Virus record (IMG/VR): IMGVR_UViG_3300044568_001101 | Location: 1-29,419 of that record | From: a virus | Length of the DNA: 29,419 nucleotides | Direction: 5' to 3' (one strand) | Shown: positions 1 to 29,419 of the stretch, one piece after another | Layout: every line of letters begins with the position of its first letter | Position numbering within the stretch: position 1 is the stretch's first letter | Translations under genes and position numbers: made by a program | Notes under the pieces: generated by a model | The model's input: the letters and a program-made list of their open reading frames with translations, nothing else | Told to the model about the DNA's origin: nothing | Database searches by the model: none

Positions 1-839
1 GCATTTGTATATCCATCTGGTGAAACCCCTTGATTGGCGGTAAGGCTACATTGATATTTTAACCAGTATGCGTTATCGGCTTGCTCCGAGTATTGAGCCA
101 AATTAGTCCGCTGCGGCTCCAAAATCAAGCGAGGGCAAGTAGAGCCCAAATAATCCAAACGGGGTAAACCGCTAACGGGGCCAACTGATACCGCTGCGGT
201 GGTGGTGGCGATGTAGTCCGTTGCTATGTCGCCCGTTTCAGATTGGGCAAAGGCAAAGTACATCGTATCGCCAATGACCATACTGCCGCCATTTGTATCG
301 GCAAGCATTACCAACATTTCAGTTGCAGAACTCATATAAACAGAGCAGCGATACCAGCCATTGCCTACTGATTCAATTTTTGCTAAAGAACCAGCACCAA
401 CGTTTGTAACAGTTTGGTTTGATAAATTAAAACCAGCACCATTATTATATCCTCCGTTAATAATTGAGAAAAAACTTTTTGTTCCCGCTTTAGCGTAAAT
501 ACTAAATGTTTTTGCTCCAGTCTGTGTTTGATAAAACCAAACCGAAATTGTTCCCGTAGAGGTGGCTAAAAAAGCAGATGTTCCGCCATTAGGGTCAGTT
601 TGTCCAGAAGTTAAAGTGAGGTTTCCTTTTGTCCAAACCGCATCCGAAAATGTGTTTGAGTACGTAAGCAAATTAGTCCGCACCTTTTCAATAAGGCCGT
701 TGCTTGCCACACGGGTGGCGCTTGAGGCACGGCTGAAGGTGAGGTCACCCGTACCATCGGTCGGCTTAACCGAGTAAACCTTTTGGTCTTTGTATCCCGA
801 AGGAATCATTACCAGACTTGCGTCATCAAAAAAACTCAT
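1..839 (-). CDS. Tail fibre / receptor-binding protein, 3' end beyond the window
   Basis: An open frame runs from ATG at 839 to the window edge with no stop, giving 279 visible residues. The N-terminal stretch (residues 1-52) has the FSRASSATRV signature common at the start of phage fibre and head-spike proteins. Residues 54-90 begin with RTNLLTYSNTF and are followed by a beta-rich, carbohydrate-binding-like domain that closes with ATDYI near 206-210. A second copy of the opening motif, RTNLAQYSEQ, starts at residue 244 after a SGLPRLDYLG linker, so the protein is built of repeated lectin-like modules and the second module is cut by the edge. It is expected at the tail tip and to bind host surface glycans; that role is inferred from family resemblance. 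The start lies one base after the upstream stop. Confidence 0.8.
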   Translation of the reverse strand, partial: MSFFDDASLVMIPSGYKDQKVYSVKPTDGTGDLTFSRASSATRVASNGLIEKVRTNLLTYSNTFSDAVWTKGNLTLTSGQTDPNGGTSAFLATSTGTISVWFYQTQTGAKTFSIYAKAGTKSFFSIINGGYNNGAGFNLSNQTVTNVGAGSLAKIESVGNGWYRCSVYMSSATEMLVMLADTNGGSMVIGDTMYFAFAQSETGDIATDYIATTTAAVSVGPVSGLPRLDYLGSTCPRLILEPQRTNLAQYSEQADNAYWLKYQCSLTANQGVSPDGYTN

Positions 840-840
840 A

Positions 841-1161
841 TCAATTCAAAATAAATAGTTGGTCAATTAAGCATTCCTCTCCCTCCAATGTTGCTCCGTC
901 ATCGGTCATACGCTGAATATACGTATCAAAAATATCATAGTAGGTGTCCTCACCCAAGTCCTGCAAGGCAGCAGTCAAGCAATCATAGCCCTCAAACGTG
1001 CCTCCATCGTTCAGCACCCGAGTCTCAAACTGCTCCACTATCTCATTAGCAGGAGCGAAGCACGGAGGGGCTGACTGATTCTGGATAGACAAAGTAGTCT
1101 CGTCCACTTGGCCAAACCAAGTAGAGCAATAAATGCTACCCCATCCTATTAAGTTTGCCAC
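841..1161 (-). CDS. Small virion-associated protein with two DGG-E-C motif copies
   Basis: 106 residues from a GTG start; a stop 12 bases upstream and the lack of a nearby Met leave GTG as the best choice. The C-terminal half is two copies of one 18-residue motif, FETRVLNDGGTFEGYDCL (45-62) and YIQRMTDDGATLEGEECL (81-98). The same motif occurs in the genes at 3562-3996 and 12633-13898. The N-terminal part has two further cysteines (12 and 34). It sits between the neck/adaptor gene and the fibre gene and ends one base before the fibre start, so it is probably a small neck or fibre-attachment protein. I do not recognise a named family; the function is unknown. Confidence 0.8.
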   Translation of the reverse strand: MANLIGWGSIYCSTWFGQVDETTLSIQNQSAPPCFAPANEIVEQFETRVLNDGGTFEGYDCLTAALQDLGEDTYYDIFDTYIQRMTDDGATLEGEECLIDQLFILN

Positions 1162-1227
1162 TCTGTATTCTTTTTAGAAATAACCTCAGTTTCTCTTGGT
1201 TGTTATCTTTTGGCTGGTACTGCTTTT

Positions 1228-1731
1228 TTACAGAACCCATCCCGTGAAGTACGTCTCGTTGTCTGGCCATACGTCATTGTTATTGTTGGTGTAGTACTCT
1301 GGGAACTTTGTAGAAGCGTAGAACGACATATAGTCAACAAAACGCTGCGTGTAGTAGTCTGCTATCTTTTGCTCCTTGCCAATTAGGAAATCAATTTCTT
1401 CCTTATCAACTCCCGTGCTATTCTCCGATGTGTGCTTGAACACACCTTTGTTAGCGATAGTGTAGGCTGCGAACGGCAGGTACTCTACCATTGCAAAGTG
1501 AATAAGCATTGGCTGCACGTAGTCGGTTACCAAATCTAAATAGTCTCCTGCCAGTGTATTTGCAATAATGTCTGCGGAAATCCTATTGTACAACTTTGTA
1601 CCCAAGTAATTCTGAATGTGAATTTCCTGCGCAATCTTGATGAACTGAATAAACTTATCTGTATCTACGTTACCACTTAAAGCGGTATTGCGAACAAGGT
1701 CTTCTCTGGTGATAAATAGTGCCGTTGCCAT
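1228..1731 (-). CDS. Head-tail adaptor-like protein (DUF6712-like)
   Basis: 167 residues, mostly helical, with the general look of the adaptor proteins that follow the portal in Bacteroidota phages (an ITREDLVRNTAL start, a central helix rich in aromatic residues, then a tyrosine-rich C-terminus). ATG at 1731 lies one base after the portal stop, so the two genes are translationally coupled. Such proteins form the ring below the portal that connects head to tail; this is inferred from position and resemblance. A 66-base gap with no gene or terminator separates it from the next gene. Confidence 0.65.
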   Translation of the reverse strand: MATALFITREDLVRNTALSGNVDTDKFIQFIKIAQEIHIQNYLGTKLYNRISADIIANTLAGDYLDLVTDYVQPMLIHFAMVEYLPFAAYTIANKGVFKHTSENSTGVDKEEIDFLIGKEQKIADYYTQRFVDYMSFYASTKFPEYYTNNNNDVWPDNETYFTGWVL

Positions 1732-1732
1732 T

Positions 1733-3565
1733 TTACTTTAACCAATCAGGTGGGTTGAGATATCCAGCGTCTGGCATAAAGCGTGGTGCCTTTGCAACTT
1801 CTGGGTCATTTTGTATTAGACGTGCTTCGGAGCGAAGTGAGGGGTCAAGTTTATTGATAAGGTCTCTGGCTTCGTTTACCGTAATGCGGGTATTGTTCTT
1901 CCGAAGGTAGGTCTGACGCATCCAGAAATGCTGACAGAATGGTCCGCCTTTGTAGAGCCAGATAGAATAGAAATCGGATCCGTTTGGTCCAAATCCAGCG
2001 TTTGCACCTTCAGCATCCAGAATGTCTTCCATTCGGTACACTTTGTTAGCACTTTCCATCATAGCGCAGAAATCACGACTGGCTCCAGAGGCTGCGCCCG
2101 TGCTAGTGTATTTGTAGCGAACCTTAATAATGCTTGTATCCTGCTCTGAAGTTTGATTAGGTGAGCTCTGAATAACCTCTGCGAAGGTGAACGCTGCGTT
2201 GCGCAGGTCTTCTTTCTCGTAGTCGGCAGGTCGCTCGTCTACCAACTCCCAGTCATCACTCATCTCCTCGCCTTTCGGGATTAGAGCATTGGTAATCTTC
2301 TCGGTAATTTCCGCAGTAAGTTTCGGTACGCAGTTAGGAACCATCTTACCGTCTTTCTCCTTGAAGCCAATCATCTCGTAACCTTCCCAGCAGGGATTGG
2401 CAGCCAAGTGAGTATGCATCTGGTCTTTGACCTTTACTCCAGTCTCCTCCTCAATAACTTCAGCATCTCCAACTTTCATAGTACTCCACTCCAGAGGGCG
2501 TAAAGTCTTGAAATAAAGGTTGAGGCTAATATCGTTGAAAGCAAGTACCTCTTGGATGCCATCCAGAATAACTTCCTGCATTGGTTCAATCACCGTATTC
2601 TCAAAAAGAACAGATGCCGTTTCAAGTTCCTGCGCATTGTTGCCAAGTCCTGACTGGTCCTTAATTCCCAGAAGCATCGGGCTGGTGACGCGGTGTGCAA
2701 CCATCAACTTCTTCATAGACTCATCTGCGAGGAATTGATATTGTTGCGAGGCATCGCTTAACTGCACGGGAGTTATGTCCGCAGCGAGCTCCTTATTGTC
2801 GTTAAACGAGACAATAAAGCGTCCTGCGTTACTGCTTCCGCTAAACTTCTCCGCAATCCTGCGCTCGGCTTCATCCTGCTGCTCTTCCGTAGGAACTCCG
2901 TTGTTGAAGTTAATAAGCATTGACGGAGCCAATCCGTTCTTGATATTGTTGATGTGGTAGTTGGCTATCTCTTCTTCCAACTCCGCATACTGAAGGCCAC
3001 CTTGATAGTCAACTGGCGAGTAGTAGTAAAAACCTGCTCGGTACGGCTTGATGTAAATAATTTCAATCGCTTCTTGGCTGAACCCAAAGGCAGGGATTCG
3101 CATAGGCTTCTCCTTATTGTCCTTAACGTCTTTCCAGCTTTTTGCGTAGTAGTATCCTTCTACGTCTCCATCCTCATTGCATTTCTCGGCACGTAAGGTT
3201 TCAATAGGTAGGTGGTCTACCTGCACAATCGTATCGTGACTATCGTTGTAGATAACTTGAATAGCGCACTGACCCATCATTTTGTAGTCGGAGACTAACT
3301 TCCGTAGGCAGTTTTTCTTGAACAATGCCCTCATCTGAGCGTACTGCTCTGGCTTGCGACTAGAGTCCGTAGCATCTATACCACGACCATACATCAATTC
3401 TACAATACCATTGATAATAGCGTTGTTAGTTGGCGAGCCATTGTAGCGTTCAATCAAATACTGAAAGTAGTTGTTGTCCTCTCCGTAGGAGACCCATTCT
3501 TTGTTTTGTACCTCCTTAACCACTGGTGTGGTGTAAGTGGACATTTTCATTATCCTTACGTTCAT
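1733..3565 (-). CDS. Portal protein with C-terminal extension
   Basis: 610 residues. Residues 1 to about 360 match a phage portal: an N-terminal region with SYGEDNNY, a wing, and a stem/crown region with the MLLGIKDQSGLGNNAQELE segment (298-316) typical of SPP1/HK97-type portals. The portal forms the dodecameric DNA channel of the head. Beyond the core there is a CWEGYEMIGFKEKDGKMVP motif (392-410) and then a separate domain at about 480-555 with RDFC, FGPNGSDFYSIWLYKGG and the pattern C-x-H-x-W-x-R. Similar domains occur as independent or fused head-morphogenesis modules in related phages. ATG at 3565 overlaps the previous stop as ATGA. An alternative ATG at 3544 has AAGGA eight bases upstream and could be the real start, giving 603 residues. 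The gene lies far from terminase, which is unusual. Confidence 0.85.
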   Translation of the reverse strand: MNVRIMKMSTYTTPVVKEVQNKEWVSYGEDNNYFQYLIERYNGSPTNNAIINGIVELMYGRGIDATDSSRKPEQYAQMRALFKKNCLRKLVSDYKMMGQCAIQVIYNDSHDTIVQVDHLPIETLRAEKCNEDGDVEGYYYAKSWKDVKDNKEKPMRIPAFGFSQEAIEIIYIKPYRAGFYYYSPVDYQGGLQYAELEEEIANYHINNIKNGLAPSMLINFNNGVPTEEQQDEAERRIAEKFSGSSNAGRFIVSFNDNKELAADITPVQLSDASQQYQFLADESMKKLMVAHRVTSPMLLGIKDQSGLGNNAQELETASVLFENTVIEPMQEVILDGIQEVLAFNDISLNLYFKTLRPLEWSTMKVGDAEVIEEETGVKVKDQMHTHLAANPCWEGYEMIGFKEKDGKMVPNCVPKLTAEITEKITNALIPKGEEMSDDWELVDERPADYEKEDLRNAAFTFAEVIQSSPNQTSEQDTSIIKVRYKYTSTGAASGASRDFCAMMESANKVYRMEDILDAEGANAGFGPNGSDFYSIWLYKGGPFCQHFWMRQTYLRKNNTRITVNEARDLINKLDPSLRSEARLIQNDPEVAKAPRFMPDAGYLNPPDWLK

Positions 3566-3996
3566 ATCACAATAAAGGTATTATCTCGGCTGGTCTCCTC
3601 AACATAGTCGTTCTCATTCAAGGTATATTGCTTGAGGTTAGTCTGGGAAGTGCAGTAAACCTTACCCCGATAGATATCTAAACTATCGTACTCCACTCGG
3701 ATGTTGTAGAATACGCCCTCCTCAACTGAGTAGATAGCATTCAACTGCATATACCCGTCAATCTCCGTTATTTTTGGGTTGATTGTAGCCGTTGTATTGG
3801 TTTGTTCGTTATTCAGGTATAGCGTAACCCCGTCAATGTCTTTTACGGCCTCCTCAACGCACAATTCAGCCTCCAGAGTACCCCCGTCAAGTTCTACTCT
3901 CTCAAAGTAAAGTTCTAAATCCTCCGATGAGAACACATATTCTCTCGGTACAACCGTTATGGTCTGGACATAGTTAACTGGCTTTAGAATGTGCAT
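3562..3996 (-). CDS. Virion protein with one DGG-E-C motif
   Basis: 144 residues, beta-rich, with no recognised family. Residues 30-47 (YFERVELDGGTLEAELCV) are one copy of the 18-residue motif found twice in the 841-1161 product and once in the large tail protein at 12633-13898. The C-terminus (NENDYVEETSRDNTFIVI) resembles the end of small structural proteins of Bacteroidota phages. It is the first gene after the UUCG-loop terminator and overlaps the portal start by four bases, so it is co-expressed with the portal. A role in the neck or as a connector is possible but unproven. Confidence 0.75.
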   Translation of the reverse strand: MHILKPVNYVQTITVVPREYVFSSEDLELYFERVELDGGTLEAELCVEEAVKDIDGVTLYLNNEQTNTTATINPKITEIDGYMQLNAIYSVEEGVFYNIRVEYDSLDIYRGKVYCTSQTNLKQYTLNENDYVEETSRDNTFIVI

Positions 3997-4026
3997 ATAC
4001 TAATTAACTTAATTCTGTCGGTTTGT

Positions 4027-4053
4027 AATAAAAAGGCCTCCCGAAGGAGGCCT
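4027..4053 (-). terminator. Rho-independent terminator with UUCG loop
   Basis: On the minus strand an 8-bp perfect stem (AGGCCTCC with GGAGGCCT) closes a TTCG tetraloop with a C-G closing pair, followed by TTTTTATT. It lies 28 bases past the stop of the tail-tube-like gene and before the 144-residue gene, so it should end or thin out transcription of the highly expressed capsid and tube genes. Confidence 0.93.
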
Positions 4054-4081
4054 CTTAGTGGCACCAATAATAAAAACCAAA

Positions 4082-4630
4082 TTACGAGTTGGTGCCTACA
4101 ACTGGCGTGATGCCAGTCAAGTCTCCAAACGGGTCAGCGGTAGTTGCGCCCTTCACGAACAAAGCCATTAGCTGCTCCGTTGCGGTAAAGGTAAGTGTGT
4201 AGCCGTTAAGGTCACCCATCTCTGCGCCAGTTACTGCAGTTCCGCCCGTTACTTCGCATCCAAAGTTGGCTCCACAAAGGAAAGTGTTGCCATTTCGGTC
4301 TTGTACGAAGATTTGCGGACGGCCATAGGCCATCAACTTAAGTTGCTTATTGTCTTCCTTCGTCATCTTTGTCAACGTAATGTTGATTGTCTGAGTAAAA
4401 AAGGTAGTTCCGCTTTCACGGGTAGAGTTAATCGTTTGCTCCAAAGAGTTTGGACCTTTAACGATGTACTCGTATGCACTTACGGCAACTCCAGAGGTTG
4501 CGGTAAGCTGATCATCTGCATCCAGAGTCAGCGTTCCTAAATCTCCGTAATCAACGAAGAAAATTTTGTTAATGCCACCTACTACATCTTTGCAGGGGAC
4601 TTTACGTCCAAGTGTTAAATCACAAGCCAT
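4082..4630 (-). CDS. Probable major tail (tube) protein
   Basis: 182 residues. It starts MACDLTLGRKVPCKD, a sequence type that recurs in abundant structural proteins of Bacteroidota phages, has a beta-rich centre with KQLKLMAYGRPQIFVQDRNG, and closes with a GDLNGYTLTFTATEQ strand typical of tail tube-like folds. It is isolated between two strong terminators, just after the major capsid gene, which fits a protein needed in high copy. The alternative is a head decoration protein; sequence alone does not settle it. Confidence 0.6.
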   Translation of the reverse strand: MACDLTLGRKVPCKDVVGGINKIFFVDYGDLGTLTLDADDQLTATSGVAVSAYEYIVKGPNSLEQTINSTRESGTTFFTQTINITLTKMTKEDNKQLKLMAYGRPQIFVQDRNGNTFLCGANFGCEVTGGTAVTGAEMGDLNGYTLTFTATEQLMALFVKGATTADPFGDLTGITPVVGTNS

Positions 4631-4643
4631 TGTTTTTTGAATT

Positions 4644-4674
4644 AAAAAAGGGGTAAGAGTAAAACCCTCACCCC
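4644..4674 (-). terminator. Rho-independent terminator after the capsid gene
   Basis: Read on the minus strand, GGGGTGAGGG pairs with CTCTTACCCC (10 pairs, two of them G-U) around a five-base TTTTA loop, followed directly by six T. It lies between the capsid stop (4701) and the next start (4630). Read-through would set the ratio of capsid to downstream products. Confidence 0.88.
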
Positions 4675-4700
4675 CTTGAGGTTATTTTATTCGGTTCAGA

Positions 4701-5627
4701 TTAGGTGTAGTATACAACCTCAGAACCAAAGCCGTACTGAATACCAGCCGTAAAGCGCATAATAATGCGTACGTTCTGGCTTCCGTCAATGTCGCCCATA
4801 TCAATGACCTTCACTTCGTTGTGGTCGCTCAAAAGACCAGTTCCGAAGTATAGGTTTGATTTCTGTGCAGCAACCATTTCGTTTGCACCAAGTCCGTAGA
4901 CCATAGCAACCTTAACTCCATCGTAGTTCAGGTCTCCCTGATTCCACCACATAGTACCTTGATTGTTTACACCGTTGGCACCTACTCCGTTGGCAGCGAA
5001 ACCACCAAGAGCACGTACGTAAGCCTTCGCTACGTTGGGAGCAACGTAGATAGTGAGGTCTTCTTTACCGTAAAGAGTATTGGGAACGGCATCAACCAAC
5101 TTGCCCATCTCTTCAACTACGTTAGCAGCAGTTACAGTGGTTCCAACTACGTCAACAACAGTTCCGTCAGCAGCGAAAAGGGTGGTAAAACCATCAAACT
5201 GTCCAGCGGTTGCGTTTACACCTGCCCAGATACTTTGCTCAATGTTTTGAGCAACCTTCTCAGCTACGTGAGCAATAAGAAAGTCGGTAAAAGTGGTAGG
5301 AAGGTTATCGTAAACAGAGTAGCCCATTTGTACGGCCTCCCAGTCGGAACGGAAGTCTTTTTTGCAGAGCTGCAAGTTTACTTGAAATTCTTCGGGCTGG
5401 ATAATCCGCTCATCAAGCGTCAGCGTAGAAGTTGGGTCAAAGTCACACGTAGCGTTCTTTACGATGTCATTCGTAGAAACTCGCTTAATAACTTCTTTGT
5501 ATTTGACGTTAGGCTTAATTTCAATCAAGCCCTTGTCAAGGGTTACTCCTGACAAAAGAGCAGCGGCAATGTATTTGCCAGCAAACTCACCTGCGTAGGT
5601 AGTAGTAATTGATGTCGTAGTAGGCAT
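4701..5627 (-). CDS. Major capsid protein (HK97 fold)
   Basis: 308 residues. Sequence type and position match the HK97-fold major capsid proteins of Bacteroidota siphoviruses: a short N-terminal arm rich in Thr/Ser, a spine-helix region near residues 105-135 (FTDFLIAHVAEKVAQNIEQS), a P-domain/E-loop segment around LTLDERIIQPEEFQVNLQLC, and a C-terminal beta stretch (VRIIMRFTAGIQYGFGSEVVYY). It follows a protease and a scaffold-like gene, as expected for a procapsid-building module, and is flanked downstream by its own terminator. No long delta domain is present at the N-terminus, so scaffolding is probably supplied by the separate acidic protein at 6857-7414. Confidence 0.88.
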   Translation of the reverse strand: MPTTTSITTTYAGEFAGKYIAAALLSGVTLDKGLIEIKPNVKYKEVIKRVSTNDIVKNATCDFDPTSTLTLDERIIQPEEFQVNLQLCKKDFRSDWEAVQMGYSVYDNLPTTFTDFLIAHVAEKVAQNIEQSIWAGVNATAGQFDGFTTLFAADGTVVDVVGTTVTAANVVEEMGKLVDAVPNTLYGKEDLTIYVAPNVAKAYVRALGGFAANGVGANGVNNQGTMWWNQGDLNYDGVKVAMVYGLGANEMVAAQKSNLYFGTGLLSDHNEVKVIDMGDIDGSQNVRIIMRFTAGIQYGFGSEVVYYT

Positions 5628-5644
5628 TTTATTACTTGTTTTGG

Positions 5645-6067
5645 TTAGTTAAAGGGTAAATCAGACTCAAGGTCAAAGACTTCTTGCGAAATCTTCAAGA
5701 GTGAATCTGCGTTTTGGGAAACTTCCGCATAAACTGGGATGACGTTAGGGTCAATTCCTAGTTCAAATGCGTTATCGCTGAACTCAGTAAGAGAAGCAGC
5801 AACAGAGGTGTGAGCATCAGAAATGCGTGAGTAGTCAATACCAGAGTATTGGCTTTTGAACTCGGCAATCTGTGCTACAATGCCTTCAATGGCACTTTTG
5901 TATTCTTCCGATGCGGAAATAAGGTCAGACAAGTCCGTAGAGACGTCTTGCAGCTCTTGTACGGACGCCAAATGCATCTTGTGGGCAACCCTTTGGTTGG
6001 TCTCCCGAAACGTCTTCCTACGCTTTGCAGACGCAAGAGTGTTAAAGATGATTTGACGCTCGCTCAT
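5645..6067 (-). CDS. Pre-capsid tandem paralogue 3
   Basis: 140 residues, helical, with an N-terminal basic patch (SAKRRKTFRE) and a C-terminal signature FELGIDPNVIPVYAEVSQ. The two genes just upstream have matching features: the M-[NS]-H-Q-Q-R start appears here as MSERQII, and the L-G-[IV]-D segment occurs at the same relative place. I read the three as diverged tandem duplicates. No named family is recognised. The position between scaffold and capsid genes suggests head proteins, for example internal or scaffold-like factors. The start overlaps the previous stop as TAATG. Confidence 0.78.
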   Translation of the reverse strand: MSERQIIFNTLASAKRRKTFRETNQRVAHKMHLASVQELQDVSTDLSDLISASEEYKSAIEGIVAQIAEFKSQYSGIDYSRISDAHTSVAASLTEFSDNAFELGIDPNVIPVYAEVSQNADSLLKISQEVFDLESDLPFN

Positions 6068-6471
6068 TAGAGTGCTCCAAAAATATCGTCTTGTGAATAT
6101 GCGGTCAAGTCCTCTGCAACTATTTCTGCTTTGGAAATGGCTTCAGACAACTGGTCGTAGTTTGAGATAAGGCTGGGGTCAATACCGAGATTGTCTGCAG
6201 CCTCCTCAATGTTGCCTTTAATTCGGATAGCAATGTCGTATGAAATCTGGATAAAGCCTTGAAGGACTTCAATCTCACTGTAAACACGACGAGCCGATGC
6301 AATAACCTCGTCAATTTTTGGAGCAAGTTGGTCAACCTCACGGCTTAAAGAAGCAAGGTCTGCAATTGGCTCGGCAGCCTCTTCCGACAAAGAGAACTGG
6401 ACCTTCCTTGCTTGCGCAGGGGTCTTGCTCAACTTGGCAAGCATATTAAGAACTCTTTGTTGATGACTCAT
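6067..6471 (-). CDS. Pre-capsid tandem paralogue 2
   Basis: 134 residues from ATG at 6471. A longer frame exists from TTG at 6513, but it would overlap the previous gene, whereas the ATG gives MSHQQRVLNMLAKLSK, which matches the start of the neighbouring paralogue (MNHQQRVYNLLSKVG). The centre is a long helical, coiled-coil-like region and the C-terminal signature is DNLGIDPSLISNYDQLSE. This is the middle copy of three tandem paralogues; function unknown, head-associated by position. Confidence 0.8.
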   Translation of the reverse strand: MSHQQRVLNMLAKLSKTPAQARKVQFSLSEEAAEPIADLASLSREVDQLAPKIDEVIASARRVYSEIEVLQGFIQISYDIAIRIKGNIEEAADNLGIDPSLISNYDQLSEAISKAEIVAEDLTAYSQDDIFGAL

Positions 6472-6482
6472 TATATTTTTTA

Positions 6483-6860
6483 TTAAAGCAGTCTGTCGGC
6501 CTCTATCTGCCAATCTTTTGCGTTGCTAATGCTATCTCCTTTGGTGTATTGCAGATATTCTGTTAGGGCTTGAATGCTATATGCATCAACGCCTAATTCG
6601 TTTGTAAATGACAAAACTTCCTCTCCAACTAATTCAACCTGCTCCCACATAAGAAGCACATCCATTGCCGTATCGGATACCCTTCCTGCTGCTGCGGTAA
6701 GCTCCGAAACACTTCTATTGTTTTCAGTAATAGCGGCACCAAGTCGGGCAATCATAATTTCAAGGTCATTAACCATAGACATATCAACCTTTCGCTCCTG
6801 CTTAAGGCTAACATTACCTACTTTTGAAAGCAAGTTGTAAACTCGCTGCTGATGGTTCAT
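6483..6860 (-). CDS. Pre-capsid tandem paralogue 1
   Basis: 125 residues starting MNHQQRVYNLLSKVG, with a helical centre and the signature NELGVDAYSIQALTEYLQ near residue 88. It is the first of three tandem paralogues before the capsid gene. ATG overlaps the scaffold-like gene stop as ATGA, so the set is coupled to scaffold translation. The copies share the start and the L-G-[IV]-D region but differ widely between them, pointing to an old duplication with separate roles. Confidence 0.8.
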   Translation of the reverse strand: MNHQQRVYNLLSKVGNVSLKQERKVDMSMVNDLEIMIARLGAAITENNRSVSELTAAAGRVSDTAMDVLLMWEQVELVGEEVLSFTNELGVDAYSIQALTEYLQYTKGDSISNAKDWQIEADRLL

Positions 6861-7414
6861 CGGTTGCTCAACTTAGAGAGAACTCGGTCAAAAGTAGTAG
6901 CGGCAGAACGGTTAGATGAAAGCTGAACTTGCTCTTTCTCTGGCCTAGAAGGGTTGTGCTTGATGGCTTTGGCAGCAGGCTGCTTGCTCATCTCCTCTTT
7001 CTTCTTCTCCATATATTCCTTCATCTTCTTCATTTCCTCTTTGACTTCTTCAATCATCGGGGCAACAACGTCAACTACGGCTTGGACAATTTCCTCAACG
7101 GCAGGTGCAATTTCAGCAGGAGCCTCAACCTCAATTTCTTCGGCATCAATAGCTACTTCTTCGGTCTCGCCTTCTTTTTTGGTTACTTCGGCAATCATAC
7201 CTTCCTCTGCAACTTTTAGAAGCGAGCCATCTTCCATTGTGTAATCACCAACGGGAAGTGGGATGCGCTCATCTTCGGTTACGATAAAGATTTCATTACC
7301 TGATTCAAACGACTCGGCTTCTAATACCGTTCCGTTGTCAAGGGTCATCTGTGCGAGTTTGGTCTTGCGATTCAGCTCCACAAGGATTTTTTTAAGGATG
7401 TCTGTTGCTTTCAT
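6857..7414 (-). CDS. Scaffold-like acidic coiled-coil head protein
   Basis: 185 residues from ATG at 7414 (a TTG two codons earlier is less likely). Residues about 20-75 form a small beta domain with repeated DG turns (LDNGTVLEAESF, MEDGSLLKVAEEG). Residues about 80-120 are very acidic and rich in Ala and Val, followed by a charged coiled coil (EEVKEEMKKMKEYMEKKKEE) and a basic, serine-rich tail. Acidic helical proteins placed between the head protease and the capsid gene are usually scaffolds that are cleaved during maturation; that assignment is by position and composition, not by a defined motif. Confidence 0.7.
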   Translation of the reverse strand: MKATDILKKILVELNRKTKLAQMTLDNGTVLEAESFESGNEIFIVTEDERIPLPVGDYTMEDGSLLKVAEEGMIAEVTKKEGETEEVAIDAEEIEVEAPAEIAPAVEEIVQAVVDVVAPMIEEVKEEMKKMKEYMEKKKEEMSKQPAAKAIKHNPSRPEKEQVQLSSNRSAATTFDRVLSKLSNR

Positions 7415-7450
7415 AACCAAGTAATCTTATTTCTGTGTTTTGTTGCATTT

Positions 7451-7603
7451 TTACTCTGGCAGTTTAACCGTAACGCCTACGCCCTGCGCCCAAAGGCTTC
7501 CATCGCAGCATTTTTTGGAGTAGGTATTGGCATCTCTGCACAGACAACCTCTACGGCCACCTCTGGGACTGCTTCGGCTTGGGGTCTTTTCATCTTCACT
7601 CAT
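7451..7603 (-). CDS. Cysteine-rich microprotein (RRGCLC type)
   Basis: 50 residues, starting at an ATG that overlaps the last eight bases of the protease gene. It carries RGGRRGCLCRD (15-25), then YSKKCCDGSLWAQG (28-41). The four cysteines (20, 22, 32, 33) suggest a metal-binding or disulphide knuckle. Short proteins with this arrangement occur beside head genes in other Bacteroidota phages, as far as I recall; no function is known to me. The 36 bases between its stop and the next start hold no other gene. Confidence 0.75.
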   Translation of the reverse strand: MSEDEKTPSRSSPRGGRRGCLCRDANTYSKKCCDGSLWAQGVGVTVKLPE

Positions 7604-8546
7604 AACGGCTGACAATTTTAACTACTTCGTACAGAAAGTCCATAGCCTCTTCGTGAGTCATATCTTCTACCTCTGTCAAGATATCTGTATTGACTGATGC
7701 TTCAATTTCTCCAAGTTCTTTTAATTTACCACGAGACCAGTTAAGTCCCGACTTACCGCCCCAAGCATCATACATCAACTTACCGCAGCCATCAGAGTAG
7801 CTTTTACTTGCATTAAGGTCTGCTTCGTGACGGCTCAAGTAAGAGTACATACGTTTTATGGTTTCCAGAGAAATTGATTCTCCCTTCGCCAGTTGATTGG
7901 CTCGTTGCTTACCAACATCAGTTCCGCATCCGCCCCATCCGTTTTTCTCAACCCAGTCAAGTACGTTACGAGCATTTGCTTTGACGTCATTTGGATAGTC
8001 CGCAAACGACTCCATCTCTTCTTTTGCCATATTAACCTTGTCGGCAAAGTAGCCTTCAATAGAAAAACCTTTGACGCTTCCAGACTTTACGTACTCGTTC
8101 CAAACGTCATCATTGCTAACCTTGACGCTAACCATCCAAGTTCCTGCTGGGTAGGAAAGTCCGTAGAAAGATGACTTGTCTTTTTCTGGGTCTTCTATAA
8201 TCCAAGACTCCACAACCGAAAGCCCATTCACCTTTGCTTGATGCTCTAAAGTGTGATTGTTCTGGTAGCCACGCATCAAAAAGAGTTCAGCAGCCCTGCG
8301 AATTGTTGTCTTGGAAAAGAATACGTAAAACTCCTCTCCGTCTTGATTTCGGTAGATGGTTTTGTTGGGAATTAACGCTGGACCGATAAGCAGTTTCTTT
8401 TCTGCACTCTGTTCCGCAAACTCTGTTTTTTGCTGGCGGTTAAGTGCTATAAAGTTTCCCTCAATAGCGGGATGCTCCACAATACTGATTGCGTCTACTC
8501 CGTTGAGCATTGACGTTTCGTCAAGGATAAGTTCAATGATTTTCAT
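7596..8546 (-). CDS. Head maturation protease (XkdF-like) with extra C-terminal domain
   Basis: 316 residues. Residues 1-170 resemble the XkdF-type putative serine protease: a VEHPAIEGNF start region, a histidine region NNHTLEHQAKV (97-106) followed by VVESWIIEDPEKDK, and GSVKGFSIEGYF (156-167) with Ser162 as the likely nucleophile. It should cleave scaffold and capsid precursors inside the procapsid. Residues about 185-278 form a second domain (ARNVLDWVEKNGWGGCGTDV, then SLETIKRMYSYLSRHEADL and CGKLMYDAWGG) that often accompanies phage head proteases and has no known role. The gene begins six bases after the tape measure stop. Confidence 0.82.
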   Translation of the reverse strand: MKIIELILDETSMLNGVDAISIVEHPAIEGNFIALNRQQKTEFAEQSAEKKLLIGPALIPNKTIYRNQDGEEFYVFFSKTTIRRAAELFLMRGYQNNHTLEHQAKVNGLSVVESWIIEDPEKDKSSFYGLSYPAGTWMVSVKVSNDDVWNEYVKSGSVKGFSIEGYFADKVNMAKEEMESFADYPNDVKANARNVLDWVEKNGWGGCGTDVGKQRANQLAKGESISLETIKRMYSYLSRHEADLNASKSYSDGCGKLMYDAWGGKSGLNWSRGKLKELGEIEASVNTDILTEVEDMTHEEAMDFLYEVVKIVSRYE

Positions 8547-8552
8547 AACTAA

Positions 8553-10454
8553 TTAACCGAAAGTTGCCGTTCTGATGCGTTTCCGTTCAAGTTCCGCACC
8601 TGACATTACATCACCGTTGACTACATAAGCCCGTACGGGGTTTTGAAATTGCCCCGCTATGTCCGCTAAAAGTTGGTTTGTGCCCGACTGCCCAACGATA
8701 TTAAAAGAAGGCTGCACAGAGGGTATTTGAGGGGCTGATGGGCTTGATGAGGATGCTTGCCCTCCTCCGTCAAACTTTTGTGCGCTGATGGTAGCGATTT
8801 GAGTAGCTCCCGTTGCTGCTATAATTGCTGCCTTTGCCCAGTTTGCTCCAGTTAATTGGTCTTGAGGAACGGACAACTGCCCGATAATTCCTGCTGCCGT
8901 ATTAATAATAGCTTGAAGCAACTGCAGTTTCTTACCACGCTCAAATGCACGCCTTGCTGCGTTCTCATCATCCTTGTCGTAAATTTCATTGAGCTTCATC
9001 AAGTTCTCAATGGTGGCGTTTGCACTATCTACAATTAAATCACGTATCTCTTGATTGCGCTTTATTTTTTTGTCTGCAGCTTCTTTGGCCGCATCCTCTT
9101 CTTTATCACGATACTTGTTGTTGATTTCCAGCAGTTCCTTTTCACGCTGCTCGGTAATCATTGCCAGCATTTCAGCGTTGTTTGCGTAAAACTGCTCCAG
9201 AGCGAAGAACTTGTCAAGCGTTGCGTTGATTTCCTGCTGCTCATCACTCTGCTGCTGCTGAAGGACTTTTTCGTCAAACTGCTTCTGCATATCCAGCTCG
9301 TGGTTCCGAGCATTCTCTGCAGCCTGCGCTTCGGCATCTGATTTGCGCTGAGCAGCGTCAGCTGCATCTTTTAATGCTTTATCCGCAGCCTCCTTCGCTT
9401 TCTCTGCTGCGGCTTTTGCTGCGGCTTCCTTTTCCTTTTTCTCTTCAACTAGGAATCCATCACGAGTACTCTTAAGTTTTGCCAGTTGGTTCTCCGTTTC
9501 CTTAATAGCCTCTTCACCTTCGGCCTTTACTTCATCTGGGTCAAATACTAATTTGGCTAAGCCACCACTAAATCCTTCTTCCAAGCCAAAGTCCTTACCC
9601 AGTACCTTACCAATTGAGTCAATAGTCCCCAGCAAAATGCTAAGTGGCAAGGTCAAAAACCTTATTATCCCTTGAAGTATCTGCTTATTGCGATTGGCTG
9701 CATCTATTTGACTTTTCTGAATTTGCTTCTGCGAAAGAAGTTGAGCCTCCAACGCTTTGATTGTCTCATCGGTCTGCTGAATTTTCAAGTCCCGAATCTC
9801 CCTTTCGGACTTTCCCTGCAGTTTTAGGGAGTTCTCCTGAAGAGAGATAGCATCTAATGCTTCCTGCTGCGCTTTGGCGTTCTGCTCCGCAAGTTCTTTG
9901 TTCTTGGTAAGTTCAACGCTTGCACCAGAAATAGCCCCTTTGATGTCATCCCAATAGGCAACGAGTAACCCAACGCCAACAACTAGCGCACCAATACCCG
10001 TAGCTATTATGGCAACCCGAAGGACTTTTGCTGCTGCTGCTCCGTTGGTAAATGCAAGTTGCAGAGTCTGACCAAACAACTTGACGTTGTTGATTGTCTG
10101 CATAAGCAGATTCTGCATTGAAAACGTAGACCACCATTCTTTGGCCTTACCAATAGCATCAGTTACGCCAAGTTTAATAAGTTGGAATGCCTTGAACGCT
10201 TTCTGACCAAGTTCAATGTAACCGCCAGTCGCTCGGTCAATATCACGGATTACCTCCTTCTTGGCTTGGGCAAGTTTGCGCTCCTCGCTTTCCTGCTCTC
10301 TTGTAGCTTTTGTTGCTTTCTTGCTGGACTCCTCCCGCTTCGCACCAAGCGCATCTACTTCTTTACCCGTTTCACTAATGGAGTTGCGAAGCTCCTCTAC
10401 GGATGCTACGGCTTCGGAAGTATCCGCTTTGATTTCGTATTCCTTTATCGCCAT
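8553..10454 (-). CDS. Tape measure protein
   Basis: 633 residues, largely helical. There is an N-terminal coiled coil (about 15-75), a hydrophobic segment around 148-168 (IATGIGALVVGVGLLVAYW), long Lys/Glu/Ala coiled coils (about 340-500), and a C-terminal hydrophobic part (LLQAIINTAAGIIGQLS) leading to QKFDGGGQ and a Ser/Pro-rich tail. This layout is typical of tape measure proteins, which set tail length and help DNA ejection. With the usual 0.15 nm per residue, the tail would be about 95 nm, an estimate only. The start overlaps the small gene upstream. Confidence 0.88.
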   Translation of the reverse strand: MAIKEYEIKADTSEAVASVEELRNSISETGKEVDALGAKREESSKKATKATREQESEERKLAQAKKEVIRDIDRATGGYIELGQKAFKAFQLIKLGVTDAIGKAKEWWSTFSMQNLLMQTINNVKLFGQTLQLAFTNGAAAAKVLRVAIIATGIGALVVGVGLLVAYWDDIKGAISGASVELTKNKELAEQNAKAQQEALDAISLQENSLKLQGKSEREIRDLKIQQTDETIKALEAQLLSQKQIQKSQIDAANRNKQILQGIIRFLTLPLSILLGTIDSIGKVLGKDFGLEEGFSGGLAKLVFDPDEVKAEGEEAIKETENQLAKLKSTRDGFLVEEKKEKEAAAKAAAEKAKEAADKALKDAADAAQRKSDAEAQAAENARNHELDMQKQFDEKVLQQQQSDEQQEINATLDKFFALEQFYANNAEMLAMITEQREKELLEINNKYRDKEEDAAKEAADKKIKRNQEIRDLIVDSANATIENLMKLNEIYDKDDENAARRAFERGKKLQLLQAIINTAAGIIGQLSVPQDQLTGANWAKAAIIAATGATQIATISAQKFDGGGQASSSSPSAPQIPSVQPSFNIVGQSGTNQLLADIAGQFQNPVRAYVVNGDVMSGAELERKRIRTATFG

Positions 10455-10591
10455 TGCTTGATAATTTTACGGATTGCTCCACCGATTGTTTCTGGTAGGT
10501 GGTATTTACCGAGAGCAGTCTGGATTGACTCGCTCTTGTTTTTGTATTTTGTTTGCCGAAGTAACTCAAGCAAAATGCCGATGTATTTCAT
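10445..10591 (-). CDS. Small basic protein before the tape measure
   Basis: 48 residues (starts MKYIGILLELL, ends KIIKQWR). The ATG overlaps the stop of the upstream tail gene by one base (TAATG) and its own end overlaps the tape measure start by ten bases, so it fills the gap exactly and is probably translated. The amphipathic N-terminus and basic C-terminus give no family. It may help tape measure folding, but nothing in the sequence proves this. Confidence 0.7.
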   Translation of the reverse strand: MKYIGILLELLRQTKYKNKSESIQTALGKYHLPETIGGAIRKIIKQWR

Positions 10592-12636
10592 TACACTACG
10601 TTAAGAAGTTCAAATTTTGCTTTGCCAGTGCTTAAGTTAAGGCTCACGTTATTTACAAGGTACTTGGTATTGTTCCAGATAATTGCATTCTGGAGGTTCA
10701 GCGTTATAATCTTACCAATAGGCAGTACCGCTTCTACGTTGTACAACCTACGCTGCTCGGAGTAGAGGTCGGTGATGTAGTTGCTCCACTCGGTGTAGTA
10801 GAGACTTTGGTTTACCGATTGTAGGTGGAACGGGTCTATGTCTCCACCAAAACAAATAGAATGCGATGCGGCTGCGCTTACAGCGCGATTGGACGTATTG
10901 GCGTACCAAACATTGTCAACCCTTTCGTGAGTACCATCTGCATTTACATACCCAATAGGGTTTGCACTTATGTCTATTCTATATTCAGCGTAAAATACAA
11001 TAGGCGCACCCAAGTATGGGTTGAATATACCCGACGCATTTGCATCACTTGTAATGCTTTTGTAAACGATTACATTGGTAAGGGCATCTGTATGCAGGTC
11101 TGTTAGCCTTTCAAATAGCGGACACTCAAACGGCAGTTCAATCAAGAACTCCTCTCCATCAAAAGTAAATAAAACATTCAAATCCCCAAATCCTACATCA
11201 TTTGTTTGTTGGTATTGATATCCGAGTATCTGCTCTGTCGGCTGATACTTAAATTCTATCTCCTTGTAAAGGGGTGGTCTATTTACCACATACTCGGTTA
11301 TGTCTAAATAATCTTGGAAGTCTTTATCTGCACCATCTGCGTACCAATCATCCAGAGGCTGAAGCAAAAAGCTCGTAGATGTGGTTGGCACAATCACCAT
11401 ATTGTACATTTTCATAACTCCTGCCAAGAAGTCCTTTACTTTTATTTCGGGCATTAATTCCGAAACTCGTACTTCTGCGGTAATGGTCGCAGATGCTGAC
11501 ATTGATGCAGTACCTAACGAAAAGGGCGGAGCAGCTACATTGGGATTAAAAACCATACTCCAAGGTGTCACCCTATAAGTTAAAGGGGTTGTATTGTTTT
11601 GAGTTTTTACTCGTAGGCTAATTCTATCTCCATCTTGTAAACTTAATCCAACAAAAGAAAATGGCCCCGTTGATGTTACTACTTTGCTTGTTCGGTAGCC
11701 ACCATTAACGTAAATAGCAAAATTCGCATCTTGGCTTAATGTAGTAACAGTAACACTAAATTCAAAAGTTCCTGCGCTGCTTCCAAAGTCTGAGGGTATG
11801 TCAAAAGTATCATTACCAAGATCAAAATAAATTCCCGTGCTTGTTTGGAAGTTTATCTTTTGATACGTCATTGCGTTAGGTTGGTCTTGATACATATAGC
11901 CTTCCTTGCGGTGCAGCCATAGCGACAAGTCAATAAACGGAACGGCAGATAAGAATGAACCCGTAAAAGTGATGCCGTATTTTGTCTCTATTGCATCAAG
12001 TATAGCCGTAACCTTTAGCGCGGGCTTAAACTCATAGTAACGGATGCCTCTCTCACCTTGATGACCCTCGCCACCGCCACCACCCCTAAAAGCAATGTTG
12101 TTTTCGTTGTCAGCCCCTGCATCATTTTCACTTTCGTAAAACCAATTCTTTACGGGGCTGCATAAAGGGTAAAACAACGGAGCGTAAGTGCTTGTTGTGA
12201 GCCTATTATAGATATCTACATCATCATACCTATGGTTGTATGCGCTAAAATCAAGGTCGTACAAGTAGTCCTCGCCAAACAAGTCGGTAAGCGTTACCAC
12301 ATCACCATAGAAAGTTAACGAATAGGCGTATGCTTCCGTTCCTTTGAGTTGCACGCTTTCCAGCTCTATTACGCCCGTACGGAACGGCAGGGAGTTTATT
12401 TCTATTTGAGCGGCCACCCGTAAGCGTCCATCAAATGAACCACTTAAATCGGTTCTGTAGTAATAACTGAATACCTGATTGTTGGTTACGCTGGCAGGAA
12501 CAGTAAAGTTCTGGGTAAAGTCTGTGAATACCTTGCTGATGTCCTGCACATTCTGTACGGACAGATTAATAACGATTTCCTCATCTTGAAATAAGTCAAG
12601 CCTCTGGTCGTTAATGTAAATGTCAACCTGATTCAT
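10591..12636 (-). CDS. Large tail tip / baseplate protein
   Basis: 681 residues. It opens with a beta-rich domain (DIYINDQRLDLFQDEEIVINLS, followed by VFTDFTQNFTVPAS) that recurs in large tail proteins of Bacteroidota phages, has a glycine loop (FRGGGGGEG) near residue 190, a beta-sandwich-like centre (about 290-380), then ELMPEIKVKDFLAGVMKMYNM, which resembles a hub or distal-tail helix. It begins with an ATGA overlap after the other large tail gene and lies beside the tape measure, so a place at the tail tip is likely. No enzyme motif was seen. Confidence 0.72.
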   Translation of the reverse strand: MNQVDIYINDQRLDLFQDEEIVINLSVQNVQDISKVFTDFTQNFTVPASVTNNQVFSYYYRTDLSGSFDGRLRVAAQIEINSLPFRTGVIELESVQLKGTEAYAYSLTFYGDVVTLTDLFGEDYLYDLDFSAYNHRYDDVDIYNRLTTSTYAPLFYPLCSPVKNWFYESENDAGADNENNIAFRGGGGGEGHQGERGIRYYEFKPALKVTAILDAIETKYGITFTGSFLSAVPFIDLSLWLHRKEGYMYQDQPNAMTYQKINFQTSTGIYFDLGNDTFDIPSDFGSSAGTFEFSVTVTTLSQDANFAIYVNGGYRTSKVVTSTGPFSFVGLSLQDGDRISLRVKTQNNTTPLTYRVTPWSMVFNPNVAAPPFSLGTASMSASATITAEVRVSELMPEIKVKDFLAGVMKMYNMVIVPTTSTSFLLQPLDDWYADGADKDFQDYLDITEYVVNRPPLYKEIEFKYQPTEQILGYQYQQTNDVGFGDLNVLFTFDGEEFLIELPFECPLFERLTDLHTDALTNVIVYKSITSDANASGIFNPYLGAPIVFYAEYRIDISANPIGYVNADGTHERVDNVWYANTSNRAVSAAASHSICFGGDIDPFHLQSVNQSLYYTEWSNYITDLYSEQRRLYNVEAVLPIGKIITLNLQNAIIWNNTKYLVNNVSLNLSTGKAKFELLNVV

Positions 12637-13898
12637 CGTATTAGCATCCGTTGGTCAAACGCATAGGTGAACGACAAGTTATAGTTGATTAAGCCATCGT
12701 TGACCGATTTAAGGTAGTTTACGCTCCCTCTCTGCGGAACTACCGCTACCCACTGCTCACCTTCGTAAATAGCTGCTTTCTCGCTCATCATAATTTCTTC
12801 TACAATGCTTCCGTAAGATTCATCTACGAAGCCAGTGTTGAGCGACAACGTATTGCGTGAGTTAATGTTGAAAGACTGGTACTTGCCATTGTTATAGTCC
12901 ACGTCTGTAAACCCATCAGCGTAAATACTTTTCTGGTACTGGTCTTGTGTAAATGAGCCAGACTCATCGCTTCGCTTAAAGAAGGTTATGTAGTCGCTGA
13001 CCCCGTACTTGTTTACAAACTGCATTAGGTACGGAGTGTACTTTATCTCACACAAAACGGTGAAGTTGTGAGCAACCTTGTCATCGTTTCCGCCAAGAGC
13101 ATCAACCCCATCAATCAAGCAACCAAGTGCTTCAACAACCCCACCATCTGCTTTTACTCGGTCATTGTAAGATATGCACTCGTTTGCTACAAGCAAATTA
13201 ATTGTATATGAATCGGGCAAGGTTATACCCAGAAACTGCGAAAGGTTTGGCTGACCGCTTGGGATGTAGATAACCATCTGCGTAGACGTAGTTGTCGCAT
13301 TAGTCCAGCCAAGTTCATCCTTTAGGGAGAAAACATACTCAACGCCACCTGCCTCTACGCTAAAACCATTTACTCCAGAGTATGAGTTGTAGGAAACTGC
13401 AAGGCTCTGGGAGTTGCCTGCAAGCACCTGAAATGGGCGCAAGGTTACGAGGTTGGGCTGCGTTACTCCCGTATTCTGTTGCTGACCCAACGCCTTGTAG
13501 CCATCTAAAGCAAGAAAGTAAGCATCTGAAATTCCACCACTAATTGGTGCGGCTCCATTATTAGAATAGTTCCAGCTTCCACTTATCTGCGCCCAAGCAG
13601 CTTCACCAGTTTCTGATGCACTTGGGGCGGTGATAAACGCTTTACCGAATGGATGCAAAAAACGCTCACGAACCAAGTCAGCAACTTCAAAATTGATTAC
13701 CTCGTCAATAGAGTAGTCCTTTAATAAGGAATAGGTTGTTTCTCCAGCGATAGGGTCACGAACGCCCGTGTATAATTTTAATGTTACGCTCATTGAGTTG
13801 AGCGTATCTAAAGCAAGAGTATTGTTTTTGCCCGTTACAAATAAAGGGCTGCGGGCTTGCGCAATGCTTGTAGGGATTGCTATTACTGGTATACTCAT
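12633..13898 (-). CDS. Large tail protein with an embedded DGG-E-C motif
   Basis: 421 residues, beta-rich, of a type found next to baseplate genes in Bacteroidota phages. Residues 1-130 and 275-421 look like parts of one structural protein (ending SFTYAFDQRMLIR). Between them, residues 244-261 (YNDRVKADGGVVEALGCL) are a copy of the motif also present in the 841-1161 and 3562-3996 products. The motif may be a surface-exposed insertion. The start overlaps the previous stop as ATGA. The exact role in the tail is not determined. Confidence 0.72.
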   Translation of the reverse strand: MSIPVIAIPTSIAQARSPLFVTGKNNTLALDTLNSMSVTLKLYTGVRDPIAGETTYSLLKDYSIDEVINFEVADLVRERFLHPFGKAFITAPSASETGEAAWAQISGSWNYSNNGAAPISGGISDAYFLALDGYKALGQQQNTGVTQPNLVTLRPFQVLAGNSQSLAVSYNSYSGVNGFSVEAGGVEYVFSLKDELGWTNATTTSTQMVIYIPSGQPNLSQFLGITLPDSYTINLLVANECISYNDRVKADGGVVEALGCLIDGVDALGGNDDKVAHNFTVLCEIKYTPYLMQFVNKYGVSDYITFFKRSDESGSFTQDQYQKSIYADGFTDVDYNNGKYQSFNINSRNTLSLNTGFVDESYGSIVEEIMMSEKAAIYEGEQWVAVVPQRGSVNYLKSVNDGLINYNLSFTYAFDQRMLIR

Positions 13899-14476
13899 TT
13901 CTCTTTGAGGTAGTTTTCAATATCCTGACCAATGGCTTTCTCAAGCAAGGTCGGTAGTTTCTGCGAAACTTCGTTGAATGGGTTGGTTAAAAAGTAAGTC
14001 TGTGCAATGCCCTTTCGCTTGATAGAGCGAGCAATCACATAGGCCATATTTTCGTAGCTCTTGTCCGTTATCTTGCCTTTTGCAAAACGCCCCTGCACAT
14101 CTCGTAAGCGGATCCGCTTGGTTCGCATCCACTCAAAGATAGCCAACTGCATATCTGGGCTTACGCCCTCGTTCTTAAAAGAGAAAGGACTGGGGTCGGG
14201 AGTTGAGTGCCGAGTTCCGCTTACACCCAAGTCCACAAACGCTCCGTAGTCAGCAACGTCTATTGCTACAGACAAAGGGTCGCTTACGCCATCGCCAAGA
14301 ACTGGTTTCACTTTAAGGCTACGCCATAGGTTGAATGATGCGCTGATGCGCTTGGTTATGATTTTACCATCGTTCTGACGTACGGGTTGCCTTCGGTCAA
14401 GATTTCGCCTTGCTCTGTCCACAATTGTTTGTGCAGCCAGAGCCAGAGCAACCTTCGTTTGGTCAAACTTTAGCAT
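13895..14476 (-). CDS. Tail completion protein (HK97 gp10-like)
   Basis: 193 residues from ATG at 14476; an upstream GTG at 14524 would overlap the previous gene by 55 bases. The arrangement is that of HK97 gp10-like proteins: an N-terminal helix (LALAAQTIVDRARRN), a central strand region with YGAFVDLGVSGT, and a C-terminal helix (PTLLEKAIGQDIENYL). Such proteins sit at the head-tail interface or complete the tail. The ATG overlaps the preceding stop by seven bases. Confidence 0.72.
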   Translation of the reverse strand: MLKFDQTKVALALAAQTIVDRARRNLDRRQPVRQNDGKIITKRISASFNLWRSLKVKPVLGDGVSDPLSVAIDVADYGAFVDLGVSGTRHSTPDPSPFSFKNEGVSPDMQLAIFEWMRTKRIRLRDVQGRFAKGKITDKSYENMAYVIARSIKRKGIAQTYFLTNPFNEVSQKLPTLLEKAIGQDIENYLKEK

Positions 14477-14946
14477 ACACTGATTTCGGTATTTGCGGTC
14501 TTGATGGTTAGGGTCATTAGCCACCCAGCTAACTTATTCTCAAAGCGGTCAAGAAACGGAACGCAGGAAGGGATGCCATCAATTTGATACATTTCTGTGT
14601 ATAGGTCTCCCTTAACAAGGTCTTGAGTTAGGCTATTCAGAACTACCAACGTGCTATTCAAAACATCTTGCAGGTTGTCCTGCCCGTAGAAAGGGTCAGC
14701 CTCTGTGCGTATGTCGTTCTTATCTACGTCTACAATATCCATAACCAGAATATCCAGAGTAAAAACAACCGTGTTAAAGTATTGTCCCTGAAACTGGGCA
14801 TCTCTAACTATGACGTGAGCCAGAGGGAATATAGTTTGCTTACGCAAGTCAATGTCATCAATGTCTCCGAACGATACGTTGTTAATCAACGGGTGAGCAG
14901 ATAAGTACTCGTTAACTTTTTCCAGAATTAAATATAGGTTTCTCAT
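14470..14946 (-). CDS. Tail terminator-like protein
   Basis: 158 residues with an alpha/beta layout: an N-terminal helix (LYLILEKVNEYLSAHPLI), paired strands around residues 42-70 that include FNTVVFTLDILVMD, a helix (LQDVLNSTLVVLNSLTQDL), and C-terminal strands (AGWLMTLTIKT). This order matches the tail terminator/completion fold and lies in the usual place beside a gp10-like gene. The start ATG forms ATGA with the stop of the -1-frame chaperone segment, which supports translation of that segment. Confidence 0.65.
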   Translation of the reverse strand: MRNLYLILEKVNEYLSAHPLINNVSFGDIDDIDLRKQTIFPLAHVIVRDAQFQGQYFNTVVFTLDILVMDIVDVDKNDIRTEADPFYGQDNLQDVLNSTLVVLNSLTQDLVKGDLYTEMYQIDGIPSCVPFLDRFENKLAGWLMTLTIKTANTEISVC

Positions 14947-15200
14947 CTTTTATACTTTTCTAATTGGGCACGCTCAACTTCCGACTTGTGCTTTTCGTAA
15001 CTGGCGTGGGTAAAAGCAAAGTGGACGTTAAGTTTGCTAACTGCTTCAAACCTAGTAACATCTCCAGAGGCAAGGGTGTAGTAGAGATGGTACCATCCCC
15101 ATCGTTTAGAGAACGCTCCCAACGAAGAGAGCTCGTCTGACCCTCCATCACCATAGATGTCAGGGTATCCTTGCACAATTCTGTTCCTAAACGATAAATA
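14943..15200 (-). CDS. -1-frame extension of the tail assembly chaperone
   Basis: 85 residues read in the -1 frame relative to the preceding entry. It includes KRWGWYHLYYTLASGDVTRF and then KLNVHFAFTHASYEKHKSE, with a lysine-rich end. Helical C-terminal parts of this kind are usually joined to the N-terminal domain in related phage proteins. There is no ATG; the only plausible independent start is a GTG at 15176. Its stop TGA overlaps the ATG of the tail terminator gene, the same coupling seen between most genes here. Fusion at the slippery site would give a protein of 244 residues. A base missing from the assembly is the main alternative. Confidence 0.7.
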   Translation of the reverse strand, partial: YLSFRNRIVQGYPDIYGDGGSDELSSLGAFSKRWGWYHLYYTLASGDVTRFEAVSKLNVHFAFTHASYEKHKSEVERAQLEKYKR

Positions 15201-15676
15201 AAATTTACGGCACCAAATACTACATCCATTGGGAGTTGCTTCATACGCTCTGCAAATTTAGCAGTTCCCTCGTAGTCCTCAATGTTGTACAATTGCTTGT
15301 ACTTGGACTTAACGGGTCTAAAAAGAACAGACATCGCTTTGTGCATTTGCTGCCAGTCGGCTATGTTTTCTTCCAAGTCCGTGTATTCTCCCAGCGACAT
15401 TTCGTCAAGGTTTGGGATAAAGCCAAATTCCAACCCGTTTAAGGTAGTTCTTAGCTTGTGTGGTGTCTTTTCTTTAAAGAGTTGGCCAACGGCCTCTGCA
15501 ATCTCATTTACGGACGTGTAGCGCAACTTTGCCACATCGCTCAAAGGGATGTTGCACATAATCTCAATCAACTTCAAAGAACGAAACTCATCATCGCCAG
15601 TTATGGTCAGCCATTTCTGGTATTGACCAAGCGTAATGTCCGCCAGAGAGTCGGGTATGTTTACCTTAATTTTCAC
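14960..15676 (-). CDS. Tail assembly chaperone-like protein, unshifted frame
   Basis: 238 residues from GTG at 15676 (starts MKIKVNIPDSLADITLGQYQ when GTG is read as Met); a TTG at 15712 would lie within the previous gene. The first 160-175 residues look like a real conserved protein (ITLGQYQKWL, MSLGEYTDLEENIADWQQMH, KQLPMDVVFGAVNFIYRLG). The last 70 or so residues, low in charge and rich in Leu, Thr and Pro, look like a non-functional reading of sequence whose other frame is well conserved. The likely full product shifts frame near 15200; see the next two entries. The role is inferred from the tail context and from the pairing of frames as in lambda G/GT. Confidence 0.7.
   Translation of the reverse strand: MKIKVNIPDSLADITLGQYQKWLTITGDDEFRSLKLIEIMCNIPLSDVAKLRYTSVNEIAEAVGQLFKEKTPHKLRTTLNGLEFGFIPNLDEMSLGEYTDLEENIADWQQMHKAMSVLFRPVKSKYKQLYNIEDYEGTAKFAERMKQLPMDVVFGAVNFIYRLGTELCKDTLTSMVMEGQTSSLRWERSLNDGDGTISTTPLPLEMLLGLKQLANLTSTLLLPTPVTKSTSRKLSVPN
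15200..15206 (-). promoter_or_regulatory. Candidate -1 frameshift heptamer A AAT TTT
   Basis: In the upstream frame the minus strand reads GTA AAT TTT, giving the canonical slippery form X XXY YYZ (A AAT TTT). A one-base backward slip moves reading into the frame that holds the conserved C-terminal segment. It is the only canonical heptamer I found in the stretch where both frames are open. I could not confirm a stimulating stem-loop downstream. Confidence 0.55.
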
Positions 15677-15686
15677 TTTTAAATAA

Positions 15687-16109
15687 CTATAGTTGTTGAG
15701 GATTGTACTCAAGCCAGACCTTCCTTAGGTCGTTGATGTATTGCTGCCAATTCTTTGGACTGCAGGTGCAGGGCTGATAAAACGTATGGTTAAATATCCG
15801 TGCGTGGATAGTTGCAATCATCAGTTGCTGCGGAGCGTCAAGTCGGCTGGTATTCAAGGCAAGGAACTGCCCAATCCATTCGTACTCCTCTTTGCTCAAG
15901 CACTCTACCTTTTTGTAGCTAAACATTTCATTTAGTTTCTGCTTCCTTGCTTCGCATCCGCAGTCAATACCCGTTACTTCCGAGAACCAATCAACGGCTG
16001 CTTTGATGCCAGTAGCCTCTGTAATGGCTTCAATAGTATCACCGAGACCCCGTTTCCTTCCACGATTTGTAGGCTTTTTTACAGTTTGTTTTGATTCGTT
16101 GCTTTCCAT
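15687..16109 (-). CDS. Cysteine-containing protein of the terminase-tail junction
   Basis: 140 residues from ATG at 16109; ATG at 16154 is also possible but overlaps the sigma-like gene by 116 bases rather than 71. It has RGRKRGLGDTIEAITEATGI, then GIDCGCEARKQKLNEMF, ECLSKEEYEWIGQFLAL and a C-terminal CTCS-containing helix. The paired cysteines (CGC and CTC) could bind metal. The combination GLGDTI...ATGIK...CGC..RK..LN is one I associate with Bacteroidota phages, without a known function. Confidence 0.72.
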   Translation of the reverse strand: MESNESKQTVKKPTNRGRKRGLGDTIEAITEATGIKAAVDWFSEVTGIDCGCEARKQKLNEMFSYKKVECLSKEEYEWIGQFLALNTSRLDAPQQLMIATIHARIFNHTFYQPCTCSPKNWQQYINDLRKVWLEYNPQQL

Positions 16110-16563
16110 TCTTGAGTGTGTTAAAAATTGAACTGAGGGAAATTTTAGTTTCATCGGAGAGTTCCCTCATTGACATCTCCTGCTTTATGTAAATAGTCAT
16201 CAGCTTTTCATCGTACCAGTTCCACGTCTTAACCTCTGTCCAGATTGAGTGAACCAATACCTGCATTGCTTCTTCTTGTTCCTCTGCACTTCCCTCGTCC
16301 ACCATCTCTGGAATGCGGTCGGTAGTCTGGAATCTTGACCTGCTTTTGGCGTAGTCAGCATACATATTCTTTAAAGCTATGTAAACAAACAAAGTGTTCA
16401 CCTCGTTCTTGTACATAATCTTCTCTGGCTCGCTTACGTACTTGTGCATCCGAAGGTACATCTCCTGAACGATATCCTCCACCATATGACTGGGGCACCC
16501 AAAGGACTGCACCATTCGGCACCAATCCTTGTGACGGGTTGAGAGAAGTTCCAGCACGTTCAT
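16039..16563 (-). CDS. Sigma-70-like transcription factor
   Basis: 174 residues. Residues 11-75 resemble sigma region 2 (MVEDIVQEMYLRMHKY, then a FVYIALKNMYADYAKSR helix). Residues 118-160 resemble the region 4 helix-turn-helix (KLMTIYIKQEMSMRELSDET, then SSIFNTLKNGKQRIK). The order and length fit a small ECF-type sigma, or a non-sigma relative with the same fold. It overlaps the terminase large subunit stop as ATGA. It may direct host RNA polymerase to late phage promoters; that is inference, since no matching late promoter was identified. Confidence 0.72.
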   Translation of the reverse strand: MNVLELLSTRHKDWCRMVQSFGCPSHMVEDIVQEMYLRMHKYVSEPEKIMYKNEVNTLFVYIALKNMYADYAKSRSRFQTTDRIPEMVDEGSAEEQEEAMQVLVHSIWTEVKTWNWYDEKLMTIYIKQEMSMRELSDETKISLSSIFNTLKNGKQRIKTNCKKAYKSWKETGSR

Positions 16564-17720
16564 CGTATTGCGTATCTACCATAGTTTGGTCTTGACAACC
16601 GATTAAATGTAGCGTATCTGGTCGCATCTATTGCGTGGTTGAAAGCATCAACGGGTCGGTTAAGTAGGTTGCCGTTCTTATCATCCATCCACTTGTAGTT
16701 CTGGAACTCTTTGATTACGTTCAAGTCCGAGCGCATCAAATGTATTCGGTGGCGTTTCAGTACGTCAATGCCAGCCATTACCGAGTCGGCTCCCTTTACG
16801 GCTGGTTTTATGTTCCAGCCCATTCGGTGCAGTTCCTCAATAGACTTTGGTTCTGCGGAGTCTGCCCATATCTCATCTTGCCGAGAAAAGCCAAGTCCAC
16901 GTAAACATTCGCTAATATCCGTATTGGTAAGATTGGTTTTGTAGAGCAGCTCTTTTACATACAAGTTGTCTCCCTTTTTGTAAATGCGGACAATGGCAGT
17001 AGGGTCGTTGGTGAAACCGAAGTCAAGTCCCGTAGAAACCAAGTCGGCATCCTCTGGCACTTCATCTACAATTTGATATTGGAACACGGCAGCCCGATTT
17101 GTTCCTCGCTCACCAAGTCCATAGATTCGCCAGTAATCATTATCCGTATCCTTAAGGCGTTCAATTTCCGAAACAATAGTTTCATTTAAGAACGGGTTAT
17201 CAAGGTAGGTAGTCTGATAGAAGTCGCAATCATCACGAGGGATTACCTTATCGTATATCCAGTGAAAAGTCTCCGAAGGGTTGTAGTCAATAATTACCTT
17301 TCCCTCCGTACGGAAGATAAGCTGCTGCCAGTCCTCGTAGTAGAGTTCATTAGCCTCGTTAATAAAAAGTAGGTTACGCTTCCGTCCACGAATCTTCTGG
17401 GGTTGGTCAAGGCTGATGAACTCAACCAAGTTCCCATTCAGGTGGTATTCGTTACTTGACTTGTTGTGAAACTCCTCAAGGTAAATGTTGTGTTCCCGTA
17501 GTATTTGAAAAAAGTCCCTCATTACGGAAGCACGAAGCGAGGGGAACGTCTTACGACAGATTGTTATAACCGAGCCCTTATTGTTTACCGAGTAATGAAA
17601 AATAAGCCACAAGATGATGTTATAGGTTTTACCCGAACGGGTGCCCCCTTGTTGCACCGTTATGCGCTTAGAGGAGCGCAAAAGGTGCTTGTACACCTTA
17701 TTTGTTTCAATCAGTCTCAA
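16560..17720 (-). CDS. terL: Terminase large subunit
   Basis: 386 residues. ATPase: Walker A GGTRSGKT (25-32) and Walker B LLFINEAN (117-124, catalytic Glu122). RNase H-like nuclease: Asp233 in LDFGFTNDPT, Asp287 in WADSAEPKS and Asp365 in HAIDATRYA. The motor cuts and pumps DNA into the procapsid through the portal. The best start is TTG at 17720, because a stop lies nine bases upstream and the next option, GTG at 17696, would remove part of the conserved lead-in to Walker A. The family looks like the PBSX/SPP1-type terminase. It overlaps the small subunit gene by 14 bases. Confidence 0.95.
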   Translation of the reverse strand: MRLIETNKVYKHLLRSSKRITVQQGGTRSGKTYNIILWLIFHYSVNNKGSVITICRKTFPSLRASVMRDFFQILREHNIYLEEFHNKSSNEYHLNGNLVEFISLDQPQKIRGRKRNLLFINEANELYYEDWQQLIFRTEGKVIIDYNPSETFHWIYDKVIPRDDCDFYQTTYLDNPFLNETIVSEIERLKDTDNDYWRIYGLGERGTNRAAVFQYQIVDEVPEDADLVSTGLDFGFTNDPTAIVRIYKKGDNLYVKELLYKTNLTNTDISECLRGLGFSRQDEIWADSAEPKSIEELHRMGWNIKPAVKGADSVMAGIDVLKRHRIHLMRSDLNVIKEFQNYKWMDDKNGNLLNRPVDAFNHAIDATRYATFNRLSRPNYGRYAIR

Positions 17721-18048
17721 TAATTCTTACATTGAATAAGTTGTCGCTGGTTGTTTGTATTTCCTGACGCTCAACATAGCCACGATGCTTGCCTTTAGTT
17801 TTTAGAAAGAAGATAGTAGCGGTGGAGTTGCCATCCTTTATCTGCTTGTGCAGTTGGCTCTCTGCGAAGTCAAGAGTCATATCGGCAATTGATTCCACTT
17901 GACTGCGGTAGTTCTCATCTTCCTTGTACCACTCGTAGTGAGTCTGTCTGGCAATGCCCACTGTCTTGCAAGCAGCCGTTACAATTCCCAAAGATTTCTC
18001 AAGGGCTTCAGTCATTGCTTTTTTCTGTATGTCAGTTTTTGTCAGCAT
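17707..18048 (-). CDS. terS: Terminase small subunit
   Basis: 113 residues with an N-terminal helix-turn-helix (SLGIVTAACKTVGIARQTHY), a central helix pair (VESIADMTLDFAESQLHKQI) and a LKTKGKHRGYVER motif before the C-terminal tail, as in phage TerS proteins that bind the packaging site. It lies directly before terL and overlaps the end of the dioxygenase gene by 17 bases, tying the modification cassette to packaging genes in one transcript. Confidence 0.88.
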   Translation of the reverse strand: MLTKTDIQKKAMTEALEKSLGIVTAACKTVGIARQTHYEWYKEDENYRSQVESIADMTLDFAESQLHKQIKDGNSTATIFFLKTKGKHRGYVERQEIQTTSDNLFNVRIIETD

Positions 18049-18934
18049 TTCTTATTTTGTTCTTTATAAGTTCGTTGTCGCTTTGAGTCTTTAGTTCCTG
18101 CCTTCTTTTGTCAAGTGAAGCCAGATGATCAGGGTCAAGGCGTTTCTTTTCTCGTTCAGTTTTCACCTTGCGGATGCGTTTGATTTCTTCTCCCAAAGGT
18201 TCGCACTTCCACATTTGCTCAAGGGAGTAGTAGACTAATGAGTATCGGTATGCCGAATCGTTTTTGTATTCAATGCTTGATACTCCGTGAAGAATATCCT
18301 GCCCGTTGAAAATTGTTATGGTATTATCTTCTACTTCCAGAGCAAGGTCAAATTCTGGGATTATTAAATGCCCTCCCTCAATGTCTTTCTTAAACACAAC
18401 CATATTAGACAGAACGCTTTTAAAGTTCCCTGCGTCAAAGTGGTATTTCAGTTGGTTGTTTCTGTTTACAATCCCGCTAGTAAATGGAGAGCCTCCTATC
18501 TTCCAGTCCTGCATTACTCGCTCCTCTACTACTGCATTGTGGTATTCATACTGCTCTGGAAAGTGTTCTCTGTAATAGCCTACAAGTTCTTTGGCGAAGT
18601 CCGTAATTACGTGGTGCTGCTTCGGGTAGTTGTGAGCCATTGACGTTACGGTACAATAGTCGTGGCGCATTGCTACTCGTGGAGAGAACCCGAAGATAGC
18701 GGATGTTGACTCAAGCCCTCTGCTTCTTTTACCCGTTGAGTATTTTTGACTCTTTACTGCCCAGCGTAATGCCGAAGTATCTGTCTGTAGTTTTTTGTAC
18801 AGAACAACGGGCACGTTATCTACGTAGATAATGCAGTCCTCTTTTATAAGGTTTGTTACATCACTGCGGAGTGCGGTTCGTTTCTTGAACTTGCCTTTAT
18901 CTACTGGCAGTCTCTCTAAGTCAAGGCGTATCAT
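18032..18934 (-). CDS. TET/JBP-type 2-oxoglutarate Fe(II) dioxygenase
   Basis: 300 residues. The double-stranded beta-helix core holds the iron ligands His165-x-Asp167 in YHFDAGNF, a GGHLIIPEFD strand (187-196), FNGQDILHGVSS with the distal ligand His216, and Arg230 in YRYSLVYYS for 2-oxoglutarate. The pattern H-x-D-x-G-N ... GG-x-L-x-x-P-E ... LHG is that of the TET/JBP family, which oxidises the methyl group of 5-methylcytosine or thymine in DNA. The charged tail after residue 250 may bind DNA. The start overlaps the glycosyltransferase gene as ATGA. No DNA methyltransferase is present in the window, so thymine or host-made 5-methylcytosine are both possible substrates. The family call is good; the base specificity is unknown. 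Confidence 0.8.
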   Translation of the reverse strand: MIRLDLERLPVDKGKFKKRTALRSDVTNLIKEDCIIYVDNVPVVLYKKLQTDTSALRWAVKSQKYSTGKRSRGLESTSAIFGFSPRVAMRHDYCTVTSMAHNYPKQHHVITDFAKELVGYYREHFPEQYEYHNAVVEERVMQDWKIGGSPFTSGIVNRNNQLKYHFDAGNFKSVLSNMVVFKKDIEGGHLIIPEFDLALEVEDNTITIFNGQDILHGVSSIEYKNDSAYRYSLVYYSLEQMWKCEPLGEEIKRIRKVKTEREKKRLDPDHLASLDKRRQELKTQSDNELIKNKIRNADKN

Positions 18935-19650
18935 TTTAGTTTCTTTGATTTGTATTGCTCACCTATAAGTTTTGGCTCATAGTACCATCGCTTATCTTCC
19001 TTAACAATTATGCCAACGGTTGGGTCTGTTGATTGGAACACGGCAATTTCTTTTTGGGCTTGTTCCTTTCGGTCAAAAGCCTGATGGCCTCCAGCCCCAC
19101 TTCCTACGGGCTTGCATTTGATTGGGTGCCGAGCGCAGAACAAGGTAAACTCATTATTGTGAACCATCTGGAAAAACTGGTAAAAGTCCTCAAATGTGTT
19201 TATCTCCTCACGTGGGCGGAACGAACTAGTGCGTATCAAATAGCAGGTTTGCACTCGTTTGTTTACGTGCGTAAATAGTCGCTTGCTTTTAGCGTAGAAC
19301 TCAAAGTCATACGGGAACACAACGGCTCCAAGATTAGGGTAAGATTTGAAGTAAGACAGAATCTCCGTTAGGTCGCTGGCTATCTCACCTACTGCAGATA
19401 CGTCATCGTCAATCTTGAATATTACGTCATAGCCGTTCTCTTCTGCGTAACGCTTGGCCTCCGTCAGGGCGTACCATATCCCAGCGTTGCTGCGCTCTAG
19501 TTTTAGTTTGTTGGGGTAGTCGTACTTGTCGTAGTCATCTTCCTCTAAAACAAGCAGGGTATCAATACCCAAACTATCAACAAAAGCACGACAGACTTTC
19601 TGAAATAACTCAGGCCTCTGTTTACTGGGTATTACTGCTAAGGGTTTCAA
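18931..19650 (-). CDS. TET-associated-type glycosyltransferase
   Basis: 239 residues, GT-A-like. The first strand (LAVIPSKQRPELFQ) is at the very start, which requires the TTG start at 19650: a stop lies 12 bases upstream and there is no nearby ATG. Other features are a LLVLEEDDYDKY strand, the metal and sugar-nucleotide motif KIDDDV (79-84), LGAVVFPYDFEF, and GSGAGGHQAFDR (183-194). The layout matches the TET-associated glycosyltransferase (TAGT) type described beside phage TET/JBP enzymes. The inferred role is to place a sugar on the hydroxymethyl base made by the neighbouring dioxygenase. It overlaps the ParB-like gene by 29 bases. Confidence 0.75.
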   Translation of the reverse strand: MKPLAVIPSKQRPELFQKVCRAFVDSLGIDTLLVLEEDDYDKYDYPNKLKLERSNAGIWYALTEAKRYAEENGYDVIFKIDDDVSAVGEIASDLTEILSYFKSYPNLGAVVFPYDFEFYAKSKRLFTHVNKRVQTCYLIRTSSFRPREEINTFEDFYQFFQMVHNNEFTLFCARHPIKCKPVGSGAGGHQAFDRKEQAQKEIAVFQSTDPTVGIIVKEDKRWYYEPKLIGEQYKSKKLK

Positions 19651-20212
19651 GTAGGTAAATAATTACGTCAGTGTTGCTTTCCAGTTCTTTCTCTTTGGCA
19701 ATCTCCTCCAGCTTTCCAATAACGTACTCGTATTGTTGGTTGTCAAAGTACAAAGTTATCTGTTTTACTTTGGAATTGATGTACTTGTCAAGGGCTTCAT
19801 CCAACTCATCCTTATCAAATTCTGGCTCCTTATCATCATCAAAGTATGATGCAGGGATATCCAAGCCCCAGTCAACCAGTTCCTCTATGCTCCACTCGTT
19901 CGCAAGAACGTCCCAATCCCACTCACCGAATGATGAATTGTCTTTGATAACAAACTCCTTCTTTTGTTCTTCCGTTAAGTCCGTAGCAAGAATAACGGGA
20001 ACTTCAGTAAGCCCTGCCTCACGACAAGCACGAAGGCGCATATTGCCACCAAGCACCATCATATCATTATCTACAACAATTGGTCGCAGCTTGAGCATCT
20101 CTGGGAACTCCTTGATGCTGCTAACAAGTTTTTTGAACTTATCGTTCTTAATTACTCTAGGGTTGTTCGGTGCGAGTTTCACCGTGTTAATAGGAACAAT
20201 CTCAGTTTTCAT
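19622..20212 (-). CDS. ParB/sulfiredoxin-fold protein of the modification cassette
   Basis: 196 residues. Residues 1-70 are a ParB N-terminal domain: PINTVKLAPNNPRVI, FPEMLKLRPIVVD, then the nucleotide-binding motif GGNMRLRACREAGL (55-68). Then comes DLTEEQKKEFVIKDNSSFGEWDWDVLA, usual in phage ParB-like proteins, an acidic linker and a C-terminal alpha/beta part. There is no methyltransferase fused to it, unlike many phage homologues. ParB-like domains of this type are recurrent partners in phage DNA modification operons; their activity there (nuclease, kinase or NTPase) is not settled. Confidence 0.8.
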   Translation of the reverse strand: MKTEIVPINTVKLAPNNPRVIKNDKFKKLVSSIKEFPEMLKLRPIVVDNDMMVLGGNMRLRACREAGLTEVPVILATDLTEEQKKEFVIKDNSSFGEWDWDVLANEWSIEELVDWGLDIPASYFDDDKEPEFDKDELDEALDKYINSKVKQITLYFDNQQYEYVIGKLEEIAKEKELESNTDVIIYLLETLSSNTQ

Positions 20213-20912
20213 TTTTCTTAAATAGTTTGTTGGGTTTTAAATTAGGGCTTACATCAAGTGCCCAGCTGGCAGTTTGATAGGACTCGTAGTAGAACTTTTC
20301 TCTGGGAACTGTCTCCCAGTTGTCGTTGTGCCACTTTGTCCACGCCACGTTCATCGGTTTGTACTTTGGTAGCACTTTCTTAACCACACGAGAAAGGAAT
20401 GCGGGTCCAGTTGTCTGCAAAACAAACCGACCTTTCCACTCGTTGTAGATTTTGTTTGCGCTCTTCTCGGCATAGTTCTCAATTAGTTCCTCAAAAATTA
20501 TCTCCCAAAGCTTCAGGCCTGCCTCTGTTCCCATAAAGTCGTTCTGAACAAACTCGTGGTGGTTTGGGATTAAATGATGCAAGGTGTGAAGAACAAAGCG
20601 TTGCTCTCGCAAAGGCTCAAAAGACTGGATGCAGTGAGAGTCCAAGTCGCAGTAGAAACCTCCGTGAACATAGAGAACTAGGAACTTGGTAAAGTCAACC
20701 CTCTGAATGTTGTACCTAAGGCTCTGGTAGAAGTCCAGAAGGTCAGGGCGATGTTCTTTTACCAAAGCGAGGGCATCTTCCGCCCCCCACAATTTATACT
20801 CCCAGTCGGGGTGTATTTCCTTCATTGTTCTGATGCTCTCCACAAAGATGGGTATGTTTTCCAATGGCCCGTTCCACGGGAAGTATATCTGGTGAATCTT
20901 CTTTGGTATCAT
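20202..20912 (-). CDS. DXD glycosyltransferase (capsular/OCH1-like)
   Basis: 236 residues. It begins with IPKKIHQIYFPWNG, the usual start of glycosyltransferases with a DXD sugar-binding region, then PDWEYKLWG, and YVHGGFYCDLDSH with the metal-binding Asp89-x-Asp91. A C-terminal part contains TTGPAFLSRVVKK. The enzyme should transfer a sugar from a nucleotide donor. Next to a TET/JBP enzyme and a TAGT-like enzyme it could extend or add sugars on DNA; modification of a virion or host surface protein is the alternative. ATGA overlap with the HNH gene. Confidence 0.82.
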   Translation of the reverse strand: MIPKKIHQIYFPWNGPLENIPIFVESIRTMKEIHPDWEYKLWGAEDALALVKEHRPDLLDFYQSLRYNIQRVDFTKFLVLYVHGGFYCDLDSHCIQSFEPLREQRFVLHTLHHLIPNHHEFVQNDFMGTEAGLKLWEIIFEELIENYAEKSANKIYNEWKGRFVLQTTGPAFLSRVVKKVLPKYKPMNVAWTKWHNDNWETVPREKFYYESYQTASWALDVSPNLKPNKLFKKNEN

Positions 20913-21166
20913 TGCTTGGATAAATAGTTTACGTTATGAATGTTCTGAAGCCACTCCTTGTGTTCCTTGATGTCCCCGTACTGGTTGTGGCACTTACGGC
21001 ACAACGCCATCAGGTTTTCTATTCGGTCAGCCGTCTTGCTTCCGCCCATTCCTCTGGCTTCAATATGGTGAATGTCTACCGCTTTGCTTCCGCACACCTC
21101 GCAGGGAATCCAGTCTGTGGTATCATAACCCATTGATGTTAGGTAAATTTTAGTGTGCTTCTTCAC
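20909..21166 (-). CDS. HNH endonuclease
   Basis: 85 residues from GTG at 21166; the frame continues upstream only into low-complexity sequence, and ATG at 21133 would remove a conserved lead-in. It carries CEVCGSKAVDIHHIEARGMG, then ENLMALCRKCHNQYGD: the HNH core with four zinc-binding cysteines (CxxC and CxxC) and His-His. Small phage HNH proteins can nick or cut DNA and often lie near terminase genes. Here it starts the cassette with the glycosyltransferases, so it might cut unmodified DNA or act in packaging. Confidence 0.85.
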   Translation of the reverse strand: MKKHTKIYLTSMGYDTTDWIPCEVCGSKAVDIHHIEARGMGGSKTADRIENLMALCRKCHNQYGDIKEHKEWLQNIHNVNYLSKQ

Positions 21167-21284
21167 TGCGCTCAAGGTACTTACGCCAAAGCCTTGATGC
21201 AACTGCAAGCCTTTGAGGATAAAATGGATAGAGAGGCCTAAGCCTCGCCATCGCAATTCGCATAAATTGTTCTCTGTTCTTCAT
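21150..21284 (-). CDS. 44-residue basic protein at the head of the cassette
   Basis: Reads MKNREQFMRIAMARLRPLYP and continues with aromatic and basic residues to ERSEEAH. It starts directly after the T-tract of the terminator at 21288-21309 and ends overlapping the HNH start by 17 bases, so it fills the gap neatly. It is rich in Arg and Tyr and has amphipathic helices. No family recognised. Translation is likely from the arrangement, but not certain. Confidence 0.6.
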   Translation of the reverse strand: MKNREQFMRIAMARLRPLYPFYPQRLAVASRLWRKYLERSEEAH

Positions 21285-21287
21285 AAT

Positions 21288-21309
21288 AAAAAAGGGCTCT
21301 GCAAAGCCC
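21288..21309 (-). terminator. Rho-independent terminator between early genes and the cassette
   Basis: On the minus strand GGGCTT pairs with GAGCCC (six pairs, the inner one G-U) around TGCA, followed by six T then ATT. It lies after the 56-residue gene ending at 21325 and before the HNH cassette, marking a likely transcript boundary. Confidence 0.85.
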
Positions 21310-21324
21310 CTTCGGAAAATAATG

Positions 21325-21495
21325 TTACTCGGTGCAGCGAGTCATCTGGCTAATTACGTGGTCTCTCTGGCGATAGTTCAGAATTGACTTCTTAGTCTGG
21401 ATAAGGTTGTATTCTTCTTCCAGAGTTCGGTCAAGCTCAGTCAAGTGCAAAAGAACTTCCATTGCAGTTTTGTTGTACTTAACCCTTGCTCTCAT
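21325..21495 (-). CDS. Small helical protein (56 aa)
   Basis: Starts MRARVKYNKTAMEVLLHLTE and ends QMTRCTE. One helix with an acidic patch (LDRTLEEEYNLIQTKKSIL) dominates and suggests a short coiled coil. The ATG lies inside the end of the upstream small gene (17-base overlap) and the stop lies 15 bases before the terminator hairpin. Function unknown. Confidence 0.7.
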   Translation of the reverse strand: MRARVKYNKTAMEVLLHLTELDRTLEEEYNLIQTKKSILNYRQRDHVISQMTRCTE

Positions 21496-21628
21496 TTTTG
21501 TAGTTTTTTATTACCTCTTGCTCAATTAGTTCAAGCATATAGTCAAAACTTATACTATTGTCTTCACCGCCATAGCGTTGTCGGTTTACTACATCTCTAA
21601 AGAATGCTGCGCTGATGTACTTGCTCAT
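21479..21628 (-). CDS. Small protein of unknown function (49 aa)
   Basis: Starts MSKYISAAFFRDVVNRQRYG and has DYMLELIEQEVIKNYKNESKG at the end, largely helical. It lies in a row of three small genes between the nuclease gene and the terminator, 12 bases after its neighbour and overlapping the next by 17. Accepted on spacing and protein-like composition; no family recognised. Confidence 0.65.
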   Translation of the reverse strand: MSKYISAAFFRDVVNRQRYGGEDNSISFDYMLELIEQEVIKNYKNESKG

Positions 21629-21640
21629 TTCTCGTTGGTG

Positions 21641-21811
21641 TTAAAGGTCGCTATCAGCATCTATTCGCTCTTTTTTAGAGAGACTATCATAGATGTAATA
21701 CTCAATTTCTCCGTAGGTGCCGTATAGGGTGCGACCTTTGTAGTCCCACCTATACCAGCTATCCTCTATCCACTTCACAGTTCTTCCGTGAATTTTAATA
21801 ATACGGCTCAT
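21641..21811 (-). CDS. Small protein of unknown function (56 aa)
   Basis: Starts MSRIIKIHGRTVKWIEDSWY, then RWDYKGRTLYGTYGEIEYYI and an acidic end. The alternating aromatic and charged residues look like a small beta barrel or sheet. ATG forms ATGA with the stop of the PD-(D/E)XK nuclease gene. Function unknown. Confidence 0.7.
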   Translation of the reverse strand: MSRIIKIHGRTVKWIEDSWYRWDYKGRTLYGTYGEIEYYIYDSLSKKERIDADSDL

Positions 21812-22596
21812 TCCAGAATCCCTCTTAAAGTGTAATTGTCAAGACTTTCTCCGTTCTTGAAAAAGGTCTCATAGCGACCAATCGCATCCTTTACCTTTTT
21901 GTACCCTTTGTTTAGGAACGTGGGAGAAACGTCAAAGATTCCTACATCAAGGCTTTCCTTGTCAATAACAATAAACTTGAAGTTAGACTGGGGAATGCCA
22001 AATATGTGCGTGTAGAGCCAAGCCTGAACGTCATAATTATAGCGTTCTGCGCTATGAGAAAATCCCCGAACCTCACGAGTTGTCTTCAGGTCAGCCATAA
22101 AGAGATTAGGAAGGTCAAGAATGTCGGCCTTCGCACGGAAAGGATAACCCTCCACCATTGCAATTTCTGGCACCTCAAACTCGCAGTCTGCAATCATAGT
22201 CAGAACGTGCTCGTTGCGGAGCGTAGCATCAACAATACGCATATTGTCATCGTACTCCCTACGGGTAATAACTGTCTTGCTGGATGCATCCCTAGTTTCC
22301 TTGAATGCTTTGGCTACTCGGCTTTGAACTTCAACCACCTCGTATCGGTCGCTGAACGTGTGTGGCTCAAGAACCATAGTGTGGATAAACTGACCGACCT
22401 GCAAAGCAGTTGAGTCGGACTCTACAAAGTTTCTGGTCAAGCCAGAGTAAACCTTTGGACTCTGGAGCAGGTATCCTACCGAAGAGCTGGAAAGGGCATT
22501 TTTACCCAAGTAGCCGTAGTAGAACTCTTGGTCGTGCATATGGTTAAGAAGGACTTCTTTATCGTGGACCGTTTGGTCAAGTAGGGTTATTTTCAT
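21808..22596 (-). CDS. PD-(D/E)XK exonuclease, RecE/DUF3799-like
   Basis: 262 residues. Features of the RecE-like / YqaJ-type nucleases: LQVGQFIHTMVLEP (65-78) with His72 and Glu77, KADILD with Asp158, ADLKTTREV with Asp169-x-Lys171, and the QxxxY helix YNYDVQAWLYT (187-197). Such enzymes resect double-stranded DNA ends for annealing-type recombination. No annealing protein of the RecT/Erf kind was recognised; the SSB-like protein at 25967-26374 may serve. ATGA overlaps on both sides. Confidence 0.85.
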   Translation of the reverse strand: MKITLLDQTVHDKEVLLNHMHDQEFYYGYLGKNALSSSSVGYLLQSPKVYSGLTRNFVESDSTALQVGQFIHTMVLEPHTFSDRYEVVEVQSRVAKAFKETRDASSKTVITRREYDDNMRIVDATLRNEHVLTMIADCEFEVPEIAMVEGYPFRAKADILDLPNLFMADLKTTREVRGFSHSAERYNYDVQAWLYTHIFGIPQSNFKFIVIDKESLDVGIFDVSPTFLNKGYKKVKDAIGRYETFFKNGESLDNYTLRGILE

Positions 22597-22775
22597 TTTG
22601 ATTCTGTTTTAAATGTTGATTCGTACCATTGGTCAAAAGGCACACGAAGCAAAGCATCGTGGTAGGCCATACGCAAGGTGACTTTCTCAATCAGTTCTAT
22701 GTCTTTTAAGATTGATTCGGATATGTCTGCCGACTTCAGTTGTCGGAGCAGTTGGGAGATGGTTTCGTATTTCAT
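22593..22775 (-). CDS. Small helical protein (60 aa)
   Basis: Sequence starts MKYETISQLLRQLKSADIS and ends WYESTFKTESK. Helical, probably two helices. It is coupled by ATGA overlaps to the gene before and to the exonuclease after it, so it may be an accessory of the exonuclease. No family recognised. Confidence 0.7.
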   Translation of the reverse strand: MKYETISQLLRQLKSADISESILKDIELIEKVTLRMAYHDALLRVPFDQWYESTFKTESK

Positions 22776-23002
22776 TTTTCAGCAAATTTTTTAATCATAT
22801 ATTCTTCGTACTTACTGCAATAGTATTTCATTGCGTCATAATTATCTTCGTGCATTGGGAAGTCAATAAAAACTTCTTCTATGCTATCAGCACCAGCTCT
22901 AAAGCCATTAAAGCAAAGCATTACTGTAAGGTGGTCGCCATCGTAGCCGTATGATAGCATATCACAAGACTCAATGTATATTGTTTCTTTATCCTTTTCC
23001 AT
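22772..23002 (-). CDS. Small protein of unknown function (76 aa)
   Basis: 76 residues from ATG at 23002 (MEKDKETIYIESCDMLSYGY); ATG at 23038 is possible but would overlap the upstream gene by 50 bases. A beta-rich N-terminal half (HLTVMLCFNGFRAGADSIEE) is followed by a tyrosine- and lysine-rich helix. No family recognised. Confidence 0.68.
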   Translation of the reverse strand: MEKDKETIYIESCDMLSYGYDGDHLTVMLCFNGFRAGADSIEEVFIDFPMHEDNYDAMKYYCSKYEEYMIKKFAEK

Positions 23003-23288
23003 CAAGAATATCTTGAATGTTAAGATTGTCAGTAGCATACTCGTGCAACGCAGCGTAAGCCAGTTGAGATATGTTAGTTATTGGAGCAAACTCCAAGTCA
23101 TCCCAGCCGTTACAAGGTGCAATCTGCTTGCAGATGTCCCAGCAGGTATGGTAGTAAATGCAATCATTATCAATGTCCGACATAAGGTGCTCGTGCAGGT
23201 CATCGTAAGTTGCATCAGGGTCGTTAGCCAAGTACTCAAGCAGAGATTGCTTCTGCTCTTCAAGCCATTTGTATTGATTAAAGCTCAT
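22989..23288 (-). CDS. Small protein of unknown function (99 aa)
   Basis: 99 residues from ATG at 23288 (MSFNQYKWLEEQKQSLLEYL); another ATG five codons earlier is possible. An acidic N-terminal helix is followed by DATYDDLHEHLMSDIDNDCI, two further cysteine-containing stretches (CWDICKQIAPCNGW) and a tail (LHEYATDNLNIQDILDGKG). Similar short helical proteins are scattered through phage early regions. No function known. Confidence 0.7.
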   Translation of the reverse strand: MSFNQYKWLEEQKQSLLEYLANDPDATYDDLHEHLMSDIDNDCIYYHTCWDICKQIAPCNGWDDLEFAPITNISQLAYAALHEYATDNLNIQDILDGKG

Positions 23289-23388
23289 CGTTTTCGTATT
23301 CATAAGTGCAGGTTTCGCACTTGTTGTTAGTCAAAGGACCTTCGCAGTCCTCGCAGTAATCGTTCTCGTCAGGATATTCCCAGTTCAT
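23278..23388 (-). CDS. Zinc-ribbon-like microprotein (36 aa)
   Basis: Reads MNWEYPDENDYCEDCEGPLT, followed by NNKCETCTYEYENDEL. Two CxxC pairs (12/15 and 24/27) 12 residues apart make a compact zinc ribbon; the rest is strongly acidic. The start overlaps the stop of the membrane protein gene (TAATG) and the end overlaps the next start by 11 bases. It may act as an adaptor or a small regulator. Confidence 0.72.
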   Translation of the reverse strand: MNWEYPDENDYCEDCEGPLTNNKCETCTYEYENDEL

Positions 23389-23513
23389 TAGAAAATGGCG
23401 TTAACGATTGACTCAAGCGAGAGCAATAAAATCACTCCAGCACAAATAATAAAGTAGCCCAGAGCCAAGATTCCCACCTCAGCAAGGGTCAATTCAGACA
23501 GTTTTTTATTCAT
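23388..23513 (-). CDS. Small membrane protein (41 aa), first gene of its transcript
   Basis: Begins MNKKLSELTLAEVGILALGY and has one hydrophobic helix (GILALGYFIICAGVILLLSL, about 14-33). It is the first gene after the promoter/operator at 23524-23564. Function unknown; such single-helix proteins in early regions can act on host envelope or superinfection, but that is only a possibility. Confidence 0.7.
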   Translation of the reverse strand: MNKKLSELTLAEVGILALGYFIICAGVILLLSLESIVNAIF

Positions 23514-23523
23514 TTTATGTAAT

Positions 23524-23564
23524 TTGGTTAAGCAATGTTAAACAAAATATTTGACTTTACCAAA
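23524..23564 (-). promoter_or_regulatory. Promoter P2 with operator-like palindrome
   Basis: On the minus strand TTTG (23561-23564) is followed after 20 bases by TAACATTG (23533-23540), close to the Bacteroidota consensus TTTG / TAnnTTTG with one mismatch. The bases just downstream form TTGCTTAACCAA (23524-23535), a near-perfect palindrome across the start of transcription. The ATG of the first gene follows ten bases later. The same block lies under promoter P1 at 26592-26631. It sits in a 112-base intergenic gap. Confidence 0.7.
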
Positions 23565-23625
23565 AGTTACAACACTTTATCCTCGTTATTTTTGATAAAA
23601 GTATTAATTGCTGGTTTCAGCAAGA

Positions 23626-24144
23626 CTACTCAAAGTCATAGTCAAGGTATTCAGGGGCAAGGCCTTCCAAGTCACCTACGGTAAGATAGGTAAATACATC
23701 CTTACGACCTTCCCTTCCGCACCACTGATAGAGGCCATCTTGTGGCTGAATAAAGTTAGCCCTAATTACTTTAGTTGAGTGGTATAGTGGGCATAGTAGT
23801 AGAACTAATTCCCTTAGAAGTAACTTATCTATAATCATAAAGTGGTCGGAGAACTGAAACGCTATAACCTGCGCTTCGCTTTGTATTGAGCACCAACCAG
23901 CGTAGCCATATCCGTTTATAGCTTCCACTAACACATAGCCATTCTTATGGCTTGGCTTGTAGCCTTTGACATCTACCTTCTTCCCTTCCCAGAAGCAGTC
24001 AATGTGCCTCTTATCTTCTTCTAACGTAGATTCTCTGGCGTCTGTTAAGAATATAAACAATTGCTCCGACTCTTCTTTAAGTCGGAGACAATGTTCTTTA
24101 CGGGTTTCGTTACTGAACCAATCGGGGTTATATGTTGATTTCAT
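23626..24144 (-). CDS. PD-(D/E)XK fold nuclease-like protein
   Basis: 172 residues from ATG at 24144; the longer frame begins with a TTG inside the previous gene. It has HIDCFWEGKKVDVKGYK with Asp49 and Asp58-x-Lys60, then VLVEAINGYGYAGWC, where the hydrophobic strand and Glu74 complete a PD-(D/E)XK-like core, and AQVIAFQFSDHFMIIDK. Small proteins of this kind in Bacteroidota phages are unassigned nucleases. It ends the transcript before promoter P2. Function beyond nuclease fold is unknown. Confidence 0.6.
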   Translation of the reverse strand: MKSTYNPDWFSNETRKEHCLRLKEESEQLFIFLTDARESTLEEDKRHIDCFWEGKKVDVKGYKPSHKNGYVLVEAINGYGYAGWCSIQSEAQVIAFQFSDHFMIIDKLLLRELVLLLCPLYHSTKVIRANFIQPQDGLYQWCGREGRKDVFTYLTVGDLEGLAPEYLDYDFE

Positions 24145-24496
24145 TAATAGCTTGCTCCAACGATTCAATCTGCTTCTTCATCTCCGTAAGTATTTCGGAG
24201 AGGCTTCTGGTATCAATGGCCTTTCGGCTATGCCTTCTGTATAGTTCCTGCGTTCGCAGGTATACGTTCTTGTAAAGTTCCTGACGCATATATTCATCGT
24301 GCATCTGGCTATGCTGATATATCGTGCTATGGTTTCTATTCAAAGCTCCGCCTATCTGCATCAAGGTAAAATGAGGCCGTAGGGCATTGATATAAGCCTT
24401 TCTAGGCATTACAAGTGATGCGCTTTGGCAACGCCCCTGCAACATAATATTAAACTCTGTATTCAGGTCATTTCGGATTTGTTCAAGTACAATCAT
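24128..24496 (-). CDS. DnaA domain IV-like DNA-binding protein
   Basis: 122 residues. Residues about 30-75 (RKAYINALRPHFTLMQIGGA, then LNRNHSTIYQHSQMHDEYM) have the layout of the DnaA C-terminal helix-turn-helix: a turn with IGG, then NRNHSTI as the DnaA-box-binding helix. A helical C-terminus follows (SEILTEMKKQIESLEQAI). There is no AAA+ domain. It may recognise a phage origin or regulate early genes. ATGA overlap with the preceding gene. Confidence 0.7.
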   Translation of the reverse strand: MIVLEQIRNDLNTEFNIMLQGRCQSASLVMPRKAYINALRPHFTLMQIGGALNRNHSTIYQHSQMHDEYMRQELYKNVYLRTQELYRRHSRKAIDTRSLSEILTEMKKQIESLEQAINEINI

Positions 24497-24744
24497 ATCA
24501 TTTCTTTTTTATTAACGGCCTCGTCCAGACGATAGCCAGCGATGTTAAATTCTTTTCCCGTTCTGGTATTACGGAGTGTGTACCTGCGGTAGTGTGCTGA
24601 CGCTGGGTCTTTGCTTTTCTCGCAGTATTCGTTCATAGGCAGTTTTGTGCAAACGCTACAAAAACTCCACTGATAGTCAATAACTTCGTAAGTGTCTTGG
24701 GTTTTTTTACTGACGAGAAGGTCTCCTATAGTAATTGCTCCCAT
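24493..24744 (-). CDS. Small cysteine-containing protein (83 aa)
   Basis: Begins MGAITIGDLLVSKKTQDTYE; the centre has WSFCSVCTKLPMNEYC, with CxxC and a third cysteine that could bind zinc, and the C-terminal part YTLRNTRTGKEFNIAGYRLD is beta-rich. It overlaps the previous gene by 19 bases. No family recognised. Confidence 0.68.
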   Translation of the reverse strand: MGAITIGDLLVSKKTQDTYEVIDYQWSFCSVCTKLPMNEYCEKSKDPASAHYRRYTLRNTRTGKEFNIAGYRLDEAVNKKEMI

Positions 24745-25028
24745 CCCTCAATAATTTTATTCATTTCTGCGTTAGACTTCTTGACCTCTGATAGTTCATA
24801 CTTGAGCCGAGCATTTTCCAGAGCCACATCTTCCAAGCGTTTGTTAGAGTCTCGTTCGTAGTCCCGATAGTAGTTCAGGCAAGTTTGAATGCGCTCAAGG
24901 TCTATAATCCACGTGAACAAGTCCTCACGTTTGCTGCGGAGATAGAACTCGCCAATTTTATTTTGGATAGCGTGGAGGCGCAGTTGACGCTCCATAATTA
25001 TTAACTCGTTAAAATGGTTCTGGGTCAT
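24726..25028 (-). CDS. Small coiled-coil protein (up to 100 aa)
   Basis: ATG at 25028 overlaps the end of the ATPase gene; ATG at 24995 (MERQLRLHAIQNKIGEFYLR) would give 89 residues without overlap. The centre and C-terminus are charged helices (RLEDVALENARLKYELSEVK) typical of a coiled coil. It could be a helicase accessory or loader by position only. Confidence 0.65.
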   Translation of the reverse strand: MTQNHFNELIIMERQLRLHAIQNKIGEFYLRSKREDLFTWIIDLERIQTCLNYYRDYERDSNKRLEDVALENARLKYELSEVKKSNAEMNKIIEGWEQLL

Positions 25029-25923
25029 TGGTTGTTGCGTGCATTAAGTTTTTATATCCGATAGAAAAGCCCACATTATTCGTCAGGGAACGAATACGGA
25101 TGGGCGAGTGAAGAGGGGTTGGGCGTCCGCCCGTTTCAATGTCCTTGACCTTCCTGACGTGTATGTCAGTATAAATCCAGTCCGTCTCGTGTTGCGTATA
25201 ACGATGTATAACAAAGAACTCGTCTGCACGGTTGACAAACTTGCCTCCGCCCTCTACATCCGCAGCCATAGGTGGCGTTGGATGCCCCTCGTAGTCGTGG
25301 CCTTTTGCGTGCGTTCTACGCAAGGCTTCGCTGGTCGGGTGAGTATTTACTATAATCATAGCATTGTTCTGCTTGCAGAATACCCGAAGAGCAGTTGTGG
25401 CTTCGTAGTGGTACTGATGTTCCGATACGTTACCCAATGCTTTGCGGTCAACTGCCAGAGAATTATACGGGTCAATAAGAAACCCGTCAAACGCCTGCTC
25501 ATCGTAAACATTTTGAGCATCCTGCAGCAGGTCAAAGACGTTGTACATCTTGTCGGTGCGGACAAAGCGAAAATGCCCCAGAATAAAAGCGTGAGCCTCG
25601 TAGAATTTCTGGTCATTTATACTGCGGATTGGCTGGAAGCAATAGAACTCTATGAGCTTTCGCTGCAAAGAGCCGACTTCGTTCTCGCTGGAAAAGATTA
25701 ACCAACGAGTGCCATTGCGCATTGTGTGAAGAAGGCAGGAGTACATTATGATGTGGGTCTTGCCGACATTGGCGTGACCCGTAACCACGATGAAGTTGCC
25801 TTGTTTGAATCTGAGGAAGTCATCCAACTCGGGATGACCGAAGCGACTGGCCTCCTTGACTTTGCCACTACGGGCTTTTTCCAAGTAGGAGAGTGCCTCC
25901 TCGCTAGTGTAGAGAAGTTCCAT
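25009..25923 (-). CDS. RecA/DnaB-fold ATPase, probable replicative helicase
   Basis: 304 residues. Walker A GHANVGKT (49-56), catalytic Glu80 in FSSENEVG, Walker B FDGFLID (145-151), then a sensor-like segment AMIIVNTHPTSEA and ADVEGGGKFVNRADEFFVIHR near the C-terminus, as in phage DnaB-like or T7 gp4-like helicase domains. No primase domain is present. It is expected to unwind the replication fork or to load onto recombination substrates. It follows the terminator at 25935-25959, so it depends on read-through or an unseen promoter. Confidence 0.85.
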   Translation of the reverse strand: MELLYTSEEALSYLEKARSGKVKEASRFGHPELDDFLRFKQGNFIVVTGHANVGKTHIIMYSCLLHTMRNGTRWLIFSSENEVGSLQRKLIEFYCFQPIRSINDQKFYEAHAFILGHFRFVRTDKMYNVFDLLQDAQNVYDEQAFDGFLIDPYNSLAVDRKALGNVSEHQYHYEATTALRVFCKQNNAMIIVNTHPTSEALRRTHAKGHDYEGHPTPPMAADVEGGGKFVNRADEFFVIHRYTQHETDWIYTDIHVRKVKDIETGGRPTPLHSPIRIRSLTNNVGFSIGYKNLMHATTNDPEPF

Positions 25924-25934
25924 TATTCAATGTT

Positions 25935-25959
25935 AAAAAAAAACCCCGAGTTAACGAGG
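25935..25959 (-). terminator. Rho-independent terminator after the SSB-like gene
   Basis: On the minus strand CCTCG pairs with CGGGG (five pairs with one U-G) around TTAACT, followed by nine T; flanking A and T runs lengthen the stem. It begins eight bases past the stop of the SSB-like gene. It may reduce transcription of the helicase block compared with SSB. Confidence 0.75.
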
Positions 25960-25966
25960 CTTTTTC

Positions 25967-26374
25967 CTAAAATGGATCTTGTTCAAAGTGCTTGTCGTAC
26001 GAAACGGCTTGAGGCTTTTGCATTACCCAAGAATTAAAAGACTCGGCATATTGCAGAATCGTATTAAGGTCAGCCCCGTTAGAGGAACCATACTCAACGG
26101 CAGCTTTTAAGGCCACCTGACGAACGATAAGTTCATCTTTGGAACCACCCCCAGCAGGAGCAGCGTACGATTGACTACCGCCCCCGTATTGAGGCTTGTC
26201 AAGTTTCATAGAACCTTTATCGTTTACCTCGGCAGAGACTTCATCGCCCACGTTGAAACGTAGCTGCGGAGTCTTTGAGTAAACAATTCCAGATACTCCG
26301 TTATCCAGAGTTACAGAGAACTTGTGGAACGCATTCCACATTCCGTTCGGGGTTGCTGATGCAATCTTAGCCAT
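25967..26374 (-). CDS. Single-stranded DNA-binding-like protein
   Basis: 135 residues. The first 65 residues are a small beta domain with NGMWNAFHKFSVTLDNGVSG, FNVGDEVSAEVNDKG, consistent with an OB fold; then a Gly/Pro/Ser/Ala-rich linker, a helix (ELIVRQVALKAAVEYG), and the tip HFEQDPF, which matches the acidic Phe-terminated tip used by SSB proteins to recruit partners. It is the second gene of the transcript from P1. OB-fold identity is inferred from size, tip and context. Confidence 0.7.
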   Translation of the reverse strand: MAKIASATPNGMWNAFHKFSVTLDNGVSGIVYSKTPQLRFNVGDEVSAEVNDKGSMKLDKPQYGGGSQSYAAPAGGGSKDELIVRQVALKAAVEYGSSNGADLNTILQYAESFNSWVMQKPQAVSYDKHFEQDPF

Positions 26375-26577
26375 TAGAGTTTTGAGTTTATCCAGTCCAT
26401 AGTCCTTATTTCAGCCTCCAGTACCGCAAGGTTGGTAGAGCTTTTTTGCGTATGCAAATCCCACTCCAACTGCTCAATGCGATTGTTAGCTGCCTTTAAG
26501 GCTTTTTCCAGAGCGTTGATACGCTCAACGTGAATGTGCACCAGTTGATGCATCGTGTCTTGAGAGAAGTTTATCAT
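26374..26577 (-). CDS. Small coiled-coil protein (67 aa), first gene after P1
   Basis: Reads MINFSQDTMHQLVHIHVERI, then a heptad-like helix LEKALKAANNRIEQLEWDLH. The start follows the palindrome of promoter P1 and the stop overlaps the SSB-like start (TAATG). Function unknown; by location it is an early gene. Confidence 0.7.
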   Translation of the reverse strand: MINFSQDTMHQLVHIHVERINALEKALKAANNRIEQLEWDLHTQKSSTNLAVLEAEIRTMDWINSKL

Positions 26578-26591
26578 TTGTTTATCATAAT

Positions 26592-26631
26592 TTGGTTAAG
26601 CAAAAATAAAAAAATTATCCCAATTACCAAA
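26592..26631 (-). promoter_or_regulatory. Promoter P1 with operator-like palindrome
   Basis: On the minus strand TTTG (26628-26631), a spacer of exactly 19 bases and TATTTTTG (26601-26608) reproduce the Bacteroidota sigma-A consensus perfectly. TTGCTTAACCAA (26592-26603) overlaps the -7 box end and the presumed start site, as at promoter P2. It is the best promoter in the window. Confidence 0.85.
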
Positions 26632-26640
26632 AAAAAAGAA

Positions 26641-26985
26641 TTATTTTTTTTCAGCAATCTCAACGACGGCAGTATCTCTGGACAGGGACTTATCAACAAT
26701 TAGGGTTACTTGCTCTAAATACTTGGGACTATCATCCTCTACGCCACCCCACCTTCGGAACACATCTAAAGTGAATTTAACTGCCATAATAGAATTATCT
26801 ATGTCGTAACGATAGTTGCAGCGAAGAGTTACACTTATCTTATTATACTTAACTTTAGTATAGTTACTTAGTTGACTTAGTATATCTAACTTAAGTAAGT
26901 TAGTTATCTTATCTCTCTTACTCCAATGCATTCCAGAGTAAAATTGATTAAGACTGGGAACTTTGGCTAATTTTATAATTATCAT
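26641..26985 (-). CDS. RusA-like Holliday junction resolvase
   Basis: 114 residues. RusA pattern: a KVPSLNQFYSGMHWSKRDK start, YRYDIDNSIMAVKFTLDVFR with Asp61, Asp63 and Asp74, and GVEDDSPK with Asp84 and Asp85 as further metal ligands. It should cut Holliday junctions produced in recombination or packaging. The coding sequence is unusually rich in A, T and T-A-A/T-T-A runs around 26840-26920. It follows a structured leader at 26988-27048. Confidence 0.85.
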   Translation of the reverse strand: MIIIKLAKVPSLNQFYSGMHWSKRDKITNLLKLDILSQLSNYTKVKYNKISVTLRCNYRYDIDNSIMAVKFTLDVFRRWGGVEDDSPKYLEQVTLIVDKSLSRDTAVVEIAEKK

Positions 26986-26987
26986 TT

Positions 26988-27048
26988 CTAACGGGCTTTC
27001 TCAAGGTGAACTGGGCAACGCCCCACCGAAGATACGAAAAGCCGTTAG
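26988..27048 (-). ncRNA. Folded leader RNA of the resolvase gene (candidate)
   Basis: The 61 bases before the RusA start form a long imperfect hairpin on the minus strand: CTAACGG-CTTT with AAAGC-CCGTTAG (11 pairs, one bulged C), then GGTG with CACC, then GGGC with GCCC closing a three-base GTT loop. There is no T-tract, so it does not look like a terminator. It could control resolvase translation. Read from base pairing only; no known family matched. Confidence 0.5.
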
Positions 27049-27053
27049 GAGGC

Positions 27054-27079
27054 AAATAAAAGGCCTAGAAAAGCCTCTC
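27054..27079 (-). terminator. Weak terminator after the spanin gene (candidate)
   Basis: On the minus strand AGGC pairs with GCCT (four pairs, extended by G-U and A-U pairs) around TTTTCTAG, followed by TTTATTT. It includes the stop codon of the spanin gene. Shorter and weaker than the others in the window. Confidence 0.4.
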
Positions 27080-27427
27080 AAGTAGTTTCTTGCCAAGCAA
27101 AATAATAAGGACAACGCCAAATAACCAAAGAAGACCTTTTTCTAATCGGTCTCGGAACGTCTCTCTGGGCTTTAGTATTAGCGTCTTGGTTCTTACTTTT
27201 ATTTCTTGCGCTGGGCACTTTGCTGAAACGATAATTTTGTTATCTACGTAGCGCAACTCAACAATTACGGAGTCCTGATAGATGGTGGTATCCTTGCGAA
27301 TTTCCAAAGTATCGTGGAGGATTCTCTCTCTTGTAACGATAACCGTGTCCTTTTCCACAACCCTTTCTATAATTGGTTTGTGCGGAGCGCAGCCCACTAC
27401 AAAAAAGAGAGGAATCCACCACTTCAT
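27065..27427 (-). CDS. Unimolecular spanin (u-spanin) candidate
   Basis: 120 residues from ATG at 27427, overlapping the endolysin stop as ATGA; a longer TTG-started frame lies inside the endolysin gene. It begins MKWWIPLFFVVGCAPHKP: a short hydrophobic segment with a lipobox ending VVGC, so the mature N-terminus should be a lipidated cysteine in the outer membrane. A beta-rich periplasmic part (EKDTVIVTRERILHDTLEIR, with DTTIYQD) follows, and a C-terminal transmembrane helix (LLWLFGVVLIILLG). That architecture is the one of single-gene spanins such as T1 gp11, which fuse inner and outer membranes at lysis. Assigned by architecture, not by sequence similarity. Confidence 0.65.
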   Translation of the reverse strand: MKWWIPLFFVVGCAPHKPIIERVVEKDTVIVTRERILHDTLEIRKDTTIYQDSVIVELRYVDNKIIVSAKCPAQEIKVRTKTLILKPRETFRDRLEKGLLWLFGVVLIILLGKKLLERLF

Positions 27428-27894
27428 AATTTCTTGTACACAGTCTTGCCACCTTCCTTGACGGCTTTTAGCATTTGCTTGCGATTCTTTTTGGCGTACG
27501 ATACGTGAACCCAAGCTGGCTCCGAGTCTGTACCAAATTCCCAGATAAGCTGATCAAAATCTAAATTGGCCTTGATGTAGCGAAAAATATCAGCGTTACG
27601 ACCAGCGCAATAAAGGTCAGCAGCTTCTCCTTTGCAGTGCTGACTGGTTGGTACTTTCTTTCCGTTCTGGATAGTATGCGCTCCACCAATCTTTTCGTTT
27701 AAGATTGGATGACGATAACCACTATTGATTTTTAAAGGCTGACGCAGGAAGTGACGGATAGGCTGAATAACATTTGTTACCAAAGCTTTAATGCTCTCAA
27801 TGTGTTCTGCAGTTGGAGTGTTATCAATGCCTTGCTTAATTGCCGTTGGACTGTAAATAAATTCTTCCAGTGTGAAATTTTCGCTTAGTATCAT
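27424..27894 (-). CDS. Endolysin, peptidase M15A family
   Basis: 156 residues. KINSGYRHPILNEKIGGA (55-72) and SQHCKGEAADLY (84-95), with His86 and Asp93 as zinc ligands, and AWVHVSYAK (127-135) with His130 as the third: the M15 fold that cuts peptide cross-links of peptidoglycan. No signal peptide, so a holin should release it. It lies in the lysis block between the small basic gene and the spanin gene and is coupled to both by ATGA overlaps. Confidence 0.9.
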   Translation of the reverse strand: MILSENFTLEEFIYSPTAIKQGIDNTPTAEHIESIKALVTNVIQPIRHFLRQPLKINSGYRHPILNEKIGGAHTIQNGKKVPTSQHCKGEAADLYCAGRNADIFRYIKANLDFDQLIWEFGTDSEPAWVHVSYAKKNRKQMLKAVKEGGKTVYKKL

Positions 27895-28019
27895 TTTCCT
27901 TGTGAGTTATATGGTTTCTTGTAATTCTTGCTTGCCTTGTTGCTTGATGCACTTTTAGAATGCTTACCTCGTTTCTTGCTTTTACTTACGTGACGAGTTG
28001 CGGATTGAACTTTAGCCAT
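27891..28019 (-). CDS. Small basic protein (42 aa)
   Basis: Starts MAKVQSATRHVSKSKKRGKH, then SKSASSNKASKNYKKPYNSQ and ends GK. It is extremely rich in Lys and Ser and likely binds nucleic acid. Proteins with the tail SKNYKKPY..QG are familiar to me from Bacteroidota phage lysis regions. It overlaps the end of the gene before by eight bases and forms ATGA with the endolysin. Function unknown. Confidence 0.75.
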   Translation of the reverse strand: MAKVQSATRHVSKSKKRGKHSKSASSNKASKNYKKPYNSQGK

Positions 28020-28371
28020 TGCTAATTGTAAGAATAAAACAAACCCAAGTCAAAAACAGAGTTCTTGCCAGAAGTTCAGCGTTGTTTTGTTTTTTGGCTT
28101 CTAATGCGTTTTGTTTCTCCCTTTGAAGGGTTGCCTCACTTCGTGTGTATAAAGTCGCTAGGGAGTCTGCAATGGCCTTTAAATCGCCATAATCCCTGCC
28201 TAACGTATCAATGCTTTGTTTCATCTGTAAAAACTTAACATTCATTGCGCTTGCTTGCGCCTTTGTCATAATCACCAAAGTATCACTTCCCTCCACCCGT
28301 AGAATCGGGTAGGATTGCGAGTACATTGAATGGCAAAGCAGTAGGCTGCACGCTAATAGCAACGATTTCAT
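28012..28371 (-). CDS. Exported or membrane protein of the lysis block
   Basis: 119 residues from ATG at 28371. MKSLLLACSLLLCHSMYSQS is a signal-peptide-like start; then SYPILRVEGSDTLVIMTKAQ, a charged helix (LTRSEATLQ region, KQNALEAKKQNNAEL) and a C-terminal hydrophobic helix (TLFLTWVCFILTISNG). The first 89 bases overlap the end of the preceding gene in another frame. The layout is compatible with a spanin-like or other envelope factor. Confidence 0.7.
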   Translation of the reverse strand: MKSLLLACSLLLCHSMYSQSYPILRVEGSDTLVIMTKAQASAMNVKFLQMKQSIDTLGRDYGDLKAIADSLATLYTRSEATLQREKQNALEAKKQNNAELLARTLFLTWVCFILTISNG

Positions 28372-28633
28372 CTTGCATTGTTTTAACTTGTTCAACGAGG
28401 GCTACCTTTTCTTCTTCCAAAGTTGTGATTGTGGCCTTCATTTCTTTGACCTCCGCAACGATTAGGTTGTCTGCATTCTTTGATACGGATGCCGCTTTTT
28501 GCATTGTCTTGTTGGACTTCTCAATTATCAAATCAATGTCCAGCACCTCACGTTGTTTGGGCTTTTGTGCGCTGAGTATTCCTGCAATGATTAAAACAAT
28601 AAGTAGGACTACTGCAATTTTTGTGGCTTTCAT
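28283..28633 (-). CDS. Membrane-anchored coiled-coil protein (lysis block)
   Basis: 116 residues. An N-terminal transmembrane helix (KIAVVLLIVLIIAGILSA, 5-22) is followed by a coiled coil (MKATITTLEEEKVALVEQVK and nearby) and a Pro-rich tail (LPFNVLAILPDSTGGGK). One helix and a periplasmic coiled coil resemble an inner-membrane spanin. The end of the gene overlaps the next gene by 89 bases. ATGA overlap with the gene upstream. Confidence 0.72.
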   Translation of the reverse strand: MKATKIAVVLLIVLIIAGILSAQKPKQREVLDIDLIIEKSNKTMQKAASVSKNADNLIVAEVKEMKATITTLEEEKVALVEQVKTMQDEIVAISVQPTALPFNVLAILPDSTGGGK

Positions 28634-28881
28634 CGTGTTTGAATTAGCATTTCGTTTTTAGCACTCGTATAGGCTAACGCTGAATCAAGCCGTCTGACGT
28701 GTTCGGTGTATTTTTCTACCTTCACCTCAAGCTCGCCAACTCTTGTCTGGCAACGCTCATCGGTTTTTCCGTTGCTCATTTTCTGGTCAATGTACAAATA
28801 TCCTACTGCTGCAAGTGCAATAAACGCAATGGCTGCGGTAGGGTTCTTTTGGAACTGCTCAAAGTTTACGGGCATCTTCAT
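28630..28881 (-). CDS. Membrane-anchored coiled-coil protein (83 aa)
   Basis: An N-terminal hydrophobic helix (AAIAFIALAAVGYLYI, 16-31) precedes a coiled coil (RVGELEVKVEKYTEHVRRLD). It looks like an inner-membrane spanin-type protein. ATGA overlaps on both sides tie it to the holin upstream and to the 116-residue gene downstream. Confidence 0.72.
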   Translation of the reverse strand: MKMPVNFEQFQKNPTAAIAFIALAAVGYLYIDQKMSNGKTDERCQTRVGELEVKVEKYTEHVRRLDSALAYTSAKNEMLIQTR

Positions 28882-29093
28882 TTCTTGGCGAACTTGTCAA
28901 TGGATGTGAAGCCGAACATTGCGATTGTAATGTACTGAACCGCATCAACCAACTCTTTGCTTGGGGCAATGTTATGGTCAAAGAATGAGTTGACAAACAT
29001 TGTAACAAACAAAGTCAATGCACCAAGCACTCCGATTACTCGCTTACTGCTGACCTCATCGCCAACTCCGAAAAGGTTATGCAAGAATTTCAT
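28878..29093 (-). CDS. Holin
   Basis: 71 residues with two hydrophobic helices (VIGVLGALTLFVTMFVNSFF, 19-38, and AVQYITIAMFGFTSI, 51-65) separated by a short loop, and a basic C-terminus (DKFAKK). This two-helix layout and the SSKRVIGVLGALTLF start are typical of small holins of Bacteroidota phages. It makes the membrane lesion that lets the endolysin reach peptidoglycan. The end overlaps the next gene as ATGA. Confidence 0.8.
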   Translation of the reverse strand: MKFLHNLFGVGDEVSSKRVIGVLGALTLFVTMFVNSFFDHNIAPSKELVDAVQYITIAMFGFTSIDKFAKK

Positions 29094-29419
29094 CTACTGG
29101 AGGTACTGGAGGTTGGCAATACGCTGCATCGGGGTTAGCAACGCAGTACTCTGACTCGTATGCTGATTCCCATCCTGCGAAGATATGCACTCCGCAAGGC
29201 GAAGGCCATACGACATAAGCAGCAAACGAAGCAACCATAGGCTCGTTAGCCCATAGGATGTCAACTGCGTACTTTGGTGACGTTACCTCACACACTTGGT
29301 TGCCTTCGGCATCCGTACCCCATTCGGTGCAGAGGTAGCCCAACTCAACTACTGCCGTAACCAGCTCGGAGTTCCAAGTGGTGTAGGTTTCTCCTTCGGG
29401 GTCAGTACCCGTTGTTTCA
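29077..29419 (-). CDS. Virion-associated protein, 5' end beyond the window
   Basis: Open at the window end, 113 complete visible codons before the stop. It has two-cysteine segments (YLCTEWGTDAEGNQVCEV), YVVWPSPCGVHIFAGWES and a C-terminal CVANPDAAYCQPPVPP. This pattern occurs in proteins that follow fibre genes in Bacteroidota phages, and the position before the holin fits the end of the tail/fibre module. Function unknown. The frame lines up with the cut frame at position 1, so it could be the missing C-terminal end of the fibre gene if the molecule is circular; see findings. Confidence 0.65.
   Translation of the reverse strand, partial: ETTGTDPEGETYTTWNSELVTAVVELGYLCTEWGTDAEGNQVCEVTSPKYAVDILWANEPMVASFAAYVVWPSPCGVHIFAGWESAYESEYCVANPDAAYCQPPVPPVDEILA

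Follow-up and report, generated by a model that had tools for sequence, protein, structure and literature searches.

Why should one short motif recur in three virion proteins that otherwise share nothing? The question is raised by a viral record of 29.4 kb (IMG/VR IMGVR_UViG_3300044568_001101:1-29419; "the window" hereafter denotes this whole stretch of DNA), in which an initial annotation had noticed four segments of 18 residues and had proposed that they represent a mobile or shared interaction module containing a conserved cysteine. We find that the motif forms the centre of a predicted helix-turn-helix module of about 33 residues (roughly 30), which we term the DGG-C module, and we consider it probable that this module serves as a portable tag through which receptor-binding fibres of a single class are docked to the virion at several sites. 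The module lies outside Pfam and NCBIfam, yet dozens of virion proteins that otherwise have nothing in common contain it.

The module and its carriers

The four segments translate at the positions originally reported, and a six-frame scan of the window with the pattern [FY]xxR[VM]xxDG[GA]x[VLF]E[AG]xxC[LV] matched these and nothing else, where the window's own residue frequencies predict 2e-8 matches over six frames by chance. The module genes, and the other features placed in this paragraph, lie on the minus strand, along which the order is terminase, 250-, 158-, 209-, 421- and 681-aa proteins, tape measure, 316- and 187-aa proteins, major capsid, 182-aa tube-like protein, 144-aa protein, portal, 167-aa connector, 106-aa protein and fibre; several of these names we take from gene order and general knowledge. 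Two copies belong to the 106-aa protein (841..1161), here called the adaptor, which is encoded between the connector and fibre genes and in which a conserved N-terminus (NLIGWGSIYCSTWFG) is followed by copy 1, FETRVLNDGGTFEGYDCL (976..1029, residues 45-62), and copy 2, YIQRMTDDGATLEGEECL (868..921, residues 81-98); copy 2 is near-invariant among aligned homologues and stops just before the fibre start codon. The 144-aa protein (3562..3996), whose gene is flanked by those of the 182-aa tube-like protein and the portal and which is the counterpart of gp05 of Nonlabens phage P12024L, carries the core YFERVELDGGTLEAELCV (3856..3909) within a 33-residue insert (3829..3927), and the 421-aa tail protein (12633..13898) carries YNDRVKADGGVVEALGCL (13116..13169, residues 244-261). 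The next gene, for the 681-aa tail protein (10591..12636), has no module in the window; its loop DLSGS (12436..12450) is an empty acceptor at which relatives carry either DGG-C or a tryptophan-rich (W) cassette. The spike-fibre gene (3..839), cut by the window end, matches the NCBIfam family NF048003 GTA_spike_fiber (E=1.6e-43; 149 bits, cut-off 36), and its N-terminal "PSGYK" domain (ASLVMIPSGYKDQKVYSVKPTDGTGDLTFSRASSATRV...; 672..821) defines the partner class of the module.

The description of the carriers as otherwise unrelated is borne out, as the three match different PHROGs apart from the motif itself. None of the 106-, 144- and 421-aa proteins has a significant Pfam or NCBIfam domain; the 144-aa protein matches phrog_31097 over its whole length (E=1e-8, residues 5-128), and this family meets the other two at most over the motif. 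Elsewhere in the window, three small ORFs stand in a row at 5645-6860 (140, 148 and 125 aa), the last two about 36% identical, which suggests tandem duplication, and ORFs that by sequence impression resemble an oxygenase and a glycosyltransferase occupy 18032-20912; together with the annotated 2OG oxygenase and HMC-glucosyltransferase of P12024L, these may point to DNA modification.

Among 94 module copies sharing less than 75% identity, G10 and C17 were present in 100%, R4 and E13 in 98%, and V5 and D8 in 96%, figures that must be read with the search pattern in mind, since it favoured conserved residues, the cysteine included. The cysteine emphasized in the initial annotation is thus invariant in this pattern-favoured set, and it is also kept in degenerate adaptor copies that were located by genome position rather than by pattern. 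Such persistence would suit a patch in which the cysteine joins proteins covalently and the correlation with fibre type described below is secondary, but each hairpin has one cysteine, which may be no more than a buried core residue, and this residue was favoured by the search itself; we regard covalent cross-linking as highly improbable, and any role assigned to the cysteine is a putative one. An AlphaFold model of a cis fusion of the module to a fibre (74-row alignment) predicts helices at residues 3-25 and 33-45 separated by the turn DGGVFEA, with a pLDDT of 82-91 over residues 11-50 and low confidence in the remainder; the mean pLDDT for the 421-aa protein was 38. No Pfam or NCBIfam model matched over the motif, a search of BFVD with the module-PSGYK model found no match, and PDB searches by sequence and by profile returned nothing meaningful.

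The module is not confined to this phage, a matter on which the initial annotation had proposed a wider search. Scanning of public collections with exact degenerate DNA patterns recovered the motif from at least 120 stretches of viral contigs, within dozens of unrelated phage ORFs of 46 to >1500 aa. The module is near-exclusive to viral contigs, and its carriers are marine and freshwater phages. Most of the 117 pattern matches in host genomes were apparent chance matches in GC-rich genomes, with the aromatic residue missing; profile checks of eight host genomes established genuine copies behind three (L223, L233 and L291; G and L numbers are our own labels for records), and the module was absent from all 198 other Flavobacteriaceae genomes. 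The hosts are probably Bacteroidota, judging by the Nonlabens relative and a few flavobacterial MAG matches. A tblastn search with the 106-aa protein against cultured phages gave matches at chance level only. The FITAxG...WxKmkAiyPxxG element of Flavobacterium phages FL-1 and elemo, a candidate relative, bears a superficial likeness to the module in the sequences compared.

Insertion of the module into different loops and proteins

That the module is mobile holds at the level of protein, where it is present or absent, and placed in differing loops, among homologues; the DNA gives no indication of recent transposition. Members of the 144-aa family are divided by a clean insert of 33 residues, which the window, G239 and G229 have and which is missing from G236, G237, G238, G240, G242 and G264. 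Within the 421-aa family, carriers have the module at three different sites and the distant homologues L074, L089 and L090 are without it. In the 681-aa family, about 50 residues including the module occupy the loop that is bare in the window (YRTDLSGSFDGRLR) in L074, L090, L347-L352 and L355, the same loop holds the different, W cassette in L336 and L340-L345, and the module lies near the N-terminus in L113, L168 and L153. A further kind of insert (NVVDNSSAVMGLLGYVPDTI) was seen at this acceptor loop in L354. The 681-aa protein is the host of the module in phages whose 421-aa homologue is without it: among 80 contigs sampled independently of the module, the 421-aa protein was the carrier in 18 and the 681-aa protein in 8, and no contig had a module in both. 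We considered strict exclusion between these two locations, but on these approximate counts it is not significant by itself (p about 0.1).

Clean in-frame polymorphism at several loci is also what would be expected of selfish mobile DNA that encodes an in-frame peptide. Rickettsia palindromic elements place short in-frame peptide inserts in many genes, and the DGG-C module resembles them in being a short in-frame peptide insert distributed across many genes; it differs in combining strong constraint at the protein level with no DNA-level signal of copying. Codon comparison revealed no DNA-level similarity of the Rickettsia type between copies in different genes: the codon agreement of diverged copies was 43% within a contig and 38% between contigs, against 38% expected from codon usage, and values so close to expectation give no sign of recent copying of DNA. 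As conservation resides in the protein and matching to fibre class would be left unexplained, a selfish origin seems to us scarcely credible.

Cassettes and fibre classes

The position occupied by the 106-aa protein is filled across these phages by a small protein with a conserved INWGxIYCSxxWG-like N-terminus and a variable C-terminal cassette. With the gp6-like connector gene (1228..1731 in the window, minus strand) as a bait independent of the module, one that marks more than 500 IMG/VR stretches, 87 adaptor-fibre pairs were collected, and among the connector matches listed a DGG-C adaptor was followed by a PSGYK fibre in 45 of 45 cases and any other adaptor in none of 42. Reduced to non-redundant pairs among the same listed matches, the figures were 15/15 and 0/24 (Fisher 4e-11), although Fisher values here and below are too small because related phages are not independent. 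Automatic classing of adaptors overlooked some variants and left a few pairs without a class; six further loci with PSGYK fibres had adaptors below the strict threshold in which degenerate modules could be recognized by eye. The other cassettes have fibres of their own, W cassettes preceding TYDSLIK fibres and AD-T repeats preceding NIGTxxNDGTGD-like fibres. Records selected by the module itself contained a PSGYK fibre in 24 of 30 instances, and at least some of the six without one are fragments that end before the fibre gene (such as G229); in some module-bearing contigs only one copy was detected.

Adjacency is a striking feature of these pairs. In the window and in many contigs a module copy ends just before the fibre gene, often 20-30 nt from the PSGYK domain, and in L157, L117, L140 and L100 module and PSGYK domain are joined in a direct fusion at the N-terminus of the fibre. 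Two explanations other than docking draw on this arrangement. The module could be a chaperone-like element for fibre assembly or trimerization, its tail copies serving tail proteins that fold alongside the fibre; the cis fusions, and the tiny size of some module proteins encoded directly upstream of the fibre, are in keeping with such a role, but the module is inserted in loops of the 144-aa protein and of structural proteins of the tail, which suggests exposure on the particle rather than transient chaperoning, and we judge this account improbable. Alternatively, the 3' end of the adaptor gene may simply move with the neighbouring fibre gene and the other modules be co-inherited, so that no contact is implied. 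A match between adjacent genes could by itself reflect co-transfer of this kind, and phages of one cassette class are partially kin; the observations that weigh towards docking are those made at the tail, about 10 kb away.

A set of 29 records picked by the C-terminus of the 421-aa protein comprised seven with a module in the tail pair (421- or 681-aa protein) and 22 without. All six module-positive records that reach the fibre gene encode a PSGYK fibre, the seventh being a 13-kb fragment, as against 1 of the 22 module-negative records (Fisher 1.9e-5, with the reservation given above); in the single exception, G241, the adaptor carries a degenerate module (FYLQRVTAAGGYYEGSACAVAKIDSWL). All three cassette classes recur in distant tail-tip proteins of the same phages. 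The W cassette (WNSIGITWNTWSTAWN), which fills the 681-aa loop in L336 and L340-L345, is also found in a 421-family protein (L413) and at the adaptor C-terminus in G236 and G237, where its presence was predicted beforehand from the cassette in the 681-aa loop and then found. A W profile built from adaptors and run against 11,956 ORFs recovered one further adaptor, six 681-family loops and the L413 protein, together with one weak, unassigned match. For AD-T, a profile made from adaptors alone was run against all ORFs of 12 genomes and the tail proteins collected; every match at E<1 was to an adaptor or a 681-family protein of an AD-T-type phage, the individual matches to tail proteins being weak (best E 3e-4). 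The repeats themselves (TADTTxxxADTTxxKADAT in the adaptors of G245, G247 and G250-G254) were noticed inside 681-family tail proteins as well; those of L386-L400 have them around residues 715-757, often flanked by cysteines. At the portal side, of 40 loci with a module in the 144-aa protein, 39 also had an adaptor of the DGG-C class. The lone mismatch, L073, combines a DGG-C module in the 144-aa protein with a W-class adaptor and a TYDSLIK fibre and is an apparent recombinant.

A natural swap is provided by G236 and G239, which are 94-98% identical in the terminase, the 250-, 158- and 209-aa proteins, the tape measure, the 316- and 187-aa proteins and the capsid (terL 98%, tape measure 95%, MCP 94%). 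Against this common backbone, three proteins stand out by their low identity, the 421-aa (44%), the 681-aa (71%) and the 144-aa (61%), and the adaptors and fibres do not match at all. G239 has DGG-C on its 421-aa protein, 144-aa protein and adaptor and a PSGYK fibre, whereas G236 has the W cassette on its 681-aa protein and adaptor and a TYDSLIK fibre; the module carriers have thus changed together with the fibre across a conserved block. The two islands of difference could represent one exchange event, as co-inheritance would have it, but the tail genes are separated from the fibre by genes that are 94-96% identical, the tail module occupies varied sites in varied proteins, and the rule is obeyed by three unrelated cassette classes. 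We therefore think it unlikely that passive co-inheritance accounts for the pattern; docking is favoured since adjacency can explain the match between adaptor and fibre but not that between tail and fibre.

A putative docking code and its known relatives

Covariation with fibre type points to docking, and a module that switches together with the fibre suggests a plug-and-socket code by which the fibre is attached to the particle; the physical contact itself we infer from the pairing of cassette with fibre class. A small adaptor, whose gene immediately precedes that of the fibre, would display the tag at its C-terminus, unless the tag is borne in cis by the N-terminus of the fibre. The tag would be displayed again in a loop at the tail tip (421- or 681-aa protein), and often on the portal-adjacent 144-aa protein, and would pair either with itself or with the PSGYK domain. 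Matched attachment points of this kind may allow one fibre to be mounted at more than one site on the virion. We lean, by a modest degree, towards the broader proposition that at least three cassettes (the DGG-C hairpin, W and AD-T) on the adaptor and tail tip constitute a docking code, are exchanged with the fibre as a set and relocate freely among loops and proteins; a phage would then change its fibre by way of matched plugs and sockets at separate loci. Such a rule, readable from sequence, would state which fibre fits which virion in abundant environmental phages, and compatibility between fibre and virion, an old question in the evolution of phage host range, becomes open to direct experiment, for which two small peptides and one cultured phage would serve.

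A cultured relative is available in Nonlabens phage P12024L/S (Inhavirus), which has a similar gene order and carries the module on gp05 and gp09, the latter directly before a PSGYK fibre, gp10. It differs in that the module is missing from its 421- and 681-aa homologues, and these genes are all annotated as hypothetical. By eye, gp09 (L331:5953-6552), in the adaptor position, consists of a tube-like domain resembling gp03 and a C-terminal module.

The fibre of the window matches the family of the RcGTA head spike fibre (NF048003). In RcGTA a distinct base protein anchors this fibre by its N-terminus (PMC10218006). RcGTA fibres on the head and on the tail both bind the capsule, which offers a model, speculative in its application here, for tags at the tail tip and portal side by which a single type of fibre could occupy two sites; in RcGTA, however, head spike and tail use distinct fibre proteins with no detectable homology to each other, and the DGG-C module is not reported (PMC10218006).

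Closer in principle are the short conserved docking peptides (7 or 11 residues) that act with an adapter protein in E. coli phages K1-5 and K1E and Salmonella phage SP6, and the anchor-branched receptor-binding protein systems of G7C and Klebsiella phages (PMC6872550). There, and putatively here, a short conserved element determines the receptor-binding protein that the virion receives. In both cases the elements are group specific and the fibres are modular; the match between adaptor cassette and fibre N-terminus likewise constitutes a short conserved element specific to a fibre class. The known peptides lie at the N-terminus of the fibre and are bound by an adapter, T4gp10-like or other (PMC6872550), whereas the DGG-C module is a predicted helical hairpin of about 33 residues that is found on several proteins of the virion, changes its loop and its carrier, and is one of at least three interchangeable classes that recur on both adaptor and tail tip. 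No T4gp10-like domain was detected with Pfam and NCBIfam in the adaptor, 144-aa or 421-aa protein or by PDB profile in the 421-aa family, though a remote structural homology may exist, and a limited search of the open-access literature found no description of this module system. The nearest described principle is thus the attachment of receptor-binding proteins to an adapter by short conserved peptides, to which movement from protein to protein and matched classes seem to be new additions.

Follow-up and report, generated by a model that had tools for sequence, protein, structure and literature searches.

A tail-module gene of an uncultured phage, probably a tail assembly chaperone made as two products by −1 slippage at A AAT TTT, within a family whose slip sites are mostly T9 or T10

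At one locus in the tail module of an uncultured marine phage two conserved protein regions lie in different reading frames, which raises the questions of whether they belong to a single protein, how they might be joined, and what the joined protein might do. The locus was analysed within a viral record of 29.4 kb (29,419 nt; the whole of this stretch is called the window here). A 238 aa ORF on the minus strand (14960–15676) opens with a GTG at 15676, a start consistent with the alignment of relatives, and encodes a putative chaperone N-terminal domain (gpG-like) followed by a 78-codon 0-frame tail. The −1 frame is open on the same strand from 15257 to 14943 and carries the motif KRWGWYHLYY. 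Where both frames are open lies the heptamer A AAT TTT (15206–15200, minus strand), which fits the XXXYYYZ pattern, is in phase, and is read GTA AAT TTT in the 0 frame and AAA TTT TAT in the −1 frame; from there a −1-frame extension (14943–15206, minus strand) with a gpT-like domain containing KRWGWY runs for 87 codons to a TGA at 14943–14945. We consider it likely that this gene encodes a tail assembly chaperone of a phage related to the flavobacterial phage P12024L, and that the chaperone is made as two products by −1 ribosomal slippage at A AAT TTT. Most ribosomes would stay in the 0 frame and give the gpG-like protein, and a minority would slip back by one base on the heptamer to give a gpGT-like protein with its C-terminal domain from the −1 frame, a product ratio that we infer; the predicted length of the shifted product (157+2+85 = 244 residues) is the one already put forward in the preliminary description.

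Two features of the layout deserve mention. The next gene (14470–14946, minus strand), which encodes a small tail-module protein (phrog_30964), begins within the −1-frame stop, the two sharing an ATGA at 14946–14943, and the same overlap is found at 104 family sites among those with a readable −1 stop, most −1 stops overlapping the ATG of the next gene. The 0 frame continues for about 78 codons (240 nt) past the slip, while the mean slip-to-stop distance reported with PRFect is 26 nt (SEA-PHAGES) or 36 nt (Xu set), so that the unshifted run, put at about 80 codons on first inspection, was rightly called longer than usual; in the T-run relatives included in the openness analysis described below the 0-frame tail has 46–65 codons.

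Since AAATTTT occurs eight times in the window against about 13 expected, the heptamer is not rare by itself, and the case for frameshifting rests on comparison with relatives. These were gathered by scans of viral contigs and one scan of GTDB genomes, which gave more than 150 usable loci, and at least 595 family matches were confirmed in marine viral contigs. Every one of the 73 viral loci fetched first that have both domains shows the C-terminal domain offset by −1 from the N-terminal one, at the identical place, and the −1 frame is conserved in all relatives with both domains. Alignment with relatives, the check that the preliminary description had proposed, revealed neither a single-frame fusion, be it among 168 loci with a KRWGWY-type domain (where the −1 frame is never open far enough upstream) or among 35 further, more distant loci, nor a site lacking a slippery sequence among the 129 distinct sites (90 with T9, 27 with T10 and 12 with AAATTTT). 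The heptamer is invariant in all 15 sequences of the window's clade, and this invariance, the −1 offset in every two-domain relative and the change in codon periodicity at the heptamer exceed what chance would give. The cultured Nonlabens phages P12024L and P12024S belong among the relatives and share the −1 offset. The P12024L record, examined in full, has the same arrangement with a T9 site, its −1 frame extends back just two codons from the site before it closes, and its annotation lists gp40 and gp41 as two separate hypothetical proteins. In several loci of the P12024L group a −1-frame stop lies 2–3 codons before the T run; the shift thus cannot happen upstream of the run and must occur at the site.

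Some matches stand apart from this set. Two loci found with the C-terminal domain (L005 and L006) were dropped because an unrelated protein (YGDGGSDE) had matched there by chance. The same chaperone gene, with T9, also occurs on a contig assigned to Euryarchaeota (PBGL02000003.1), probably a misbinned flavobacterial phage contig. Three distant viral relatives in BFVD (A0A6J5N0W0, of 267 aa, A0A516L5A8 and A0A6J7XA66; 234–267 aa overall) match the models of both the N- and the C-terminal domain, which suggests that some lineages may carry the two domains in one frame.

Variation within the window's clade peaks at 0-frame codon position 3 upstream of the site (0.51 versus 0.23 and 0.16), and downstream at 0-frame position 2 (equal to −1-frame position 3); the change sits at the slip site. 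It is clearest in the window's clade and is also seen in three T-run clades, where it takes place more gradually over the first 60–100 nt. Moreover, a stretch right after the slip (15146–15193, minus strand) is dual-coding, the 0-frame peptide YxLGxEL and the −1 peptide xFRxRIV both being conserved. With −1 codons resampled synonymously, the 0-frame peptide identity was 0.47 against 0.23 expected over the first 8 codons after the slip (z 16) and 0.35 against 0.27 over codons 9–16 (z 4.4), z values that are upper bounds, divergent representatives having been treated as independent; a control at the WGWY stretch gave no excess 0-frame conservation (z −1). Because the 0-frame peptide is conserved past the slip, we regard the unshifted product as real, with a functional end beyond the slip. 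Selection over the entire 78-codon tail was considered and rejected, since peptide conservation fades past about 16 codons; we count just its first portion as functional, and in sequence the remainder looks unconstrained. The openness of the 0-frame tail is mildly unexpected in the window's clade (p 0.09–0.5 under synonymous shuffling) and more so in several T-run lineages. Sequence comparison therefore backs the conserved frame offset, the site, selection on both frames and the coupling to the next gene, and the −1 programmed frameshift that had been thought likely from the window's letters is upheld, together with its details: an ORF from 15676 and an ORF to 14943 offset by −1, a heptamer in the doubly open stretch, and a downstream gene coupled by ATGA.

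As to what the protein does, chaperone function appears likely from sequence and structural modelling. The N-terminal domain with 22 residues past the slip (residues 1–180) gave a confident model (pLDDT 90.9), for which the top solved chain in VIA-align was the HK97 tail assembly chaperone (PDB 2ob9; Z 3.8, a weak value, over 67 residues; next chain 2.9). This is the best solved fold match to the N-terminal domain (residues 1–71, rmsd 3.7), and the HK97 gene is likewise annotated with a −1 frameshift, although identity is 9% and only part of the domain is matched. Foldseek with the N-domain model gave 36 viral relatives at E 0.001 or lower, few of which carry a name, and among its weaker hits is a BFVD entry called tail assembly chaperone (E 0.02); against the PDB it found no match with E below 5, and the C-domain model (pLDDT 76) had no informative match among solved structures. 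In profile searches Phage_TAC_7 (Pfam) stayed below cut-off (E 0.1 in the window, 0.005 in the best relative) and phrog_166 (tail protein) matched weakly in 8 of 26 members. The gene lies inside the tail module, with the tape measure gene (8553–10454, minus strand; phrog_24676, E 1.9e-12; phrog_9483, E 4e-8), whose product is the presumed chaperone client, downstream beyond four genes, and the gene for the terminase large subunit (16560–17720, minus strand; Pfam Terminase_3, E 1e-24) upstream beyond two. The label of tail assembly chaperone given on first reading is thus retained, if less strongly supported than the frameshift, and the proposed lambda G/GT-like location holds as regards the tail module but not as regards adjacency to the tape measure gene, directly ahead of which such chaperone genes usually lie. 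That the gene is frameshifted and belongs to the tail module, yet encodes a tail protein other than a G/GT chaperone, would accord with the unknown function of its own families (phrog_32199 and phrog_38404), the weak match to a solved structure and the distance to the tape measure gene. We nevertheless consider this unlikely, given that the best solved match is the HK97 chaperone, that the BFVD entry points the same way, and that two domains joined by a −1 frameshift are, within a tail module, the typical architecture of a chaperone. It is the confident model with its HK97 match, the tail module and this architecture that lead us to identify the gene as a chaperone.

The closest known counterpart of such a chaperone gene is lambda G/GT (−1 frameshift; PMC5009743), where, as here, a two-domain chaperone is encoded in the tail module, the C-terminal domain is reached only via a −1 shift at a slippery heptamer, and both products are expected. 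In chaperones of this type the ratio of the two products is important for tail assembly, and the selection seen on both frames fits the making of both. By analogy with lambda, the N-terminal domain would bind the tape measure and the C-terminal domain the tail tube protein. In lambda, most of T extends past the end of G, next to the tape measure gene, whereas here the 0 frame covers nearly all of the C-terminal domain, four genes precede the tape measure gene, the slippery site is another one, and a stem is predicted about 4 nt 3′ of it. The 0-frame tail is far shorter in typical chaperones than in the window's gene. The gp40/gp41 pair of P12024L (phrog_32199 and phrog_38404) is homologous and has the same −1 offset, but with a T9 site and a short 0-frame tail (about 28 codons). 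The system is therefore of a known kind, a lambda-type frameshifted chaperone; what is uncommon is the replacement of the slippery site within one family and the partly dual-coded, unusually long 0-frame tail.

How the frames are joined may differ across the family. Transcriptional slippage, in which RNA polymerase would insert an extra base at the site and some of the mRNAs would thereby join the frames, is plausible for the T9/T10 relatives, which make up 117 of the 129 distinct sites. Runs of 9 A or T cause bacterial polymerase to slip (PMC5009743; PMC1088944), and the T runs at these sites are never below nine; T runs of nine or more are otherwise rare in those loci (172 over 149 loci, one per locus being the slip site), which favours transcriptional slippage there. 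On the other hand, coding for VFFY around T TTT TTT mostly requires T9 in any case, and ribosomal slippage fits the T-run relatives too; the mechanism may thus not be uniform across the family. For the window itself we regard transcriptional slippage as quite improbable: its site has four Ts and three As, short of the run lengths (about 8–9) on which polymerase is known to slip. At A AAT TTT, by contrast, both tRNAs can re-pair at −1, the Phe codon fully and the Asn codon at two of three positions. We therefore take −1 ribosomal frameshifting with a 3′ stem to be the best reading for the window. The literature searched contains no report of transcriptional slippage in a tail chaperone, or of tail chaperones from Flavobacterium phages.

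The stem in question is a predicted long-range pairing between a 5′ arm at 15184–15195, about 4 nt after the heptamer, and a 3′ arm at 15101–15112 (both minus strand), and it would stimulate slippage in this clade; −1 frameshifting signals commonly, though not obligatorily, include a stem or pseudoknot a few nt 3′ of the heptamer. The strand from the heptamer folds at −41.9 kcal/mol (z −3.4 versus dinucleotide shuffles), and the stem, which is also a consensus stem, is predicted for 15 of 15 clade members. Two of its pairs covary, one changing from C-G to U-A in the window and the other varying between A-U, G-C and G-U; the covariation score was reached by 17 of 500 shuffles and reflects few independent changes (two pairs, one lineage). 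Under synonymous shuffling of −1-frame codons the 14 AAATTTT sequences have a mean fold z of −1.8 (all below −1), and 147 T-run relatives show no stem signal (mean z −0.06), an absence which also agrees with transcriptional slippage in the latter. We suggest that the stem probably stimulates slippage in the window's clade.

In a tree rooted on the P12024L group the AAATTTT sequences (14 tips) form one monophyletic group (support 0.96) nested inside T-run lineages, the branches directly outside it having moderate support (0.70–0.81). As the 14 tips are one clade they represent a single evolutionary change, and the between-group rank test does not compare 14 independent observations. Judged from sequence, this would be an uncommon twist: a slippery site replaced inside one gene family, with AAATTTT and a predicted stem in the window's clade alone versus T9/T10 with no detectable stem elsewhere. 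Tentatively, we propose that the family swapped its recoding mechanism, most lineages using polymerase slippage on T9/T10 and the nested window clade having turned to ribosomal −1 frameshifting at AAATTTT with a gained RNA stem, the junction and the dual-coded tail being kept. If true, the swap would be the phage-tail counterpart of dnaX, whose homologues in E. coli and Thermus thermophilus arrive at the same pair of products, through ribosomal frameshifting in one case and slippage at a run of nine in the other (PMC1088944). That case concerns another gene; here the split would run through a single family of phage genes, with a T-run mechanism that is no more than inferred.

A further possibility is that the two domains belong to separate overlapping genes, the C-terminal domain being translated from an internal start such as the GTG at 15176 via coupling. 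Such a GTG does open a 77-aa ORF, and in P12024L gp41 is annotated as a distinct 55-aa gene. Yet at 79 of the 117 T-run sites the −1 frame offers no start codon (ATG, GTG or TTG) from the slip to WGWY, conservation of the −1 frame (FxxFRxRIV) starts right at the slip and hence upstream of the GTG at 15176, and no site lacks a slippery sequence. Internal initiation of the C-terminal domain was rejected on the ground that most T-run relatives have no in-frame start at all, and we hold separate genes to be very improbable. Although a frame break in one contig would look identical, an indel near 15200 that broke a single ORF, through sequencing or assembly error or gene decay, has next to no likelihood, because contigs assembled independently and the cultured P12024L and P12024S records all have this offset in the same position, which refutes sequencing error, and because purifying selection acts on both sides of the site and in both frames.

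With the −1 ribosomal frameshift favoured here for the window, two PHROG families without known function, which are split in cultured-phage annotation, gain a likely role and a correct gene model. Further, because one junction of this gene naturally holds either T9/T10 or AAATTTT with its predicted stem as recoding site, transcriptional and ribosomal slippage may be compared directly in related phages.

Several minor observations were made elsewhere in the window. On the minus strand at 18032–20912, genes for a Tet/JBP-type oxygenase, a TET-associated glycosyltransferase, a ParB N-terminal domain protein and a sugar transferase stand in a row, which is probably a DNA base hypermodification cassette; in P12024L a 2OGFeDO oxygenase adjoins a glucosyltransferase. 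The gene at 18035–18934 (minus strand) is labelled queuine tRNA-ribosyltransferase by PHROG 6059 and Tet_JBP oxygenase by Pfam (E 2e-14), and the PHROG label looks wrong; a link from that label through tRNA-Asn modification to the AAT codon of the heptamer was accordingly dropped. Two neighbouring genes at 6857–8546 (minus strand) match separate parts of phrog_24921 (residues 13–181 and 221–284), which may mean that a single protease-type gene is split at this place. T9 runs occur only twice in the window (25935–25943 and 26629–26637, minus strand), each time just outside listed ORFs, and are possible terminators.

Follow-up and report, generated by a model that had tools for sequence, protein, structure and literature searches.

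Two putative early promoters of a Bacteroidota-type virus share a block spanning the -7 box and the predicted start of the transcript

The window analyzed here is the whole stretch of DNA, namely the complete 29,419-base IMG/VR virus record IMGVR_UViG_3300044568_001101. The virus is uncultivated, and we infer that it belongs to Bacteroidota-type bacteria. Nearly all genes of the window lie on the minus strand, among them those for a portal, a terminase, a tape measure protein, a RusA-like resolvase, a DnaB-type ATPase and an exonuclease VIII-type nuclease; all features described below are on that strand. Operon A, a replication operon (26577-24128), is preceded by promoter A. It opens with a gene for a 67-aa coiled-coil protein (26374-26577), followed by a conserved 135-aa protein (25967-26374), a DnaB/primase-helicase-type ATPase (25009-25923) and a helix-turn-helix (HTH) protein resembling DnaA domain IV with a C-terminal coiled coil (24128-24496). 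Promoter B lies upstream of operon B, whose first gene encodes a 41-aa membrane protein (23388-23513) and whose further genes lead to a PDDEXK exonuclease (21808-22596). Elsewhere in the window, a queuine tRNA-ribosyltransferase-like and a glucosyltransferase-like gene lie beside a ParB-like nuclease gene (18032-18934, 18931-19650 and 20202-20912), a group that suggests DNA modification or host takeover.

Both promoters were compared with the sigma-A promoter consensus of Bacteroidota, in which the -7 element reads TAnnTTTG (PMC6847099, PMC9723704). At site A, the -33 element TTTG (26628-26631) is separated by 19 bases from the -7 element TATTTTTG (26601-26608), which matches the consensus at 6/6 positions. 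Site B combines TTTG (23561-23564), a 20-base spacer and the -7 element TAACATTG (23533-23540), with one mismatch (5/6). Just upstream of a gene, TTTG plus a perfect -7 box occurs on the minus strand of the window at site A only. The 15-mer TTGCTTAACCAAATT has just two copies in the record, both free of mismatches, at 26589-26603 and 23521-23535. The common string extends to 16 nt, TTGCTTAACCAAATTA (26588-26603 at promoter A and 23520-23535 at promoter B), again in exactly two copies and in the same register of both promoters. The first-pass annotation had described two promoters with 19- and 20-base spacers followed by the same block, and this description was borne out; a search for the motif over all 29.4 kb placed the block at the two promoter sites only. 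A further string, TTTTGGTAA, is common to A and B around the -33 box.

Repeated 15-mers are unremarkable on their own, as simulated windows hold about two of them. For a run common to both promoter regions, none of 3000 shuffles reached 16 nt (maximum 14, mean 6.7). The exact 16-mer has 44 matches in IMG/VR; in the contexts as printed, none of these lies between a -7 box and a downstream start codon, and we read them as chance. A nucleotide search of INPHARED gave no match.

Promoters of Flavobacterium johnsoniae have 4 or 5 nt between the -7 element and the first transcribed base (PMC6847099). By this rule the predicted +1 is the A at 26596 for promoter A and the A at 23528 for promoter B, the mRNA from promoter A is predicted to begin with ACCAAATTA (26588-26596), and both mRNAs would begin 5'-ACCAAA. 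Read in this way, the block is made up of the last bases of the -7 box (TTG), a discriminator of four non-conserved bases (CTTA) and the nine bases predicted to be transcribed first. Its 12-mer is palindromic in five of six pairs, which had led to the earlier idea of an operator. Self-complementarity is, however, inevitable wherever ACCAAA stands a few bases downstream of a TTTG box, and this explains the impression of a palindrome. In 21 A/B sites, taken from the window and the clades nearest to it, ACCAA sets in 4-6 nt downstream of the final -7 base (8 sites at 4, 10 at 5 and 3 at 6), the ATG follows at 15-19 nt, and positions -4 and -3 are mixed. As these sites were gathered for carrying ACCAA, the invariance of the motif is partly due to this choice of sites, whereas the fixed offset is informative. 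With ACCAA at or next to the predicted +1 and -4/-3 mixed, the conserved unit would be the promoter together with the first transcribed bases.

Searches with the helicase and its neighbors yielded many syntenic relatives in IMG/VR, and both promoter positions are syntenic in dozens of them; a helicase search of GTDB genomes confirmed no relative. The conserved order is RusA, promoter A, g26374, g25967, helicase, g24726, g24493 and the DnaA-like gene, and in relatives, too, a small membrane-protein gene follows promoter B. The expectation that the block would recur upstream of the same genes held for one part of it only. The exact block is absent from the closest relatives (L083, L050 and L090), but all three carry ACCAAATTA at both sites: L083 has CTTAGCAGAAACCAAATTACG at A and ATTGGCTAACCAAATTACG at B, and L050 has CTTAGCACAAACCAAATTACG at A and CTTGGCTTACCAAATTACG at B. 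The groups of L047, L071 and L084 keep AAACCAAA or ACCAAC. Among the closest relatives, the left half is free to vary (it reads TTGC, TTGG, or AGCAGAA/AGCACAA), and the distance between TTTG and CCAA is not constant across relatives. Conservation is confined to the right half, which opens at the predicted start of transcription. In clades 5 and 6, the stretch common to A and B likewise sets in about 4 nt past the -7 box, as judged by eye.

The leader differs by clade (ACCAAATTA in the closest relatives, GTTCAATYATAAAA in L076, GTACTAA..ACACACACTAA in the L064/L066 group), but A and B of one phage still match. In a test of nine phages of different clades with 20,000 permutations, a phage's own A and B were more alike than A and B taken across phages, for the whole region (p<1e-4) as well as for the spacer alone (p=1e-4) and the leader alone (p<1e-4). 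That the two sites remain matched despite the differences between clades points to a common reader or to gene conversion. Over 32 clusters, TTTGGT at -33 and ACCAA in the leader showed no significant coupling (Fisher p=0.24).

The best-supported reading, to which we give just short of an even chance, is that A and B share a promoter/5'-leader expression signal. A and B would be homologous promoters of the Bacteroidota sigma-A type, used by the host sigma factor for two operons that are presumably early because they carry replication and recombination genes. Both transcripts would start with the same predicted leader, 5'-ACCAAAUUA, and selection would act on the -7 box and the leader alone. The palindrome would then be a by-product, since TTTG followed by ACCAAA is self-complementary. 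The leader would most likely serve as a signal in cis, so that the mRNAs of both operons start alike and offer the same context for translation. The start site, the host group, the early timing and the function of the leader are all inferred in this model. The distance from ACCAA to the ATG counts against it, as it differs by clade (15-19 nt vs roughly 7-12 nt), and we know of no contact of the ribosome or of RNA polymerase with ACCAA. A signal confined to the leader also leaves unexplained why A and B are alike in the promoter spacer, too (p=1e-4), and why inverted repeats are enriched in promoter regions across the family.

Bacteroidota hosts do not use Shine-Dalgarno sequences, which their ribosomes ignore. 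A leader that is common to a phage's transcripts and kept at the predicted mRNA start in relatives offers a concrete, mutable sequence for asking how phages of these bacteria achieve fast translation of their early messages. In a distant clade (L154, L158, L164, L165, L167, L168, L170, L173, L175, L181, L182 and L187), AAAACCAATC lies a short way upstream of the ATG in most genes of the replication block, and these include operon-internal genes that have no promoter of their own. AAACC was found in 53 of 199 upstream windows of this clade vs 4.7 expected, a count from related loci that are not independent. AAAACCAATC before the ATG is a possible sequence-specific translation signal of a non-Shine-Dalgarno kind. 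A signal at the level of RNA or translation would be favored by the offset of the leader from the -7 box and by the position of AAAACCAATC before these promoter-less internal genes; the genes inside the operons of the window lack the motif, so that a general translation signal is not supported there. More broadly, Bacteroidota phages may carry their own sequence-specific leader for translation or mRNA start, with an ACCAA core read by a host or phage factor. Early mRNAs in the clade of the window would begin with such a leader, and in the other clade it would lie before most start codons of the replication block. We consider this wider proposal unlikely. In the window, CTTTAACTAACCAAAACAAG before a capsid-like gene (phrog_11320; 5628-5656) resembles the leader motif; among 33 relatives inspected, a leader of this kind before the capsid-like gene is kept only in one that is 98% identical.

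AACCAAA was also considered as a leader common in the host and was rejected. A promoter followed by AACCAAA gave 50 matches in 149 Flavobacteriaceae genomes (about 0.3 per genome) vs 11 for the composition control ACAAACA, and about 14 of the 50 are a host palindrome of 14 bp, TTTGGTAAACCAAA, which overlaps the -7 box. Where its context was inspected (L242-L254, Flavobacteriaceae genomes), this palindrome is followed by a second copy of (A/C)TGGTnnACCA, and the genes downstream look secreted, sugar-kinase, polysaccharide/sugar-acid or carbohydrate-related. We take it to be probably a GntR/FadR-type operator, bound by a host repressor.

Separate from the shared block, we observed a 25-nt element, AACCTTTAACACCAAMGAGARATGA, at 21626-21647 of the window and also in L255-L334, L047, L071, L182 and others. 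Its bounds are sharp. On very diverse phage contigs it immediately precedes small non-homologous ORFs, taking in their start codon, and upstream ORFs enter it in all three reading frames. With up to 3 mismatches allowed, the 154 loci that we fetched hold 257 copies, a number biased by the fact that most of these loci were fetched with the element itself; a contig holds up to 9 copies, at a median spacing of 224 nt. The element is absent from the 149 Flavobacteriaceae genomes, a 45-nt probe containing it had no match in INPHARED, and we found no published mention of it. It looks like a gene-cassette boundary or a universal leader, and its position before arrays of small phage genes may make it more interesting than the shared block.

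The main rival to the shared promoter/5'-leader signal is a common DNA-binding regulator. The block would then be part of a binding site for a phage regulator over the -7 box and the start of both operons, timing or repressing them, which we regard as possible, if on the unlikely side. The best candidate would be the DnaA-domain-IV-like protein encoded in operon A (24128-24496), acting as an autoregulator on an asymmetric site resembling a DnaA box. The identity of this protein, proposed in the first-pass annotation, is supported by both fold and family searches. PF08299 (Bac_DnaA_C) matches 36/50 of its relatives at E<=0.01 (best 1.8e-9), although the match of the window protein alone (0.0015) stays below Pfam's cut-off. 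Its AlphaFold model has a pLDDT of 90, and the top Foldseek matches, 3pvp and 1j1v (probability 1.00, E 0.006-0.016), are DNA-binding domains of DnaA in complex with DNA boxes; a sequence search of the PDB with the DnaA-like profile gave one unrelated weak match only, where the fold search succeeded. The protein combines a GRDH(S/A)S signature with the coiled coil, and its gene is present in 102 ORFs of the fetched loci. The co-variation of A and B within a phage, in spacer as well as leader, is what a common reader predicts, and the sites behave as if read by one factor (own-pair permutation p<1e-4), a pattern that gene conversion may also explain. Dyads are, moreover, enriched in A/B-type promoters compared with swapped halves.

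The palindromic operator of the earlier proposal, by contrast, found no support in the comparison with relatives. The palindrome is conserved neither in sequence nor in spacing, the left half and the distance from TTTG to CCAA both varying, so that the two symmetric half-sites expected for a dimeric repressor are not conserved among them. The position of the dyad differs by clade, and the sites of the window have no stable dyad. The leader motif also stands before internal genes without promoters in one clade. A comparison of TTAACCAAA with the DnaA box TTATCCACA (TTWTNCACA) gives by inspection 7/9 matching positions, a weak hint that by our own estimate arises by chance about once in 20 cases. 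The host palindrome indicates that an operator can occupy the position over the -7 box, but the left half of the phage block does not fit it, and the window has TGCTTAACCA in place of the GntR/FadR-type core TGGTnnACCA. The other regulator suggested earlier, a sigma-like protein, found no counterpart: none of the 20 window proteins scanned with Pfam matched a sigma-factor family, the nearest being a sub-threshold UPF0122 HTH match at 16039-16563. If it is the DnaA-like protein that reads the leader, the DNA-binding domain of DnaA would have gained a new use, as a switch of phage transcription.

An RNA hairpin is the next alternative. Inverted repeats over promoter and leader would fold only in read-through transcripts coming from upstream genes and hide the start codon there, whereas transcripts from the embedded promoter would lack the 5' arm and be translated, as for T4 gene e. 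Hairpins are strong in several relatives (L083 B, -11.5 kcal/mol, z -4.1; L084 A, -13.8 kcal/mol, z -4.1; L077 A), and a compensatory pair change distinguishes L083 B from L050 B (TTGTGC/GCACAA to TTGTAC/GTACAA). Native halves pair better than swapped ones (clade-site mean z -1.65, p 1e-4), with p 0.0005 for pairing energy and 0.002 for the ungapped dyad in a separate permutation. Sites A and B of the window, however, fold no better than shuffles (z +0.46 and -0.19) and no better than swaps (z +0.64 and +0.87). With z near or above 0, the hairpin was rejected for the window itself, and it stays a rival at the level of the family. In some relatives the dyad lies elsewhere, e.g., inside the spacer in L158. 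We consider this explanation improbable for the shared block. Promoters inside strong hairpins that end near a start codon were seen in L083 (6000-6022), L084 (2070-2100), L071 (3010-3040) and at site A of L077.

A and B might also be alike only because a promoter segment was recently duplicated or copied by gene conversion, the block having no function beyond the promoter. This would fit with repeated 15-mers not being rare in such a window and with spacer stretches common to A and B of L083, but we hold it to be more improbable still, as the similarity is confined to functional positions and, in several clades that differ in sequence, recurs in the same register at syntenic sites.

Several known systems resemble parts of the arrangement described here. 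The leader of T4 gene e is a promoter embedded in an inhibitory hairpin (PMC3014915), and in several relatives, too, an inverted repeat surrounds a promoter and would make the start codon inaccessible in longer transcripts. The window differs in having neither such a hairpin nor a Shine-Dalgarno sequence. The operon A protein shares its fold and HTH signature with DnaA domain IV; unlike DnaA, it lacks the AAA+ domain and has an added C-terminal coiled coil, and its putative sites contain no consensus DnaA box. The host palindrome TTTGGTAAACCAAA and the phage block are of the same size and lie in the same register relative to the -7 box, but the host palindrome has an intact left half, TTTGGT, and a second copy, whereas the phage left half reads TTTGCT or ATTGCT and no second copy follows. 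The two promoters also resemble the sigma-A promoters of Bacteroidota such as Flavobacterium johnsoniae and F. psychrophilum (-33 TTTG / -7 TAnnTTTG). A and B have both elements at a spacing of 19-20 nt, a predicted start 4-5 nt downstream of the -7 element and short leaders. They differ from these promoters in that the predicted first transcribed bases are common to two phage operons and kept in relatives.
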